DNA from: Mucilaginibacter arboris
Lineage (GTDB): Bacteria > Bacteroidota > Bacteroidia > Sphingobacteriales > Sphingobacteriaceae
Assembly (NCBI RefSeq): GCF_009754915.1
Contig: NZ_WPIK01000004.1
Coordinates: 1-64,000, forward strand
DNA: 64,000 nucleotides
Direction: 5' to 3'
A model generated the notes under the pieces. It was not told the DNA's origin. It made no database searches and saw only the letters and a list, made by a program, of their open reading frames with translations. Positions 1 through 64,000 of the stretch are shown here, piece after piece. The translations under genes and the position numbers were made by a program. Position 1 is the first letter of the stretch. The number at the start of each line of letters is the position of its first letter.

Positions 1-14
1 CACCTTTTTTGCAG

Positions 15-809
15 TTACTTTCTAAACGCAAACAAAATTTTATTCAGCAACTCCTGACTAACCTTTCCATTTGTTGCAATAACATCACGTTTTTTAAGCA
101 TTTCATTTCCTCCGGAAAAATCAAAAACCTGTCCGCCTGCTTGTTTTACAATGATAATTCCGGCGGCCATATCGTAATCGTTCAGATTATATTCGTAATA
201 GGCATCAAAACGGCCGCAAGCGGTATAAGCCAGGTCAACGGCTGCAGAACCTAAACGGCGCAGACCGTGGCAGCTTTTCATCAGATCTTTAAACAAATCC
301 ATATAGGCATCGGCTTTTTCAAAATTGTAATACGGGAAACCGGTTGCAATTAAACTGTCGGCCAAAGTCGGTTTATCAGAAACATAGATTTTTTTACCGT
401 TTAAATAAGCAGGCGCACCTTTCCAGGCATAAAAACACTCATCCTGGTTAATTTCGTAAACCACGCCTAAAACCAGTTCTTCCTGTTCTTTTAAAGCAAT
501 GCTAACTGAATAAACAGGTAAACCATGAATAAAATTAGTTGTGCCATCTAAAGGGTCAATCACCCAATTATAACGCTCGCCAACTTTGGCAATGGTTTTT
601 TCTTCGGTGATAAAACCGGCCTCGGGTAATAATTGCTGTAATTTGGCTACAATTATTTCTTCCGAAGTTTTATCAACGTAAGAAACCATGTCGTTTAACC
701 CTTTAAACTCAATCCGGTCGGCATTGAACTTTCCGGCTTCTGTTTTGATAAACTTTCCGGCTTGTTTTGCCAATGCAACTACATCCTGACACAATATTTC
801 TAAATTCAT
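15..809 (-). CDS. suhB: Inositol monophosphatase family phosphatase
   Basis: This 264-residue protein has the Mg2+-dependent inositol-phosphatase signature. It has an acidic pair E69-E70, the metal site WVIDPLDGTTNF (D85, D88) and the C-terminal YDMAAG motif (D213). The family removes phosphate from inositol-1-phosphate or related substrates such as PAP or fructose-1,6-bisphosphate, and sequence alone does not fix the substrate. Its start overlaps the GtrA gene stop by 4 bp (ATGA), so the two are probably co-translated. The stop is only 14 bp from the window edge, but the reading frame is complete. The gene symbol is a family assignment. Confidence 0.85.
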   Translation of the reverse strand: MNLEILCQDVVALAKQAGKFIKTEAGKFNADRIEFKGLNDMVSYVDKTSEEIIVAKLQQLLPEAGFITEEKTIAKVGERYNWVIDPLDGTTNFIHGLPVYSVSIALKEQEELVLGVVYEINQDECFYAWKGAPAYLNGKKIYVSDKPTLADSLIATGFPYYNFEKADAYMDLFKDLMKSCHGLRRLGSAAVDLAYTACGRFDAYYEYNLNDYDMAAGIIIVKQAGGQVFDFSGGNEMLKKRDVIATNGKVSQELLNKILFAFRK

Positions 810-1270
810 TTTGAACCTCTTTTGATATTAAATGAGAAAAACTTATGGACAAAATAGCTGGCAATACCTAAACTTAAAGCAGCTATAATTCTGGCTAACG
901 GCGGATAGACTTTAAATACATAAACGAAAAGCCGCAGCATCAGCAGGTTTGCAAAGAAACCCACAAACGCAACTAAAAAAAACCGTAAAAACTGGCTCCT
1001 CGAAGAAAGCTTTGAATGCGCAAAAACAAAATATTTGGTAAGCAGGAAATTGCAGATGATACAACAGGAATAAGAAATAATCAGGGAAATAACATCTCTT
1101 GAAATAAGATAATTGAAAACTTTTACTCCTTCATCATTAAAAGCATAATGATATACCAGGTAATAAACAATTGCATCTACAATAAAGCCAACTCCAGTAG
1201 AGAGAAAAAAACGGACTATCTCGTTTTTGAGTAGTTTTTTAAAAGCCGGATTGGTAATTTTTACAGGCAT
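806..1270 (-). CDS. GtrA-family membrane protein
   Basis: This 154-residue protein has four predicted membrane segments (about residues 20-42, 58-77, 92-112 and 120-142) and the GtrA pattern of RFFLSTGVG near the N terminus and CNFLLTKYFVF in the second segment. GtrA proteins are thought to help move lipid-linked sugars or dolichol/undecaprenyl intermediates across the inner membrane. It overlaps the lgt stop by 1 bp (TAATG) and the phosphatase start by 4 bp, forming a tight operon. No glycosyltransferase partner is adjacent. Confidence 0.85.
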   Translation of the reverse strand: MPVKITNPAFKKLLKNEIVRFFLSTGVGFIVDAIVYYLVYHYAFNDEGVKVFNYLISRDVISLIISYSCCIICNFLLTKYFVFAHSKLSSRSQFLRFFLVAFVGFFANLLMLRLFVYVFKVYPPLARIIAALSLGIASYFVHKFFSFNIKRGSK

Positions 1271-2433
1271 TAAATAGTTGGGATACTTCTTTTATGCCTT
1301 AATAAAGCACTAATAATCATAATTGTTCCGAAGATTATCAAAACAGATGATATAAATTCTGCCTGCGTAAAAGCAATGCCGGCAATATGATATTTGGTAT
1401 TTACACGGATCAGCTCGATCAGAAACCTTTCCGTTCCGTTTAGAATGAGATAAATGCCAAACATCAATCCTGGTGTTTTAATATATTTCCGTATACTCCA
1501 TAAAAACAGGAACAGTAAAATGCAAATAACCGATTCGTAAAACGAAGTTGGGAAAACCGGCTCGGGCAATACATGGCAATATTTACCAATGCAATTTGGA
1601 ATTTGTATGCCTTCATCACCCACATTATGCGGAAAACGGAAAGCCCAAACCCAATCTGGCGCCCAGCTTAACCAGCTTGGTTTTGGTGCCAGGTTAGCTA
1701 TTCCCCAATCTCCATCTCCCGAAAGCTGGCAACCGATGCGGCCAACGCCATAAGCAATCATCATTCCCGGCGAACCAATATCAGCCATGTGAATGAGCTT
1801 GATATGATTTTTATGAGCGATATACATAACTGCTGCACCGCCGCAAACCAGGCCACCGTAAAAAGTTAATCCGCTGAAACCAACCATCATGCCAATTGGG
1901 TCTTTTACAAACTCGTTCCAGTTTTCCAGTCCGTTAAAAAGCTTAGCCCCTGCAAATCCCCAGAAAGCTGCCCAAACCAACATCGTGCCCATCAATTCAT
2001 AAGGGTGAACCGTTACTTCCTGTATTTTTGGTTGTGGCAAAGCTGCTTTTTTCTTTTCGGAATAAGCCCAAAAAGCAAAAACAGCAGCCACGATAATTCC
2101 GCCGATCCAATTTCCACGTGCAGAAAGCAAAAATTCCTGTGGATTATCAACCAAGGCACGGTAATGAAAAACGGCATCTAAAAACTTATAACCAATTAAA
2201 AAACCAAACAGGCCGTTACCAATCAGTTCTGCTACGGAAGCAGGTTCGCCGGTAGTAATTGTTTTTTTAAAAGGATGAATATAACCAAGCTTTTCCTTCC
2301 TGATAAACTCTTGCTCAAAAGCCCAGTAAGAAGCAATAAAGGCCAAAGCCACGCAAAAACCAAAAGTTTGAATTGGGAGCGGAATGGTAATGCCGGTTAA
2401 ATACCGGATCAGTTCGGTTATAGTTGGAAACAT
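1270..2433 (-). CDS. lgt: Prolipoprotein diacylglyceryl transferase
   Basis: Lgt transfers diacylglycerol from phosphatidylglycerol to the lipobox cysteine of prolipoproteins at the inner membrane. The 387-residue sequence has about seven hydrophobic segments and the motif [14 protein letters not shown], the Bacteroidota form of the Lgt signature around the catalytic arginine. It is longer than E. coli Lgt (about 290 residues) because of loops near residues 45-60 and 120-145. It lies 29 bp after mtaB and is probably in the same transcript. Its substrates in this window would include TamL, the GIN-domain protein, the S41 protease and two small lipoproteins. Confidence 0.93.
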
Positions 2434-2462
2434 CTATGAGGCAGTTTCGGGCGAAGATAAAA

Positions 2463-3782
2463 CTAATGAACCAGAATTTCTGCTGTTTCCTCAATTTCCA
2501 TATCGCCTGATGCGGCAATTGCTGTTAAACGTACTGGTTTGATCTCATTTACCAGCAAAGGATCGTAAACAGTTTCGATTTTAACATAATTTCTGGTGAA
2601 GCCATGCATCAAGCCATCGTTGGTTTCTCTTTCAAACAAAACGTCTTCAAATTTGCCAACTTGTGATCCGTAAAAAGCACGACGTTTTTTATCGGATAAA
2701 ATATGCAGCATTTTGCTTCGTTCTGCTCGTGTTGAACCTGGCACTACGCCTGCTAATTCTTTTGCGGGTGTATTTTCCCGTTCAGAATAAGTAAAAACAT
2801 GCAAATAAGAAATCGGTAATTCGTTTAAAAAATTGTAAGTATCAATAAAATCTTCCCGTGTTTCTCCCGGAAAACCTACAATTACATCTACACCAATACA
2901 ACAATCGGGCATAAGTTCTTTTATTTTGCTGATGCGTTCTGTGTATAATTCACGTTTGTAACGCCGGCGCATCAAACTTAAAATCTTATTTGAACCCGAC
3001 TGTAACGGAATATGGAAATGCGGCACAAAGCGTTTGGAAGCAGCTACAAAAGCAATAATTTCATCAGTTAACAAATTTGGTTCGATGGAAGAAATACGGA
3101 TCCGGTCAATTCCTTCTACTTCATCTAAAGCTTTAACCAAATCAACAAAACGGTACTGACGGACACCATCAATCAAACCAAAATCACCAAGATTTACGCC
3201 GGTTAAAACAATTTCTTTTACACCAGATAATGCGATTTCACGTGCTTGCTTAATTACATTGCTGATTGTGTCGCTTCTGCTTGCTCCTCTTGCCATTGGA
3301 ATAGTGCAGAAGGAACAGGAATAATCGCAGCCATCCTGAACTTTTAAAAACGTACGCGTACGGTCGCCAAAAGAATAAGAAGGAATAAACTGGTTTGCTT
3401 CTTTTACCGGTGAATTATAGACAAGTGCTTTTGGATTTTTAGTGAGATCGGTAATATGCTCAACTAATTGAAATTTCTCTGATGCGCCGAGCACAATATC
3501 TACGCCTTCAATTTCTGAAATCTCTTTTGGTTTCAGTTGAGCATAACAACCTACAATTGCAATATAAGCCAAAGGCGAAATTTTTAATGCTTCTTTTACT
3601 ACCTTTTTACATTTTCGGTCGGCATTTTCTGTAACCGAGCAGGTGTTGATTACATAAACATCAGCCTGATCTGTAAAATTAACTATTTCATAATCAGCTT
3701 TTTTAAACTGCCTACCTATAGCAGAAGTTTCGGAGTAATTGAGTTTGCAACCCAGCGTGTAAAAGGCAACTTTCCTATTCAT
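2463..3782 (-). CDS. mtaB: tRNA t6A37 methylthiotransferase MtaB
   Basis: This radical-SAM enzyme adds a methylthio group to t6A37 of tRNA. The N-terminal UPF0004 domain carries C12, C48 and C79 for the auxiliary cluster. The radical-SAM motif is C152-x3-C156-x2-C159, followed by GVDVIVGFPGET. The 439-residue length and the opening GCKLNYSE favour MtaB over MiaB or RimO. Residues VVKEAL (61-66) and PVKEAN (125-130) are encoded by one exact copy and one 10-of-12 copy of the dispersed 12-mer. A TAnnTTTG box lies 11 bp before the start. Confidence 0.9.
   Translation of the reverse strand: MNRKVAFYTLGCKLNYSETSAIGRQFKKADYEIVNFTDQADVYVINTCSVTENADRKCKKVVKEALKISPLAYIAIVGCYAQLKPKEISEIEGVDIVLGASEKFQLVEHITDLTKNPKALVYNSPVKEANQFIPSYSFGDRTRTFLKVQDGCDYSCSFCTIPMARGASRSDTISNVIKQAREIALSGVKEIVLTGVNLGDFGLIDGVRQYRFVDLVKALDEVEGIDRIRISSIEPNLLTDEIIAFVAASKRFVPHFHIPLQSGSNKILSLMRRRYKRELYTERISKIKELMPDCCIGVDVIVGFPGETREDFIDTYNFLNELPISYLHVFTYSERENTPAKELAGVVPGSTRAERSKMLHILSDKKRRAFYGSQVGKFEDVLFERETNDGLMHGFTRNYVKIETVYDPLLVNEIKPVRLTAIAASGDMEIEETAEILVH
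3587..3598 (-). repeat. 12-mer inside mtaB (VKEA frame)
   Basis: Exact copy encoding VVKEAL of MtaB. A 10-of-12 relative in the same frame lies at 3396-3406 and encodes PVKEAN. Confidence 0.95.
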
Positions 3783-3793
3783 TTTCGAGTTTG

Positions 3794-3801
3794 CAAAGAT
3801 A
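3794..3801 (-). promoter_or_regulatory. Bacteroidota -7 box before mtaB
   Basis: On the minus strand this reads TATCTTTG, matching the Bacteroidota -7 consensus TAnnTTTG, 11 bp before the mtaB ATG. The expected -33 region overlaps the 12-mer repeat at 3814-3825. I see no clear TTG there. Confidence 0.5.
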
Positions 3802-3813
3802 AAAAATCTATGC

Positions 3814-3825
3814 TAAAAGAAGCAT
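3814..3825 (+). repeat. 12-mer TAAAAGAAGCAT, ubiX-mtaB spacer
   Basis: Exact copy (GCTAAAAGAAGCATTG context). It directly abuts the hairpin at 3825-3848. Confidence 0.95.
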
Positions 3826-3848
3826 TGTCATTTCAATTGGAATGACAA
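3825..3848. terminator. Hairpin downstream of ubiX
   Basis: TTGTCATT (3825-3832) pairs perfectly with AATGACAA (3841-3848) across an 8-nt loop. It lies just after the ubiX stop on the minus strand. It lacks a T-run, so its role as a terminator is uncertain. Confidence 0.4.
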
Positions 3849-3862
3849 CAACTAAGCATCTA

Positions 3863-4435
3863 TTAACCTTCAGGTCCGCTCCAGCGATAAGTTTCGTGTT
3901 CCAATCCAGTCAGATCGATAATGCGGTTTACAACCGTCATCGCAACTTCTTCAATCGTTTTTGGGCGACTGTAAAACGAAGGAACTGCCGGACAAATAAT
4001 TCCACCAGCTTCTGTTACGGTTTGCATGTTGCGCAGATGAATCAGGTTAAGTGGTGTATCTCTGGCAACCAAAATAAGCTTTCGGCGTTCTTTTAAAATT
4101 ACATCAGCAGAACGGGTAGTTAAGTCATTGGAAATTCCGCCTGCAATCCGCCCTAAAGTCCCCATTGAACAAGGAACGATAATCATGGTATCAAAACGTG
4201 CAGAACCGGAAGCAAAAGGCGCCCAAAAGTCAGTTTTGCTGTAAAATTTAAAAGGAAAATCCTGGTAGCTTTCGTTGCCCAGTTCAAATTTCCACACATC
4301 ACGGGCATTGTCAGACATTACTACGCCAACTTCCTGGATTTGCTGGTGCAAAGCCTGCAATTTTTCCAGCAGAAGCTTGGCATAAATAGAACCGCTTGCA
4401 CCGGTTATGGCAACTACTATTTTCTTTTTCATCAA
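3863..4435 (-). CDS. ubiX: UbiX-type flavin prenyltransferase
   Basis: This 190-residue flavoprotein has the UbiX signature: ITGASGSIYA at the N terminus for FMN binding, PCSMGTLGRIAGGISNDL in the centre, and ERRKLILVARDTPL. UbiX joins dimethylallyl phosphate to FMN to make prenylated FMN, the cofactor of UbiD decarboxylases. No ubiD is in the window. It lies 26 bp after ppx, with a 12-mer copy filling much of the gap, and is likely co-transcribed with ppk-ppx. Confidence 0.92.
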   Translation of the reverse strand: MMKKKIVVAITGASGSIYAKLLLEKLQALHQQIQEVGVVMSDNARDVWKFELGNESYQDFPFKFYSKTDFWAPFASGSARFDTMIIVPCSMGTLGRIAGGISNDLTTRSADVILKERRKLILVARDTPLNLIHLRNMQTVTEAGGIICPAVPSFYSRPKTIEEVAMTVVNRIIDLTGLEHETYRWSGPEG

Positions 4436-4446
4436 TTTTTATGGCA

Positions 4447-4458
4447 TAAAAGAAGCAT
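4447..4458 (+). repeat. 12-mer in ppx-ubiX spacer
   Basis: Exact copy (GCATAAAAGAAGCATTGG context) inside the 26-bp gap between ppx and ubiX. Confidence 0.95.
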
Positions 4459-4461
4459 TGG

Positions 4462-5337
4462 TTACTTCAAGTTTTCCTCGATCAGCAATTGTATAATTCC
4501 ATCTACCATTCCCACTTTAGGTACGTAAACATCTTTGATACTTGCCCATTTCATTACGGTTATAAAAATTTGTGCAGCCGGAATAATAACATCTGCACGG
4601 TCCTGGTTCAAACCCAAAACCTGGATACGATCTTTTAAAGAATACGAACTGAGATAATGGTGCAGGTTTTTTAATTTGGAAAACGACATTGGTTTTCCTT
4701 CCTTTTCCTCAGACAAACGAAACAGTTTATTGATATTTCCGCCCGTACCAATCGCAATTATATTTTTGTATGATTTAGTATTGGAAGAAATAAATCGCTC
4801 CATATCTTTCCAGGTCTCATCTTTGTCCTGGTTATCCAAAATCCTGATTGTACCGATATTAAAAGACTGGGAAGCCACCAAAGCGCCATCGGCAAAAAAA
4901 GAAAGTTCGGTACTTCCGCCGCCAACATCAATGTATAAATAGTTCTTTTTTTTATCTAATTTATCCTCGGTACGGCTTGCGTAAATAATATTTGCTTCCC
5001 TTTGGCCTCCTACAATTTCCAGCTCTACACCTGCTTTCTTCTTAACTTGTTTTACAATTTCCGGTCCGTTAACGGCTTCGCGCATGGCTGAAGTAGCACA
5101 AGCTGCATATTCCGTTACACCGTACACGTCCATCAGGTTACGGAAGGCGTGCATCGTTTTTACTAAATCATCAATCTTTTTTTCTGAGATTTTTTTATCG
5201 ATAAAAGCATCATCACCTAAACGCAAAGGCACGCGGATTAAGGTATTTTTTTTAAAGGTTACGGGTTGAGCAGCATCAGCAATATCTGCAATCAACAAAC
5301 GAACAGCGTTAGAACCAATATCTATGGCGGCGTATCT
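4462..5337 (-). CDS. ppx: Ppx/GppA exopolyphosphatase family protein
   Basis: This ASKHA-fold phosphatase releases phosphate from polyphosphate or pppGpp. It shows phosphate-1 AAIDIGSNAVRLL at the N terminus, phosphate-2 YIDVGGGSTELSFF in the middle and IGTGGNINKLFRL. I place the start at a TTG (291 residues, LRYAAIDIGSN), 7 bp after the ppk stop. An upstream in-frame ATG at 5379 would overlap ppk by 35 bp and add residues the family lacks. It is about 300 residues, the short form without the C-terminal HD domain. Synthesis and degradation of polyphosphate are thus in one operon. Confidence 0.87.
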   Translation of the reverse strand, partial: RYAAIDIGSNAVRLLIADIADAAQPVTFKKNTLIRVPLRLGDDAFIDKKISEKKIDDLVKTMHAFRNLMDVYGVTEYAACATSAMREAVNGPEIVKQVKKKAGVELEIVGGQREANIIYASRTEDKLDKKKNYLYIDVGGGSTELSFFADGALVASQSFNIGTIRILDNQDKDETWKDMERFISSNTKSYKNIIAIGTGGNINKLFRLSEEKEGKPMSFSKLKNLHHYLSSYSLKDRIQVLGLNQDRADVIIPAAQIFITVMKWASIKDVYVPKVGMVDGIIQLLIEENLK

Positions 5338-5344
5338 CAAAATT

Positions 5345-7399
5345 TTATTTCTTTTGTTTAAGGTAAGTATAAATATCAAACTGCGACCTTACTTTTAACT
5401 TGTCATCAGTTTTATGGTACCGGTTATTGTTTAAACTGTTGATTTCCCTGGCTTTGGTATTGTCCTGAAGCTGGATGTTGATAATATCCCTAATTTCCTG
5501 TTTAAGTTCTTTGTCAAAGATTGGGAAACCAACTTCGACGCGATTATCAAGGTTGCGGGTCATTAAATCAGATGAAGTAAGGAACATCAGTTCTTTTCCA
5601 GCATTTCCAAAAATGTAAATGCGTGCATGTTCCAGGTATTTATCTACAATACTAATCACTTCAATGTTTTCGCTATTGCCTTTTACACCCGGCACCAGGC
5701 AGCACATGCCGCGGATAATCAGTTTTATTTTAACACCTGCATTGCTGGCTTTATACAAATGTGCTATCATTTGTTCATCGGCCAGACTGTTCATTTTTAA
5801 AATAATATAAGCGGGAATACTTTTTTTAGCATTAGAAATTTCCTGGTCGATATACTTGTACAGCATTTTCCGGGAATCAACAGGAGAAACCATTAAGGTT
5901 TTAATTCCTTGCGGAACGATGTTTTTTTGCAGTGCGGCAAAAACTTCTACCAAACCGGAAGTAATTTTTTTATTCGCTGTGAGCAAGGTATGGTCAGCAT
6001 AAATACGGGCAGTTTTTTCATTGTAATTTCCGGTAGATAAGCAAGCGTAATAACATACTTTCCTATTTTCCAATCGTTTAACTAAACATATCTTGGAATG
6101 TACTTTATATCCGGAAACGCCATAAATTACATTTACGCCTTCTTCTTCCAGCCTTCTGCTCCAGTATATATTAGCTTGTTCATCAAACCTGGCTTTTAAT
6201 TCTACCAGGCAATGAACTGTTTTTCCATTTTTGGCAGCATTGATCAATGCGTTAATAATCCGGGAATTTGCAGCAAGCCGATAAAGCGTAATGCTGATTT
6301 CGCGGACACCGGGATCGATGGCTGCTTCCCTCAAAAAATGAATAATATAATCGAAGGATTGGTAAGGTGTGCTGATCAGAAAATCACGCTTGCTTATCAT
6401 GCTTAACAAACTTTTACCAAACGATAAATTTGGGACCCATAAGGGCGCTACTTTCGGGTATTCCAGTTCTGGCCGACCAACATTCGGGAAGTTGATAAAA
6501 TCTTTAAAATTATGGTAACGGCTTCCGGGAATAAGGCTGGAAGCGGTTAACTGCATTTTACGCACAAGGTACGAAAGCATATCCATTGGCATATCTGTAT
6601 CATACAGTAACCGCATGGGTTTGCCTTTTTTGCGTTTCTGCAAGCTTTTAGAAAGAGATTCGATAAACTTCTCGCTTACTTCTTTATCCAGGTCCAGTTC
6701 TGCATCGCGGGTAAGCTGAATAGAATACGCTTCGATCACATCATAATCAAAAATGAAAAAAATATCGTCCAGGCAATAACGGATAATATCATCCAGCAAA
6801 ATGATAAACTTGAGTTGGTTGGTTTCCGGCAGCACTAAAAAACGTTGCATATTTTCCGGAACTTCAATTAATGCCAGTTTTGCTTCGCTTGTCTGGCCTT
6901 CTTTACTCAACCTGACAAAAAAGTAAATCGCTTGGTCCCTTAATTCTGGCATTACCAGATGCTTATTAAGCATAATAGGAACCACGTTGGAAAGAAGTTT
7001 TTCCCGGAAATAAGTTTTTACAAAAGTGCCGCGTGCAACATTCAGTTGCTTTTCGTCCAGTATAAAAATCTTTTCTTCGGCCAGTTTTTTTACAATAATG
7101 TTTTCGTACAGGTTATTAAACTTTTTTTCCTGCTTAATCACCAGGTTTTTAATTTGACTAAGAATTTTACGCGGATTGTAACCAAAAATTTCTTTTGATC
7201 TTTCGTTCAGGTTTGCCAAACGGCTCAACGTAGCTACGCGAACGCGGTAAAACTCGTCGAGGTTAGAAGAAAAGATAGCCAGAAAACGTATCCTTTCAAT
7301 TAGTGGCACACCTTCGTCCGCGGCTTCCTGCAAAACCCTTTCGTTAAAATACAGCCAACTGATTTCGCGGTTAGTTAAAGGAATACGTTTTAAACTCAT
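5345..7399 (-). CDS. ppk1: Polyphosphate kinase 1
   Basis: PPK1 reversibly polymerises the gamma-phosphate of ATP into polyphosphate. This 684-residue protein has the full PPK1 order: N-terminal NREISWLYFNERVL and SSNLDEFYRVRV, a head domain, then the PLD-like catalytic domains with YKVHSK, whose H434 matches the autophosphorylated histidine (H435 in E. coli), and CLSTGNYNEKTARIYADH. A second histidine is in YLEHARIY. The stop is 7 bp before the chosen ppx start. A terminator on the same strand separates it from the upstream Lys-rich gene. Confidence 0.95.
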   Translation of the reverse strand: MSLKRIPLTNREISWLYFNERVLQEAADEGVPLIERIRFLAIFSSNLDEFYRVRVATLSRLANLNERSKEIFGYNPRKILSQIKNLVIKQEKKFNNLYENIIVKKLAEEKIFILDEKQLNVARGTFVKTYFREKLLSNVVPIMLNKHLVMPELRDQAIYFFVRLSKEGQTSEAKLALIEVPENMQRFLVLPETNQLKFIILLDDIIRYCLDDIFFIFDYDVIEAYSIQLTRDAELDLDKEVSEKFIESLSKSLQKRKKGKPMRLLYDTDMPMDMLSYLVRKMQLTASSLIPGSRYHNFKDFINFPNVGRPELEYPKVAPLWVPNLSFGKSLLSMISKRDFLISTPYQSFDYIIHFLREAAIDPGVREISITLYRLAANSRIINALINAAKNGKTVHCLVELKARFDEQANIYWSRRLEEEGVNVIYGVSGYKVHSKICLVKRLENRKVCYYACLSTGNYNEKTARIYADHTLLTANKKITSGLVEVFAALQKNIVPQGIKTLMVSPVDSRKMLYKYIDQEISNAKKSIPAYIILKMNSLADEQMIAHLYKASNAGVKIKLIIRGMCCLVPGVKGNSENIEVISIVDKYLEHARIYIFGNAGKELMFLTSSDLMTRNLDNRVEVGFPIFDKELKQEIRDIINIQLQDNTKAREINSLNNNRYHKTDDKLKVRSQFDIYTYLKQKK

Positions 7400-7410
7400 A
7401 ACTCATTAAA

Positions 7411-7442
7411 AACAAAAAAATCCCGGAAGGTTGTACCGGGAA
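7411..7442 (-). terminator. Rho-independent terminator after the Lys/Ala-rich gene
   Basis: The stem TCCCGG (7421-7426) / CCGGGA (7436-7441) is followed on the minus strand by seven T. It lies between the gene at 7511-8143 and ppk. Confidence 0.75.
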
Positions 7443-7510
7443 AGCAAAAAACAACATTTATTATTAAGTTGATGTTAACCTTCATAAACAAAACAATAAA
7501 ACTGCTTTGC

Positions 7511-8143
7511 TTAATCTGTTAGGGTTGATGCCGCTGTTTCCCTGTCTGCGGCCTCTGTTGCTGGTTGTGCTGCGGTAACTGCTGGTGCTGGTTTTCTGGA
7601 TGCGCGCTTGCGTTTTGCTGATGTTGTCGATGCTTCTTTTACCGGTGTTTTTTCTGTGGGTTTAGAGGCTTCCATTTCTTCTTTCGACCGTCTTGGTGCC
7701 CGTTTTTTAGCTGGCGCAACCGGTGCCGGTGCTTCTTTTACCACCTCTTTTTTTACTACAGGCGTTTCTGTTTTATCAATAGCCGGAAGTGCAGGCTTTG
7801 CTACAGATAAACCTGAAACCTGTTTTGTTTTATCACCGGCAGCTTTACTGGCTTTAGATAATACTTTCTCTGCTTTAGAATCTGCCTTGGCTACTTCTGT
7901 TTTTGCTGGCTTAACTTTTTTACCGGCTTTTTTCTCCGGTTTATCTGTGGTTTGTTCCGCTTTTGTTTTTGCTGCCTGCAATGAACTGGTTATTTTTTTA
8001 GAAACAGCTTTGCCAGCTTTGGCAATTTCCTTTTTCAGCTTTTCTGCATCATGGCCTAAACCATGCACTACATCCATAAATTTGCTGGTAATATCTTTTT
8101 CTAAATCTTTGTTTTTTACTTTTGATTTACCTTTCTTTTTCAT
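7511..8143 (-). CDS. Lys/Ala/Pro-rich histone-H1-like protein
   Basis: This 210-residue, very basic, low-complexity protein is unassigned. Residues 1-60 look partly ordered and helical (DITSKFMDVVHGLGHDAEKL). From about residue 60 the sequence is dominated by K, A, P, T and S, like bacterial histone-H1-like tails. A nucleoid or nucleic-acid-binding role is an inference from composition only. The VVKEAP and PVKEAS segments coincide with the dispersed repeat (partial at 7730-7740, exact at 7630-7641). The opposite strand is open for 195 codons, which is a composition effect. Confidence 0.7.
   Translation of the reverse strand: MKKKGKSKVKNKDLEKDITSKFMDVVHGLGHDAEKLKKEIAKAGKAVSKKITSSLQAAKTKAEQTTDKPEKKAGKKVKPAKTEVAKADSKAEKVLSKASKAAGDKTKQVSGLSVAKPALPAIDKTETPVVKKEVVKEAPAPVAPAKKRAPRRSKEEMEASKPTEKTPVKEASTTSAKRKRASRKPAPAVTAAQPATEAADRETAASTLTD
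7630..7641 (-). repeat. 12-mer inside the Lys-rich gene (VKEA frame)
   Basis: Exact copy with the CCGG extension, encoding PVKEAS. Confidence 0.95.
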
Positions 8144-8219
8144 GTTAACTTTGTTGGGGGTTATTATCCTGATAAAGCTATCAGATAATTTTTAATTCTA
8201 TAAATTAAATTAACATAAT

Positions 8220-8711
8220 ATGCCATCTTTTGATATTATTAGCAAGATTGATGCACAAACGTTAGATAATGCCATCAACAATGCAAAAAAGGAAATTTTA
8301 AACCGCTACGATTTTAATGATTCTAAAAGCAGTATCGAGCTGGATAAAAAAACCAATGAAGTTACGATTGTTACCGAAAACGATATGCGCTTAAAAGCGA
8401 TCCAGGATTCTATCATCAGCCGGATGGTGAAACAGCATTTAGACCCGAACGCATTGGATTTTGGCAAGCAGGAATATGCTTCGGGCAATATGATCCGCAA
8501 GGAAATTAAAATTGTGGAAGGGATTGATAAAGAAGTGGCCAAAAAAATCGTGAAGAAGATTAAAGACAGCGGTTTAAAAGTACAAGCTGCCATTATGGAC
8601 GACCAGGTTCGGGTAACAGGCAAAAAAATTGATGATTTGCAAGCGGTAATTTCTTTGTGCCGGGGCGAAGATTTCGGCCAACCTTTGCAATACAGCAATA
8701 TGCGGAACTGA
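8220..8711 (+). CDS. yajQ: YajQ/DUF520 nucleotide-binding protein
   Basis: This 163-residue protein is full length for YajQ. It opens MPSFDIISKIDAQTLDNAI and carries NRYDFNDSKSSIEL, DFGKQEYASGNMIRKEI and a C-terminal repeat of the fold ending GEDFGQPLQYSNMRN. Some homologues bind cyclic di-GMP and others were reported to bind tRNA or nucleotides, so the ligand here is unknown. It is monocistronic: the next feature is a strong hairpin built from the 12-mer. Confidence 0.92.
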   Translation: MPSFDIISKIDAQTLDNAINNAKKEILNRYDFNDSKSSIELDKKTNEVTIVTENDMRLKAIQDSIISRMVKQHLDPNALDFGKQEYASGNMIRKEIKIVEGIDKEVAKKIVKKIKDSGLKVQAAIMDDQVRVTGKKIDDLQAVISLCRGEDFGQPLQYSNMRN

Positions 8712-8815
8712 GCGTTACGTTCTTCCATACAGAAATTGGATTTTGATGAAGAAAATCAGATCAAAAAATTAGCAACTATTAAGCTTGCAAGCCAAAACCA
8801 TTGTACAATTGATAA

Positions 8816-8851
8816 GCGCTAAAAGAAGCTAAGAGATGCTTCTTTTAGCGC
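8816..8851. terminator. Hairpin of inverted 12-mers after yajQ
   Basis: A perfect 14-bp stem (8816-8829 with 8838-8851) encloses an 8-nt loop. The right arm carries an exact 12-mer on the minus strand (8836-8847). The left arm has the same sequence ending AAGCTA in place of AAGCAT. It lies 105 bp after yajQ with no long T-run. Confidence 0.7.
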
Positions 8852-8891
8852 CTTAATTTCTCTATCTCCAATGTAAAACCTTTTTTGAAAA

Positions 8892-9338
8892 ATGAAAATT
8901 GAAAAATATCCGGTTAACATTGGTGAGACTTCTATGGTCTTTGAATTTGTAAGTGAAGGTATAAACGGCAAAATCTCTAAACTGGTTATTTATTGCGAAA
9001 CACATTTGCATAACTTCTACAACTTAGGCTTTGGCGATAAAGACGAAACTACAGGGGAAATTGACGATGAAGTTGTTACCAACAATGGCGACAGTGAAAA
9101 AGTATTAGCGACTGTTGCCTCTACTTTATACACCTTTACAGATAAATTTCCGCAAGCAATGGTTTTTGCAATAGGCAGTACAAAAGCACGTACACGGCTT
9201 TACAGGTTAGGGATAAGTAATAATGTGGAAGAAATTGAAGAAGATTTTGAGGTATTTGGGCTTGTAGATAAAAATTGGCAACCATTTGAAAAACAAACAG
9301 AATTTGAAGCGTTTTTAGTAAAAAGAAAAAAGAAGTAA
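8892..9338 (+). CDS. DUF6934-like protein of unknown function
   Basis: This 148-residue soluble protein resembles the DUF6934 group of Bacteroidota (opening MKIEKYPVNIGE followed by a VFEFVSEGINGKI strand). The match is from memory and tentative. The middle is acidic, the fold is probably alpha/beta, and the end is basic (KRKKK). A small gene follows after 9 bp, an arrangement seen in toxin-antitoxin loci, but no catalytic motif is visible. Confidence 0.7.
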   Translation: MKIEKYPVNIGETSMVFEFVSEGINGKISKLVIYCETHLHNFYNLGFGDKDETTGEIDDEVVTNNGDSEKVLATVASTLYTFTDKFPQAMVFAIGSTKARTRLYRLGISNNVEEIEEDFEVFGLVDKNWQPFEKQTEFEAFLVKRKKK

Positions 9339-9347
9339 CTTTATAAT

Positions 9348-9500
9348 ATGAAACAAACAAAAAATTCCGGTAAAAAACCTGTTATCAATAAGGTTGATAA
9401 AAGTTTAGACAAATATCTTGAAAAAGGACTGTTTAAAGATAAAATTGAAAAGGCTAACCATATACTTAAAACTGTTGGAATTCCTAAATTTGAAGAATAG
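9348..9500 (+). CDS. Small basic protein, 50 aa
   Basis: This 50-residue reading frame starts 9 bp after the DUF6934-like stop, with a lysine-rich N terminus (MKQTKNSGKK) and a helical centre (DKYLEKGLFKDKIEKANHIL). Close spacing, same strand and similar AT-rich composition suggest co-expression. Function is unknown; a small partner or antitoxin is a guess. Confidence 0.55.
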   Translation: MKQTKNSGKKPVINKVDKSLDKYLEKGLFKDKIEKANHILKTVGIPKFEE

Positions 9501-9553
9501 CTTTAATTTATTTTTATAAAGACAAGTAAAAAAATAATAAAAGTAAAGCCCTT

Positions 9554-9561
9554 TACTTTTG
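9554..9561 (+). promoter_or_regulatory. -7 box before the JmjC-like gene
   Basis: TACTTTTG matches TAnnTTTG, 104 bp upstream of the next start. The -33 element is not clear. Confidence 0.35.
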
Positions 9562-9665
9562 ACAACCATTTACTAAAATAATGTATCTAAAATCATCCGT
9601 TTTACGTATGATTTGCATTCGCTGTTAAAAATTGCACTAACAGCAAAATCATTATTTCTGATACA

Positions 9666-10550
9666 ATGGTTTCAAATCAAACCCAACCAAAAGCTGATGC
9701 TGTTTTTACCATCGATAAACGCAGCAACCTTTCTCAGGCAGATTTAATTAAAGAATATATTGAACCTTCTGTTCCTGTTGTGCTTACCGATGCTGCCCGA
9801 AACTGGAAAGCAATGGGCAAATTAACACCACAATTTTTTAAAGAAAATTATGGAAATTTAACTAAAGAGATAAAAGGGGTTGCGTACAAAATGGCTGATG
9901 TAGTGGATATGATTATGAAAGCCACACCAGAAAACCAGGCTCCTTATCCTTACAATTTCAACCTTAAACAATACTTTCCCGAACTGCTGACAGATTTTAC
10001 CCCGGAAATATTATACAGTAAAAGCGACCGGATCAATCATCCATTATTACCGCAGTTTCTTTTGCATGGCACAACACCTTACGAAATATTTTTAGGCGGA
10101 AAAGGTTCCTTTTTCCCTTTCCTGCATATTGATGCTTTAAACTTGCACACGCAAATTACGCAGGTTTATGGTTCTAAAGATTTCATTTTGTACCCGCCTG
10201 AACAAACGCCTTACTTGTATCCGAATGCTAATAATGCAAAGTTTTCCTGGGTTGATATTTTCAATCCGGATTACAAAAAACATCCTTTATTTAAGGAAGC
10301 AAAACCTTTAAAATTTACTTTAAATGAAGGTGAAACACTTTTGTTTCCAACCGGCTGGTGGCATTCTACCCAAATCCACGAACCTTGTATTTCTTTTGGC
10401 CGGTCGCAGTTAAATGCAGCTAATTGGGATCTGTTTATTGCTGATAATTACCGTGCTTTGAAAAAGAAGGTTTCTGTTCTGGCTTCGCCGTTATTGGTTT
10501 ATGGCAAAATTGCTGGTGGTATTATTAACAGGCAGGAAAGTTTAATTTGA
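9666..10550 (+). CDS. Cupin-like/JmjC-domain 2OG-Fe(II) oxygenase
   Basis: This 294-residue protein belongs to the cupin-8/JmjC-like group. An N-terminal segment (PVVLTDAARNWKAMGKLTP) is typical of these enzymes. The iron site is H154-x-D156 in FLHIDALNLH with H233 in GWWHST. Related enzymes hydroxylate protein side chains using 2-oxoglutarate and oxygen, or act on small molecules. The target is unknown. The gene stands alone with 165 bp of upstream DNA. Confidence 0.83.
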   Translation: MVSNQTQPKADAVFTIDKRSNLSQADLIKEYIEPSVPVVLTDAARNWKAMGKLTPQFFKENYGNLTKEIKGVAYKMADVVDMIMKATPENQAPYPYNFNLKQYFPELLTDFTPEILYSKSDRINHPLLPQFLLHGTTPYEIFLGGKGSFFPFLHIDALNLHTQITQVYGSKDFILYPPEQTPYLYPNANNAKFSWVDIFNPDYKKHPLFKEAKPLKFTLNEGETLLFPTGWWHSTQIHEPCISFGRSQLNAANWDLFIADNYRALKKKVSVLASPLLVYGKIAGGIINRQESLI

Positions 10551-10651
10551 TAGAATAATAGAACAGCTTTACTTTTATTAGCTAAAAGTTATTTAAATAA
10601 CTACTCTAAAAATATTTCTGTTCCAAGTTAAATTCAACTACTTTCTACCCA

Positions 10652-10673
10652 TAAAAGAAGCATGCTTCTTTTA
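10652..10673. repeat. Two 12-mers fused as a perfect 22-bp palindrome
   Basis: A + copy (10652-10663) and a - copy (10662-10673) share their central AT, giving a perfect palindrome between convergent genes. Its last three bases (TTA) are the TAA stop of the GIN-domain gene. With no loop it is better seen as two head-to-head sites that can also act at the transcript end. Confidence 0.95.
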
Positions 10674-11387
10674 CTGTATCTTTTTTATACTTGCTGCACC
10701 AGAATTTGCATTATTAATTTTAGACGGATTACCTTTATACTGTACATCGCCGGCACCGCTTATATCAACGCTTAACTCGTTCAAAACGTTAATTTTACAG
10801 TGCGCTGCGCCTCTGGTTTCTATCCGGTAATTGGCTACTATAAAATCTAAAGCATTTAAATTTCCGGTCCCATTTAGCGTTACTAAGTTTTCGGTTGCTT
10901 GTCCTGTTAAATTAATTTCTGATGTTCCGCTTGCCAGCGTTTTTACATTTGCTGCACTTAAATTCAGGTTTACTTTAGATACACCGGCCAGTTCCATATC
11001 AAAATCTTTAACAGACAACTTGCCATCAGAACTTAAATCCAGTGAACCGGAAGATTTTACAGCTTGAAAATCAGGATTTGTAATATCAATTTCCATCGTT
11101 CCGGCATTACAAATGCTTCCTTTTGTACTGATTTTGAGTTCATCTCCGCTTATATCAGTTTGAATAAGTTTCAGCAAATTATCATCGGCAGTAATTTTAA
11201 CGGACGGGCTTCCTTGTTTCAACACCAATTTATATGCCCCAATAAGATTAAGTTTAGTAAAAGCAGCAACTTTACGGTTTTCCGAAACTGCTTTACCAGA
11301 ACCTTTTACGCATGAGTTATTGCAGGACGCAAGCAAAGAAAAAAGAAGTACAAATGCCGATAAAATAAGTAGCGGTTGCTTTTTCAT
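10671..11387 (-). CDS. GIN-domain (DUF2807) lipoprotein
   Basis: This 238-residue protein has a lipobox ending LLASC (C22), then a head-GIN/DUF2807 beta-solenoid. The repeats show the usual pattern: KVAAFTKLNLIGAYKLVL, then KITADDNLL and short G/S-rich turns (LSADISGAG-like). These proteins sit on the outer membrane or in the periplasm of Bacteroidota; their function is not established. Its stop codon lies inside a 12-mer palindrome. Confidence 0.85.
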   Translation of the reverse strand: MKKQPLLILSAFVLLFSLLASCNNSCVKGSGKAVSENRKVAAFTKLNLIGAYKLVLKQGSPSVKITADDNLLKLIQTDISGDELKISTKGSICNAGTMEIDITNPDFQAVKSSGSLDLSSDGKLSVKDFDMELAGVSKVNLNLSAANVKTLASGTSEINLTGQATENLVTLNGTGNLNALDFIVANYRIETRGAAHCKINVLNELSVDISGAGDVQYKGNPSKINNANSGAASIKKIQ

Positions 11388-11428
11388 AACGTTTTAAGTG
11401 TTTTAGGTTGATACAAATTTTTTGCCGG

Positions 11429-11440
11429 TAAAAGAAGCAT
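11429..11440 (+). repeat. 12-mer in recQ-GIN gene spacer
   Basis: Exact copy (GCCGGTAAAAGAAGCATTGG). It sits in the loop of a small hairpin, TGCCGG (11424-11429) with CCGGCA (11446-11451). Confidence 0.95.
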
Positions 11441-11462
11441 TGGTTCCGGCAAAATTGATGCT

Positions 11463-13355
11463 TTAAAGATAATATTTTTCTCCATCAGATTTTATTTTTC
11501 CGGCATCTAACAGTCTTCGTATTACTTCCAGTTTTTCCTTTTCGCGTCCCGTTCTTAACGACTGCATCAACTCTTCAACAGAACTGCTTTGTATGGAAAG
11601 CTGATCGATCACTTCCTGCGTTATCCGGTCAAATATTTCTGATGCTTTTTCCAGCCTTTTATTTTCCAGGCAAATATCACAATGGCCGCAAATTGGTGCC
11701 TCCGGTTCATCTAAATAAGCTAACAACATTCTGCTCCGGCATTGCCTGCTTTCGGCATAAGTAAAAACAGCTTCCATTTTTTGGTGGAAAACCTTTTTTC
11801 GGTCTTCCAGGAATTTGCGGTCGATAAAAACATGCAAATTATCCTGACGTGCACGCGTAAAAGTAACTTGCGGCTGATCGGTTTGCGGCAGATAACTTAA
11901 AACACCTTGCTCTTCCAGATATTTTAATTGTGCAATTACCTGCTGTACGCTTTGGTTTAAACGATGTGCAATTTCCAATTCACGAATGCGGACATAATTT
12001 TCAAAAGAACCGCCATAAGTGCGAAGCAAAGTTTTAATAAAAAAATCATAACCGGAATTTTCAATCTGGAAACGGTACAAATCTTCATTCCCAATTTCAA
12101 AACGAAAACGCGAAGGCAAAAAAACACTTTCTGTAAAAGCTACATACTCATCCCGCTCTAAAAACTTTAAAGCATTTAAGGTTTTAACTGGATCAAGCTT
12201 AAACTGAGCACAAAAATTGCCAATATCCAGATCAAAACTTAAACCTTCTCCTGCGCCATAAGCCAGTTGCGTGTAATTGCCGAGGTAATGATAGGTTTTT
12301 TTAATTTCTTCTACCGAAGGAAAACTCAGTTCAAACTTTTTCTCCAGCTGCAAACGGTCGCTTTTGGTATAAAGCAGCACCGCATAAGCTTTTTGTCCGT
12401 CGCGCCCTGCCCGGCCGGCTTCCTGGTAATACGCTTCCAAACTCTCGGGAACATCTTTATGGATTACAAAACGGACATCTGGTTTATCAATTCCCATTCC
12501 GAAAGCGTTCGTAGCAACAATAATCCGAACATCGTTATTTTTCCAGTTTTCCTGTTTAATGGAACGTTCTTCGGCTGTTAATCCTGCGTGATAAAAATCA
12601 GCAGGAATTTGGTGTTGATTTAAATATTTGGCCGTTTCAAAAGTTTCGCGCCTGCTTCTTACATAAATAATCCCGCTTCCTTTTACGCCGTGAATCACGT
12701 CCAGCATTTTGCGCAGCTTGTTTTCATCGCCCTGAACTACGTAACTTAAATTTTGCCTTTCGAAGCTTTGCTGAAAAACATTGCTTCTTTTAAACAACAA
12801 TTTTTGTTGAATATCTTCCCGGACTTGCGCCGTTGCGGTTGCCGTTAAAGCCAGGACCGGAACGTTTGGATGAAGCTGGCGAAGATCGGCCAAATGAAGA
12901 TAAGACGGACGAAAATCATAACCCCAAGCTGAAATGCAATGTGCTTCGTCAACCGCAAAAAGGTTTACATCCATGTACCTGATGCGTTCGCGGACCAGTT
13001 CTGACAGTAACCTTTCTGGCGACAGGTACAAAAACTTGATATTGCCGTAAACACAATTATCCAACGCAATATCCACTTCACGTCTGCCCATTCCGGAAAC
13101 AATGCTGATGGCTTCAATTCCTTTGGCTTTCAGGTTTTCTACCTGATCCTTCATCAACGCGATCAATGGAGAAACTACGATGCAAATGCCATCTTTTGCC
13201 ATTGCCGGAACCTGGAAACAGACGGATTTTCCGCCGCCGGTTGGCAACAGCGCTAAGGTATCGTATCCTAATAAAACGGATTGGATAATGTCTTCCTGCA
13301 TTGGCCGGAACGTTTCGTGCTTCCAGTAATGCTGAAGGATTTCTTGTATAGTCAT
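11463..13355 (-). CDS. recQ: RecQ-family DNA helicase, Bacteroidota-type
   Basis: This superfamily-2 3'-5' helicase works in recombination and repair. Motifs are Walker A LPTGGGKS (38-45), DEAH (136-139), ALTATAT and YYQEAGRAGRDG. The zinc cluster C539, C556, C559, C562 sits near the C terminus of the 630-residue protein. About 170 residues of winged-helix-like sequence lie between the helicase core and the zinc site, where E. coli RecQ has it immediately after the core. No HRDC domain is apparent. A TAACTTTG box lies 15 bp upstream. A partial repeat (12782-12791) encodes KRSN. Confidence 0.9.
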   Translation of the reverse strand: MTIQEILQHYWKHETFRPMQEDIIQSVLLGYDTLALLPTGGGKSVCFQVPAMAKDGICIVVSPLIALMKDQVENLKAKGIEAISIVSGMGRREVDIALDNCVYGNIKFLYLSPERLLSELVRERIRYMDVNLFAVDEAHCISAWGYDFRPSYLHLADLRQLHPNVPVLALTATATAQVREDIQQKLLFKRSNVFQQSFERQNLSYVVQGDENKLRKMLDVIHGVKGSGIIYVRSRRETFETAKYLNQHQIPADFYHAGLTAEERSIKQENWKNNDVRIIVATNAFGMGIDKPDVRFVIHKDVPESLEAYYQEAGRAGRDGQKAYAVLLYTKSDRLQLEKKFELSFPSVEEIKKTYHYLGNYTQLAYGAGEGLSFDLDIGNFCAQFKLDPVKTLNALKFLERDEYVAFTESVFLPSRFRFEIGNEDLYRFQIENSGYDFFIKTLLRTYGGSFENYVRIRELEIAHRLNQSVQQVIAQLKYLEEQGVLSYLPQTDQPQVTFTRARQDNLHVFIDRKFLEDRKKVFHQKMEAVFTYAESRQCRSRMLLAYLDEPEAPICGHCDICLENKRLEKASEIFDRITQEVIDQLSIQSSSVEELMQSLRTGREKEKLEVIRRLLDAGKIKSDGEKYYL

Positions 13356-13370
13356 TTATAGTTAGGCCGC

Positions 13371-13378
13371 CAAAGTTA
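13371..13378 (-). promoter_or_regulatory. -7 box before recQ
   Basis: On the minus strand TAACTTTG fits TAnnTTTG and ends 15 bp before the recQ ATG. Confidence 0.45.
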
Positions 13379-13447
13379 TCAAAACGCATCAATATTATTA
13401 AATTCGCGCAGGATCAACAGAAAACTAAACCTGTTTTTTTGATGTTC

Positions 13448-13492
13448 ATGCTGATGAAAGCCATGCTTCTTTTATCAGCATAAAAACAGCAT
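13448..13492. repeat. 12-mer inside a hairpin plus a variant copy
   Basis: An exact minus-strand 12-mer (13463-13474) sits in the loop between ATGCTGAT (13448-13455) and ATCAGCAT (13474-13481). It is followed at once by the variant TAAAAACAGCAT (13481-13492). It lies between the divergent genes recQ and the 104-aa gene. Confidence 0.85.
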
Positions 13493-13522
13493 GACAGATT
13501 TTTATTAACCAGAAAATTAAAA

Positions 13523-13837
13523 ATGAGAACTTCGCCTGTACCTATTTCACACGACCGCTTAATCCAGTTAAAACCAATTGAACAAAACCACGATCAGTAT
13601 GTAGACGATCATTTAACACGTTATTTTATTTATGAAATTGATGATAACCGCTGGCAGGATGTAACGCCGGAAGGAGAAACCGAATATGAGCTGCAATCAA
13701 TTAAACAAGAACCGGCAAGTTTACCGGTTGGAATTTTAACGATTGATAACGAAAACGAAACTTTTTCTCTTGAAGGTGACCTAACCATCAGCAAGGAAGA
13801 CCAGACATTACTTTTTGAAGCAACAAAACAAATTTAA
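13523..13837 (+). CDS. Hypothetical protein, 104 aa
   Basis: I do not recognise this acidic 104-residue protein. It has no signal peptide, membrane segment or cysteine. The sequence alternates short beta-like stretches (RYFIYEIDDNRWQDVTPEGE, VGILTIDNE), suggesting a small beta-rich cytoplasmic domain. It ends at a strong palindrome and is monocistronic. Confidence 0.65.
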   Translation: MRTSPVPISHDRLIQLKPIEQNHDQYVDDHLTRYFIYEIDDNRWQDVTPEGETEYELQSIKQEPASLPVGILTIDNENETFSLEGDLTISKEDQTLLFEATKQI

Positions 13838-13860
13838 TAATAAAGCAATGTTAACTGTTG

Positions 13861-13894
13861 TATCGGCCGGACTTTAATTAAAGTCCGGCCGATA
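13861..13894. terminator. Perfect 34-bp palindrome, likely terminator
   Basis: Two 17-nt arms (TATCGGCCGGACTTTAA and its complement) meet with no spacer, 23 bp after the 104-aa gene, followed by CTGTTTTT. The GC-rich stem and trailing T fit a rho-independent terminator. Confidence 0.75.
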
Positions 13895-13948
13895 CTGTTT
13901 TTACCACCCATTTTTAAACAATTAAAAGCTGCTTACATTATTAAAAAC

Positions 13949-15121
13949 ATGACTGTTACGATCCCATCTTTGCTCGATAACGATTTTTACAAAATTACCA
14001 TGCAGCAGGGCGTTGTTAAATTATTTCCGGATGCCAAAGCACGCTATGAGTTTATTAACCGTGGGAAACACATTTTTCCGGATGGTTTTGCCGAAGCTTT
14101 AAGACAATCGGTTGATGCGATGGCGGGTTTAAAATTAACTTTAGAAGAGAAAAAATATCTGTTAAAAACCTGTCCGTACCTCGATCATGCTTATCTTGAT
14201 TTTTTGCAGGGCTATTGCTACAATCCACGGGAAGTAACCATCAGCCAAAACGGCGGCCGGCTTACTGTTTTTATCGAAGGTTTTTGGTACCGTACCATTT
14301 TATGGGAAGTGCCGCTGATGGCTTTAATTTGCGAACTGTATTACCAATTAAACCATCTGGAAAGAATATCCGATGAAGAGGTAATGAGCAGGGCTACACA
14401 AAAAATAGAAAAATTTAAAGAGCTGAATATTACACTTGCCGATTTTGGTACGCGCCGACGGCATTCCTACCAGGTACAAAGTTTAGTGGTAAAAGCTTTA
14501 AAGGAAAACGGAGCAGGAACTTTTATCGGAACAAGCAACGTACAACTTGCCATGCTTAATCAAACTAAACCAATTGGCACACATGCGCACGAATGGTTTA
14601 TGTTCCATGCGGCAAAATACGGTTTTAAAATGGCCAATAGTTTGGGTTTGCAACATTGGGCCGAAGTTTACCGCGGCGATCTTGGTATTGCACTTTCTGA
14701 TACTTATACCACCGAAATATTTTTTAAACAGTTTGATAAAATGTTTTCCAAATTGTTTGACGGCGTGCGGCACGACAGCAGCGACCCCATCGAATTTGCC
14801 GAAAAAACCATCCGGCATTATCAAAACCTGGGGATTGACCCTTTATCAAAAACCATTATCTTTTCGGATGCGCTTAATTATGAAAAAGTAAAACGCATTG
14901 TTGATTTTTGCAGCGGTAAAATTGGCATGTCTTTCGGCATCGGCACCAATTTAACCAATGATGCCGGGTTAGAACCATTAAACATTGTGGTTAAAATGAC
15001 AGAAGCAAAACCAGCACTCGGCGAATGGACGAAAGTAGTTAAGCTATCTGACGAACATGGCAAATATACAGGCGATGAAGAAACTATTAAACTCGCCAAA
15101 ACTATTCTGAATATTGTTTAA
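13949..15121 (+). CDS. pncB: Nicotinate phosphoribosyltransferase
   Basis: PncB makes nicotinate mononucleotide from nicotinate and PRPP with ATP hydrolysis, for NAD salvage. The 390 residues are normal for the bacterial enzyme. Visible motifs are SLLDNDFYKITMQQ at the N terminus, DFGTRRRHSYQVQ, GTSNVQLA, HDSSDPIEFAEK and FSDALNYEK. No nadM or pncA partner is adjacent. A short stem (AGCAGC/GCTGCT, 15121-15139) just after the stop may end the transcript. Confidence 0.93.
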   Translation: MTVTIPSLLDNDFYKITMQQGVVKLFPDAKARYEFINRGKHIFPDGFAEALRQSVDAMAGLKLTLEEKKYLLKTCPYLDHAYLDFLQGYCYNPREVTISQNGGRLTVFIEGFWYRTILWEVPLMALICELYYQLNHLERISDEEVMSRATQKIEKFKELNITLADFGTRRRHSYQVQSLVVKALKENGAGTFIGTSNVQLAMLNQTKPIGTHAHEWFMFHAAKYGFKMANSLGLQHWAEVYRGDLGIALSDTYTTEIFFKQFDKMFSKLFDGVRHDSSDPIEFAEKTIRHYQNLGIDPLSKTIIFSDALNYEKVKRIVDFCSGKIGMSFGIGTNLTNDAGLEPLNIVVKMTEAKPALGEWTKVVKLSDEHGKYTGDEETIKLAKTILNIV

Positions 15122-15171
15122 GCAGCTTTTTGTGCTGCTAATTTCCTTAAACATTTCTTTCGGTTTGATAT

Positions 15172-15179
15172 TATATTTG
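15172..15179 (+). promoter_or_regulatory. -7 box before the FRG gene
   Basis: TATATTTG fits TAnnTTTG and ends 19 bp before the FRG gene ATG. Confidence 0.5.
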
Positions 15180-15198
15180 AATAGAATGAATTAAAAAC

Positions 15199-15969
15199 AT
15201 GGCAGGCGAAAAAACGATCCAAAGCGTGGAAGAATATCTGGAGGTTATTAAAGCAAACAAAAAAAGGAATACAGATGCCGGAAACATGGAAGATTTTTTG
15301 TTCCGCGGACAAAAAGATGATTTCCCGCTGGTGCCTAAAATTGCGCGTTTAAAACCTAAAGAAGATTTATTTTCGACAGAGCGTTTGCTTTTACACGAGT
15401 TTAAAAGAACAAACTTTTTATTAATTGATACACAAAGGCCATTGGATGATTGGGATTATCTGACAATTGGCCAGCATTTTGGTTTGCCAACCCGACTTTT
15501 AGATTGGTCTAACAATGCATTAACAGCTTTGTGGTTTGCTATATGGGAAGAAAACCCGGAAAGAAAAACCTGTAAAAATGCTATTGTTTGGATACTGATG
15601 CCTGAAGCAAATGATTTTAATTTAGATACTGACGCTGTTCATCCTTTTGATATCCAGGAAACAAAGATCTTTCGGCCACGAATTATTAAACAACGGATCA
15701 ATAATCAGTCCGGCGTTTTTTGTATCCAGCCTGCTGCTGAAATTGAAAAAAAGATTGCTTTAAATGACGCGGAATCTTTCAAAAATAAACTTTTTAAAAT
15801 TAAAATCCCGTTTGAAAAGTTCCAGGAAATCCGGACAGACCTGAATACTTTAGGCGTAAACGCTTTCACTATTTTTCCGGAGCTGGAAGGCTTATGTTCG
15901 CATTTGCAATGGCGCTATTTTTATACCGATAAAAACAGCATAGCGGAAGCGAAGAGCCTAATAGAATAA
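15199..15969 (+). CDS. FRG-domain protein
   Basis: This 256-residue protein carries the FRG domain: the FRGQ tetrapeptide near residue 35, LLHEFKR, then LTIGQHFGLPTRLLDWSNNA and LTALWFA. FRG proteins are often found near phage-defence or mobile genes, but the domain's biochemical activity is unproven. Here it is a single gene with its own promoter box and no defence partner. A repeat variant (TAAAAACAGCAT, 15930-15941) lies in its 3' end. Confidence 0.83.
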   Translation: MAGEKTIQSVEEYLEVIKANKKRNTDAGNMEDFLFRGQKDDFPLVPKIARLKPKEDLFSTERLLLHEFKRTNFLLIDTQRPLDDWDYLTIGQHFGLPTRLLDWSNNALTALWFAIWEENPERKTCKNAIVWILMPEANDFNLDTDAVHPFDIQETKIFRPRIIKQRINNQSGVFCIQPAAEIEKKIALNDAESFKNKLFKIKIPFEKFQEIRTDLNTLGVNAFTIFPELEGLCSHLQWRYFYTDKNSIAEAKSLIE

Positions 15970-16006
15970 GTACAAATTGCTTAAATAAGTATTTGTGAAA
16001 ATAACA

Positions 16007-16894
16007 TCAACTCATTTTCTCTGCTTTAATCATGCGGTCTTTTCCCCTAAAATCCTTTCTTAATTCAATATTTACAAAGCCTTTTTGCCGCAAAAGTTCC
16101 GTTGTTTCCTGTCCGTATTTTTCGTTGATCTCAAAAAACAACAAGCCATTTTTTTCGAGGCTAAAAGAAGCATAAGCTGCAATGGCACGATAAAATATAA
16201 GCGGATCTTTTTCGGGGACAAATAAAGCAGTATGAGGTTCAAAACCCAATACGTTATTATGCATCTCTTCCTGTTCTGCTGGTGTAATGTAAGGCGGATT
16301 ACTAACGATGATGGAATATTGCAATGCTTCTTTTACCGGCTTAAAATTTAAAATATCTTGCTTTAAAAACTTTACTTCTACTCCGTTTAGCAAAGCATTT
16401 CTTTTCGCTGTTTGTAAAGCTTCTGCCGAAATATCCAAACCATAAACTTCTGCTTCTGCCCATTTTTTTTTGATCGCAACCGAAATACAACCGCTACCTG
16501 TGCCAATATCCAATATCCGTTCATCTTTCCGCTCTCCGCTCCTCTCATCGCCGCTCAAACTTTTTCTCTCCTCCAAAACCCACGCAACCAATTCTTCTGT
16601 TTCCGGCCGGGGAATTAATACGGAAGGATTGACTTCAAACTTCAACCCAAAAAAATCTGTTTCGCCTAAAGCATATTGCACTGGCATTCCGGTTTGCAGT
16701 TTTTTTGCTGTTAAAAGAAGCATTTGGATTTGATTGCCGGTTAGTTCTTTTTCGGGGAAAGCATGTAATTGTGTTTGCGATAATCCGGTTATAAAATTCA
16801 TCGATAAAAACATTATTCCCGGGAGCTCTTCCTCAGCATAAATTACTTTTAAATTTTCTTTAAGCCAAATTCGGGCTTCGCCAACAGTTTTCAT
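16007..16894 (-). CDS. prmC: Release factor glutamine methyltransferase
   Basis: PrmC methylates the GGQ glutamine of RF1 and RF2. The SAM site is LDIGTGSGCISVAI and the catalytic motif NPPYIT. I start at ATG 16894 (295 residues, MKTVGEARIW). An in-frame upstream extension to 16954 would run into ribD and add hydrophobic residues the family lacks. The gene contains three exact 12-mers, read in three different frames (YASFSL, PVKEAL, MLLLT). It diverges from ribD with only 33 bp between starts. Confidence 0.9.
   Translation of the reverse strand: MKTVGEARIWLKENLKVIYAEEELPGIMFLSMNFITGLSQTQLHAFPEKELTGNQIQMLLLTAKKLQTGMPVQYALGETDFFGLKFEVNPSVLIPRPETEELVAWVLEERKSLSGDERSGERKDERILDIGTGSGCISVAIKKKWAEAEVYGLDISAEALQTAKRNALLNGVEVKFLKQDILNFKPVKEALQYSIIVSNPPYITPAEQEEMHNNVLGFEPHTALFVPEKDPLIFYRAIAAYASFSLEKNGLLFFEINEKYGQETTELLRQKGFVNIELRKDFRGKDRMIKAEKMS
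16162..16173 (+). repeat. 12-mer inside prmC (ASF frame)
   Basis: Exact copy; on the coding strand it encodes YASFS. Confidence 0.95.
16324..16335 (-). repeat. 12-mer inside prmC (VKEA frame)
   Basis: Exact copy with full CCGG and TTG flanks, encoding PVKEAL just before NPPY. Confidence 0.95.
16712..16723 (+). repeat. 12-mer inside prmC (MLLL frame)
   Basis: Exact copy; on the coding strand it encodes MLLL. Confidence 0.95.
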
Positions 16895-16927
16895 GCAGCA
16901 AAGAACGGAAAAAGCTACTTTTACAGC

Positions 16928-17983
16928 ATGAAAGATCACGAAAAATACCTGCACCGTTGTTTGGAACTGGCTGCTTTAGGCATCGGTTTTGTTAGTCCGA
17001 ACCCGATGGTTGGCGCAGTGATTGTTCATCAAAACAAGATTATTGGCGAAGGTTATCATCAAAAATACGGACAGCCTCATGCTGAAGTAAATGCGGTGAA
17101 TTCTGTTTTTCTCCGTCAGCTTAATGCTGAAGAATTATTGAAAGAAGCAACCATTTATGTTTCGCTGGAACCTTGTGCACATTTTGGTAAAACGCCGCCT
17201 TGTTCTGATCTGATCATCCGCCATCAAATACCGAAAGTGGTGGTAGGTTGTCGCGATCCTTTTGTTCAGGTTGATGGAAAAGGGATTGAAAAACTTAAAA
17301 GTGCGGGGATCGAGGTAATTGAGAGCGTGCTTGAAGCAGAATGTTTAGAGTTAAACAAACGTTTTTTTACAAGGATACAAAAACAACGACCGTATGTAAT
17401 TTTAAAATGGGCGCAAACGCAGGATATGTTTTTTGCGCCGGAAAATGGCAGCAAGCAATGGATTTCTGATGCGATTTCTAAAAAATTAGTCCATCATTGG
17501 AGAAGTGAAGAAGATGCAATTTTGGTTGGAAAAAATACAGCAGCGGCAGATAACCCGCAGTTAAATAACCGTTATCAGCCAGAAGCAAAACAACCGAAAA
17601 GAATTGTTTTAGACCGAAGATTAGAACTTAGCCATCAGCTTCATCTATTCGATCAATCTGTAGAAACCTTAGTTTTTAATGAGGTAAAAACAGCATTGGA
17701 AGGAAAGATCAAATGCATCAGCCTGGAAGATTTTGATCTGTTCCTGCCGCAATACGTCCTGTTTCAGTTGTATTTGCAGGACATACAATCAGTAATTATA
17801 GAAGGCGGCGCTAAAACTTTAAAACTGTTTATTGAAGCAGGTTTATGGGATGAAGCACGAATTTTTACCAGTAAAGCACGTTGGGGAAAAGGTATAAAAT
17901 CTCCGGAAATTACCGGAGAATTGAAAAGCAGTATTACTGTTGGCGAAGATGAATTAGTAGTTATATCCAACAAAAAATCCTGA
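16928..17983 (+). CDS. ribD: Bifunctional riboflavin deaminase/reductase
   Basis: RibD performs the second and third steps of riboflavin synthesis. The N-terminal deaminase has the zinc site H51-A-E53 with C83 and C92 in EPCAHFGKTPPC. The C-terminal reductase begins near residue 150 (PYVILKWAQTQD) and has AILVGKNTAAADNPQLNNR. The 351-residue length is normal. No other rib gene is in the window. A TACTTTTA sequence 5 bp before the ATG resembles a weak -7 box. Confidence 0.94.
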   Translation: MKDHEKYLHRCLELAALGIGFVSPNPMVGAVIVHQNKIIGEGYHQKYGQPHAEVNAVNSVFLRQLNAEELLKEATIYVSLEPCAHFGKTPPCSDLIIRHQIPKVVVGCRDPFVQVDGKGIEKLKSAGIEVIESVLEAECLELNKRFFTRIQKQRPYVILKWAQTQDMFFAPENGSKQWISDAISKKLVHHWRSEEDAILVGKNTAAADNPQLNNRYQPEAKQPKRIVLDRRLELSHQLHLFDQSVETLVFNEVKTALEGKIKCISLEDFDLFLPQYVLFQLYLQDIQSVIIEGGAKTLKLFIEAGLWDEARIFTSKARWGKGIKSPEITGELKSSITVGEDELVVISNKKS

Positions 17984-18013
17984 CGATTAACTAGGATTTT
18001 AAGATTTTCTATG

Positions 18014-19132
18014 CTACTTGCCTGCAACTTCCGCTTCCGGCGCATCACCTTTTCTGTGCAAAATAGAATGCTTGGATGGTTCTTCTTCATCACCCAGTAA
18101 AACTCCCCAGGGTTTCAGTGATTCTATCCGGTCAAAAATTATTTTAGTCATGGCAATTACCGGAATGGATAAAAACATGCCCGGGATCCCCCACAGCATT
18201 TCGCCGATGATTACACCTAAAATAGTAATTAACGCATTTATTTTTACTTTGGAACCTACTATCACCGGCAGCAAAATATTGCTGTCTATCAGGTGCATGG
18301 CTACAATGGTTATCAATACCAGAAGCACTTTACCAACAGCGGCTGTACTAAAAGTGATGAGAACGCTTAATAAAAGCGCCGTAAAAATACCGATGTAAGG
18401 GATAATGTTAAACAAACCGGTAATCAGGCCTAATAAAAACGCGTATTTAATGCCGCCGATCAGGAAAACCGTACAAACCACTGTGGCCACGATGGTCATT
18501 TCTAAAATTAAACCGATTATATATTTTCGGATAATAAATTGGATGCGTTCTACCACGTCATAAACAACGGTAGAATTATCCTTCTTAAAAACAGCAACCA
18601 GAAAACGCATTAATAACCTGCGGTATAACAGCAGGAAAAAGGTATCGATCATCATAAAGATCAGGAACAACAGGATAGACGACAGGGAAAGCACGGTTGT
18701 ACTAATTGCTACTGTGCTACTATCCAAAATTTTGGACGTAGCAGAATGCACATAATTCATTTGCTTTTTAGCATTGATATCATAATGCTCTGCAATCCAG
18801 TCCTGCAAGTTGCCAAAAGAAGTTGTAACCTGGTCTCTCAGTTGCGGCCAGTCACTTGCCAGATTGCTAATTTGGGAGCCTACCAGATAAATAATTCCGC
18901 CAACTGCTGCAATTAACAGGATTACCGACAGCCCACAGGCAGCGCCCCTGGGCAACCGGACCTTGTTTTCGAAGAACTTTGCCAGCGGCAACAGTAAAAT
19001 TGAAAACAACATGGCAAATATTAAAGGTGCAAGCAGTTCTTTACCATGAATTGCCAGGTAGCCCAATGCCAGGATACTTACCAAAACCATGGCAAGTTTT
19101 GTATAAAAAGGAGGTACAGATTTTAAAGCCAT
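18014..19132 (-). CDS. AI-2E family transporter (PerM/TqsA-like)
   Basis: This 372-residue inner-membrane protein has the fold of the AI-2E/UPF0118 family. There are two N-terminal hydrophobic segments (residues about 12-50), a third near 65-85, a soluble stretch with ISNLASDWPQLRDQV, and a C-terminal bundle with IIPYIGIFTALL and EMLWGIPGMFLSIPV. Family members include the autoinducer exporter TqsA and Na+/H+ antiporters, so the substrate cannot be assigned. The C-terminal tail is charged. Confidence 0.88.
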   Translation of the reverse strand: MALKSVPPFYTKLAMVLVSILALGYLAIHGKELLAPLIFAMLFSILLLPLAKFFENKVRLPRGAACGLSVILLIAAVGGIIYLVGSQISNLASDWPQLRDQVTTSFGNLQDWIAEHYDINAKKQMNYVHSATSKILDSSTVAISTTVLSLSSILLFLIFMMIDTFFLLLYRRLLMRFLVAVFKKDNSTVVYDVVERIQFIIRKYIIGLILEMTIVATVVCTVFLIGGIKYAFLLGLITGLFNIIPYIGIFTALLLSVLITFSTAAVGKVLLVLITIVAMHLIDSNILLPVIVGSKVKINALITILGVIIGEMLWGIPGMFLSIPVIAMTKIIFDRIESLKPWGVLLGDEEEPSKHSILHRKGDAPEAEVAGK

Positions 19133-19241
19133 TGATTATAGTTAAAATAGATTTTATTTTTCAATCTTTAACTGTATAAATAGCTTAATGTTTACAAAAG
19201 CGGCAATTGTTTTCTTCGGACTTAAAAACCTTTTTAAAGAA

Positions 19242-19934
19242 TTAGCCGGACATTTTTTTAAAATTTTCTTTACTTACCCGGTTTCCATGTCCAAAAACAG
19301 CAATATCAAAAGGGAAAGCAGCTAATTTTTTCAAAGTTTGCAGATTGATTTTTGCAGATTGATAAGCATAAGCAGGTTTTAAGCTTTTTAAATTTTCGGC
19401 GCTGTCTGCGGCAAAAAGCAATGCTTCTTTTACCGGGTAAAAAAGTGCGATCTGTTCTGAAGTATGTCCTGGTGCATTAATTATTTGTAATCCGTTTACA
19501 GCCGGGACCTGGTCGCCTTCCTGAACTGTTCTTACAGAAGATTTTATTGGTTCGATATATAAAAACTGTAATCTGATTAAGCCAAACAAAGTAATTAGCT
19601 TCAGTAAAAAAGATAACACTTTTGATCCCGGTTCAAAAGCAATTCCTTTTTTAATCATTTCCGCACAAAGTGCAGAAGCATAAACCGGAACATTAACCGA
19701 TCCTAAAATCGCAGCCAAACTTCCGGAATGGTCATGATGTGCATGAGTAAGAATGATATATTTCAAATCTTCCGGCTGCTTTCCGGTCTGCCTGATCCCT
19801 TCAAAAATTAAATCTTTGCTACCTTTTGGGCCGGTATCAATCAAAATTAAACCGGCAGGATGATCAACCAAAAAAACATTAACAATAGGAAGTGTTAACT
19901 GGAAAACATATTTTGTTACCTCGATAACTTCCAT
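19242..19934 (-). CDS. Metallo-beta-lactamase-fold hydrolase
   Basis: This 230-residue protein has the dinuclear zinc motif H64-x-H66-x-D68-H69 (THAHHDHSG), a later histidine in APGHTSEQI, an aspartate in AADS and a final histidine in FGHGN. It is cytoplasmic by lack of a signal. The substrate is unknown; homologues include glyoxalase-II-like and lactonase-like enzymes. It follows the SRPBCC gene by 12 bp, so the two are likely co-transcribed. PVKEAL is encoded by a 12-mer copy. Confidence 0.86.
   Translation of the reverse strand: MEVIEVTKYVFQLTLPIVNVFLVDHPAGLILIDTGPKGSKDLIFEGIRQTGKQPEDLKYIILTHAHHDHSGSLAAILGSVNVPVYASALCAEMIKKGIAFEPGSKVLSFLLKLITLFGLIRLQFLYIEPIKSSVRTVQEGDQVPAVNGLQIINAPGHTSEQIALFYPVKEALLFAADSAENLKSLKPAYAYQSAKINLQTLKKLAAFPFDIAVFGHGNRVSKENFKKMSG
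19421..19432 (-). repeat. 12-mer inside the MBL gene (VKEA frame)
   Basis: Exact copy with CCGG and TTG flanks, encoding PVKEAL. Confidence 0.95.
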
Positions 19935-19946
19935 CTGTTTTGGTAT

Positions 19947-20402
19947 TTAGCCTTGCTCTGCCAGCTTTTTAATTTCGGCTAAAATCGGGTTCCAGCCTTC
20001 CCCGTTATTATAGGTGTCTTTGTATCTTTTTTCTCCTTCTGCTGCGGTTTCAAACCCATCCTGCGTAACAGTTAGAATTGTATTTTCGCCTTGTCCTGCC
20101 AATTCGTAAGTTACGTTTAAATAATTTTCAGGAATGTCCGGATAAGAAGCAAAAGGATCAATAACGGTGTATTTAAGCAGTTTTTGAGGTTCTATACTGA
20201 TGATCTTTCCTTTTACAAAAACCGTTTCTTTACCCTCGTAATTACCTTTCCAAAGTAATTCACTTCCAGCTTCCCAATCAGAAACAGTTTCGCAGCCAAA
20301 CATATAAATTTTGGTTTTAGCAGGATTTGTGAGCGCATCCCAAACTTTTGCCGCCGATGCATTAATCAAGATTGTACTTTTTACAATTAATGGCTTATCC
20401 AT
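19947..20402 (-). CDS. SRPBCC/AHSA1-domain protein
   Basis: This 151-residue protein has the START-like fold of the AHSA1 group: STILINASAAKVWDALTNP at the N terminus, GSELLWKG and the C-terminal helix EGWNPILAEIKKLAEQ. Such domains bind hydrophobic ligands or act as Hsp90 co-chaperones in eukaryotes; bacterial roles are mostly unknown. It is the first gene of a pair with the MBL hydrolase. Confidence 0.85.
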   Translation of the reverse strand: MDKPLIVKSTILINASAAKVWDALTNPAKTKIYMFGCETVSDWEAGSELLWKGNYEGKETVFVKGKIISIEPQKLLKYTVIDPFASYPDIPENYLNVTYELAGQGENTILTVTQDGFETAAEGEKRYKDTYNNGEGWNPILAEIKKLAEQG

Positions 20403-20436
20403 GTTTATTTCTGTTTAAAATTTAGTTTTTAGGTGA

Positions 20437-20448
20437 TAAAAGAAGCAT
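20437..20448 (+). repeat. 12-mer upstream of the SRPBCC gene
   Basis: Exact copy in the extended form AGGTGATAAAAGAAGCATTG. Confidence 0.95.
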
Positions 20449-20490
20449 TGCTTATTTAATTACGATTGCTTGAAAGAATCAACTCATTTG

Positions 20491-20572
20491 TCATCCTGGA
20501 CTTGTTTCAGGATCTCTCAGGATAAATATTAATGGCCTTGCTTGTAAGGTGCCGAAACAAGTTCTGCATAAC
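20491..20572. repeat. REP-like inverted pair
   Basis: The left arm (20491-20515) is itself a hairpin: ATCCTG and CAGGAT around GACTTGTTT. The right arm (20550-20572) holds a diverged inverted copy, GCCGAAACAAGTTCTGCAT. Both share the core ACTTGTTTC. Such arrangements are typical of intergenic REP/BIME elements. Confidence 0.6.
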
Positions 20573-20598
20573 AAACCCTAATATTTAGAACAATCCGC

Positions 20599-21528
20599 TT
20601 ATTTAATCCAGCCGTTGCTGATCATCCAGTTTTTGCAATGGTCCATCCATTTGTCGGGCGTGGTTTTATTATTCAAACCAAAACCATGTCCGCCTTTCGG
20701 ATAAATTATCATATCCGCCGGAACTTGGTTTCTAAGCAAAGCCTGGTAAAAATACAAGCTGTTTTTTACGTTAACCGTTCTGTCGTCTTCTGCATGGACC
20801 AGCATCGTTGGCGGCGTATCTTTCGTTACGTTTTGTTCGTTGGAGAAATAACGGATTTGTTCTGCACTTGGTGATAATCCAATCAAATTATCGTGCGAAC
20901 CTTTATGCGTTAAACTGTCCGTCATACTGATTACGCCGTACATCAAAACCATAAAATCCGGCCTTAAACTGGTGTTATTGGTATTGCTGATCTTAGGGTC
21001 GTTATAATGCGAACCGGTTAAAGCAGCCAGGTTTCCGCCGGCAGAAAAACCGATGATGCCAACTTTATGCGGATCGAGCTGCCATTTTGAAGCCCCTCCG
21101 CGCACGGTTTTAATGGCCATTTGTGCATCCTGCAATGGCCCGATACTTTTATCTTTCATGGTTGCATCGCTTGGCAAACGGTATTTCAGCACAAAAGCTG
21201 CAACGCCAAGTTCATTAAAAGCTCTGGCTACTTCAATGCCTTCGTGCGTGTAGGAAAGGTTGACGTAACCTCCGCCCGGACAAATTACAATGGCCGCACC
21301 GGTTGCTTTTTCTTTGGCGGGAAGATAGATCTCTAAGGTTGGCTTAGTTACTTTACTGTAATGAATATTATCAGGTGTGCCGGATTTAACTTCCTGGTCA
21401 GGGCCGGGAATGGAATTTGGAACAGCGCCCGGATATAAGGGGATAACCGTTTGCGCCTTTACGGTTAGCATTGAGAACGAAAATAAAGACATTAAAAAAC
21501 AGGTATAAAAAAAGATTTTCATCAGCAT
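20599..21528 (-). CDS. Exported alpha/beta hydrolase, BD-FAE/acetyl-esterase-like
   Basis: This 309-residue protein has an N-terminal signal peptide ending near VKAQ. Catalytic elements are an oxyanion-type VICPGGGYVNLS, nucleophile in GFSAGGN, acid in HAEDDRTV and histidine in GGHGFGL. It resembles secreted carbohydrate esterases that remove acetyl or feruloyl groups from xylan, but no polysaccharide locus is nearby, so the substrate is open. Confidence 0.83.
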   Translation of the reverse strand: MLMKIFFYTCFLMSLFSFSMLTVKAQTVIPLYPGAVPNSIPGPDQEVKSGTPDNIHYSKVTKPTLEIYLPAKEKATGAAIVICPGGGYVNLSYTHEGIEVARAFNELGVAAFVLKYRLPSDATMKDKSIGPLQDAQMAIKTVRGGASKWQLDPHKVGIIGFSAGGNLAALTGSHYNDPKISNTNNTSLRPDFMVLMYGVISMTDSLTHKGSHDNLIGLSPSAEQIRYFSNEQNVTKDTPPTMLVHAEDDRTVNVKNSLYFYQALLRNQVPADMIIYPKGGHGFGLNNKTTPDKWMDHCKNWMISNGWIK

Positions 21529-21603
21529 AAAATTGGTTGTTTAAATCAACACAAATCCTGCTGAAAGTGCAATAGCTATCTGTAATTTCTAATTTACAAA
21601 GCA

Positions 21604-21615
21604 ATGCTTCTTTTA
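21604..21615 (-). repeat. 12-mer between two hydrolase genes
   Basis: Exact copy (CAATGCTTCTTTTATC on the + strand), 20 bp from the inverted repeat at 21635. Confidence 0.95.
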
Positions 21616-21634
21616 TCAATCTTTTTTAGATTTT

Positions 21635-21722
21635 GTCATATCGGCCGCAGGGAGGTATCTTCATCAAAAAACAAAGGTTTGTCTTTCACTTCGATGAAGG
21701 TCCCTCCTGTGGTCGGGATGAC
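21635..21722. repeat. Long imperfect inverted repeat, REP-like
   Basis: The left arm GTCATATCGGCCGCAGGGAG (continuing to 21665) and the complement of the right arm (21693-21722, starting GTCATCCCGACCACAGG) agree at most of 30 positions around a 27-nt loop. I recall similar GTCAT..CAGG..CTTCATC repeats in Sphingobacteria. Confidence 0.65.
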
Positions 21723-21754
21723 AACGCCGGTTAATATCATTCTCTATTTTGAAG

Positions 21755-23020
21755 TTATTTCAACTGGGTTACAAATTGTGCTACCGCATCAACAAGTTTT
21801 GTATCGAGTGGCAAATTTGGATTATTGTAAGTTGCTATATTTTGCTTTAGGTCTGCTGGTGCATCTTTTAAAACATGGTTCATTCCATCTATCAAAACTA
21901 ATTTTGCATCTGGTTTTGCTTTTTTCAGGTTTTGTGCATCGCTAACGCTAATCTGAACATCTGTAGTTCCCTGCACAATTAAAACCGGCATATTTAATTT
22001 TTTAATTTCTGTTTGCGGATTGTATTTAAACCAGGAAATGACATAAGGTTGCATAGTTGATGCAAACATTGGATCGTGATTGTCTGAAACTTTTAAACCT
22101 TTATCCAAACTATCCAGCTTTGCTTTAGAAGCCGAAAAAACTTCTGGCGTACGTACTTTATATTGCTCTGTAATCACTTTACTTGCTTTGTCGCCAGCAC
22201 CGGCCAACGAAATATAGCCATCAACTTTTTCTCTTTCAGCAGCAATCATTCCAATTAAAGAACCTTCGCTATGGCCTAAAACAATTACTTTAGAAAACCT
22301 CGGGTCAGCTTTTAATTGTTTTATCAAAGCAACTGCATCGTTTACAAAATCATCAAAACGAATAGCCGTTAAACTTTTTGTTGTGGTACTTTTTCCGATT
22401 GCCCTTTTATCATACCTTAAAGAAGCAATGCCGGCCTTTCCCAAATCATTCGCCAATAAATAGTAAGGGTTTGCACTAACGCCTAAGCTACTGTTCCCAT
22501 TTCGATCTGTTGGCCCGGAACCAGCAATAATCAAAACAACAGGAATTTTTCCATTTGTTTTCTCAGGAACAACCAAAGAACCGGAAAGCGAAGCATCAGT
22601 TGTATTTACATTAAAAGGAAGTTCTTTTAAACCCGCAGCTACGGGCTTTGTGGTTGAAGTTTGTGGCTTAAAAAAGAAAACGTTTAATTTTTTTTCGTTA
22701 TCTAAAGAAAGGTTCATTGTAAAGTTCCCCTTCTCAAAAGCAGCGTTATAAGAAGCAACAGGCGATTTAAAACTATCAAACTGCAAACTGTTCAGTTTTC
22801 CAAACTGTCCTTTAAGCTGGGCTAATAAAATGCCTGCTTTATCAGGAGGCATAGAAGCTTTTATGGTTTTACCAAATAGTTGATATAAGCTGTCCGGCTG
22901 ATCTTTTTCATAAAACTCTTTAAACTTCTCTGCTTTGATTTTATATTCTGCAGGTTCAACTTGTGCAAAAAGCAGACAAGAAAAAAACATGGATAAAAAC
23001 AGTAGTGTTAATTTTCTCAT
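21755..23020 (-). CDS. Exported alpha/beta hydrolase with DUF3887 domain
   Basis: This 421-residue protein has a Sec signal ending LLFAQ, an N-terminal DUF3887 domain (about residues 25-115, with helix KAEKFKEFYEKDQPDSLYQL), and a C-terminal alpha/beta hydrolase. The hydrolase shows IAGSGPTDRNGNS, the nucleophile in GHSEGSLIG, acid near GTTDVQIS and histidine in GMNHVLKD. It is periplasmic or surface-exposed with unknown substrate. The domain pair is common in Bacteroidota and Firmicutes. Confidence 0.85.
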   Translation of the reverse strand: MRKLTLLFLSMFFSCLLFAQVEPAEYKIKAEKFKEFYEKDQPDSLYQLFGKTIKASMPPDKAGILLAQLKGQFGKLNSLQFDSFKSPVASYNAAFEKGNFTMNLSLDNEKKLNVFFFKPQTSTTKPVAAGLKELPFNVNTTDASLSGSLVVPEKTNGKIPVVLIIAGSGPTDRNGNSSLGVSANPYYLLANDLGKAGIASLRYDKRAIGKSTTTKSLTAIRFDDFVNDAVALIKQLKADPRFSKVIVLGHSEGSLIGMIAAEREKVDGYISLAGAGDKASKVITEQYKVRTPEVFSASKAKLDSLDKGLKVSDNHDPMFASTMQPYVISWFKYNPQTEIKKLNMPVLIVQGTTDVQISVSDAQNLKKAKPDAKLVLIDGMNHVLKDAPADLKQNIATYNNPNLPLDTKLVDAVAQFVTQLK

Positions 23021-23034
23021 GAGGTTTAGGTTGA

Positions 23035-23592
23035 TTATTTAGGTAAAAAGTGATGATAAACTTGCACTATCATTATTTTGGAAAGGATTTCTGCCAGGAT
23101 GATGGAAACAATAAATCCTACTACGGCTTTGTTGCCTTTTACATTGCAGGATACCGTAAACGCATTGTACATCAAAGCGATCATCCAAATAGAGAAAAGC
23201 AATGCAATTAAGCTCCAAATCAAAAAGTTTGCACTAATATGGTTTAAATCTACCTGATGCAATGCAGGAACAAAACCTATAACAGCCGCAAGAATCATCG
23301 GTACACGTGCCAAAGCCATTGTTCCGGCTATATCGATTATCCTGATAGCTGATTTGGAGAGAATGAAACCTGCAGCAGAAAAAACGATTACCGTACTAAG
23401 CCAGGCATTTAATTGTTCCAAAGCACAAACCAATAAAGGAAAACCGGCGCCAAAATGCACATCAATTCCACCATCAAAATGTGTTTGACTGAAAAAAGCA
23501 ATAACACAAGTAATGGCCATCAGCAATAAACCCAAACCTAAAGCCTGCCAGCCGGCAACATAAATAAAAGGATTAAACAGCCACTTTTTCAT
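23035..23592 (-). CDS. Yip1-family membrane protein
   Basis: This 185-residue protein has five hydrophobic segments (about residues 14-36, 50-78, 90-110, 122-145 and 155-177) and the Yip1 opening NPFIYVAGWQALGLG. Its start overlaps the DUF2089 stop by 4 bp (ATGA). The role is unknown; coupling to a zinc-ribbon regulator-like protein is typical of this pair. Confidence 0.75.
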   Translation of the reverse strand: MKKWLFNPFIYVAGWQALGLGLLLMAITCVIAFFSQTHFDGGIDVHFGAGFPLLVCALEQLNAWLSTVIVFSAAGFILSKSAIRIIDIAGTMALARVPMILAAVIGFVPALHQVDLNHISANFLIWSLIALLFSIWMIALMYNAFTVSCNVKGNKAVVGFIVSIILAEILSKIMIVQVYHHFLPK

Positions 23593-23879
23593 TTGGATGG
23601 ATTAGATGGTTTTTCGTTGTTTTCGATTTTGACAATGAGGTCGTCCAGTAAATTACGAACCGAGGGATAGCTCAAATTAAGTTTTTGCGCCATTACTTTA
23701 AGGCTGCCGCTGCTTTTTACAAAATCAATTATAAAAGCTTGTTCTTCTGGTGTAAACCTGGCAAGCAATGGTAATCCAAATTCGCCGGAAACAAGAGTTG
23801 CGCAATTGCTGCAAACCAAACTCTGAACATTTAATTCTGAAGAGCAACTCGGACAAATATGCGGAAGTTTCTTTTCCAT
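23589..23879 (-). CDS. DUF2089 zinc-ribbon/HTH protein
   Basis: This 96-residue protein has a zinc ribbon (C9, C12, C23, C26) and the DUF2089 core GEFGLPLLARFTPEEQAFI, followed by a helix-turn-helix-like segment (LKVMAQKLNLSYPSVRNLLD). It is probably a small DNA-binding regulator of its operon with the Yip1 protein. A TAAGTTTG box lies only 4 bp before the ATG, suggesting a leaderless or nearly leaderless mRNA. Confidence 0.85.
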   Translation of the reverse strand: MEKKLPHICPSCSSELNVQSLVCSNCATLVSGEFGLPLLARFTPEEQAFIIDFVKSSGSLKVMAQKLNLSYPSVRNLLDDLIVKIENNEKPSNPSK

Positions 23880-23883
23880 AAAA

Positions 23884-23891
23884 CAAACTTA
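23884..23891 (-). promoter_or_regulatory. -7 box 4 bp before the DUF2089 start
   Basis: On the minus strand TAAGTTTG is followed by TTTT and then ATG. Confidence 0.5.
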
Positions 23892-24050
23892 AATAAAAAT
23901 AATAGAAATATAAATAATGTTAATAAAAAAATTAATATTATTTATATTTAAATAAATTTTATTCTAATTAGCCGTACATATAAATTTTCAGATTTATTTG
24001 TTGCTTCTTTTGTTTATGCTACTTTTATCAGATAAAATCATACAACAAAT

Positions 24051-25043
24051 ATGTCTTATACAGCTAACTCAACCCGCTACCAGAATATGGAATACCGCCG
24101 CTGCGGAAAAAGCGGCATCAAATTACCAGCAGTTTCGCTGGGTTTATGGCACAACTTCGGCGATGTGGATGTGCTGGAGAACTTCCGCAATACTTTAAAA
24201 ACCGCTTTTGACCATGGCGTAACACATTTTGACCTCGCTAACAATTACGGCCCTCCGGCTGGTTCTGCTGAAGAAAACTTCGGCCGCATTTTGCACGAAG
24301 ATTTCAAAAATTACCGCGATGAACTGATCATATCCACCAAAGCCGGGTATTATATGTGGGAAGGCCCATACGGCGAGTGGGGTTCTAAAAAATATTTAGT
24401 TTCCAGTTTAGACCAGAGTTTGAAAAGGATGAAGCTGGATTACGTGGATATTTTTTACCATCACCGCCCCGATCCGGAAACACCTTTGGAAGAAACGATG
24501 GCTGCCTTGGATTTGATTGTGCGCCAGGGAAAAGCATTGTATGTGGGTATTTCCAATTACCACCCGGAGGAAGCTGCAAAAGCTTTTAAATTACTGAGGG
24601 AATTAGGAACGCCATGCCTCATCCATCAGCCTAAATACTCCATGTTTGAACGTTGGGTTGAAAAGGAAGGTTTGCTGGATTTATTAGAACGGGAAGGCGT
24701 AGGCTGTATCCCGTTTTCGCCATTGGCGCAAGGTTTGCTTACCGACAAATATTTGCATGGTATCCCCGAAGATTCGCGAATTGCAAAAGGTGTTGGCTTT
24801 TTAACAGAAAATAACCTGACGGAAGAAAAGCTAAACCAGATTAAACAATTAAACGATATTGCACAACAACGCGGACAAAAACTGGCGCACATGGCCCTTT
24901 CCTGGATTTTAAAAGACCCGCGCGTAACTTCTGTTTTGATTGGCGCCAGCAAACCTGAACAGTTAAAAGATTCGTTGCAATGTTTGAATAATACTTCTTT
25001 TAGTGAGGAAGAATTGAAGTTGATTAACGGGATTTTAGGTTGA
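24051..25043 (+). CDS. Aldo/keto reductase, YghZ/Gpr-like
   Basis: This 330-residue NADPH-dependent reductase has the AKR tetrad: Asp and Tyr in FDLANNYGPP, Lys in STKAGYYMW and His in YHHRPDP. It ends with the cofactor segment VLIGASKPEQL. The close match to YghZ patterns (GYYMWEGPYGEWGSKKYL) suggests it reduces L-glyceraldehyde 3-phosphate or methylglyoxal-type aldehydes. Upstream, 24002-24011 holds a partial 12-mer. Confidence 0.9.
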   Translation: MSYTANSTRYQNMEYRRCGKSGIKLPAVSLGLWHNFGDVDVLENFRNTLKTAFDHGVTHFDLANNYGPPAGSAEENFGRILHEDFKNYRDELIISTKAGYYMWEGPYGEWGSKKYLVSSLDQSLKRMKLDYVDIFYHHRPDPETPLEETMAALDLIVRQGKALYVGISNYHPEEAAKAFKLLRELGTPCLIHQPKYSMFERWVEKEGLLDLLEREGVGCIPFSPLAQGLLTDKYLHGIPEDSRIAKGVGFLTENNLTEEKLNQIKQLNDIAQQRGQKLAHMALSWILKDPRVTSVLIGASKPEQLKDSLQCLNNTSFSEEELKLINGILG

Positions 25044-25050
25044 TGATTTT

Positions 25051-25102
25051 TAGGTGGTAAAAGAAGCATTGACTAATTTCTTTATGCTTCTTTTATCACC
25101 TA
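25051..25102. terminator. Bidirectional hairpin from two inverted 12-mers
   Basis: A 19-bp stem (25051-25069 with 25084-25102, one G-T pair) and a 14-nt loop contain a + copy (25058-25069) and a - copy (25084-25095). It lies between convergent genes, and the minus-strand gene's TGA stop (25096-25098) is in the right arm. Confidence 0.9.
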
Positions 25103-25716
25103 TTTTTAAGTTTTGGATTTAAACCGATAGCTGCACCAATGTAATAAAAGCTATAATGTTTATGATTATTTGACCCTATTGGTTGCTCTAAAGAAAGAAA
25201 CTGAAATCCAAATTTAGGTGATAAAAAAAGTATCTTATTTAAGTTTCCCCTACCGAAATTATACTCGGCTCTTAGATTTGGCACCGAACTAGATGAACCA
25301 TATTTAGTATTGTTCAAATTATATTCTACGCTAATATCAAAATAAACATCTGCTTTAGATTTTTCATCACCTCGCATTTTTAAAAAAGTTTTACCAAAAA
25401 TTAAATCATAGAAATAAATTGGATATACTGTTAGACCACCACCTGCTGATAAAGTATTTAGGTTAGGCTGGCCATATTTTCCGTACGCAGAACTATAACT
25501 TACAATTGCATTTAAGGATAACAACTTAAACAATGAAAATTCCCGCCGCAAACCGATGCCACCGTAAGTTGTAAAACTACTTCTGGTTTGCTTATCACCA
25601 ACTCCGAAATGTGGAATGATGCTCCAAACTGAACGATAAGATTTGTAAGATATTGAATCTTGTGCAAAAGATGAAATGCTGATAGTTAATAGAAGAAAAG
25701 TAAACAGTATTTTCAT
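25096..25716 (-). CDS. Small outer-membrane beta-barrel-like protein
   Basis: This 206-residue protein has a signal peptide (MKILFTFLLLTISISSFAQ) and alternating aromatic/polar strands (LLSLNAIVSYSSAYGKYG, DVYFDISVEYNLN) ending in a strand near the C terminus. It resembles the small porin-like barrels common in Bacteroidota. I do not recognise a family. Its stop lies inside the 12-mer hairpin. It is somewhat AT-rich. Confidence 0.6.
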   Translation of the reverse strand: MKILFTFLLLTISISSFAQDSISYKSYRSVWSIIPHFGVGDKQTRSSFTTYGGIGLRREFSLFKLLSLNAIVSYSSAYGKYGQPNLNTLSAGGGLTVYPIYFYDLIFGKTFLKMRGDEKSKADVYFDISVEYNLNNTKYGSSSSVPNLRAEYNFGRGNLNKILFLSPKFGFQFLSLEQPIGSNNHKHYSFYYIGAAIGLNPKLKNR

Positions 25717-25785
25717 AAAGTATAATTAATATTTTGTAAGATAGAACTTTAACTTATTATTAAAAAACAAAAACTATTTCCACAA

Positions 25786-25816
25786 AAAAAGCTCTTCGTT
25801 ACCGAAGAGCTTTTCC
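25786..25816 (-). terminator. Rho-independent terminator after pnp
   Basis: The stem GCTCTTCG (25793-25800) / CGAAGAGC (25805-25812) with TTAC loop is followed on the minus strand by seven T, 20 bp after the pnp stop. Confidence 0.9.
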
Positions 25817-25836
25817 TAATCAAATATCAAAACCTT

Positions 25837-27969
25837 TTACTGTACAGCTTCCGGTTTTGGCGGGCGCGGCAATAAAGCCTTGCGTGATAATTTCAATTTG
25901 CCTTGTTTATCAACTTCCAGCAATTTAACCTTTACAATTTCGCCTACTTCAAAAATTCCATCCATCGTTTCGTAACGTTTCCAGTCAATTTCTGAAATGT
26001 GCAGCAAACCATCTTTGCCCGGCATAATCTCAACGAAAGCACCAAAAGGCATGATCGTTTTTACTTTACCTTCGTAAGTTTCGCCAACTTCGGGCTTGGC
26101 AACGATGGCACGGATTCGGGAAACAGCGGCATCAATGGCAGCTTTGTTATCTGCAAAAATCTCGATGATCCCTTGATTGTCCACTTCTTCAATGGCAATA
26201 GTTGCACCGGTTTCACGCTGCATTTCCTGAATAATTTTACCGCCGGGACCGATAATCGCACCGATAAATTCTTTATCAATGGTCATGCTTACAATGCGTG
26301 GTGCGTGTGGTTTGTAATCTTCACGCGGCTGGGCAAGCGTTTTCTTCATCTCGTTCAAGATGTGTAAACGGCCTTCTTTCGCCTGATCCAATGCTTTAAT
26401 CAATACTTCGTTAGATAAACCATTGATCTTTAAATCCATCTGGCAGGCAACGATACCTTTTTCGGTACCAGTAACTTTAAAATCCATATCGCCTAAATGG
26501 TCTTCATCACCCAGAATATCAGAAAGAATAGCGTATTTTCCGGTTGCTTCATCGGTTATTAAACCCATTGCAATCCCGGAAACCGGCGCAGTTAATTTAA
26601 TACCGGCATCCATCAAAGCCAAAGTTCCGGCACAAACCGTTGCCATGGAAGACGAACCGTTTGATTCCAGAATATCAGAAACCACACGGATGGTGTAAGG
26701 ATTTTGCTCCAGGCCAGGCAATACTTTTCTCAAAGAACGCATAGCCAAATTACCGTGACCAATTTCTCGGCGGCCAGCGCCACGGTTCGGACGAACTTCG
26801 CCGGTTGAAAAACCAGGGAAATTATAATGCAATAAGAATTTGCTGTAACCATTGATGAACGCGCCATCAATCATTTGCTCATCGGTTTTAGAACCAAGCG
26901 TAACGGAAGTTAAGGACTGCGTTTCTCCACGGGTAAAAACAGCCGAACCGTGAGCAGCAGGCAAATAACTTACTTCGCTCCAGATCGGGCGGATTTGAGT
27001 GGTGCTGCGTCCATCCAAACGTTTGCCTTCATTTAAAACCAGATTACGAACAGCATCATACTGTACGTCATGGAAATATTTTTTAGCCAAAGCAACTTGT
27101 ACCGGATCAGGGTTTTCGCCCATAGAAGCAATAAACTCATCACGGATTTGTTTAAAATCTTCACTGCGGTCATCTTTTCCTGATGCAGCAGCGGCAACGG
27201 CATAAGCTTTATCGTAAGTAGCAGCAAAAACCACTTCTCTTAATTCTAAATTAGAATGTTCGTGGTTGTAAATCCGTTTATCCGTTTTACCAACTTCTTC
27301 GCCCAGCTCAACCTGTACAGCAACTTGTTTTTTAATGGCTTCATGTGCAAAGCTGATCGCTTCTACCATTTCGGCTTCGGCAATTTCGTTTGCTTCACCT
27401 TCCACCATCACAATATCGGTAGCAGAACCGGCAACCATAAATTCTAAAGTTGCTTTTTGCAGATCGCTTAAAGTTGGGTTGATTACTAAAGTTCCATCAA
27501 TTTTTGCTACGCGGACTTCGGAAATCGGCCCGTTAAAAGGAATATCCGAAACGGCAATGGCAGCAGAAGCAGCCAAACCGGCCAGGCAATCTGGCATTAC
27601 GTTTTTATCCGCAGAAATTAACGAGATCATCACTTGTGTATCAGCATGATAATCCGAAGGAAATAACGGACGAAGTGCACGGTCCACCAAACGGGAAATC
27701 AACACTTCATAATCTGATAAACGTGCTTCGCGGCGTAAAAATCCGCCTGGAATCCGTCCGGTTGCTGCATATTTTTCCTGATAATCAACCGAAAGCGGCA
27801 GGAAATCCACGCCTTCTTTGGCTTCTTTGGAAGATACTACGGTTGCAAGCAACATCGTGTCTCCCATTTTCACTACGACCGAGCCATCGGCCTGTTTGGC
27901 CAGTTTTCCGGTTTCGATCTCAACGATGCGGCCATCGCCCAGATCAATTGTTTTTTTAATTACATTCAT
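25837..27969 (-). CDS. pnp: Polyribonucleotide nucleotidyltransferase
   Basis: PNPase degrades RNA 3'-5' by phosphorolysis. The 710 residues contain two RNase PH domains (the second with [20 protein letters not shown] and [19 protein letters not shown]), a KH domain ([19 protein letters not shown]) and a C-terminal S1 domain ([14 protein letters not shown]). It lies downstream of rpsO in the usual order, with a terminator hairpin in the 124-bp gap. Confidence 0.97.
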
Positions 27970-28043
27970 TTTGTTGTTGTATCGGTACGCTTTTCATCTT
28001 TTGAGCGCACCTGCTTTTTATATAAATTTTATTTTGTAAAAGT

Positions 28044-28075
28044 AAAAAAGCCACCTCCAAATGAGATGGCTTTTT
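28044..28075 (-). terminator. Terminator between rpsO and pnp
   Basis: The stem AAAAAGCCA-C-CTC / GAG-A-TGGCTTTTT (one mismatch, CAAAT loop) has T-runs on both sides. It lies 19 bp after the rpsO stop. Confidence 0.75.
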
Positions 28076-28093
28076 GGAGGAAATTACTCCGGG

Positions 28094-28372
28094 TTATTTT
28101 ATAATATCCCTTAGTTCCAATGCTTTAATAATAGCACGGTAACGGTTAATGTCCTTTTTAAACAAATAGCCTAACAAGGCACGGCGTTTACCAACCAGTT
28201 TCTGTAAAGCTAACTGGGTAGAAAAATCTTTTTTGTTTGTTTTTAAATGCCCGGTTAAATGAGCGATACGGGTTGTAAACAACGCAACCTGGCCTTCGGC
28301 AGAACCTGTATCGGTTGCACTTTGTCCGTGTTTTGCAAAAATCTCTGCTTTTGCTTCTTTACTTAAATACAT
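28094..28372 (-). CDS. rpsO: 30S ribosomal protein S15
   Basis: S15 binds 16S rRNA early in 30S assembly. The 92-residue protein matches the family: DTGSAEGQVALFTTRIAHLTGHL then HLK-type TNKKDFSTQLALQKLVGKRRALLGYL. A TACCTTCG box (28419-28426, minus strand), with TTG about 20 bp further up, is a likely promoter. Confidence 0.97.
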   Translation of the reverse strand: MYLSKEAKAEIFAKHGQSATDTGSAEGQVALFTTRIAHLTGHLKTNKKDFSTQLALQKLVGKRRALLGYLFKKDINRYRAIIKALELRDIIK

Positions 28373-28418
28373 TACCTGAATAATATTAAAGCGTTAATAA
28401 TTTGTGTGAATTGTAGCG

Positions 28419-28426
28419 CGAAGGTA
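28419..28426 (-). promoter_or_regulatory. Probable rpsO promoter
   Basis: TACCTTCG (one off TAnnTTTG) on the minus strand, with TTG about 20 bp upstream, 46 bp before the rpsO ATG. Confidence 0.4.
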
Positions 28427-28458
28427 AAGCAAAAAAGGTTATGATGCAAGTAGGCGCC

Positions 28459-28514
28459 ATGCTTCTTTTACCGGGTAAAAGTTTGCGTTGTGATAAAAAC
28501 CAATGCTGCTTTTA
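28459..28514. repeat. 12-mer and a variant copy between rpsO and the S41 gene
   Basis: An exact minus-strand copy with the CCGGG extension (28459-28470) is followed by a GTGATAAAA...TTTTATCAC inverted pair that holds the variant TAAAAGCAGCAT on the minus strand (28503-28514). Confidence 0.9.
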
Positions 28515-28526
28515 TCACCCTAAAAG

Positions 28527-30053
28527 TTACTTATTTTTTAATTTTTTGCTGATCATAACATTCACATCACGTTTAGATAAATCATGCGAAATGCGGTTGA
28601 TCTGGTCTTCGGATAACTGGCTGCCACTTTTGCCTGTACTTAAAGTGGTCAGGGCAGATGAAATAGTATAAGTTCCTTTTGTAGCATAACTGATAGCACG
28701 GGCCAGCAATGCTTCGTTTGTATCGCCAAAATCATGGGTAACATCATCAGAAGCCTGCACACCTGGATAAGTTGCTGAACCTGGTGTCATTCCCGCATAA
28801 TAACCGCCCTGACTTGCAGAATTTTTAGTTTCAAACTCTGGCGTATATAACTGGTAACTGCCAATCGGGATCGCAAAAAAACCGACCGGTTTGCCATAAG
28901 TAGTTGTGCCGATTAGTTGTACATTCAGTTCCGGAATTAAATTATTAATGGTGAGCTCGCTTGCAGAAGCGGTAGAGCCCGTAACAATAAAAAACACACG
29001 GTTAATGTTTAAACTGCCTGCTTTGGTAAAATTAACCTGATTGTTCGAAGGTTTAAAATCGCCTTTATTAATCTGGTATTTTTCGGCTAATAACGGATAG
29101 TTGTCATTCTGTAGCTTATCGTTAAAATAAGAAGTGTACATTAAAGTGTTGGTTTTTGCATATGGCACTATTAAATCAGAAAGATATTCTGCTGTTGATA
29201 CAGAACCGCCGCCGTTGTAACGCAAATCAACCACCAGATCGGTAATACCAGCCGCAGTAAAACTGGTAAAAGCTGCATCTAAGTAAGCCTTTGCGTTGGT
29301 TGGGTCTGTAAAGCTGTTAAATACAACATAACCCATTTTGTTACCGTTGCCTAAATCTATTACTTTGCTTTTTAGTACGGGGTTTACAGTATAATTAGCT
29401 GCGTTTAGCGTAACATCAAAAGTTGTATTATCGGGCTTTTGCAAAGTCAGGCTGATGGTGGAAGAATTATAGTAAGCGTTGATCACAAAATTGTAATTCG
29501 TGCCGTTTGTACCATCATAACTTAAAGACGAGTTTTTGTTGATTTTGATGATCTGGTAACCTCTAACCAAACCTGCCTGATCTGCCGGAGAACCGGGATA
29601 AACATATTCAACCCGAAGATCTGAACTGGTATTATAAGCCGGACTAAACCCAAAATCTTTATTCGTTCCGCCTAAAGAAGTTGCAACCTCGCCTCCATCA
29701 ATAAAAGAATATTTAGCTTCACCGGGATAATTAGGATCGTATTCATAAGGTCTGGGAGGATTGGAAGTTGCCGGATTGATTTTATATTGAGAAAGCGCAT
29801 CAACTTCGCTTTGCAGCGCCAATACATCAGTTGTTCCGGTAAAACCACGCGGTTTAAAAACATCATAAGTCGGCAAAGCATCATACCATAAATAATCTTC
29901 CTGGGTAAACAGGTAAACAGAATCTTTTATATGGTCTAATGCTGTACCGGTTGTTGTTCCGGCAGAAGTTGTTGTGGGGTTATCTTTTTTACATGCAGTA
30001 AAAAAAACAACAAATAATAAGCTGATAGTTAAGTAAGTACCGTATTTCTTCAT
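28527..30053 (-). CDS. S41-family (C-terminal processing) protease lipoprotein
   Basis: This 508-residue protein has a lipobox at FFTAC (C21). A PDZ-like domain follows (VYPGSPADQAGLVRGYQIIKI), then the S41 catalytic domain with DLRYNGGGSVSTAEYLSDL and the serine motif GSTASASEL. The C-terminal half has GTTTYGKPVG. It should act in the periplasm or on the surface as a tail-specific-type protease. A linker rich in G and T follows the lipid anchor. Confidence 0.88.
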   Translation of the reverse strand: MKKYGTYLTISLLFVVFFTACKKDNPTTTSAGTTTGTALDHIKDSVYLFTQEDYLWYDALPTYDVFKPRGFTGTTDVLALQSEVDALSQYKINPATSNPPRPYEYDPNYPGEAKYSFIDGGEVATSLGGTNKDFGFSPAYNTSSDLRVEYVYPGSPADQAGLVRGYQIIKINKNSSLSYDGTNGTNYNFVINAYYNSSTISLTLQKPDNTTFDVTLNAANYTVNPVLKSKVIDLGNGNKMGYVVFNSFTDPTNAKAYLDAAFTSFTAAGITDLVVDLRYNGGGSVSTAEYLSDLIVPYAKTNTLMYTSYFNDKLQNDNYPLLAEKYQINKGDFKPSNNQVNFTKAGSLNINRVFFIVTGSTASASELTINNLIPELNVQLIGTTTYGKPVGFFAIPIGSYQLYTPEFETKNSASQGGYYAGMTPGSATYPGVQASDDVTHDFGDTNEALLARAISYATKGTYTISSALTTLSTGKSGSQLSEDQINRISHDLSKRDVNVMISKKLKNK

Positions 30054-30128
30054 TTCTATTTCACAAAAGCTGATATACGTAAAAATCAGACGAATGTTAA
30101 ACGGATACTTCCGGAATAAATTTTCCTG

Positions 30129-30746
30129 CTACCGAATAAAATCATACAAATTGGCGTAATCTACTCCTGCTGCCTGCGCACAAAGCTCATCGTTGGTATG
30201 GTTGCCAATCATCATCAAATCACGGCGCTGCAAATTGTGCACAGATAAAATATGATGAAGTGCATCTGGTTCTGGCTTTGGCTTTATTTCATCTGCAAAA
30301 TAACAAACCAGGTAATTTTCCAAACCGTTCCATTCAATATGCTTGATCTTGTTGAGTTGCTGCTGCGGATTGCCATTTGTAAGGATAAAAATCTGTTTAC
30401 GGTCAACCACAATTTGCTGCAGCAAATCCAGCATTTGCTGGTAAAGCAGTAATTTAAGCGGAACGTGGGCAGTATTTAACAAGCGCTTGAAGTTTTCCTG
30501 GTACCTGGTTTCGAGCGAATACTTTTTCTGCACGGTTTCAAACACGGCCTCTTCGCCCTGCTCGTGATAGGCATCCACCATCGTGGTAATCATTGCTTTG
30601 CTGTCCCACTGCTCGGTATGGCCAACAAAAGCAGCAAAGAGATAATATACCTGAAAAAAATAATCCTGCGCCGGGTACAAAACATTGTCCAGTTCAAAAA
30701 CGAAAGCTTTTTTTCGCGGATCAAGATCGGTATATCTAAAAATCAT
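30129..30746 (-). CDS. HAD-superfamily protein with altered catalytic residues
   Basis: This 205-residue protein has the HAD fold and a helical cap, resembling pyrimidine-5'-nucleotidase-type HADs (FELDNVLYPAQDYFFQVYY). Motif I reads E18-L-D20 instead of D-x-D, so the phosphorylated aspartate is replaced by Glu. Motif II (ILTNGN) and the motif III lysine (EIKPKPEPDAL) are present. Motif IV reads GNHTND instead of GD..D. It may be inactive or altered in chemistry. Its start overlaps the preceding gene by 4 bp. Confidence 0.82.
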   Translation of the reverse strand: MIFRYTDLDPRKKAFVFELDNVLYPAQDYFFQVYYLFAAFVGHTEQWDSKAMITTMVDAYHEQGEEAVFETVQKKYSLETRYQENFKRLLNTAHVPLKLLLYQQMLDLLQQIVVDRKQIFILTNGNPQQQLNKIKHIEWNGLENYLVCYFADEIKPKPEPDALHHILSVHNLQRRDLMMIGNHTNDELCAQAAGVDYANLYDFIR

Positions 30747-31525
30747 ACAACAGCAAACGGTTTAAGATTAAAAAGCTGATGTTCCTGAAAACAAATTTCA
30801 AATAAACCGTTCAATTGCAATGCTGTTCCAATTTGTTTAATGGTTTCTTTGGAGATGATTGCGCCCAGGTTCCAAACTGATGTTAATTTTTCACCGGTAA
30901 AAGAAGCATACATTAGTTTTTGGGTTGAAGGACGAAAAGTACGCAGCAACAGCATTTCATTGGCAGCAAATAATTTGGCAGCTTTGGTAAACGAAATTAC
31001 AGGTTTTCCACCTAAAGAAGCTGTTTTATACAGATCATTTATCAGCCAAACCAAATCCGGGTTTTCAACAGCAGCAACGGCGATATTCTCTGTTGGATAA
31101 CCTAATTGCAAACAAGCTTTAGAAAATTCTCCGAAGGAAGAAGTTACCCGAAACGGTACTGTTTTTATGCCACTAAAATTTAGTTTTTGAAGGACTTCTG
31201 CAGGATTTGATAACAGTTTTCGGGTAATTAAATCAGGAAGATGAAGCTGAATATTAAACTCGGAAAACAGTTCTGTTGCTTCAGCTAACAATTCCTGCTC
31301 AGAAAAAGACATTGGAAAAACAGCATCTATTTGATTATCCAGACAAATATTTAATACCTGATGGATGTAATCAGCCTGCGAAACTTGCGGAAGTATAATT
31401 TGTTGGATTGAAGGAATTTGTGCGATAAAAGAAGCATCGCCATAAATAAACTCGTATTGCGGCAACCATTTCTCCAAAAAATAAACACTTGGATTTTGTC
31501 CGCATGTGATTAGCGCTTTCGTCAT
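30743..31525 (-). CDS. ATP-grasp-like protein, possibly partial fold
   Basis: This 260-residue protein resembles the N-terminal half of carbamoyl-phosphate-synthase-type ATP-grasp proteins: a Rossmann-like start ([10 protein letters not shown]), [20 protein letters not shown], then [20 protein letters not shown]. The usual ATP-binding lysines and Mg-binding D/E-x-N of a full ATP-grasp are not evident. Its start and end overlap its neighbours by 4 bp each, so it is in an operon with the LolD-like ATPase and the HAD protein. Two 12-mers encode YASFTG and DASFIA. Confidence 0.6.
30898..30909 (+). repeat. 12-mer in the ATP-grasp-like gene (ASF frame)
   Basis: Exact copy with CCGG extension, encoding YASFTG. 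Confidence 0.95.
31426..31437 (+). repeat. 12-mer in the ATP-grasp-like gene (ASF frame)
   Basis: Exact copy in the GATAAAAG form, encoding DASFIA. Confidence 0.95.
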
Positions 31526-32175
31526 GCTTCGATCAGCCCATCTTTCATCATCACTTTCCGATCGCTCATTTCGGCTAACTCTTCATTATGCGTTACGATG
31601 ATAAAAGTTTGTTTAAACTGGTCGCGCAGCGAAAAAAACAACTGGTGCAGTTCCATTGCGTTTTTAGAATCCAGGTTTCCGGAAGGTTCATCCGCCAAAA
31701 TCAAAGCCGGACTGTTAATTAAAGCGCGTGCAACGGCCACACGCTGCTGCTCGCCGCCCGAAAGCTGGCTGGGCTTGTGTGTTTTCCGGTGACCTAAATT
31801 CAACATTTCCAACAATTCACTGGCACGTGTTTCGGCTTCCACTTTTGTTTTTCCGGCGATGTAAGCCGGGATGCAAATATTTTCGATCGCATTAAATTCA
31901 GCTAACAAATGATGGAACTGGAAGATAAACCCGATTTCTTTATTGCGGAAAGCGCTTAATTGTTTCTGGTTCATTACGCTGGTATCGGCATTATTTAACA
32001 AAATCCGGCCAGAATCCGGTTTATCCAGCGTACCGATAATATTGAGCAAAGAACTTTTCCCGGCACCGGAAGCGCCAACGATACTTACAATTTCTCCGGC
32101 ACTTACATCCAGGTCAACACCTTTTAATATGGGTAATGTTCCGTACGATTTTTTGATTGACCTTGCTTTCAGCAT
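31522..32175 (-). CDS. lolD: LolD-type ABC transporter ATPase
   Basis: This 217-residue ATPase has Walker A GASGAGKS, signature LSGGEQQR and Walker [14 protein letters not shown], matching the LolD/MacB class that drives lipoprotein release or MacB-type export. No LolC/E permease is adjacent, which is common in Bacteroidota. It is the first gene of a three-gene operon. A TATTTTTG box lies 4 bp before the ATG. Confidence 0.88.
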
Positions 32176-32179
32176 TTGG

Positions 32180-32187
32180 CAAAAATA
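32180..32187 (-). promoter_or_regulatory. -7 box 4 bp before lolD
   Basis: On the minus strand TATTTTTG is followed by CCAA and then ATG. Confidence 0.5.
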
Positions 32188-32348
32188 GGGATAAGGTTTG
32201 TAGGGAACAATGTGGGAAGGTTGGGTTTTAAGAGAAATAAATATGCAAGCAGTGGTTAATAAATCTTGGAGAGAATTAATTTGAGAAACGGATTTATGAG
32301 AATATCTTTAAAGTGTTTGTTTTAAAAAAGCTCTAATCAGTTTAATTA

Positions 32349-33512
32349 TTAAAATTGTTCAACATTTAAAAGAAGCATCTTCTTGTTGGTTAGATTACGT
32401 TCAATACGAATCCGAGTTATTTTTAAGGTGTCTACAAATAACATCTTTTTAAATATATCACTGCGGCTTACTGGTTGTTTATTTATTTCAAATTGGTAAT
32501 TATCCATTATGCTATTAACAGTTTCTTTTCTTAGAATATTCCATGTTGATCTGTCAATTGTTTTTATTTTATTTTTTAAATTTTCAAGCGCGTAGGTTTT
32601 AGTATAAACGATAACCGCTCCATTCTTATCAGCGGGATTTTTTCTGGTTGCCTCAATACTTGCTATATCTATTGGTTGGATTGAAGGAATATTAGATGAT
32701 AAATATTTTTTGCCGTCTATATACCAAACCGGCAATTTATCCATAAAAGATTTATATTGACCTTTAACAGCTTCGTATTTAATAAAAATATCATCTTTAA
32801 TCGTTGGTTGCAGGTTTTTAAAATTCCAAATAAGTTGTTGTCCGTTTATTTTAAAATGTTCTTTAGGTGTAGTACTCAGTAACTGATCTGTAGGTATATT
32901 TTTAAGGTTTACCACAACTTTGGCATTTTCAATCGGGCCTTTCCAAGCTGCTCCTGTACTTAACAAGTAATTAAAAAAACGATTGCTTTTAACAGCACCA
33001 GATGGCAAACGATATTTTACAATAATTTTTAGAGATTCATTCTGATCAAAATGCACTTTCCATAAATACCAGGGCTTATTTTGATTTTGGTAATCCTGTA
33101 GCAACTTATACCTTTCCTGACCATCATGTCCTGAAAGCATGGATAATAAATTTTGTGGAACAAAGATGTCAACCTTGTTAATTTTATTCTCTCTTACAAA
33201 AACTTCAAATTGGTTTTTGGTTTTCTGGCTCGTAAGGCTTTCTGAAAGATTACTGCTCCATAAGTAAAAGTTCATAATAGGGAACCCAATTTCCAAATCT
33301 TGTGCCTTGTCAAAATTGTGCATATTAAATACACATTCTACAAATGAACTATCTTTATATAAGTCCACAGTTACCAACTCTGATACCATCTGAATATTGA
33401 CAGGCTGTGCAGGTACAATACCTTTTACATTAATTGGATTAGGGATTATATCGGCATAAGTGAATAAACCAATCAAATTAAAAAGAATAAGTAATAGTAA
33501 GTACTTGCTCAT
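32349..33512 (-). CDS. Exported protein, DUF4424-like
   Basis: This 387-residue protein has a signal peptide (MSKYLLLLILFNLIGLFTYA) and a beta-rich body. The segment ELVTVDLYKDSSFVECVFNM followed by DLEIGFPI resembles DUF4424-type exported proteins (v-x-Y-F-N, then FP). The match is tentative. It is more AT-rich than its neighbours, which could mean later acquisition. A 12-mer encodes KKMLLLN just before the C terminus. Confidence 0.6.
   Translation of the reverse strand: MSKYLLLLILFNLIGLFTYADIIPNPINVKGIVPAQPVNIQMVSELVTVDLYKDSSFVECVFNMHNFDKAQDLEIGFPIMNFYLWSSNLSESLTSQKTKNQFEVFVRENKINKVDIFVPQNLLSMLSGHDGQERYKLLQDYQNQNKPWYLWKVHFDQNESLKIIVKYRLPSGAVKSNRFFNYLLSTGAAWKGPIENAKVVVNLKNIPTDQLLSTTPKEHFKINGQQLIWNFKNLQPTIKDDIFIKYEAVKGQYKSFMDKLPVWYIDGKKYLSSNIPSIQPIDIASIEATRKNPADKNGAVIVYTKTYALENLKNKIKTIDRSTWNILRKETVNSIMDNYQFEINKQPVSRSDIFKKMLFVDTLKITRIRIERNLTNKKMLLLNVEQF
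32367..32378 (+). repeat. 12-mer near the 3' end of the exported gene (MLLL frame)
   Basis: Exact copy (TTTAAAAGAAGCATCTTC), encoding MLLL ten residues before the end. Confidence 0.95.
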
Positions 33513-33649
33513 AAATAGAGTTTATAAATGGTTATGTAAGATACTACAAAGTATAACTTTTATTCCGGCTTTTTAATTTCAAACAGTTTTTGATTAAACT
33601 TTTCAAAACTATCCACACAAAGGAAATTAATAAAGTACTAAGTAATGGC

Positions 33650-34747
33650 TTACGGCAATTGTTGCCCTTGTTTCCTTTTATAAGTAAGATATTTACGGAC
33701 AGGAATATCAAAAATTACCATTGCTAAATAGGCTATGCCGATCAAAAGGATTACGCCTGTGGTTATGATCAAAAACAGATGGGTTGTGTTTGGTTTGTTA
33801 CGGGTGTAATAATTTAAAAACATCCAGATCACGGCATAATGTGTCATGTACAGCGGATAGGATATTTTTCCGGAAAATATGCAGAGTTTTTTAAGCCCTT
33901 GTGCCAACGTAGCCCCTGCCCCTAACGCGATAAGTAATGGAAAATAAAACAGTACAACCAGCGGTTCGGTGAGCCAGTTCCATTTAGAAAAAGGCATTAA
34001 AAACGATAACACCAGCAATACAGACAAACCGATAAAACCGAGTTTGTTTTTAATGATCCAGTTAGAACGATAAACAAGCATGCCTGCTAAAAATGAGTAG
34101 GAAATACGGGCGCTGCCGTCCCAGAAGTTTTCTTCGCCCCATCCGCCCATTAATGATCCTGCGCGGTAACAAACAAAGCAAAGGGCTGCCGCAGAAATGA
34201 TGGTTAATAATATCAAAGAGCGGCGGCTGATTTTGTAAAGGACAAAAGCATAAAAAATATTGGCAACATACTCCCAAAATAACGACCACGAAGGGGCATT
34301 TAAACCGAACAGGTTAAAAGAGCGTTCTGTAATAACAGGAAAAGGGACAAGAAAAATGGAGCAAATAAATATCAGGAGTATTTTTCCGGCAGAATAGAGT
34401 TCCGGGTGACCGCCGAAGGGGTCAAAAAGAAAAGCCAGCAGGCCTAATACCGAGCCTAAAATAACCAAAGGGTGCAGCCGTATCAGCCTTGATTTAAAAA
34501 ACTCCGTCATTCCCATTTTCCCAATACGGTCATCATAAGCATAGGCAATTACAAATCCCGATAAACAGAAAAAAAAATCTACCGCTAAAAATCCATGTGC
34601 AATAAAATTTTGGTTGTAATCCGTAATAGCCATTTCCATAAAATGAAAAAGTACAACTGCCAAAGCGGCTATTCCCCTTAATCCATCCAGAATTTCAAAA
34701 TGCTGTTTCGTTCTTAGTAGCTCCGGGCGGGGTTTTTCTATGTTCAT
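33650..34747 (-). CDS. Acyltransferase-3 (OafA/YrhL) membrane protein
   Basis: This 365-residue protein has about ten membrane segments and the acyltransferase-3 start ILDGLRGIAALAVVLFHFME, with catalytic histidine in the first segment, then FFCLSGFVIAYAY and RLIRLHPLVILG. These enzymes O-acylate surface sugars, peptidoglycan or lipids. No glycan cluster is adjacent, so the acceptor is unknown. Confidence 0.9.
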   Translation of the reverse strand: MNIEKPRPELLRTKQHFEILDGLRGIAALAVVLFHFMEMAITDYNQNFIAHGFLAVDFFFCLSGFVIAYAYDDRIGKMGMTEFFKSRLIRLHPLVILGSVLGLLAFLFDPFGGHPELYSAGKILLIFICSIFLVPFPVITERSFNLFGLNAPSWSLFWEYVANIFYAFVLYKISRRSLILLTIISAAALCFVCYRAGSLMGGWGEENFWDGSARISYSFLAGMLVYRSNWIIKNKLGFIGLSVLLVLSFLMPFSKWNWLTEPLVVLFYFPLLIALGAGATLAQGLKKLCIFSGKISYPLYMTHYAVIWMFLNYYTRNKPNTTHLFLIITTGVILLIGIAYLAMVIFDIPVRKYLTYKRKQGQQLP

Positions 34748-35040
34748 TAATTCTATTTTATTAGGCTAAAAGTTGATGACACAACATTGTCTTAGGGTTA
34801 GTACAGCGCCAAGATTACGAATAATAACAGTTCCGTCAAATTTTCTAATTCAGTATAGGTTTTCCATATACTTGTACCCACCTCCCTATTTATTCTAAAA
34901 TTAAAACCTGTACGTTATTTTTTCCTCATCAATCAAACCAACATCCCAAAACCGAAACAACTTAAAACAACGCAGCAAATCACTTTTCCATTTTTATTTT
35001 TAACCTGAAATTGTAGCTTTACCACAAAATCTTTTTCAAA
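34748..35040. other. 293-bp gap between the acyltransferase gene and sucC
   Basis: The gap between divergent genes holds no reading frame I can support. TAGCTTTA at about 35015 is one base from a -7 box and could serve sucC. Confidence 0.5.
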
Positions 35041-36231
35041 ATGAACATTCACGAATATCAGGGCAAAGCCATCCTAAAAAGCTACGGTGTTAGGGTTCAG
35101 GAAGGCATTCTTGCCGAGAACGTTGAACAGGCGGTGGAAGCAGCCAAAAAATTAAAGGAAGAATATGGTTCTGACTGGGTTGTGGTGAAAGCACAAATCC
35201 ACGCCGGCGGTCGCGGTAAAGGCGGCGGCGTTAAAGTTGCCAAAAACCTGGACGATGTTAAAGAAAAAGCCGGTGCCATTTTAGGGATGCAACTGGTTAC
35301 GCCGCAAACCGGGCCAGAAGGTAAAAAAGTAAATAAAGTGCTTATTGCACAGGATGTTTATTATCCGGGGCCATCAGAAACCAAAGAATTTTACGTGAGC
35401 GTTTTGATGGACCGTGCAAAAGGCCGTAACGTGGTGATGTATTCTACCGAAGGCGGAATGGATATTGAAGAAGTTGCGCATTCTACGCCGGAACTGATCC
35501 ATAAAGAAGAAATTGACCCGAAAGTTGGTTTACAAGGTTTCCAGGCACGTAAAATTGCTTTCAATTTAGGTTTATCCGGAGATGCTTTTAAAGAAATGGT
35601 GAAATTTATCACCGCTTTATACAAAGCTTACGAAGCAACAGATTCTTCTCAGTTTGAGATCAACCCGGTTTTAAAAACTTCTGATAATAAAATTCTGGCT
35701 GTTGATGCAAAAGTAAATATCGATGATAACGCTTTGTACCGTCACCCGGATTACGCGGCAATGCGTGATACGGCAGAAGAAGATCCGACGGAAGTGGAAG
35801 CAAGCGAATCTAACCTGAACTATGTTAAACTTGACGGAAACGTTGGTTGCATGGTTAACGGTGCTGGTTTGGCAATGGCAACCATGGATATTATTAAAAT
35901 TGCCGGTGGCGAGCCTGCTAACTTTTTAGATGTTGGCGGAACCGCAAACGCACAAACGGTAAAAGCGGCTTTCGGTATTATTTTAAAAGATCCAAACGTT
36001 AAAGCAATCCTGATTAATATTTTTGGCGGAATTGTACGTTGCGACCGTGTAGCGCAAGGTGTAATTGATGCTTATAAAGAAATGGGCGATATTCCGGTTC
36101 CGATTATTGTTCGTTTACAAGGAACAAATGCAGTTGAAGCTAAAAAACTGATCGACGAATCTGGTTTAAAAGTGTTTTCGGCTATCTTGTTAAAAGAAGC
36201 TGCTGATCGTGTTAAAGAAGTTTTAGCGTAA
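35041..36231 (+). CDS. sucC: Succinyl-CoA synthetase beta subunit
   Basis: SucC, with SucD, interconverts succinyl-CoA and succinate with nucleotide phosphorylation in the TCA cycle. The 396-residue ATP-grasp protein has MNIHEYQGKAILKSYGV, the nucleotide loop GGRGKGGGVKVAKN, GNVGCMVNGAGLAMATMD and INIFGGIVRCDRVA. sucD is absent; a clear terminator follows, so the subunits are transcribed apart, as is usual in Bacteroidota. Confidence 0.96.
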   Translation: MNIHEYQGKAILKSYGVRVQEGILAENVEQAVEAAKKLKEEYGSDWVVVKAQIHAGGRGKGGGVKVAKNLDDVKEKAGAILGMQLVTPQTGPEGKKVNKVLIAQDVYYPGPSETKEFYVSVLMDRAKGRNVVMYSTEGGMDIEEVAHSTPELIHKEEIDPKVGLQGFQARKIAFNLGLSGDAFKEMVKFITALYKAYEATDSSQFEINPVLKTSDNKILAVDAKVNIDDNALYRHPDYAAMRDTAEEDPTEVEASESNLNYVKLDGNVGCMVNGAGLAMATMDIIKIAGGEPANFLDVGGTANAQTVKAAFGIILKDPNVKAILINIFGGIVRCDRVAQGVIDAYKEMGDIPVPIIVRLQGTNAVEAKKLIDESGLKVFSAILLKEAADRVKEVLA

Positions 36232-36257
36232 GTTTCTCAACCTAAAATTTATAAAGC

Positions 36258-36287
36258 AAGGCTGTCTTTTTACAGACAGCCTTTTTT
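36258..36287 (+). terminator. Rho-independent terminator after sucC
   Basis: The stem GGCTGTCT (36260-36267) / AGACAGCC (36274-36281) is followed by six T, 29 bp after the sucC stop. Confidence 0.92.
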
Positions 36288-36291
36288 ATTG

Positions 36292-36303
36292 ATGCTTCTT
36301 TTA
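36292..36303 (-). repeat. 12-mer after the sucC terminator
   Basis: Exact copy with CCGG extension, 5 bp beyond the terminator. Confidence 0.95.
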
Positions 36304-36388
36304 CCGGATAAAAATTAAGCAGGCAAATAATCTTGTTGTCAATAAATCTGCAAGTTCCTGCTGTAAAAATTAAAAAGCAAAATTTCCC

Positions 36389-36396
36389 TAATTTTG
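36389..36396 (+). promoter_or_regulatory. -7 box 3 bp before the aminotransferase start
   Basis: TAATTTTG is followed by TAC and then ATG (36400). Confidence 0.55.
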
Positions 36397-36399
36397 TAC

Positions 36400-37587
36400 A
36401 TGCTTACTCACCGCCAGCTTTTTTTGCTGAATGTTGCCCAAACATCCAACTCACCAAGATTATTAGAAATTGAACGTGCCGAAGGACTACATTTGTACGA
36501 CGTTCAAGGCAAAACTTATATGGATTTGGTTTCAGGTTTTGCGGTAAGCAACACCGGACATAAACATCCTGAAATTGTACAGGCGATAAAAGACCAGGTA
36601 GATCTGTACATGCACTTGAGCGTTTACGGCGAATATGTGCAAACGCCACAAGTTAAGCTGGCAGAAAAAATAACCTCACTCCTTCCAGAACAGCTCAATT
36701 CGGTTTACTTCACCAATTCGGGCACAGAAGCAACGGAAGGCGCCATGAAATTAGCCAAACGTTTTACCGGCCGGTCAGAAATTATTGCCTGTAAAAACAG
36801 CTATCATGGCAGTTCACAAGGCGCTTTAAGTTTGATGGGAAATGAGGGATTTAAACAAGCTTATCGTCCATTGCTTCCGGGAATTAAATTTATCAACTTT
36901 AATCAGCAACAGGATTTAGAACAGATTACAACCGAAACCGCAGCTGTAATTGTAGAAACCATTCAGGGAGAAGCAGGAATACGTGTTCCTGAGGTAGAAT
37001 ATATGCTTCTTTTAAGGCATAAATGTTCGCAAACCGGAACTTTACTGATTTTGGATGAAATACAAACGGGTTTCGGCCGGACCGGAAAACTGTATGCTTT
37101 TGAACATTTCGGGATCGTTCCTGATATTTTGTTAACCGCAAAAGCTTTTGGCGGCGGCATGCCTTTGGGCGCTTTTATCGCACCAAAATATTTGATGGAT
37201 GCGTTAAAAGAAAACCCGATTTTAGGCCATATCACTACTTTTGGCGGCCATCCGGTTTGTTGTGCAGCAGGTTTAGCTTCGCTGGAAGTAATCCTGAAAG
37301 AAGATTTGATGCGAGATGTTGCTGAAAAAGAAAGCCTGTTTAGAGAATTGCTTCAGCATAAAGAAATTAAAGAAGTGCGCGGAAAAGGATTGATGCTGGC
37401 CATCCAGTTAAGCAGCTTTAACCAGGTAGAAAGCGTGAGTAAACGCTGTGTGGAAAACGGGGTAATTGTAGATTGGTTTCTGCATTGTGAAACCGCTTTG
37501 CGTATTGCGCCGCCGTTAATTATCACGGAAGAAGAAATCCGGAAAGCTTGTGCGGTGATTTTGGAAGCGATTGAATTTTACAAATAA
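36400..37587 (+). CDS. Class III PLP aminotransferase (acetylornithine-type)
   Basis: This 395-residue enzyme has NSGTEATEGAMKLAKRFTGR, LLILDEIQTGFGRTGKLYAF and the PLP lysine in LTAKAFGGGMPLGAF. It resembles acetylornithine/ornithine and aspartate aminotransferase-family enzymes; the substrate is not certain. I start at ATG 36400 rather than the in-frame TTG two codons earlier. The -7 box is 3 bp upstream, so the mRNA may be leaderless. A 12-mer encodes MLLL at the middle of the protein. Confidence 0.9.
   Translation: MLTHRQLFLLNVAQTSNSPRLLEIERAEGLHLYDVQGKTYMDLVSGFAVSNTGHKHPEIVQAIKDQVDLYMHLSVYGEYVQTPQVKLAEKITSLLPEQLNSVYFTNSGTEATEGAMKLAKRFTGRSEIIACKNSYHGSSQGALSLMGNEGFKQAYRPLLPGIKFINFNQQQDLEQITTETAAVIVETIQGEAGIRVPEVEYMLLLRHKCSQTGTLLILDEIQTGFGRTGKLYAFEHFGIVPDILLTAKAFGGGMPLGAFIAPKYLMDALKENPILGHITTFGGHPVCCAAGLASLEVILKEDLMRDVAEKESLFRELLQHKEIKEVRGKGLMLAIQLSSFNQVESVSKRCVENGVIVDWFLHCETALRIAPPLIITEEEIRKACAVILEAIEFYK
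37003..37014 (-). repeat. 12-mer inside the aminotransferase gene (MLLL frame)
   Basis: Exact copy encoding YMLLLR. Confidence 0.95.
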
Positions 37588-37599
37588 GAATAACATTAA

Positions 37600-38484
37600 A
37601 TGTACTTACATAAACATATTTCAGCTAATAACATCTCTGTTGACAGCTTTCCGTTTAAACGTGAAATTGCAATGGAAGCATATATTCTTGAGAATCCGAC
37701 AGTATTATCTTTAGAAACTGATGGATTTAACGAAGTAGATATTTTAGAGAGCGAAGTATCACTGATAAATGGCAGAACTGATAAAGACACAGATGGTAGA
37801 ATTGATATTTTAGCTAAGTATGGGCAGGAATACCTTGCTATTGTTGAACTAAAATTAGGAGAATTAACAGATCGGCATCTTTGGCAATTAGAAAGTTACT
37901 TAAAAGAAAAAGAACAAATATTTCAAAAATTTTCGGATAAATGGGATAAAACAGTAAGTAACGAACCTAAATGGATTGGCATAATGGTAGGTAAGACAAT
38001 CAATCCAGATTTAATGCTTAAAATCAGAAAAGGTTATTATTTTAATGATATTATTCCAATTGCAGCTTTAACAATAAATAGATATCAAGGAAAAGATGGA
38101 AACATCTATGTAATTACAGATACCTATTTTACTGAAAGAATAAAAAATAAAGATTATACCAAATATATTTTTAACGGTAAAAAATATGGCAAGAGTAGAT
38201 TAGTATTAGCGGTAATCAAAGATTATGTAGAACAAAATCCAATGATATCTTTTAGTCAACTAAAAGCGAAATTTCCTGACAAATTACAAAGTCGAGAAAC
38301 GTTTACGACTGAAAAAGAAGCAAAATCAAAAATAGACAGAAGGAATTTTATGGAACCTGATGAACTAATAACATTATCAGATGAAACGATTGCTGTAAGT
38401 ACTCAATGGGGTATTAAAAATATCGATAATTTTATTAATAATTGTAAGCAAATGAATATAACAATCGTGAAGAGTTCTTCATAA
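37600..38484 (+). CDS. PD-(D/E)XK nuclease-like protein with C-terminal wHTH-like region
   Basis: This 294-residue protein has a NucS/DUF91-like core: ENPTVL (31-36), GRID with D69, then VELK with E83 and K85, and WQLESYL (95-101). D-E-x-K matches the PD-(D/E)XK nuclease fold. The C-terminal third (LVLAVIKDYVEQNPMISFSQL onwards) looks like a winged-helix domain. It is strikingly AT-rich and has no 12-mer copy, unlike flanking genes, which suggests recent arrival. It starts 12 bp after the aminotransferase. Confidence 0.65.
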   Translation: MYLHKHISANNISVDSFPFKREIAMEAYILENPTVLSLETDGFNEVDILESEVSLINGRTDKDTDGRIDILAKYGQEYLAIVELKLGELTDRHLWQLESYLKEKEQIFQKFSDKWDKTVSNEPKWIGIMVGKTINPDLMLKIRKGYYFNDIIPIAALTINRYQGKDGNIYVITDTYFTERIKNKDYTKYIFNGKKYGKSRLVLAVIKDYVEQNPMISFSQLKAKFPDKLQSRETFTTEKEAKSKIDRRNFMEPDELITLSDETIAVSTQWGIKNIDNFINNCKQMNITIVKSSS

Positions 38485-38516
38485 AGCCTGTCTTTGTTTT
38501 TTTCCACTAAACAGCA

Positions 38517-39440
38517 TCAAGCCATTTTATTTCTTTTAATTAAATAAGCTTTTAGAACCTGATCATAACCTTGATGCAGATTCGCGTCAACCAGATCAAT
38601 ATGATATTGCACGCATTTTAATTCCAGGCTGTGCCGATAATTGTTTAAGGCAGAACGGTAACCTTCCCGGATTTCGTTTGGATGTACCTTCATCTCCTCT
38701 CCGCTTTCCAAATCAACAAAATGATAAGGCCTGTTTTCAAAATTAAACTCCAGCTCTTTCTGATGATCTGTAATATTGAAAATCACAACTTCGTGTTTGG
38801 CGTGTTTTAAATGTTGCAGGGAAGCAAAAAGATCGGCAGATTTCTGTTCGTCCATGGCGTTTTCCAGCATATCGCTAAAAATAATGATAAGCGAACGTTT
38901 GTGCACTTGCCCGGCCAGCTGATGTAAAACCTCCGCAATTCCGGTTGACCGCATGCTTCTTTTATCATGCAAAATCTTTTCTAACTGAGCAAAAAGGTAA
39001 AACAGATGAGCGGAAGTAGATTTAGCCGGACTGATGAAATTAACCTGATCTGAAAAAAGACAAAGGCCAAATGCATCGCGCTGTTTCTTAAACAAATACA
39101 TGAGAGAAGCTGCAGCATAAACGGCAAATTCCAGTTTACTTAAATTTTTTTCCGGGAAGTTCATGGAAGAGGAAGTATCCAGAACCAGAAAGCAACGGAG
39201 GTTGGTTTCTTCTTCAAACTGCTTAACGAACAGTTTATCTGTTCTGGCCATCAGTTTCCAATCTACATTTCGCACTGATTCGCCATTATTATAAGCACGA
39301 TGTTCGGCAAACTCCACCGAAAAACCGTGAAATGGACTTTGGTGTAAACCGGTTATAAAGCCTTCTACCACTTGCTTGGCAAGCAACTCTAAGTTGGCAA
39401 ACTGCTGGATTTCCTGGTTTTGGCTTAGGCTGATACTCAT
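38517..39440 (-). CDS. DUF58 protein with vWA-like domain
   Basis: This 307-residue protein has the DUF58 hallmark RNVDWKLMARTDKLFVKQF and a vWA-type metal site LDTSSSMN, then SLIIIFSDML. DUF58 proteins usually lie beside MoxR ATPases, which act as chaperones; none is here. It is cytoplasmic by sequence. A 12-mer encodes KRSM. Confidence 0.88.
   Translation of the reverse strand: MSISLSQNQEIQQFANLELLAKQVVEGFITGLHQSPFHGFSVEFAEHRAYNNGESVRNVDWKLMARTDKLFVKQFEEETNLRCFLVLDTSSSMNFPEKNLSKLEFAVYAAASLMYLFKKQRDAFGLCLFSDQVNFISPAKSTSAHLFYLFAQLEKILHDKRSMRSTGIAEVLHQLAGQVHKRSLIIIFSDMLENAMDEQKSADLFASLQHLKHAKHEVVIFNITDHQKELEFNFENRPYHFVDLESGEEMKVHPNEIREGYRSALNNYRHSLELKCVQYHIDLVDANLHQGYDQVLKAYLIKRNKMA
38953..38964 (-). 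repeat. 12-mer inside the DUF58 gene (KRS frame)
   Basis: Exact copy encoding DKRSMR, the only copy seen in this frame, and flanked by GCATG/CATGC. Confidence 0.95.
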
Positions 39441-39496
39441 GAAGTAAACATGAAGTGGGTTGTGAGATTAAAATTGGAAAATTAATTTTTAGGTGG

Positions 39497-39508
39497 TAAA
39501 AGAAGCAT
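39497..39508 (+). repeat. 12-mer at the 3' end of a small gene
   Basis: Exact copy in the extended form AGGTGGTAAAAGAAGCAT. It touches the TGA stop of the 42-aa gene (39508-39510). Confidence 0.95.
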
Positions 39509-39636
39509 CATTCAATATAACCTTGCTCTGTTAATCTTTTAATCATAGCATCTTCATCAATTGTTTCTGATTCTGACTTAATAAATATTTCGGCCAGAAA
39601 AACATTTTCTTTTGAAACAAAAATTTCAAAGCTCAT
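39508..39636 (-). CDS. Small protein, 42 aa
   Basis: The frame encodes MSFEIFVSKENVFLAEIF and a helical C terminus (DEDAMIKRLTEQGYIE). It overlaps the upstream DUF2683-like gene by 11 bp, the tight coupling expected for an antitoxin/toxin-like pair, but 42 residues is too short for known toxin folds. It may be a degraded partner. Confidence 0.5.
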   Translation of the reverse strand: MSFEIFVSKENVFLAEIFIKSESETIDEDAMIKRLTEQGYIE

Positions 39637-39871
39637 TTAAAAAGTCTTTGGCGTTCTTAAATTCTATTTCACCTTTTTCCCATCTTTTAATGTCAATCAA
39701 TGAACCTTTTAAAGATTTAAAAATCTGCTTTTCCTTTTTATTTAACGGTCGTGTTTGAGTCTTGGCTTCCTTTTTATCATGAATCTCATAATCCAATTTA
39801 AGCGCTTTCAAAATTGCTTTCAGCGCTTTTTCAGCTTTTTTATCTTCTGTGTTGATTGTGAACGTTATCAT
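39626..39871 (-). CDS. DUF2683-like small protein, antitoxin-like
   Basis: This 81-residue protein starts MITFTINTEDKKAEKALKAI and ends DIKRWEKGEIEFKNAKDFLNEL, like DUF2683-type antitoxins; the match is tentative. An in-frame ATG at 39952 lies inside a 12-mer copy and would add MLLLSHIFVIQRL. I reject it because the family begins at the conserved beta-strand. Confidence 0.6.
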   Translation of the reverse strand: MITFTINTEDKKAEKALKAILKALKLDYEIHDKKEAKTQTRPLNKKEKQIFKSLKGSLIDIKRWEKGEIEFKNAKDFLNEL

Positions 39872-39940
39872 AATCTCAAATTTAATTAATTTTTCTGCTG
39901 AATTGTTTATCGCAAGTCTTTGTATCACAAAAATATGTGA

Positions 39941-39952
39941 TAAAAGAAGCAT
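39941..39952 (+). repeat. 12-mer upstream of the DUF2683-like gene
   Basis: Exact copy. Its complement starts with ATG and creates a spurious in-frame start (MLLL). Confidence 0.95.
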
Positions 39953-39968
39953 TTAAAAAACTTGGCAT

Positions 39969-40003
39969 AAAAAAACCCGGCTTTAATTAAGCCAGGTTTT
40001 TTT
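39969..40003 (-). terminator. Terminator after trxA
   Basis: The stem ACCTGGCTT / AAGCCGGGT (one mismatch, minus strand) carries T-runs on both sides, 17 bp after the trxA stop. The variant 12-mer TAAAAGAAGTAT (40010-40021) lies between. Confidence 0.85.
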
Positions 40004-40020
40004 ATATGATAAAAGAAGTA

Positions 40021-40341
40021 TTATACCAGTTGTTTATTCAATTTGTCTGATAAAACCGATTTTGGCACGGCGCCAATTTGCTTGTCCACAATTTCACCGT
40101 TCTTAAAAAACAATAAAGCCGGAATGTTACGGATACCAAATTTCATGGAAATGCCCGGGTTGTTATCCACGTTCACTTTTCCAACAACTGCTTTATCGCC
40201 AAAATCTTTTGCAATTTCTTCTACTACCGGTCCAACCATGCGGCAAGGTCCGCACCATTCTGCCCAAAAGTCAACCAGTACGGGTTTATCTGATTTTAAC
40301 ACAACTTCATCAAAGTTGGCATCTGTAATTTCTAAAGCCAT
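40021..40341 (-). CDS. trxA: Thioredoxin
   Basis: This 106-residue cytoplasmic thioredoxin has the active site WCGPC (C30, C33), cis-proline IRNIPALLFF and the usual length. A TATATTTG box (40368-40375, minus strand) lies 26 bp upstream of the ATG. Its neighbour dnaE is on the same strand but more than 1 kb away, separated by a + strand gene. Confidence 0.95.
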   Translation of the reverse strand: MALEITDANFDEVVLKSDKPVLVDFWAEWCGPCRMVGPVVEEIAKDFGDKAVVGKVNVDNNPGISMKFGIRNIPALLFFKNGEIVDKQIGAVPKSVLSDKLNKQLV

Positions 40342-40367
40342 GATTTTTATGTTTTATAATGTTTAAA

Positions 40368-40375
40368 CAAATATA
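40368..40375 (-). promoter_or_regulatory. -7 box before trxA
   Basis: TATATTTG on the minus strand. Confidence 0.5.
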
Positions 40376-40559
40376 GAATAATCAATTTGCTTGCCACAGT
40401 TGTTATATGACAATCTGACAATTAGCAGACTTCAATAATTACCCGGTAAAAACAGCATTGCTCAATTTTAATCTGCTTTTAATAAAGCCGCTACAATTTA
40501 TTGGTTTCTTTACTGCAGATTTTAAATGTTGCTAACTTAAGAAGTTTCAAAACTGCATT

Positions 40560-41420
40560 ATGAAGAATTTATATTTGGTTGTTGTTCTTATTTTTATCTG
40601 TGGTTTGCACACGATAGCACAAACCGTAAACATCGATGATGATAAAAGTACCGGTTTAAAAGGAGGCCTGAGTTATCTGAACAATAATGTTTTTATGGGC
40701 AGAACAGACTTAATTACTTCTAAAACAATTACTCCTTCAATTTCATATAATGCTAAATCAGGAATTTACGTCTCCGGATCTGCAAATTTTATCCTTGGTG
40801 AAAAGAGAAAAAGTTTAGATGGAAGCAGTTTAGAACTTGGCTACAACTATGAAATTGGCGATAACTTTTATGGCGGACTGTCGTTTTCCAAATATTTTTA
40901 TAATTCCAGCAGTACGCGTATTACGTCGGCTATCAGCAGTTTTGCAAATGCTTATTTAAATTATGATCTGGGAGATATTATTACACCCGAATTAAGTGTA
41001 AGTTATAGCATCTCTTCCCGAAAAGAACACAACGATGTTTTTATAACGCCCGGCTTAACGCATATTTTTACCATTGACCATGTTTTTGCCGATAAAAATA
41101 CACTCGATATTGAACCGGAAGCAACTGTAAATACCGGAACCCAAAATTTTTACAATGGTTATTTTAACCGCAGGAGAAGGATAAACCAGGCTGCAACCGA
41201 CCGGATTTCTGCTGCAGATGCATCAACATTAACAAAATTTACTTTACTGGATTATGAAATAAGTTTACCAGTGAAGTTTAAAAGATCTAATTACGTGTTC
41301 GCTTTTACGCCCAGCTATGCTTTTCCGCAAAACAAATTGCCAGATGCTGTTATTTCAAAAATAACCGATAAAAAAAGTTTGTTTTACTTTGAGGTTAGCC
41401 TGTTATTCAAATTCCATTAA
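40560..41420 (+). CDS. Exported beta-barrel-like protein
   Basis: This 286-residue protein has a signal peptide (MKNLYLVVVLIFICGLHTIAQ) and a chain of amphipathic strands (KSGIYVSGSANFIL, LELGYNYEIGDNFYGGLSFS) ending in VSLLFKFH, typical of outer-membrane barrels. I do not recognise the family. Its TAA stop overlaps the dnaE stop in the palindrome TTAA. Upstream, 40447-40458 holds the variant TAAAAACAGCAT. Confidence 0.65.
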   Translation: MKNLYLVVVLIFICGLHTIAQTVNIDDDKSTGLKGGLSYLNNNVFMGRTDLITSKTITPSISYNAKSGIYVSGSANFILGEKRKSLDGSSLELGYNYEIGDNFYGGLSFSKYFYNSSSTRITSAISSFANAYLNYDLGDIITPELSVSYSISSRKEHNDVFITPGLTHIFTIDHVFADKNTLDIEPEATVNTGTQNFYNGYFNRRRRINQAATDRISAADASTLTKFTLLDYEISLPVKFKRSNYVFAFTPSYAFPQNKLPDAVISKITDKKSLFYFEVSLLFKFH

Positions 41421-44400
41421 TTTAAAGTAACCGGGTTATTAGTTAAAATTTTAACACTATCAATAAAATCATCCGCCGGGTTTACTTTAAAACTTCTTGA
41501 TGGCATTTCAACAGCAATTGCTTCCTCTTTATCCTTTACCTGGAAACGCAGCACGCAGTTTTTAACCGCATATTTCTGGTTATTGGCTTCCACCAGTTCC
41601 TGCAAATCGTTTAATAAACGGTCTGAAAGCTCGTTCAGGTTTAAGCTGATGGTTATTGATTTCGTTAGTTTATCGCGAAGTTCGGAAAGGAGGTTCATGG
41701 ACGTGATGCGCAGATCCCAGTTGTCCTTTTGCCTGTATTTTTCTTCGATACAACCTTTAACCTGCACAAAATAGCCATCGAACAGCATGTTTTTAAACTT
41801 AATGTAATCATCGCCAAATAAAGCGAATTCGTAAGAATCATTGTAATCCTCTAAAACAAAAGTGCCGAAAGGATTACCGGTTTTGGTCATTTTATGCTGA
41901 ACGTTAGACATCAGGCCGCCGATACAAAGTTCGCTCCTGCGTTTTAGCTCGTTAAAAGAAGCAACCACCTCGTCCCCGCCTTCCTTGTTCTTCATTTTCT
42001 GGATCAGCTTCAGGTCCAATACCGAACTGTTGCAGAATTTATCCAATTCGAACTTGTAATTATCCAGCGGATGCCCGGTTAAATAAATGCCGATCAGGTC
42101 TTTTTCGTATTTCAGCTTTTCGATCAGCGGATATTCTTCTGCTTCCGGCATAGGTGGTTCGGGGATAAAAGAAGCATTTGCACCTCCGAATAAAGAAACC
42201 TGGGAACTGTTCTGCGAATTTTGAAAATCGTTTCCGTACTTGATCAAACGTTCTAAACCTGTTAAAATCCCGTTCTCCGTTTTCACAAAGAACTGCGAGC
42301 GCTTTAACCCGAAACTATCGAAAGCGCCGCTATAAACTAAATTTTCACAAGATTTTTTGTTGACCGAACGGTTATTAGAACGGCGCGCAAAATCGTAAAT
42401 GGATTGGTAAGGGCCGTTTGCATCACGTTCTTCGATAATACTTTCTACCGCTTTTTCGCCTACACCTTTAATTCCGGCCAGGCCAAAACGGATTTCCCCT
42501 TTTTGATTGACGGTGAACGTATTGAAAGATTCGTTCACATCGGGGCCAAGCACCGGGATGTTCATTTGCCGGCATTCGTCCATAAAAAATGTGATCTTTT
42601 CAATATTGTTCTGGTTATTTAATACGGCTGACATGTACTCTGCCGGGTAATGCGCCTTTAAATAAGCGGTTTGATAAGCTACAAAAGCGTAACAGGTAGA
42701 ATGCGATTTGTTAAAGGCGTATTGGGCAAACGCCTTCCAGTCGTTCCAGATCTTGGTCAGTTTATCTTTGGGATGCCCTTTTGCAATAGCGCCTTCGGTA
42801 AATTGCGATTCCATTTTATTCAGGACCTCAATCTGCTTTTTACCCATCGCTTTACGCAAAACATCCGCATCGCCTTTGCTAAAGCCCGCCAGTTTTTGCG
42901 ATAACAACATCACCTGCTCCTGGTAAACCGTAATTCCGTAGGTTTCGGCAAGATATTCTTCCATATCCGGCAAATCATATGAAATTGCCTCCAGGCCGTG
43001 TTTCCTTTTGATAAAGTTTGGAATGTATTCTATCGGTCCAGGACGATAAAGCGCATTCATAGCAATCAGGTCCTCGAACTTATCAGGCTTTAATTCGCGC
43101 ATGTACATTTGCATGCCGTCGCTTTCAAACTGAAAGGTTCCGTTGGTATTTCCGGCCTGGTACAGATCGTAGGTTTCTTTATCGTCCAACGGTATCTCGT
43201 CAATAGAAATATCGATATGATGATTTAGCTTGATCATCCGGAGCGCATCTTTAATAATGGTCAAGGTTTTTAATCCCAAAAAGTCCATTTTAATTACACC
43301 TGCATCTTCAATTACCTTACCGTCAAATTGCGTAACCAGCAAGGTAGATTCTTTGGAAGTAGCAACCGGAACAATATTGGTGAGATCATCCGGCGCGATG
43401 ATAATTCCGGCAGCATGCACACCTGTATTCCGGATGGACCCTTCCAGCTTTTCCGCTTCTCTTAAAACCTTAGATTTCAGGTCTTTTCCCTTAAATATCT
43501 CTTGTAATTCCGGAACTTGTTCTATTGCCTTTTTAAGCGTGATACCTAACGTTTCCGGTACTAATTTCTTAATTGAATTTACTTCGGATAAAGGCATATT
43601 TAACGCACGGCCCACATCCTGGATACTGGTACGGGCAGCCATAGAACCATAAGTAATGATCTGGGCAACCTGGTTTTGTCCGTATTTATCTACCACATAA
43701 TCTATTACTTTCTGGCGGCCTTCATCATCAAAATCCGTATCAATATCGGGCATTGATTTACGGTCCGGATTAAGAAAACGCTCAAACAGCAGGTTATATT
43801 TAATCGGGTCGATATTGGTGATGCCGATACAATAAGCAACCGCAGAACCTGCTGCCGAACCACGGCCAGGACCAACAAAAACGCCTAAGTCGCGGCCGGC
43901 TTTAATAAAATCAGCAACAATTAAAAAGTAACCCGCGAAGCCCATTGTTTTGATCGTAAACAACTCAAAATCGAGCCGTTCCTGCACTTCCAGGCCTATT
44001 TCGTGATAACGCTCTTTAGCACCTTTATAGGTCAGATCTTTCAGGTATTCCCACTGATTCAAAACGTCTGCGTCCGCTCCATGATGTATCTTAAATTCCT
44101 GAGGAACAGGAAAATTAGGCAACATAATATCACGCTTTAATTTAAGATGGTCGATCTTGTCGACAATCTCATTGGTATTATCCAAAGACTCGGGAATATC
44201 CTGAAAAAGCTGCCCCATTTCGGCCTGAGTTTTAAAATAAAACTGATCGTTAGGGAAACCAAACCGATAGCCCTTTCCGCCTTCTTCATCTATGGCGATC
44301 GGCGTGCTTTGCATATCGCCTGTATTTACGCATAAAAGAATATCATGGGCATTGGCGTCCTGCTGATCTACGTAATGAGAATCATTGGAGCATATTACTT

Positions 44401-45001
44401 TTACCTGATGTTTTTTTGCAAATGAAGTTAATACCTGGTTGATCTTCAACTGTTCTGGAATATCATGCCGTTGCAGTTCTATATAATAATCCTCTCCGAA
44501 CAAATCCAGCCACCATTTAAATTCAGCTTCCGCTTCTGCCTCACTGTTTTTTAAAATAGCCTGCGGAACAGAAGCACCTATACAACATGAAGTAGCAATT
44601 AAACCTTTATGGTATTTTAAAATCAATTCCTTATCAATACGCGGCCATTTGCTGTATAAGCCTTCCATATAACCCAATGAACAAAGTTTGATGAGGTTGC
44701 GGTAGCCTTCTGCATTTTTGGCCAGCAGCAACTGGTGGTAACGCACATCTTTTTTATCCTTGGTAAATTGCTTTTTATGACGATCTTCTACCACATAAAA
44801 CTCGCAGCCAACAATTGGCTTCACATTATGCTTTCCGGCTTCAGCCACAAATTTGAAGGCACCGAACATGTTTCCATGATCTGTAATGGCCATGGCCTTC
44901 ATACCATCGGCAGCGGCTTTCTTAAAAAGTTTAGAAATGTCGGCAGCACCATCCAGTAAAGAAAACTGGGTGTGTACGTGTAAATGAGAAAAATCGGGCA
45001 T
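41417..45001 (-). CDS. dnaE: DNA polymerase III alpha subunit
   Basis: DnaE is the replicative polymerase. This 1194-residue protein has the N-terminal PHP domain (FSHLHVHTQFSLLDGA), the polymerase core with GPGRGSAAGSAVAYC, the catalytic PDIDTDF, GVHAAGII and FNKSHSTCYAFVAYQTAYLK, then helix-hairpin and OB-fold regions. There is no intein or frameshift. A TAAATTTG box (45019-45026) precedes the start. A 12-mer encodes NASFIP in the C-terminal third. Confidence 0.97.
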   Translation of the reverse strand: MPDFSHLHVHTQFSLLDGAADISKLFKKAAADGMKAMAITDHGNMFGAFKFVAEAGKHNVKPIVGCEFYVVEDRHKKQFTKDKKDVRYHQLLLAKNAEGYRNLIKLCSLGYMEGLYSKWPRIDKELILKYHKGLIATSCCIGASVPQAILKNSEAEAEAEFKWWLDLFGEDYYIELQRHDIPEQLKINQVLTSFAKKHQVKVICSNDSHYVDQQDANAHDILLCVNTGDMQSTPIAIDEEGGKGYRFGFPNDQFYFKTQAEMGQLFQDIPESLDNTNEIVDKIDHLKLKRDIMLPNFPVPQEFKIHHGADADVLNQWEYLKDLTYKGAKERYHEIGLEVQERLDFELFTIKTMGFAGYFLIVADFIKAGRDLGVFVGPGRGSAAGSAVAYCIGITNIDPIKYNLLFERFLNPDRKSMPDIDTDFDDEGRQKVIDYVVDKYGQNQVAQIITYGSMAARTSIQDVGRALNMPLSEVNSIKKLVPETLGITLKKAIEQVPELQEIFKGKDLKSKVLREAEKLEGSIRNTGVHAAGIIIAPDDLTNIVPVATSKESTLLVTQFDGKVIEDAGVIKMDFLGLKTLTIIKDALRMIKLNHHIDISIDEIPLDDKETYDLYQAGNTNGTFQFESDGMQMYMRELKPDKFEDLIAMNALYRPGPIEYIPNFIKRKHGLEAISYDLPDMEEYLAETYGITVYQEQVMLLSQKLAGFSKGDADVLRKAMGKKQIEVLNKMESQFTEGAIAKGHPKDKLTKIWNDWKAFAQYAFNKSHSTCYAFVAYQTAYLKAHYPAEYMSAVLNNQNNIEKITFFMDECRQMNIPVLGPDVNESFNTFTVNQKGEIRFGLAGIKGVGEKAVESIIEERDANGPYQSIYDFARRSNNRSVNKKSCENLVYSGAFDSFGLKRSQFFVKTENGILTGLERLIKYGNDFQNSQNSSQVSLFGGANASFIPEPPMPEAEEYPLIEKLKYEKDLIGIYLTGHPLDNYKFELDKFCNSSVLDLKLIQKMKNKEGGDEVVASFNELKRRSELCIGGLMSNVQHKMTKTGNPFGTFVLEDYNDSYEFALFGDDYIKFKNMLFDGYFVQVKGCIEEKYRQKDNWDLRITSMNLLSELRDKLTKSITISLNLNELSDRLLNDLQELVEANNQKYAVKNCVLRFQVKDKEEAIAVEMPSRSFKVNPADDFIDSVKILTNNPVTLN
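42166..42177 (+). repeat. 12-mer inside dnaE (ASF frame)
   Basis: Exact copy encoding NASFIP in a low-conservation linker. A 10-of-12 relative is at 41953-41963. Confidence 0.95.
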
Positions 45002-45117
45002 AAAAGAAGTATCTGCTGCAAATTTATCAAAAACAATATTCGCAATAACAGAATGTGGAAAAGCATCAGAAATATGACACTCAGGGCGGGTTTAAATTTT
45101 GTTAAGGATAAAATCTG

Positions 45118-45129
45118 ATGCTTCTTTTA
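45118..45129 (-). repeat. 12-mer between dnaE and tamB
   Basis: Exact copy in the extended form; the minus strand reads TTTTTAGGTGGTAAAAGAAG then CAT. Confidence 0.95.
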
Positions 45130-45184
45130 CCACCTAAAAATCCTTGGAACGATCTGCTTTTGGTGCAGCGGCGGAAAGAGGCCA

Positions 45185-45214
45185 ATGCTTATTTTACTGC
45201 GATAAAAGAAGCAT
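45185..45214. repeat. Inverted 12-mer pair between dnaE and tamB
   Basis: A + copy (45203-45214) pairs with a minus-strand copy that has one mismatch (45185-45196, ATGCTTATTTTA) across a 6-nt loop. Confidence 0.85.
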
Positions 45215-45354
45215 CATGACTTTTACTGGTATAATCTAAAAGCCATCAATACTATTAAAAAAAAACAATTTTAACCTATGAAGGTATAAAGAAATTGAAG
45301 TAAAATTGCATTTGTTTATGTTTGATGAAATAATGTTTAACCAACGATAAGATT

Positions 45355-48300
45355 TTGAAAAAATACGGACGCTTATTTCTTAAGATTGTACTTTGGCTTA
45401 TTGTGGGTGTTATTGCTCTGGTACTGCTTGTTGTTGTGTTGATACAGGTACCGGCAGTACAAAATTTTGCTAAGGACAAAGCGGTTAGCTTTTTAGAAGG
45501 AAAGATACATACACCTGTTAGGATTGGCCATATCTCTTTAGCCTTGCCCAAACTGCTCGTGCTGAACGATGTTTACTTTGAAGACCAGAAAAAAGACACT
45601 TTATTAGCAGGCGAAAAATTAAAGGTTGATATCAGTTTGCTGAAGTTACTGGATAACCAGGTGGAGATAAACGAGATAAACCTGCAGGGCATTACTTCGC
45701 ACATCAATCGTACTTTGCCAGACAGCGCTTTTAACTTTACTTATATTATTAAGGCTTTTGCCAGCGGGCAGAAAAAAGAGCCGAAGCCCAATGATACGGC
45801 TTCGATGAAATTTTCGATCAGTAAAATTATCCTCGATCGTATCAACATTAAATACAACGATGCCGTTTCTGGTAACGATGTTGCTTTTAATTTAGGGCAT
45901 TTTGATACCAATATCAAAGATTTTGACCTGGATAAGATGAAGTTCACTGTTCCGAAGATCACCCTTTCGGATGTGAATGCAAAAGTTATCCAGCACCAGG
46001 TTGCGGCCGCAGCAACCGCAGCGGCAACAGATACGGCATCTTCAAAACCGTTAAACTACGATTTGAAATTGGGGACGCTCGATTTATCAAAAATTAAAGT
46101 TGATTATCAGAATGAAGTGAATGCCCTGAAAACGAAGGTGGACCTGGGCAAGTTTCTGGTAGAACTGGATAGCATCGACCTAAAAAATCAGCGGGTGGTA
46201 ATCAAGAACATAGAGTTAAACAACACCATAGCTGCTTTAGCAACCGGAAGGCCCGCCACAGCAGCCGACGTAAAAACTACGGTAAAAGAAGCAGCGAAAA
46301 AAGCGGTTGACAAAGATACGACACAAAAATCTCCTGTGGAGGAAAAAGGCTGGACAGTAAAACTAAATAAAGTTGCCTTTGCCAATAATGATATCCAGTT
46401 TGATAACAATGCCAGTAAACGGATCCCTCGTGGCATTGATTTTATGCACTTAGGCATTAAGGGTTTAACAGTTGATGCTGATGATATTTACTATAGTCCA
46501 ACTACGATCTCCGGCAAGATCAACCAGTTTAGTTTTAGCGAGCGGAGCGGCGTGCAAATAAAACAGTTCCATGCACAATTTTTATATGGACAAAAAGAGT
46601 CTTTTATGAAAGACCTTTTGTTAGAAACACCAAATACTATCCTTAGAAATTATATCGATGTAAAATATTCTTCTATTGCCTCGATCAGTAAAAACCTGGG
46701 GGAATTACAGTTAAATGCAAACTTAGTTAATAGTAAGCTTGCATTTAAAGATGTATTAAATTTTGTTCCCTCCCTATCTGCAACACCCCCATTTAAAGGA
46801 AATGCAAATGGCGTTTTAAACATAAATGGAAAAGTTACCGGAAAAGTAAACGACCTAACTATCCAAAATTTGAACGTTACCGGGTTAGGGCAAACCAAAA
46901 TAAGTGCTTCCGCGCATCTAAAAGGTCTGCCTGATGTTAATAAAGCTTATTTCGATCTTAATATTAAAGATTTTAGTACTACAGGAAGTGATATTGCCCG
47001 TCTGGCCCCGGCTGGTTCAATCCCGTCCAGCATCCGTATTCCGGAATCATTGGGTTTAAAAGGCACTTTTAAAGGAAGCATCAAAAACTTTAACACCAAT
47101 ATGGCGCTTCGTTCCAGCTATGGCAGCATTACGGCAATTGCAGGAATGAAGAGCGGCAGCAAAAAAGGCAGCGAAGTTTACTCTGCAGATATTAAAATGA
47201 ATAATTTTAATGTCGGGCGCTTAATTAAACAGGAGAAAACAGTTGGGCGGTTAACCTTTAATGCAAAAGTAAACGGCTCCGGAACGAGCGTAAAAAATGC
47301 AAATGCACAGATACAGGCTGATTTGATCAGGGCCGATGTTAAAGGTTATGTTTACCGGAACCTGGTATTGAAAGGAACTGCCCGAAATGGCGTGATCAAT
47401 ACAACAGCAAGGATGAAGGACCCGAACATTAATTTTGCTTTGGATGCGAAAGTAAACATGGCAAATAAATATCCCGCCATCAACGCTACACTCAATTTAG
47501 ATAGTATTAACCTGGAAAGGCTGCACTTTGCAAGTAGCGAGCTTCGTTTACATGGTAAAATTGTGGCTAATATACCTACAGCTGATCCTGATTACCTGAA
47601 TGGAACTGTTCAGATCACAGATTTATTAATTGTACAAAAAGCCCAAAGGATCCAGATGGATTCTATTAGCATTGCCTCTACTGCAACTGCAACTAACTCA
47701 ACCTTAAATATTAAGTCGTCCATTCTGACTGCCAGCATGGCTGGGCAGTATAAACTAACCGAAGTTGGCACCGCGCTACAGGCTACTATTAATAAATATT
47801 ATAATACAGGATCGGCAGGGACCAAAATGAAGTATTCTCCTCAAAACTTTACTTTCCAGGCAACTATTGTTAAAACACCTTTACTAACACAATTTGCACC
47901 GGATTTAAAACGATTGGACCCAATTGTATTAAACGGACATTTTAATAGTGATGCAGGAGATTTAGTTGTAAACGGATCTGTCCCTAACACTGTTTATGGC
48001 ACCAATCAGATCAGCAACCTTAAACTTGCTGTTAATACCGGCAACAATGCTTTAAACTATAATTTTACGGTTGATAAAATTGCTACATCTTCTATTCAAC
48101 TGCTCAATACCAGTATCAGCGGAAGTGCCCAGAATAACAACCTAAATTTAAACGTTAGTGTAAAAGATAAAAACAAGAAAGAGCAGTACCGCATTGCTGG
48201 AGTGCTTAAGGCATTAACGAACCAGTTCGAATTTAGCTTGCTTCAAAACGGGTTAGTGCTTGATTATACGCCCTGGACAGTCGCTGCCAATAATGCGCTG

Positions 48301-50439
48301 CAGTTTGGATCGAAAGGTATTCTTGCCAGAGATTTTAATATTTCCAGCAATAACCAAACGCTGGGGATCAATACAACAAGCGGACACGTAAACGGCCCAT
48401 TAGCGGTTACTTTCCAAAACTTTAAAATTGAAACGCTAACGCATATTGCCGAAAAGGACTCTTTAAAAGTTGGCGGAACAATAAACGGAAATGCAATGGT
48501 GAGCAATTTCGCCGCAAGTCCGGTTTTCACCTCTGACCTTACCGTTAAAGATTTCAACTTTCAAACGGATACTTTAGGTGACATTGCTATTAAAGTAAAT
48601 AACCAGCAGGCCAATACTTTTGCTGCTAATGTAGATATTACCGGAAAAGGAAACGAAGTAAAGCTGAATGGCTTATATCATACCAACCAGCCGGATAATA
48701 GCCTTGACCTCAATTTAAATATCGTAAAGTTAAACATGAAGAGTATTGAAGGCTTTACTTTAGGCAGTTTAAGGAATACAACTGGTGATTTAACTGGACA
48801 GATAAAGATTGCCGGATCGCCATCTGCACCTAATATAAATGGCGATATCAACTTTAATAAAGTAGGTTTTAATGTTTCCATGTTGAACTCTTACTTCCGT
48901 TTAGATAATGAGAAAATTAGTTTTAACCATGATGGAATCGCCTTTAACGATTTTTCTGTAGTTGATTCTGCCGGAAATAAAGCAACTATAAACGGAGCAG
49001 TTTACACAAAGACTTTTACTGATTTTAAGTTTGCGTTGGATGTTAATGCCAACAATTTTCGGGCAATTAATTCAACCAGGGAAAATAACAAGCTTTATTA
49101 TGGAAAATTGTACCTTAATACACGCTTAAGGATCCGTGGCGACATGGACAAACCGATTGTTGATGGCAGTTTGGCCATTAATGACAAAACTGACTTAACT
49201 ATAGTTTTGCCGCAGAGCGACCCAGGAATAGAAGACCGTCAGGGCGTGGTAGAATTTGTAAATAATAACGCACCTAAATTAGATTCTATATTATTGGCGA
49301 AACAGCGCGATTCTATACGCAACTCTGATATTACCGGACTTGATGTTACTGCTAATATTACCATTAACAAAAACGCTAATTTTAATATTGTTATTGACGA
49401 GCGGAACGGCGATGTTGTGCACATTAGAGGAGAAGCCCAACTGAACGCAGGTGTTGACCCAAGTGGAAAAACAAACTTAACAGGTACTTATACTGTTACC
49501 GATGGTTCATACAACTTATCTTACGGTCCTGTACAACGTAATTTTACTTTTAAACGCGGCAGTACCATTACCTGGACTGGCGACCCGACAAGTGCAAATA
49601 TTGATCTTACCGCTGTATATGTAGCCAATGTGCCTCCTATTGATCTTGTTGAAGATCAATTAGGTTCTGAAACAGAGCAAACAATGTACAAGCAAAAGCT
49701 GCCTTTTAACGTAGACCTGATGTTGAAAGGTGAATTGTTAAAACCTGCTATCAGCTTTGATATTATTTTACCAGACAGCAACTATAGTGTGCAATCCGGT
49801 GTAATTAATACTGTTGATGCCAGATTAGCCCAAGTCAGGCAGGATCCTAACGAGTTAAATAAGCAAGTTCTTGGTGTGCTTGTTTTAGGGCACTTTATTG
49901 GTGATAATCCTTTGCAAAGCCAGGGCGGAAGTACCGGGATTCAAGGTTATGTTCGTAACAGTGTAAGTGGGTTGCTCTCAGATCAATTGAATAAGCTGGT
50001 CGGAAATTCTATTGCCGGTGTTGATCTCAACTTTGACCTTCAATCTGGTGAAGATTATTCTACCGGAACGGCTCAAAACAGAACAGACTTAAATGTTGCG
50101 CTTTCTAAGAAGTTTTTGAACGACAGGCTTACTGTTTCTGTTGGAAATAACTTTAATCTCGAAGGCCAAAATCAACCCGGACAAAAAGCGAGCACTATTG
50201 CCGGTAATGTTACTGTTGGTTATAAGTTGACAAAAGATGGACGCTTTGCCTTACGCGCATATAGGAGAGACGAATATATTGTAATACAAGGTCAGGTTGT
50301 AGAAACAGGAATTGGTTTCTCCTTTACGGTAGATTACAATAAGTTTAAAGAAATATTCAAATCCTCAAAAGAGTTGAAAGACATGCGCCGTCGTTTGCGC
50401 CAGGAAAAGAAGGATACGAAAGAACAAACTTCAAAATAG
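45355..50439 (+). CDS. tamB: TamB-like translocation/assembly protein
   Basis: This 1694-residue protein has an N-terminal membrane anchor (residues about 7-30) and long beta-helical AsmA/DUF490-type repeats, with a C-terminal TamB/DUF490 domain (from about 1230, including GTYTVTDGSYNLSYGPVQRNF and LGVLVLGHF). It bridges the periplasm and may move lipids or help insert outer-membrane proteins. The start is TTG: an in-frame stop lies at 45331 and there is no ATG before it. tamL follows after 4 bp. Confidence 0.9.
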   Translation: MKKYGRLFLKIVLWLIVGVIALVLLVVVLIQVPAVQNFAKDKAVSFLEGKIHTPVRIGHISLALPKLLVLNDVYFEDQKKDTLLAGEKLKVDISLLKLLDNQVEINEINLQGITSHINRTLPDSAFNFTYIIKAFASGQKKEPKPNDTASMKFSISKIILDRINIKYNDAVSGNDVAFNLGHFDTNIKDFDLDKMKFTVPKITLSDVNAKVIQHQVAAAATAAATDTASSKPLNYDLKLGTLDLSKIKVDYQNEVNALKTKVDLGKFLVELDSIDLKNQRVVIKNIELNNTIAALATGRPATAADVKTTVKEAAKKAVDKDTTQKSPVEEKGWTVKLNKVAFANNDIQFDNNASKRIPRGIDFMHLGIKGLTVDADDIYYSPTTISGKINQFSFSERSGVQIKQFHAQFLYGQKESFMKDLLLETPNTILRNYIDVKYSSIASISKNLGELQLNANLVNSKLAFKDVLNFVPSLSATPPFKGNANGVLNINGKVTGKVNDLTIQNLNVTGLGQTKISASAHLKGLPDVNKAYFDLNIKDFSTTGSDIARLAPAGSIPSSIRIPESLGLKGTFKGSIKNFNTNMALRSSYGSITAIAGMKSGSKKGSEVYSADIKMNNFNVGRLIKQEKTVGRLTFNAKVNGSGTSVKNANAQIQADLIRADVKGYVYRNLVLKGTARNGVINTTARMKDPNINFALDAKVNMANKYPAINATLNLDSINLERLHFASSELRLHGKIVANIPTADPDYLNGTVQITDLLIVQKAQRIQMDSISIASTATATNSTLNIKSSILTASMAGQYKLTEVGTALQATINKYYNTGSAGTKMKYSPQNFTFQATIVKTPLLTQFAPDLKRLDPIVLNGHFNSDAGDLVVNGSVPNTVYGTNQISNLKLAVNTGNNALNYNFTVDKIATSSIQLLNTSISGSAQNNNLNLNVSVKDKNKKEQYRIAGVLKALTNQFEFSLLQNGLVLDYTPWTVAANNALQFGSKGILARDFNISSNNQTLGINTTSGHVNGPLAVTFQNFKIETLTHIAEKDSLKVGGTINGNAMVSNFAASPVFTSDLTVKDFNFQTDTLGDIAIKVNNQQANTFAANVDITGKGNEVKLNGLYHTNQPDNSLDLNLNIVKLNMKSIEGFTLGSLRNTTGDLTGQIKIAGSPSAPNINGDINFNKVGFNVSMLNSYFRLDNEKISFNHDGIAFNDFSVVDSAGNKATINGAVYTKTFTDFKFALDVNANNFRAINSTRENNKLYYGKLYLNTRLRIRGDMDKPIVDGSLAINDKTDLTIVLPQSDPGIEDRQGVVEFVNNNAPKLDSILLAKQRDSIRNSDITGLDVTANITINKNANFNIVIDERNGDVVHIRGEAQLNAGVDPSGKTNLTGTYTVTDGSYNLSYGPVQRNFTFKRGSTITWTGDPTSANIDLTAVYVANVPPIDLVEDQLGSETEQTMYKQKLPFNVDLMLKGELLKPAISFDIILPDSNYSVQSGVINTVDARLAQVRQDPNELNKQVLGVLVLGHFIGDNPLQSQGGSTGIQGYVRNSVSGLLSDQLNKLVGNSIAGVDLNFDLQSGEDYSTGTAQNRTDLNVALSKKFLNDRLTVSVGNNFNLEGQNQPGQKASTIAGNVTVGYKLTKDGRFALRAYRRDEYIVIQGQVVETGIGFSFTVDYNKFKEIFKSSKELKDMRRRLRQEKKDTKEQTSK

Positions 50440-50443
50440 ACCA

Positions 50444-52699
50444 ATGACTAAAACTATAAGATATTTACTGTTTTTTACCGTTTTTTTAGCTAACTGCAGC
50501 AATACCAAATATCTGACTAACGGACAAACCCTTTATGTAGGTGGCAAAGTAAATATTGTTAATAAAGACATCAAGAAAAACGATAAAAAAGCTTTAAGCG
50601 AAGAGCTTGTAGGGTTATTGAGGCCAAAACCAAATGGTACGATATTAGGTTTGCGCCCCAAGTTATACATTTACAATATCACAAAAACCACCAAGAAGAA
50701 AGGATTAAAGCACTACCTGAACACAAAGTTTGGAGAACCGCCTGTTTTGGCAAGTGCAGTTGATTTAACCAAAAACAGCAGTATTTTACAAAACAGGCTG
50801 CAAAATGAAGGCTATTTCCAAGCTCAGGTTACCGGTGATACAGTTACAAAAAGTAAAAAAACCACAGCGATATATACCGCAAACACAGGTCCGGGATACA
50901 CGATTAGAAAATTAATGTTTCCAACCGGAAAAGACAATTTAGATACTGCAATTGCTGGCACTGCAAAACAAAGTTTATTAAAAGTTGGCGACAAATATAA
51001 TCTTGATGTGATCAAATCGGAACGTGACAGGATTGACGCGAACTTAAAAGAAAAAGGGTTTTATTATTTTTCTGGCGATGACTTAATTGCCCGTGTTGAT
51101 AGTACTGACATTGGCAATCATCAGGTTGATATGTCTATAGTTGTAAAAGATAAAACTGCCAATAAAGCCAGAAATATCTACAGGATGAACAACATTTACG
51201 TTTATCCTAATTATTCTTTAAGGGATACTTCTTTGATGTTGGATAGTGCCGTTAAGTACAATAACTATTATGTGATCCAAAAGAGAAAAACAATTAAACC
51301 ATTTGTTTTTAAGAATACGGTTCAATTACAGCCAGGTAATGTGTATAACCGCACCGATCATAATAAATCACTCAACCGGTTTATCAACCTCGGTCCTTTT
51401 AAATATGTAAAAAACAGGTTTGAAAATGTTTCCACTGATTCGTCCAAACTCAATGTTTTTTACTTCTTAACGCAATATCCGCGAAAGTCGCTTTCATTTG
51501 ATGTTTTAGGCCGAACAACTTCTGCCAATTATAATGGCGCACAGCTCAACTTAAACTTTCGTAACCGCAATACATTTAAAGGAGCGGAGCTTTTAACGGT
51601 TACCGTATTTGGAAGTACCGATGCTCAGGTTTCCGGGCAGTTTGGTGGCGGGCATCCGCTAACTCAGCTTGGTTTACAAACCACGCTGTCCTGGCCTCGT
51701 TTTATCAGTCCATTTAAGATAAAAAGCGACAATGCTTTTATACCACGTACCAATTTTTCTTTGGGCTATTCTATTGTTAACCGGACAGGGCTATATAATC
51801 TTAATTCTTTCAACGGCTCCTTTGGATACCAATGGAAACAGGACATTCATAAAACGCATGAGCTTAACCTATTAGCCGTTACCTATGTAAAACCATCAAA
51901 AGTTGATACTGCTTATACCAACAGCATTATAGTTACAGGTAATCCTGCTCTAAAACACGTCATCGATCCTCAATTTACCTTCGGTCCATCTTACAGCTAT
52001 ACTTACACCAATACAACCGAAACCTACCGCACTAACACAATTTACTACAGCAGCCGTATTAGTGAATCTGGGATTTTAGTCGGACTATTTACCGGTGCAG
52101 ATACTTTAGCCGGAAAATCAAAAACGATATTTAATACTCCTTTTAATCAGTATATTAAATTGGAGAATGAATTCAGGTTTTTTCATAAAGTAAGTAGCAC
52201 AAGTCAAATTGCTGCACGCATAATTGCCAGCGCAGGTTTACCTTATGGCAACTCTACAATTTTACCTTACAGCCAGCAGTTCTTTATTGGAGGGCCAAAC
52301 AGTTTACGTGGTTTCAGGGCAAGATCTATTGGTCCGGGATCGGTTAACCCTACACAATATGGAACTACGGGTGGCTTTTTGGCAGATCAGTCTGGTGATA
52401 TAAAACTGGAGGGCAGCGTAGAATATCGTCCAAAATTATTCAGCATTGTTTACGGTGCCTTGTTTGCTGATGCGGGCAACGTTTGGAATGCAAAACCACA
52501 TCAAGCAGGCGGAACATTCGGAAAAGACTTTTTAAATCAAATGGCAGCGGATGTTGGTTTTGGTTTACGGTTTGATGTAACGGTATTGGTATTACGAACT
52601 GATTTAGGTTTTCCGATATTACAGCCTTATACTTCTACCGCAAATAATTTAAATAATAACAAGCCTGTTTTTAACTTAGCCATTGGATATCCGTTCTAA
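50444..52699 (+). CDS. tamL: TamL: lipidated Omp85-family outer membrane protein
   Basis: This 751-residue BamA/TamA-family protein has a lipobox (VFLANC, C18) instead of a plain signal peptide, the feature of Bacteroidota TamL. POTRA-like segments occupy about residues 25-350 (NEGYFQAQVTGDTV), then a 16-strand barrel with GGPNSLRGFRARSIGPG, the L6 loop motif. It forms an operon with tamB and presumably a trans-envelope complex. Confidence 0.92.
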   Translation: MTKTIRYLLFFTVFLANCSNTKYLTNGQTLYVGGKVNIVNKDIKKNDKKALSEELVGLLRPKPNGTILGLRPKLYIYNITKTTKKKGLKHYLNTKFGEPPVLASAVDLTKNSSILQNRLQNEGYFQAQVTGDTVTKSKKTTAIYTANTGPGYTIRKLMFPTGKDNLDTAIAGTAKQSLLKVGDKYNLDVIKSERDRIDANLKEKGFYYFSGDDLIARVDSTDIGNHQVDMSIVVKDKTANKARNIYRMNNIYVYPNYSLRDTSLMLDSAVKYNNYYVIQKRKTIKPFVFKNTVQLQPGNVYNRTDHNKSLNRFINLGPFKYVKNRFENVSTDSSKLNVFYFLTQYPRKSLSFDVLGRTTSANYNGAQLNLNFRNRNTFKGAELLTVTVFGSTDAQVSGQFGGGHPLTQLGLQTTLSWPRFISPFKIKSDNAFIPRTNFSLGYSIVNRTGLYNLNSFNGSFGYQWKQDIHKTHELNLLAVTYVKPSKVDTAYTNSIIVTGNPALKHVIDPQFTFGPSYSYTYTNTTETYRTNTIYYSSRISESGILVGLFTGADTLAGKSKTIFNTPFNQYIKLENEFRFFHKVSSTSQIAARIIASAGLPYGNSTILPYSQQFFIGGPNSLRGFRARSIGPGSVNPTQYGTTGGFLADQSGDIKLEGSVEYRPKLFSIVYGALFADAGNVWNAKPHQAGGTFGKDFLNQMAADVGFGLRFDVTVLVLRTDLGFPILQPYTSTANNLNNNKPVFNLAIGYPF

Positions 52700-52718
52700 A
52701 AACAAATTTTACCCGCAT

Positions 52719-52758
52719 AAAAAAAGCATGGCTACAATATTGTAGCCATGCTTTTTTT
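52719..52758. terminator. Perfect 40-bp palindromic bidirectional terminator
   Basis: Two 20-nt arms (AAAAAAAGCATGGCTACAAT and its complement) meet without spacer and end in A/T runs on both sides, between convergent tamL and the barrel gene. Confidence 0.92.
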
Positions 52759-52762
52759 TATA

Positions 52763-52774
52763 ATGCTTCTTTTA
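52763..52774 (-). repeat. 12-mer next to the tamL terminator
   Basis: Exact copy 4 bp from the palindrome, just before the stop of the barrel gene at 52779. Confidence 0.95.
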
Positions 52775-52778
52775 TCGG

Positions 52779-53342
52779 CTATAATTTGAAGCCGTAAGCT
52801 AAACGCAAACCAATAATACCGTAGTTGCTATGGTTTCCAGAAAAGTTTTCGTAACGTAAACCTAAATCTAAACCTTTGTTACCTGCATAACCAATTCCTG
52901 GTGATAAGATCAGTTTAGTTTCCTGTGCATGGTTCAATTCAAATCCGGCACCAGCTTCTGCACTTAAATAAAAGTTTTGTGCGAAGAAAGATTTAATACC
53001 AGCTTTAACCGGAATCATGTTTAAATCATTTGCATAAACACCTTTATCTGTGTACTGAACCTGACCATCTTTAGCAAAAAAGTGATAATAACCAGGCGTT
53101 AAGGTTAAGGAAATGTTGCTGGCCAAATCGTATTGTAAACGTGCCGTTCCGCCCAATTCAAAATTAGAGAAGTTTTTGGTTGCGTAACCACCTTCTAAAC
53201 CTAACCCTAAACGAAAAACATTTTTAGAATCTTTTGCTGCTTTCTTTTTATTGATTGTTTGTGCTTGTGATTGACTTCCTGTAATCAGAATAATCATTGC
53301 TGCTGCTGCAGCGATACATTTAGTTGCTGTTTTTAATATCAT
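52779..53342 (-). CDS. Small outer-membrane beta-barrel protein
   Basis: This 187-residue protein has a signal peptide ending near SQAQ and strand pattern FRLGLGLEGGYATKNF, FYLSAEAGAGFELNH and GIIGLRLAYGFKL at the C terminus, fitting an 8-stranded barrel of the OmpW/outer-membrane-beta-barrel type. The function is unknown. Confidence 0.7.
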   Translation of the reverse strand: MILKTATKCIAAAAAMIILITGSQSQAQTINKKKAAKDSKNVFRLGLGLEGGYATKNFSNFELGGTARLQYDLASNISLTLTPGYYHFFAKDGQVQYTDKGVYANDLNMIPVKAGIKSFFAQNFYLSAEAGAGFELNHAQETKLILSPGIGYAGNKGLDLGLRYENFSGNHSNYGIIGLRLAYGFKL

Positions 53343-53499
53343 ATTTTATAAATTTAGTAAGCAGATTATTAAATAATCCGGTCAGGTTTTAACAAATAGC
53401 TTGCCATGGATTATCTTTTTGATATTAAATACAGTAATTCATTGTAATAAAAACAGTTATAAGTCTATTTTTATTGACAAATTGACAGTAACAGTAAAT

Positions 53500-53537
53500 A
53501 AAAAGACCGGAAATGATTTCATCATCCCGGTCTTTTT
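53500..53537 (-). terminator. Terminator after the phosphohexomutase
   Basis: The stem AAAAAGACCGG (53500-53510) / CCGGTCTTTTT (53527-53537) with a 16-nt loop has T-runs on both sides and lies about 50 bp after the gene. Confidence 0.88.
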
Positions 53538-53590
53538 AAAATTTCACAACCGCCTTTTATGCTGTTGAAGTTTTAACAGAAGCAAAAAAT

Positions 53591-55327
53591 TTATACGTTC
53601 AAATCTTTCATGATCGTATCAATTTTATTTTCCAACTGCTGGTCGGCTTGCCGGTAAGCTTCTTTACTTTCCAACGGGCCGTTAACACTGCAATAAAATT
53701 TGATCTTAGGTTCTGTGCCGGAAGGCCGGGCAGAAATAATGCTGCCATCTTCAGTTATAAATTGTAAAACATCCGACTTTGGAAAATCAAGTTTAGAAGT
53801 TTTTCCGGAATTCAGATCAGTTTCAATTCCTTTTTCATAATCCTTTAAAACCACCACTTTAGATCCGCCTAATGTTGTTGGCGGGGTTGTACGGAATTTC
53901 TCGATCATGGCCTTAATTTCCTCGGCACCGCTTTTTCCTTTTTTGGTGATGGAAATGAGTTTTTCTTTGTACAAACCATATTGCAAGTACATTTCTACCA
54001 GCGCCTCATACAAACTACTTCCTTTATCCTTGTAAAACGCAGTCATTTCAGCAATAAATGCAGAAGAAACTACCGCATCTTTATCCCGAGAAAACTCACC
54101 AATCAAATAACCATAACTTTCTTCTCCTCCGCCAATAAAAGTTTCTTTTCCAAGCAGTTCTGTAATTAATTGGCCGATGTATTTAAAGCCGGTTAAAGTA
54201 TTGTAGCAATTGATGTTTTTAGAAGCGGCAATTTTATCAATGAGGTAAGTAGTTACTACTGTTTTTACCACATATTCTTTGCCGGTTAGTTTTCCGCTTT
54301 CTTCCCAGGCTGTCATCAAATAATTAAGCAACAAGCTTCCGGTTTGGTTGCCATTCATTAAAATCCATTCGTTCTGATCGTTTTTTATAGCAATACCAAC
54401 ACGGTCGGCATCCGGGTCTGTCGCTAAAACCAGATCAGCATCTGTTTCTTTTGCTTTTTTCAAAGCTAAAGTAAGCGCTTCTTTTTCTTCTGGATTTGGA
54501 TAAACTACTGTTGGAAAATTGCCATCCGGAGTAGCTTGTTCATCAACCAAAATCACGTTTTCAAAACCAAATTCGGCCAACGCTTTTGGAACTAAAGTAA
54601 TCCCAGTTCCGTGAATAGGAGAATAAACTATTTTAAGGTTTTTCTGATGCTGAATAGCTTCTTTAGAAACCGATAAACTCAAAATATCTTTCAAATATTT
54701 TTCGTCTATTTCTTCGCCAATCAGTTCCACGTTTTCTTCAACACGGGTAAATTTTACTTCATCAATATTTTTTATGGCTGATACTTCATTCATCACTTCC
54801 GTATCCGCAGGAGAAACAAACTGGCCGCCATCGTCGCCATAAGCCTTGTAACCGTTATATTCTTTTGGATTATGGGAAGCAGTAAGCATTACGCCGCTTT
54901 TACAGCCTAACTGCCGAATGGCATAAGAAAGCTCGGGCGTTGGCCGCAAAGCTTTAAAAAAGTAAACATGAATGCCGTTTGCAGAAAAAACATCGGCAGC
55001 AGTTTTAGCAAAAAAGTCGGAATTATTGCGGCTGTCATGTGCAATAGCAACTTTAATCTGTTCGTTCGGGTAGGCTTTTTTCAGGTAATTACTTAACCCC
55101 TGCGTGGCCGTACCGATGGTATATTTATTAACCCGGTTAGAGCCTGGCCCCATGATGCCGCGCAAACCGCCGGTACCAAATTCGAGATCGCGGTAAAAAG
55201 CATCTGTTAGATCGTTGTAAGCTTTATCGTCCAGTAATTGCTGGATCTGCTTCTTCGTGTTTCCATCATAGCTTCCCTGAAGCCATTGGTTAATTTTCTC
55301 CTGAACAGCAGGTTCTAATTCTTGCAT
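53591..55327 (-). CDS. Phospho-sugar mutase (PGM/PMM family)
   Basis: This 578-residue alpha-D-phosphohexomutase has the phosphoserine loop TASHNPKEYNGYK (S151), metal loop DPDADRVGIAI, sugar loop GGEESYGYL and phosphate loop RPSGTEPKIKFY. It interconverts 1- and 6-phosphates of glucose or mannose. The length matches PgcA-type phosphoglucomutases. No sugar-nucleotide genes are adjacent. Confidence 0.93.
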   Translation of the reverse strand: MQELEPAVQEKINQWLQGSYDGNTKKQIQQLLDDKAYNDLTDAFYRDLEFGTGGLRGIMGPGSNRVNKYTIGTATQGLSNYLKKAYPNEQIKVAIAHDSRNNSDFFAKTAADVFSANGIHVYFFKALRPTPELSYAIRQLGCKSGVMLTASHNPKEYNGYKAYGDDGGQFVSPADTEVMNEVSAIKNIDEVKFTRVEENVELIGEEIDEKYLKDILSLSVSKEAIQHQKNLKIVYSPIHGTGITLVPKALAEFGFENVILVDEQATPDGNFPTVVYPNPEEKEALTLALKKAKETDADLVLATDPDADRVGIAIKNDQNEWILMNGNQTGSLLLNYLMTAWEESGKLTGKEYVVKTVVTTYLIDKIAASKNINCYNTLTGFKYIGQLITELLGKETFIGGGEESYGYLIGEFSRDKDAVVSSAFIAEMTAFYKDKGSSLYEALVEMYLQYGLYKEKLISITKKGKSGAEEIKAMIEKFRTTPPTTLGGSKVVVLKDYEKGIETDLNSGKTSKLDFPKSDVLQFITEDGSIISARPSGTEPKIKFYCSVNGPLESKEAYRQADQQLENKIDTIMKDLNV

Positions 55328-55735
55328 AGCAATATAATATTGGTTTGTGGGTTAAAGTTATAAATCTTGTTTGTAATAAACAGGAATAGAAAATGTTATG
55401 TTTTAAAGAGAAATTTTTAATAGCCGTGATGATTTTATGCCGGTAAAAGAAGCATGGCTGATAAAAATTGCAGTGTGGCCTTATATTTGGCCCAAAAGAT
55501 TTATATGACAGGACCTGCAATTGCACAAGTTAAAAAAACAAACTGTTTTTAACAATGTATTAGTTTTGAAACCTGATGTTTAAAATTAACGTATTATTAA
55601 TACGGTTGTCTAAATATCCGTATTTGAATTATAAAGTTTAGTAAAACCAAACTTATTAAACTTATTAGCCCAAGCTTAATCTATAATATAGATGCGTGTA
55701 AATTTTTTATCGATAAAAACAGTATCCCTAGTATT
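55328..55735. other. 408-bp intergenic region with one 12-mer
   Basis: No reading frame here is credible. It is AT-rich, holds the exact 12-mer at 55444-55455 and the variant TAAAAACAGTAT at 55714-55725, just upstream of the GH2 gene, and presumably the two divergent promoters. Confidence 0.6.
55444..55455 (+). repeat. 12-mer upstream of the phosphohexomutase
   Basis: Exact copy in the form GCCGGTAAAAGAAGCATGG. Confidence 0.95.
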
Positions 55736-57574
55736 ATGAGTTTTGAATTGAACCGCCCCAATTACGGCTTTTCTGCCAGTAAAGAAGAACGCACAGACGG
55801 GGATTATATTAACCCGTTGCCAAGGGCAGTCATCCGTCCTAATTCTTTTACTTTACTTGATGGCGAATGGAAGTTTGCGCTCGACCAGGAAGACCGCGGT
55901 TTGCTGGAAGGCTGGCACTTAAACCATCAATATGATGATACAGCCCATTGGCCAGGAAGTGTAGAACAGCAGATAGCAAAAGGCAAAGATAAATCAGCAG
56001 AAAATTCCTGGGGAGATAAAGTAGTGGTTTGGTACGAGCGCGAATTTCCGCTGCCGGTACAAAGCAATGGCCCGGGTTTGCCGCCTTCTATTTTGCAATT
56101 AACTTTTGGTGCTTGTGGGTACGAAACACAGGTTTGGCTAAACGGGCTTCCGCTGCAAACCATTGAAGGCGAACTGGTGCATGTAGGAGAATATACTTCT
56201 TTTTCTTATGAACTGGATGATACAGCAATGCAACCAATAAACCGATTAACGGTACGTATTGCAGATACTAAAGATGCCGATACTACCCGTGGCAAACAGG
56301 AATCTTCTGTGTATAAACGAGGCGGAATTTGGTATCAAACTTATACAGGAGCTGTAAGAAGTGTTTGGTTGGAATCAGTAGAACGAAACCGTTTGCGCTC
56401 GCGTGTTGGTGTGGTAAGTTTGGTGGAAGAAAAAATGGTCCGCCTTAATTTAACTACACGCATCCATGACCCCGGCACTTACACAATTAAATTACAGGTT
56501 TTTAACAAACATCCCGATCAGGCTGAACCCATTGCAACAGATAAATATCCATTATTGTTGGAAGCCGGCCAAAAAGAACAACGTGTAGTTATAGAGATTC
56601 CGGATGCTAAACTTTGGTCCCCAGATTCTCCAACACGCTATCGTTTAGTTGCCCAGCTGATTGACCCAAATGGTTATATTGCTGAGATTGAAACCACTTT
56701 CGGGCTTCGAAAAGTTGAAGCACGTGGCTGCTGTGTTTACCTGAATGATAAACCTATTTACCTTGATGGTATTTTATATCAGCCAGGCGGCGCAACGTAT
56801 GAAGAAATTAAACAGCACATGCATTCTATGAAGGCTTTGGGCTGTAATTTGGTTCGGATACATATTGCTGGTGTTGATCCGCGTATTTATAATTTGGCTG
56901 ATAAATTAGGGCTTCTTTTATGGGTAGAAGTTCCGAGTCCTCATAGTTCTAATGCCAAAAGCAGGGCAAACCATCAGGCAGAATTATTGCGGATGTTAGC
57001 TTTAATCGGCACTCACCCTTCTGTAATTATCTGGAGCTTATATAATGAAGACTGGGGTGCGCAAGATATTGCTTTCAACCCGGAAACCCGGCAATATATT
57101 ATGGATATGTATCACTTTATGAAACTTGCGGAGCCTCAATTTTTAGTAGTGGATAATGATGGCTGGCAGCATGTTTCTTATTTGGGAAGATTAAAATCTG
57201 ATTTGCTGACCGCACATTTATACACACCAGATTTAAACCGATGGAGGGAATTACTGGATGACTTATCTAATGGAAAACTGAATGGAGTAGCTGCAAACCC
57301 ATTAGTAGTTGGCGATCCTTTCTTTTTTAGAAAACAAGTACCGTTAATTGTAAGTGAGTGGGGCGGATTTGGTTTTTCTGATTATGGCGGCCCGCAAAGC
57401 AATGATGAACGTACACAGCAAATCCGTTTGTATAAAGAAGAATTGCGCAAACGCCCGATTGCAGGTGATGTTTATACACAAGCTACTGATATTGAAGATG
57501 AAGTAAATGGTTTAATTACGGCTTCCGGCGAATTGAAAGTTCCGGAAGGGTTATTGAATTCGGGCAGCAAGTAA
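55736..57574 (+). CDS. Glycoside hydrolase family 2 enzyme
   Basis: This 612-residue protein has the GH2 order: sugar-binding jelly-roll (LDGEWKFALDQED, GACGYETQVWLNG), Ig-like middle, and TIM barrel with acid/base in SLYNEDWG and nucleophile in VSEWGGFG. The activity could be beta-galactosidase, glucuronidase or mannosidase. It has no signal peptide, unlike most Bacteroidota GH2 enzymes, so it is probably cytoplasmic and acts on imported oligosaccharides. No transporter or SusCD pair is nearby. Confidence 0.9.
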   Translation: MSFELNRPNYGFSASKEERTDGDYINPLPRAVIRPNSFTLLDGEWKFALDQEDRGLLEGWHLNHQYDDTAHWPGSVEQQIAKGKDKSAENSWGDKVVVWYEREFPLPVQSNGPGLPPSILQLTFGACGYETQVWLNGLPLQTIEGELVHVGEYTSFSYELDDTAMQPINRLTVRIADTKDADTTRGKQESSVYKRGGIWYQTYTGAVRSVWLESVERNRLRSRVGVVSLVEEKMVRLNLTTRIHDPGTYTIKLQVFNKHPDQAEPIATDKYPLLLEAGQKEQRVVIEIPDAKLWSPDSPTRYRLVAQLIDPNGYIAEIETTFGLRKVEARGCCVYLNDKPIYLDGILYQPGGATYEEIKQHMHSMKALGCNLVRIHIAGVDPRIYNLADKLGLLLWVEVPSPHSSNAKSRANHQAELLRMLALIGTHPSVIIWSLYNEDWGAQDIAFNPETRQYIMDMYHFMKLAEPQFLVVDNDGWQHVSYLGRLKSDLLTAHLYTPDLNRWRELLDDLSNGKLNGVAANPLVVGDPFFFRKQVPLIVSEWGGFGFSDYGGPQSNDERTQQIRLYKEELRKRPIAGDVYTQATDIEDEVNGLITASGELKVPEGLLNSGSK

Positions 57575-57584
57575 TTTTACCCGA

Positions 57585-57596
57585 TAAAAGAAGCAT
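57585..57596 (+). repeat. 12-mer between GH2 and mazE
   Basis: Exact copy, 11 bp after the GH2 stop. Confidence 0.95.
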
Positions 57597-57647
57597 ATCT
57601 TTTATTGAATTAAAGTTGTACTTACGATTACAACTTTTTGTTTTTAC

Positions 57648-57655
57648 TATATTTG
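57648..57655 (+). promoter_or_regulatory. -7 box before mazEF
   Basis: TATATTTG ends 32 bp before the mazE ATG, in a region MazEF would be expected to autoregulate. Confidence 0.5.
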
Positions 57656-57687
57656 ATATAAAATGAAACGTTTAGGTTATAACTGTT

Positions 57688-57936
57688 ATGAAAACGAACA
57701 TCATTAATATTGGAAATAGTGAGGGAATTATTCTTCCTTCAACGCTTCTTCGACAATTAAATTTAACGTTAAAATCGGCTGTTAATATTGAAATTGAAAA
57801 TGGTGCCATCACGATTAAACCAGATCCCAGGCAAGGTTGGGCAGAAGCTGCAAAGCAAATGCATGATGCACAAGACGATGAACTTTTATCAGACGATTTT
57901 TCAAATAGTTTTGACAGAGAAGAGTGGACATGGTAA
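57688..57936 (+). CDS. mazE: MazE-type antitoxin (SpoVT/AbrB)
   Basis: This 82-residue protein has an N-terminal AbrB swapped-hairpin domain (TNIINIGNSEGIILPSTLL) and an acidic, disordered C-terminal tail (DDELLSDDFSNSFDREEWTW) that would bind MazF. It overlaps mazF by 7 bp. The antitoxin likely represses its own promoter. Confidence 0.87.
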   Translation: MKTNIINIGNSEGIILPSTLLRQLNLTLKSAVNIEIENGAITIKPDPRQGWAEAAKQMHDAQDDELLSDDFSNSFDREEWTW

Positions 57937-58259
57937 AGGAAATCCAGCAATATGAAATTTTCTGGATTTCTTTAGACCCAACCCAAGGTAGCGAAATGGC
58001 TAAAAACCGGCCATGTGTAGTAATAAGTCCTAACGAAATGAACTTTTTTCTGCGTACCTTAATTATCGTTCCGATAACATCTACCATAAAAAACTATCCA
58101 TGGCGCGTGAGTTGTATAGTTGCTAACCGTGCAGGTTCAATAGCTACAGATCAAATAAAAGTTGTTGACCGGGTTCGTGTAGGTTCAAAAATAGGCAAAC
58201 TGTCAATTGATGAAATATCGGCTTTAAAAGATGTTATCCAGAAAATGCTAATCGATTAA
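57930..58259 (+). CDS. mazF: MazF-type endoribonuclease toxin
   Basis: This 109-residue PemK/MazF protein has YEIFWISLDPTQGSEMAKNRPCVVISPNEMN with the conserved glycine-serine-E and RPCVVIS strand, then IIVPITST and the C-terminal helix. It would cut single-stranded mRNA at a short motif. I choose ATG 57930 over GTG 57924; either overlaps the mazE stop. Confidence 0.87.
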   Translation: MVKEIQQYEIFWISLDPTQGSEMAKNRPCVVISPNEMNFFLRTLIIVPITSTIKNYPWRVSCIVANRAGSIATDQIKVVDRVRVGSKIGKLSIDEISALKDVIQKMLID

Positions 58260-58282
58260 CTTTTCACTCCTTTAATATTTAC

Positions 58283-59500
58283 TTACAAACCCTGCGCAAT
58301 AACAAAGCCGCTTGCCCAAGCCCATTGAAAATTATAACCGCCCAACCAACCGGTAACATCTACACATTCTCCGCCAAAATATAGTCCTGGTACTTTTTTA
58401 GCTTCTAATGTTTTGGAGGAAAGTTCTTGTGTTGAAACGCCGCCACGCATTACCTCAGCTTTATCATAACCTTTATCTCCGGCAGGCTTCACTTTAAAAT
58501 GATGGATTAATGCTTCAGTTTTTTGCAAATCAGCTTTACTTAACGAAGCAAGATTTTTTTCTACCGGTAAAAGAAGCATTAAAGCTTCCGCAAACTTTCT
58601 TGTATATAAGTTTGATAACAAAGTAAGTAACTGTTTTTTTCCGTTAAGACTTCGCTCCTCCTCAATCAATTCCAAAATGTGTTGGTTTGGAAGTAAATCG
58701 ATTTCAATAGCATTGCCAGGTTTCCAGTAAGAAGAAATCTGTAGAATTGCTGGTCCGCTTAAACCCCAATGCGTAAACAAAATGTTTTCTTCGAAACTGA
58801 TCTCGCCACAACTTACACGGCAAAAAATAGAATTACCGGAAAGCTGTTCGTACCATTGCTGCTCTTTTCCGGTAATGGTTAGCGGAACCAAAGCCGGCGC
58901 TGTTTGCGTGATTTGCAGTCCAAATTGCCGTGCTATTTTCAACCCAAAATCTGTTGCGCCCATTTTGGAAATCGGCAAACCGCCGGTTGCAATCACAACT
59001 TTTGGCGATCTGATCGTTTCCTCTCTTCCGTTCCTAACCAATTTAATTTCAAAGCCAATGCTGTTTTTATCGATACTTTTTACTTCTGTGTTGCACCAGA
59101 TTTCCTGATTGATATCGGTACACAAATCCGTAAAAACTTTTACAATATCTTTTGCTTTGTTGCTCTCCGGAAAAAGCTGTCCTAATGTTTTTTCTTTTCC
59201 TTTTATTCCTCCATAAACTTCAAAAAAACTAATCGTATCCTGAACAGTAAATTGCGAAAAAGCTGATTTGCAAAAGTGCTCGTTCTCTGAAATAAACTGT
59301 TGAGCTGACGTATTCAGGTTAGTATAATTACATCTTCCGCCGCCGCTGATCAAAATCTTTGCGCCTGGTTGACTGTTTTTTTCGATAACTAATGTTCGTT
59401 TTCCCAATAATCCGGCTTGTGCAGCGCACATTAAACCGCAAGCGCCGGCACCAATAATTACCGCATCAAAACCAATGTCTTTTGTTAAATTTGTACTCAT
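58283..59500 (-). CDS. BaiN/HI0933-like FAD oxidoreductase
   Basis: This 405-residue flavoprotein has an N-terminal Rossmann motif (FDAVIIGAGACGLMCA), GGGRCNYTN and C-terminal GGECVDVTGWLGGYNFQWAW, the HI0933 signature. Members include BaiN-type reductases; the substrate is unknown. Its frame is open to 59683, but I start at ATG 59500 because the Rossmann motif follows within 15 residues and nuoA begins there on the other strand. A 12-mer encodes MLLLPV. Confidence 0.88.
   Translation of the reverse strand: MSTNLTKDIGFDAVIIGAGACGLMCAAQAGLLGKRTLVIEKNSQPGAKILISGGGRCNYTNLNTSAQQFISENEHFCKSAFSQFTVQDTISFFEVYGGIKGKEKTLGQLFPESNKAKDIVKVFTDLCTDINQEIWCNTEVKSIDKNSIGFEIKLVRNGREETIRSPKVVIATGGLPISKMGATDFGLKIARQFGLQITQTAPALVPLTITGKEQQWYEQLSGNSIFCRVSCGEISFEENILFTHWGLSGPAILQISSYWKPGNAIEIDLLPNQHILELIEEERSLNGKKQLLTLLSNLYTRKFAEALMLLLPVEKNLASLSKADLQKTEALIHHFKVKPAGDKGYDKAEVMRGGVSTQELSSKTLEAKKVPGLYFGGECVDVTGWLGGYNFQWAWASGFVIAQGL
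58568..58579 (+). repeat. 12-mer inside the flavoprotein gene (MLLL frame)
   Basis: Exact copy with CCGG extension, encoding LMLLLPV. Confidence 0.95.
59486..59493 (+). promoter_or_regulatory. -7 box 5 bp before nuoA
   Basis: TAAATTTG is followed by TACTC and then ATG 59499. The box lies within the divergent flavoprotein coding region. Confidence 0.5.
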
Positions 59501-60086
59501 GCAAGAAGTTTCGCAAATATCAGAATTTGGAAAGATATTGATCTTTTTAATTACAGGTTTGGTCCTGACAGGCTCTCTTTTGCTGCTGAACAGATTAATT
59601 GCGCCAAACAAGCCAAACGCCATAAAGAACAGTTCATACGAATGCGGCGAAGAACCAACCGGTTCTTCCTGGGTACAACTCAATTCGCGCTTTTATGTTA
59701 TTGCACTGATTTTCCTGTTGTTTGATGTAGAAATGGTGTTTGTTTTTCCCTGGGCAACTGTTTTTGGCAGCCATGAATTAATTGCAGAAGATGAGCGTTG
59801 GGGATGGCTTAGCCTTATAGAAATGTTTGTTTTTATGGGAATTTTAATCCTTGGCCTGGTTTATGTCTGGATAAAAGGAGATCTGCAATGGATTAAAACT
59901 AAAGTTGTACAACCACGGGTCCGGGTAAATATTCCTGCTTCGGTTTATAACAAAATCAATGAAATGAGTTATGCGGTCAAACCTTTCTCCGCAGAAGAAA
60001 AAACAGAAAATATACCGGTAAAAGAAGCACCGGCAACAGCAGCTGTGCGAAAACCGATGTTCAAACCCAAATTAACCAACCAATAA
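59499..60086 (+). CDS. nuoA: NADH-quinone oxidoreductase subunit A
   Basis: NuoA is a three-helix membrane subunit of complex I. The 195-residue protein has SSYECGEEPTGSSW, RFYVIALIFLLFDVEMVFVFPWA and a third helix. It is much longer than E. coli NuoA (147) because of a C-terminal extension (from about residue 125, ending KPKLTNQ), which includes PVKEAP from a 10-of-12 repeat copy (60019-60030). I start at ATG 59499, with a -7 box 5 bp upstream. It is 3 bp before nuoB. Confidence 0.93.
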   Translation: MQEVSQISEFGKILIFLITGLVLTGSLLLLNRLIAPNKPNAIKNSSYECGEEPTGSSWVQLNSRFYVIALIFLLFDVEMVFVFPWATVFGSHELIAEDERWGWLSLIEMFVFMGILILGLVYVWIKGDLQWIKTKVVQPRVRVNIPASVYNKINEMSYAVKPFSAEEKTENIPVKEAPATAAVRKPMFKPKLTNQ

Positions 60087-60089
60087 GAA

Positions 60090-60605
60090 ATGAGTGCCGG
60101 AAACAAACAAGAAAGCGGTGGCGTAATTGTTACTAAATTGGATGATTTATTAAATTGGTCGAGGTTATCTTCTTTATGGCCAATGAGTTTTGGTATTGCC
60201 TGCTGTGCGATAGAAATGATGGGCTCTTATGCTTCTACCTATGATTTAGACCGTTTTGGTGTTTTTCCCCGGCCTTCGCCAAGGCAATCTGATGTAATTA
60301 TTATAGCCGGAACGGTAACTTTTAAAATGGCCGAACGGATTAAACGTTTATACGAACAAATGCCGGAACCGCGATATGTAATTTCCATGGGTTCCTGTTC
60401 CAATTGTGGCGGCCCATATTGGGAACATGGTTATCACGTAGTAAAAGGTGTTGACCGGATTATTCCTGTTGATATTTATGTACAAGGTTGCCCTCCGCGG
60501 CCCGAAGCTTTGATTGGAGGAATCCTGGAATTGCAGAAAAAGATTGAGAAGGAAGAATTGATGAAGGAGAAGATAACTTTTAAACCCGAAACAAGCCTGA
60601 CCTGA
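60090..60605 (+). CDS. nuoB: NADH-quinone oxidoreductase subunit B
   Basis: NuoB carries the terminal 4Fe-4S cluster N2 of complex I. The 171-residue protein has C38-C39 ([11 protein letters not shown]), C103 in [10 protein letters not shown] and C134 in [11 protein letters not shown] terminator follows at 60631, so nuoC and the rest are not in this operon. Confidence 0.95.
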
Positions 60606-60630
60606 AAAGAAATATAATAATTATATCGAT

Positions 60631-60665
60631 AAAAAGGGCTTCCTGTTTTTCCGGAAGCTCTTTTT
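60631..60665 (+). terminator. Terminator after nuoB
   Basis: The stem AAAAAG-GGCTTCC / GGAAGC-TCTTTTT, with T-runs on both sides, lies 26 bp after nuoB. Confidence 0.88.
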
Positions 60666-60679
60666 ATATGCCCTAATTT

Positions 60680-60865
60680 TTACGGATGCTTAAGCGTGTC
60701 TTTCATGCCATTGGTGCTATCCTTCATTTGGATATTGCCCTTATTGCCAACTGTATCAGCTTCGCCACCTTTGGCACGGTCGCCGTTAGAACCATTATTA
60801 CAGGATTCGATCACTGCCGAAGCAGCTAAAATCAAAATAAATAAACTTAGTTTTTTAATTAACAT
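60680..60865 (-). CDS. Small lipoprotein, 61 aa
   Basis: This 61-residue protein has a signal peptide with cysteine at C22 (VIESC) and a polar, disordered tail (N, G, D, K). It resembles the small Bacteroidota lipoproteins of unknown function and is next to another one. Confidence 0.65.
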   Translation of the reverse strand: MLIKKLSLFILILAASAVIESCNNGSNGDRAKGGEADTVGNKGNIQMKDSTNGMKDTLKHP

Positions 60866-60909
60866 ATCTTTAAATTTTAGAGGATGAGGTTTACTTAACA
60901 GCGCCTTGA

Positions 60910-61206
60910 TTATTTTTGAGATTTCTGCGTGTTCTTCTGGTAAACAGAATCAGCCCCCATTTGCCCTTGGGCAGTAGTTGAGCCGTTTGCACTTTTTGTA
61001 GCAGATTGAGGCTGAGGGTTAACTCCATTAGCCTCACTGCGCCGATTATCTGTAGTATGCGAAGTATCGCTACCTCCTGCATTATTAGATACTGACTGAT
61101 CAGTTTCTGTATCCATACCACTTTTGCTGTGGGAACCGCTGCAAGCCTGAAATGCGCAAACCATTAACAGGCCAACAAATGCCAAAGTTATTTTTTTGAT
61201 TATCAT
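60910..61206 (-). CDS. Small Ser/Asn-rich lipoprotein, 98 aa
   Basis: This protein has a signal peptide and lipobox FQAC (C22) and a low-complexity S/N/T/G/Q tail (GGSDTSHTTDNRR, ATKSANGSTTAQGQ). No family is recognised. The tail suggests a surface-exposed, disordered lipoprotein. It and the 61-aa lipoprotein are 44 bp apart on the same strand. Confidence 0.65.
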   Translation of the reverse strand: MIIKKITLAFVGLLMVCAFQACSGSHSKSGMDTETDQSVSNNAGGSDTSHTTDNRRSEANGVNPQPQSATKSANGSTTAQGQMGADSVYQKNTQKSQK

Positions 61207-61311
61207 GTTTTCTATTTTTATTACGAGAACACAGGTTTCCAGATTTAGTTTAAACCGATTTTACAAATCCAGGTTTGCAAACAAACTCCAAATAATGCCT
61301 GTTATTATTAG

Positions 61312-61617
61312 ATGGAAACCAAAGAAAAATTTTCTGATATAATTAAAGGGGACAAACCGGTATTGGTTGATTTTTTTGCAACCTGGTGCGGCCCGTGCAA
61401 ATCTCAGGCACCAATTTTAGATAACCTGAAAAGTACGTTGCAGGATGAAGTAACGATTTTAAAAATTGATGTTGATAAAAACCCGAAAGCAGCAGCAGCA
61501 TACCAGGTGCAAGGCGTACCAACTTTAATTTTGTTTAAAAACGGACAAATTAAATGGCGGCAATCGGGCGTTGCCAACATTGCGCAATTGCAACAGGTTA
61601 TAAAAAATGCACGGTAA
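61312..61617 (+). CDS. Thioredoxin-family protein
   Basis: This 101-residue cytoplasmic protein has WCGPC (C26, C29) and cis-proline VQGVPTLILFK. It is a second thioredoxin, distinct from trxA at 40021. Its TAA stop (61615-61617) is the first three bases of a 12-mer. Confidence 0.93.
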   Translation: METKEKFSDIIKGDKPVLVDFFATWCGPCKSQAPILDNLKSTLQDEVTILKIDVDKNPKAAAAYQVQGVPTLILFKNGQIKWRQSGVANIAQLQQVIKNAR

Positions 61618-61626
61618 AAGAAGCAT
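61615..61626 (+). repeat. 12-mer providing the thioredoxin stop codon
   Basis: Exact copy; its TAA is the stop of the thioredoxin gene, between two convergent genes. Confidence 0.95.
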
Positions 61627-61628
61627 TA

Positions 61629-62477
61629 TTATACTTCATTCACTTGTTCATTAAGTTTAGCGCTTAACAGCCTGCTGGTTTCGTAAAAATAACGCTTCCG
61701 GTTAAAGCCTAAAACCCATTGGATGCCGCGGGTAGCATTGGTAAGGAACACTTCATCAGCTTCATTCAAAATCTGTGGATTGATTTGTGCTTCTGTAACG
61801 GGAATACTGTTTTTAAGGGCTAATTCTATCACTACCTGTCGCATCACACCTTTAATGCAACCTTCACTTAAAGCTGGTGTATATAAAGTTCCGTTGTATT
61901 TAATAAAGATATTGGAGCTGATGGATTCGCATAAAAAACCATTTTGATTGAGGATAAAAGCATCATCCAAACGGTTACGCTGCTTATGAACGCCCGCAAG
62001 GACATAAGTAAGCGAATTACAGGTTTTTAAATTAGATAAACTATTGATTGGTTTGGAAATATCTTCAAACACATTCATAATTAACCCACGCTGGTTTAAC
62101 GTATATTGCTGATCTTGTAACGTTTCCCATTCAATTGCATAAGCTAATTTATTATCCGTAGGTGTATATAATCCGCCGGCATCACGGAAAACAGTTAACC
62201 GCATGCGGCCATTTTTTGCTTTGTTTCGCGTGGCTAACTCTTTGGCTTTTTCCTTTAAAAAATCAATATCCAAGGCAGAATAATTCTCCAGTTTTAAGGC
62301 TTTCATGCCCGACTGCAACCGCTTTGCATGCAAACTGGCAAACTGTAATTGCCCTTTAATCATCCTCATGCTTTCGAAAATACCATCGCCATATCGAAAA
62401 GCACGGTTATTCAATTGAAGAACTTGCTGCTCAGCCGGAATAATTTCTCCGTTATAATTAAAAAATAGTAAAGCCAT
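61629..62477 (-). CDS. Class IV aminotransferase (PabC/IlvE-like)
   Basis: This 282-residue PLP enzyme has NNRAFRYGDGIFESMR, the catalytic K151 in SNLKTCNSLTYVLA and the phosphate loop ESISSNIFI. It is either 4-amino-4-deoxychorismate lyase (folate) or a branched-chain aminotransferase; the shorter length favours the lyase. It precedes rluD on the same strand by 6 bp, in an operon with it. Confidence 0.87.
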   Translation of the reverse strand: MALLFFNYNGEIIPAEQQVLQLNNRAFRYGDGIFESMRMIKGQLQFASLHAKRLQSGMKALKLENYSALDIDFLKEKAKELATRNKAKNGRMRLTVFRDAGGLYTPTDNKLAYAIEWETLQDQQYTLNQRGLIMNVFEDISKPINSLSNLKTCNSLTYVLAGVHKQRNRLDDAFILNQNGFLCESISSNIFIKYNGTLYTPALSEGCIKGVMRQVVIELALKNSIPVTEAQINPQILNEADEVFLTNATRGIQWVLGFNRKRYFYETSRLLSAKLNEQVNEV

Positions 62478-62483
62478 TAAAAT

Positions 62484-63539
62484 CTAAGACAGCGTATCTG
62501 GTATTTCATTAGTTACCGTAGCAACATATTTCTGCCATTTTTCTAAAGCCATCCTAAAATCATCAGGTAAAGGTGCTTCAAAATGAACATACTTTTTAGT
62601 AGTTGGATGGATAAAGCCTAATGTTTGTGCATGCAGCGCCTGGCGCGGCAATAGTTCAAAACAGTTTTCTACAAACTGTTTGTACTTGGTAAAAACAGTT
62701 CCTTTTAAAATTTTGTCTCCGCCATAAACTGCATCGTTAAACAAAGGATGGCCGATATGTTTTAAATGTGCACGGATTTGGTGCGTACGGCCAGTTTCTA
62801 ACTGGCATTCTATTAACGTAACATAATTTAACCGTTGCAAAACTTTATAATGTGTTACCGCCCATTTTCCTTTTTCTTCCTCATCATAAATAGACATCAC
62901 CCGGCGGTCTTTTAAACTTCTGCCAATATAACCGGTAATAGTTCCGTCTTTTTCCAAATCTCCCCAAACCAAAGCCAGGTACTTTCTTGTAATAGTATGA
63001 TCAAAAAACTGCCGCGCCAGCCAGGCCATTGCCCTTTCGTTTTTGCTGATAACGAGCAGACCGGAAGTATCTTTATCTATACGATGAACCAAACCTGGCC
63101 TACCACTATTGCCAGGCAGTTCGGGAAGTTGGTTGAAATGATAAACCAAACCGTTTACCAAAGTACCATCATAATTATTAAAACCAGGATGCACCACCAT
63201 GCCTGCAGGTTTGTTAATAATTAACAAGTCATCATCTTCATGAACAATATTAAGCGGAATATTTTCCGGATAAACTTCTGTATCCCGTGGCGGATGCGGC
63301 AACACAACAGAAATTACATCCTGTGGCTTAACTTTATAACTTGGCTTAATAATTTTATCGTTTACCAAGACGTTACCTAATTCAATGCCGTTTTGCAGAC
63401 GGTTCCGGGTAACATTTTCTAAACGGTTCATCAGAAATTTATCAATACGCAGTAAAGCCTGGCCTTTATCTACTACTATCCTAAAGTGTTCGTAAAGTTC
63501 CTGCTCTTCCTGTTCGTATAGTTCTGTTTCCTGGTTCAT
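62484..63539 (-). CDS. rluD: Pseudouridine synthase RluD-like
   Basis: This 351-residue enzyme has an N-terminal S4 domain (LRIDKFLMNRLENVTRN) and RluA-family catalysis with HRIDKDTSGLL (D155 from ATG 63539; E. coli D139). It modifies uridines in 23S rRNA helix 69 if it is RluD proper. I start at ATG 63539; an in-frame TTG three codons upstream is less likely. A -7 box (TACTTTTG) ends 6 bp before the ATG. Confidence 0.9.
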   Translation of the reverse strand: MNQETELYEQEEQELYEHFRIVVDKGQALLRIDKFLMNRLENVTRNRLQNGIELGNVLVNDKIIKPSYKVKPQDVISVVLPHPPRDTEVYPENIPLNIVHEDDDLLIINKPAGMVVHPGFNNYDGTLVNGLVYHFNQLPELPGNSGRPGLVHRIDKDTSGLLVISKNERAMAWLARQFFDHTITRKYLALVWGDLEKDGTITGYIGRSLKDRRVMSIYDEEEKGKWAVTHYKVLQRLNYVTLIECQLETGRTHQIRAHLKHIGHPLFNDAVYGGDKILKGTVFTKYKQFVENCFELLPRQALHAQTLGFIHPTTKKYVHFEAPLPDDFRMALEKWQKYVATVTNEIPDTLS

Positions 63540-63545
63540 CGGGCA

Positions 63546-63553
63546 CAAAAGTA
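63546..63553 (-). promoter_or_regulatory. -7 box 6 bp before rluD
   Basis: On the minus strand TACTTTTG is followed by TGCCCG and ATG. Confidence 0.55.
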
Positions 63554-63599
63554 ACAGTTTTTTAATGAACCATTTTTGATTAATAAACGTAAAATCAGT

Positions 63600-64000
63600 A
63601 TGAACAAATTTTCCAAAACTCTAATTACTGCCGGAATGCTTCTTTTAGGCACCCAATTACAAGCGCAGGATTACATTTCCGCTTTGATCAAATCAGGCCC
63701 GGCAGATGCTACCAAATTAGCCAATGCTTACCTCGAACCCTTATTTAAAGGTTTTGGAACCGGCATCAACAGCGGCTGGAACAATACAGCAAAAACTAAA
63801 AGTTTGCTTGGTTTTGATTTGCGTGCCAGCGTTTCTGCTGTATTTACCCCTTCTTCGGATAAAACTTTTGATATAACCAAAATTGGCTTATCTAATAATG
63901 TGCGCCCGACCGATGCCAGCAGGACCATTGCCCCAACCATTGGTGGTTCTGGTGCTGCTCCTCAAATTGCTGTTTATGACGATCAAAACCGAAAAGTTGG
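63600..64000 (+). CDS. Exported DUF6588-like protein (N-terminal part)
   Basis: The gene is cut off by the window end. The first residues form a signal peptide (MNKFSKTLITAGMLLLGTQLQAQ), and the mature part (DATKLANAYLEPLFKGFG, then GINSGWNNTAKTKSLLGFDL) resembles the DUF6588 exported proteins of Bacteroidota; this is from memory. The function is unknown. A 12-mer encodes MLLL within the signal peptide. Confidence 0.75.
   Translation, partial: MNKFSKTLITAGMLLLGTQLQAQDYISALIKSGPADATKLANAYLEPLFKGFGTGINSGWNNTAKTKSLLGFDLRASVSAVFTPSSDKTFDITKIGLSNNVRPTDASRTIAPTIGGSGAAPQIAVYDDQNRKV
63636..63647 (-). repeat. 12-mer inside a signal peptide (MLLL frame)
   Basis: Exact copy that encodes MLLL of the signal peptide core. 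Confidence 0.95.

Follow-up and report, generated by a model that had tools for sequence, protein, structure and literature searches.

A perfect 22-bp palindrome in the genome of Mucilaginibacter arboris, TAAAAGAAGCATGCTTCTTTTA, consists of two copies of a 12-bp word that forms the core of a repeated, genus-specific DNA element. The existence of this element is near certain, and its sequence properties suggest that it probably acts as a DNA uptake signal. The palindrome lies in the 64,000-nucleotide stretch analyzed here (the window) and was singled out by a first-pass annotation, which described it as two 12-mers fused through a shared central AT, with the TAA stop codon of a GIN-domain gene at its end. 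This description is accurate: the sequence equals its own reverse complement, the two cores on opposite strands overlap at the AT, and the GIN-domain open reading frame (ORF) stops within the minus-strand core (Table 1). The reading that was attached to it (selection at the gene end or frequent gene conversion) is partly supported, and did not include the genus-specific repeat, which reaches up to about 2,000 copies.

The 4,163,231-base (4.16-Mb) genome contains 1,947 copies of the core TAAAAGAAGCAT, or one per 2.1 kb, split 965/982 between the strands, and the reversed word used as a control gave 0 and 1 copies. Two other genomes of the genus contain 2,114 and 1,118 copies (strand splits of 1,059/1,055 and 520/598), and each of the 397 non-genus genomes among 400 drawn from the order has 12 or fewer. 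The window holds 35 copies, and together with 15 other stretches of the same genome it forms a 364-kb sample with 171 copies versus 0.13 expected from composition. Four of these stretches (L046, L049, L051 and L052) were picked because they hold a fused site, and L043, part of a run along contig C1, also holds one. All 15 sampled 20-kb stretches, representing part of the genome, carry the core in 2 to 16 copies each. At such copy numbers in the window and in the genome, the palindrome cannot be attributed to chance. The low-density stretch L040 was considered as possible foreign DNA and ruled out, as it contains ordinary-looking genes; its 2,351-aa ORF is presumably SprA-like. A comparable word was sought in 20 stretches of 20 genomes, representing 18 other genera of the family, where the commonest 11-mers reached 2 to 5 copies per stretch. 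Of these stretches, L063 is all N and two others measure 7.8 kb and 16.2 kb. Among named genomes, the 22-mer was found in six stretches: four in one 'uncultured Mucilaginibacter' MAG, one in a lichen Sphingobacteriaceae MAG and one in a Peptococcaceae MAG. A viral source was also considered and rejected, since two extended forms hit 2 and 8 virus contigs, each of them once, with no repeated carrier.

The complete element spans about 25 bp and comprises an A/T tract at positions -12 to -7, about one helical turn upstream of the core, a loose SYGR linker, and the core TAAAARMAGYAT, most often in the form TAAAAGAAGCAT (the 171 sampled copies). Immediately before the core, position -2 is strongly G and position -1 is A or G; little signal is present 3' of the core, and the flanks beyond the ~25-bp element are unrelated among copies. 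Core positions 2-5, 8 and 9 are almost invariant. The commonest single changes in the 364 kb are C to T at position 10 (30 copies), T to C (15 copies) or T to A (7 copies) at position 12, and G to A at position 6 (14 copies), with 10 changes at position 7; a second common version carrying a double change is represented by TAAAAACAGCAT (37 copies) and TAAAAACAGTAT (24 copies). Independent evidence for the tract as part of the element is provided by tail-to-tail pairs, of which the M. arboris genome has 27 at gaps of 0-20 and 34 at gaps of 21-51. By hand count, 17 pairs have a gap of 20, four each of 18 and 19, and two of 21; gaps of 7-17 and 22-27 are empty, one pair has a gap of 28, and 31 have gaps of at least 32. 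In the two pairs with a gap of 6, the partner's own T run occupies the tract position. This pattern indicates that two cores either share one A/T tract or keep whole elements apart.

The core is conserved between species at the DNA level, third codon positions included. In alignments with contigs of the sister species, background identity was 78.5% (column identity 0.785), versus 0.86-0.98 for core columns and 0.88-0.97 for positions -12 to -8, and identity dropped to 0.50-0.57 immediately 3' of the core, with gaps scored as differences. Only alignments longer than 300 bp were used, and a non-syntenic match at window 8937-9353 was excluded. The 12-mer was exact in 30 of 42 sister comparisons, equivalent to 15 of 27 distinct ones because exact pairs were counted from both sides. 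Third codon positions were identical in 36/36 cases under the core and 17/18 under the tract, compared with 5,896/9,803 elsewhere (6 sites inside ORFs, 9 comparisons). In the sister genome G001, recQ (C89, 9089-10973; L025, L026) matches in two frames with internal stops, reflecting either an assembly error or decay.

When the stretches chosen for fused sites were excluded, 122 copies remained, of which 67 are intergenic, 48 lie inside ORFs on both strands and 7 are at an edge, in a sample with 76% of the sequence called coding. Across all stretches, the core density was 25 copies in 11.9 kb of convergent gaps, 66 in 47.6 kb of codirectional gaps and 9 in 14.9 kb of divergent gaps, as delimited by a custom gene caller that misses some genes, so that intergenic counts are somewhat high. 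The copies in codirectional gaps are oriented unevenly (24 on the transcript strand versus 42 on the other), which is not predicted by uptake drive alone. Copies within ORFs (for example, 7511-8143, 16007-16954 and 19242-19934) repeatedly encode PVKEA or VKEA, and these peptides occur 8 and 19 times, respectively, in 92,860 residues of called ORFs, counted in the M. arboris genome alone.

One contig of 78,466 bp (G000:C8, L083-L086) contains a single core copy versus 36.7 expected (P 4e-15). It carries a conjugation gene of the TraM family, whose neighbouring ORFs we take to be transfer- and mobilisation-like, and it is either an element, a plasmid or mis-binned. This is a case of foreign (or mis-binned) DNA without the motif in one contig, and mis-binning would give the same picture.

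A composite motif whose tract and core are spaced by about one helical turn, conserved as DNA on both strands of ORFs in genomes with no pilus motor over the search cut-off, would also suit the site of an intracellular DNA protein, be it a nucleoid or chromosome-organising protein or a Chi-like system, spread by selection or recombination bias. We consider this explanation rather unlikely. The copies show no strand bias genome-wide and none that is consistent among the sampled stretches, which would seem unlike Chi or KOPS, and Chi sites are shorter than the near-fixed 12-bp core. Their occurrence in every stretch sampled from part of the genome does not point to one macrodomain, and such a protein would not by itself explain a burst confined to one genus. 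The genus-only burst, the even strands and the depletion in foreign DNA are probably better accommodated by uptake drive than by a nucleoid or recombination protein.

A look for the fused form elsewhere in the genome, proposed in the first-pass annotation, revealed seven further copies, bringing the number of 22-mers to 8 versus 0.36 expected. With these copies and the partial conservation in the sister species (see below), the outcome that the annotation had named as refuting its reading did not occur. The expected number comes from shifting the 171 sampled sites at random by up to 300 bp, randomizing their strand and scaling the result to 1,947 copies, and, unlike the placement counts, it included the stretches chosen for fused sites. 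Head-to-head pairs of the 11-mer at gaps of 0-20 number 45 in the M. arboris genome, compared with 40 and 16 in its two relatives of the genus; the expectation for M. arboris is 7.7 for the 12-mer, or about 10 when scaled to the commoner 11-mer (155 versus 136 copies in the sample). All 13 fused loci (the 8 in this genome and 5 of the 6 in named genomes) are outside called ORFs, and none lies between divergent genes. By hand count, at four of the eight M. arboris sites the perfect symmetry continues over 44-48 bp, which would fit either hairpin selection or templated palindrome repair, while the window copy stops at 22 bp. Hairpins fold at 8816-8851, at 25050-25100 and at the window palindrome, which forms a 9-10-bp hairpin of -7.4 kcal/mol (55 bases, plus strand) or -8.8 kcal/mol (35 bases, minus strand) with z-scores of about -2.0 and -2.5, respectively. 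A terminator scan passed 8816-8851 (5 found versus 3.5 in shuffles) and did not call the palindrome. Judged from folding and position, paired copies may also serve to end transcripts.

The excess of head-to-head pairs, these folds, the location of fused sites outside ORFs and the higher density in convergent than in divergent gaps would be expected if the repeat were a set of RNA hairpins, acting as intrinsic terminators or as stabilisers of 3' ends, with single copies as leftover half-arms. However, the copies are mostly single, as the 45 pairs account for only about 90 of the 1,947, and more than a third of the unselected ones (48/122) reside inside ORFs on both strands. Furthermore, the A/T tract is conserved though outside the core stem, the smaller share of codirectional copies is on the transcript strand, and the window palindrome was uncalled by the terminator scan, making an origin as RNA hairpins improbable. 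Two additional perfect palindromes were observed in the window. The first, of 40 bp (52719-52758, AAAAAAAGCATGGCTACAATATTGTAGCCATGCTTTTTTT), is located between convergent genes beside the core at 52763 and is probably a bidirectional terminator; the second, of 36 bp (13860-13895, GTATCGGCCGGACTTTAATTAAAGTCCGGCCGATAC), lies between two plus-strand genes and is unrelated to the repeat.

At the palindrome itself, the TAA stop of the GIN gene corresponds to the first three bases of the minus-strand core copy. Comparison of this junction in the sister species gave a mixed result, with the site partly conserved in both and the exact 22-mer in neither. All three species carry a motif copy as the plus-strand arm (in G002 the A-C version, TAAAAACAGCAT), while a full core in the stop-bearing minus-strand arm is restricted to the species of the window. 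The corresponding sequence of G001, TAAAAGGAGGATGCTTCTTTTA, still folds (-9.6 kcal/mol), and that of G002, TAAAAAGTGAAATGCTGTTTTTA, folds poorly (-3.6 kcal/mol, z -0.3), so that the hairpin is kept in two of the three species. The initial proposals, gene-end selection acting on the stop or frequent conversion of the site, would be consistent with the overlap of stop and palindrome, with the GIN gene ending at the same TAA in all three species and with the 44-48-bp palindromes at half of the fused sites. Nevertheless, gene-end selection is unneeded: because its first three bases are TAA, a core that lies in frame on a gene's coding strand necessarily terminates that ORF, and the overlap at the palindrome follows from the core sequence. 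Of 260 genes called in the sample, only 2 have their stop on a core (with at least one further case, at 61615, that escaped the caller), and the perfect 22-mer is not present at this site in the two sisters, which makes this explanation very improbable. Insertion and decay of a mobile or REP-like repeat is hardly credible, because in spite of the many copies, the occasional pairs and palindromes and the gaps in 5 of the 12 non-exact sister comparisons, the flanks outside ~25 bp are unrelated, the other 7 comparisons are ungapped substitutions and copies sit in conserved reading frames.

Table 1. Positions of core copies and associated features in the window, and of the comEC gene pair in stretch L087
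Feature	Position	Strand	Evidence or remark
22-bp perfect palindrome	10652..10673	none	two cores overlapping by AT
Core copy, left arm	10652..10663	+	exact in sister G001; TAAAAACAGCAT version in sister G002
Core copy, right arm	10662..10673	-	contains TAA of GIN gene; 2 mismatches in G001, no core in G002
GIN-domain (DUF2807) gene, ends in palindrome	10671..11387	-	ORF and Pfam DUF2807, E 8.7e-38
Cupin-like/JmjC gene, convergent with GIN gene	9666..10550	+	ORF and profile match
Stem-loop 3' of 8220-8711 gene, terminator-like; arms are core (8836) and core-like stretch	8816..8851	+	fold, scan
Head-to-head core pair; 17-bp outer stem folded with flanks	25058..25095	none	fold
HHH-domain gene and comEC pair	L087:12947-14995 and 10823-12943		adjacent genes
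Core copy	3814..3825	+	exact match
Core copy	4447..4458	+	exact match
Core copy	11429..11440	+	exact match
Core copy, inside ORF	16162..16173	+	exact match
Core copy, inside ORF	16712..16723	+	exact match
Core copy	20437..20448	+	exact match
Core copy	25058..25069	+	exact match
Core copy	30898..30909	+	exact match
Core copy	31426..31437	+	exact match
Core copy	32367..32378	+	exact match
Core copy	39497..39508	+	exact match
Core copy	39941..39952	+	exact match
Core copy	42166..42177	+	exact match
Core copy	45203..45214	+	exact match
Core copy	55444..55455	+	exact match
Core copy	57585..57596	+	exact match
Core copy	58568..58579	+	exact match
Core copy; TAA is stop of 61312-61617 ORF	61615..61626	+	exact match
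Core copy, inside ORF	3587..3598	-	exact match
Core copy, inside ORF	7630..7641	-	exact match
Core copy	8836..8847	-	exact match
Core copy	13463..13474	-	exact match
Core copy, inside ORF	16324..16335	-	exact match
Core copy, inside ORF	19421..19432	-	exact match
Core copy	21604..21615	-	exact match
Core copy	25084..25095	-	exact match
Core copy	28459..28470	-	exact match
Core copy	36292..36303	-	exact match
Core copy	37003..37014	-	exact match
Core copy	38953..38964	-	exact match
Core copy	45118..45129	-	exact match
Core copy	52763..52774	-	exact match
Core copy	63636..63647	-	exact match

The proposed function in DNA uptake was assessed by criteria for uptake sequences drawn from excerpts of PMC1626085, PMC2397512, PMC3630211 and PMC12616744. 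The element exhibits high copy number, strong consensus, even strands and both coding and non-coding placement, as well as opposite pairs, conservation above the flanks, rarity in acquired DNA and an A/T flank. Differences by substitution rather than insertion are a further feature of such sequences, and the non-exact sister comparisons here comprised 7 without and 5 with gaps. Uptake sequences are said to be known only from the Neisseriaceae and Pasteurellaceae, with Neisseria and Haemophilus using them as 'self' tags. There is about an even chance that the Mucilaginibacter element would represent a third independently evolved uptake signal, the first in Bacteroidota, restricted to one genus and recognized by a pilus-free reader (possibly the HHH protein described below or a surface receptor). 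The matches listed in the open-licence PMC literature included no description of such an uptake repeat in Bacteroidota, and none of those listed, judged by title and start of the abstract, presented uptake or transformation data for Mucilaginibacter.

The competence proteins ComEC and DprA are encoded in all three genomes of the genus, and both are also common in relatives without the repeat (ComEC in 55 of 60). A search for the type IV pilus/type II secretion ATPase (PF00437) gave no match over the cut-off in these three genomes, the same search being positive in 11 of 60 genomes and in 13 of 14 controls. The presence of ComEC and DprA with no pilus ATPase over the cut-off would imply a pilus-free reader, whereas the known reader of DUS and the predicted reader of USS are type IV minor pilins (excerpts of PMC12616744). 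Directly upstream of comEC, the genome encodes a protein of ~680 aa with an HHH_3 domain. HHH_3 was matched in 13/13 members of an alignment at E 0.1 (best 1.7e-9), the alignment comprising 13 of 17 proteins (L096, L100, L103 and L106 left out); the M. arboris protein matches HHH_3 at 0.019 only, under Pfam's cut-off, and on its own gave no match in Pfam at E 0.01, NCBIfam or PDB. The HHH gene adjoins comEC in all 14 other genera of the family sampled and is syntenic in 17 of 17 family genomes, with no HHH match at three comEC loci outside the family (L073-L075). Because genera lacking the repeat have the comEC-HHH pair as well, the HHH protein is a candidate for the channel rather than an explanation of specificity. 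The HHH protein is a possible pilus-free DNA uptake channel, and in our reading its long C-terminal part is a predicted outer-membrane barrel.

Like the Pasteurellaceae USS of the Hin and Apl types, as presented in excerpts of PMC1626085 and PMC12616744, the element combines a short strong core with A/T tracts, and is found on both strands, in and between genes and in opposite-oriented pairs. As far as these excerpts extend, it differs in its unrelated core, in having one upstream tract instead of two downstream, and in its density, which is about one per kb for USS. It also differs in its occurrence in Bacteroidota with no pilus ATPase over the cut-off, and in that its role in uptake is a putative one. 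The resemblance to the DUS dialects of Neisseriaceae (excerpts of PMC3630211 and PMC2397512) includes a 10-12-mer in thousands of copies that is conserved above its surroundings, rare in acquired DNA and present as inverted pairs tied to terminators. In contrast to the element with its A/T tract, DUS are described in excerpts of PMC1626085 as having no flanking motif, and paired DUS in those of PMC3630211 as non-overlapping save in one named genome, whereas the fused overlap occurs eight times here. Within Bacteroidota, the closest parallel in competence considered is Riemerella (Flavobacteriaceae), which needs ComEC, DprA and an HHH protein; the hits named in excerpts on a transposon screen (PMC8459023) are ComEC, DprA, ComF, RecA, an HHH protein and some proteins whose function is unknown, and do not include a pilus gene. 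R. columbina prefers self DNA, and in the excerpts of PMC7965970 only low-complexity k-mers are listed (A/T-rich words in Table 3), with no such repeat among them.

We propose that a surface receptor of the genus may bind the A/T tract and the core on one helix face and thereby favour self DNA, and that repeated transformation by DNA from kin would then drive the copies up in number. The likely route would be a system independent of type IV pili that ends in ComEC, perhaps via the HHH protein encoded beside it. Head-to-head copies between convergent genes could form a hairpin in the transcript and be kept as terminator-like 3' ends; the palindrome is itself a head-to-head overlap of two copies of the genus-specific element.

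If the uptake reading is correct, the element would be a third case of such a signal, in another phylum and without a pilus motor, would show that self-tags evolve repeatedly, and would offer a new system for finding a receptor. The molecular-drive account would become testable, as three species carry the repeat and sister genera do not, and Mucilaginibacter would be marked as naturally transformable.
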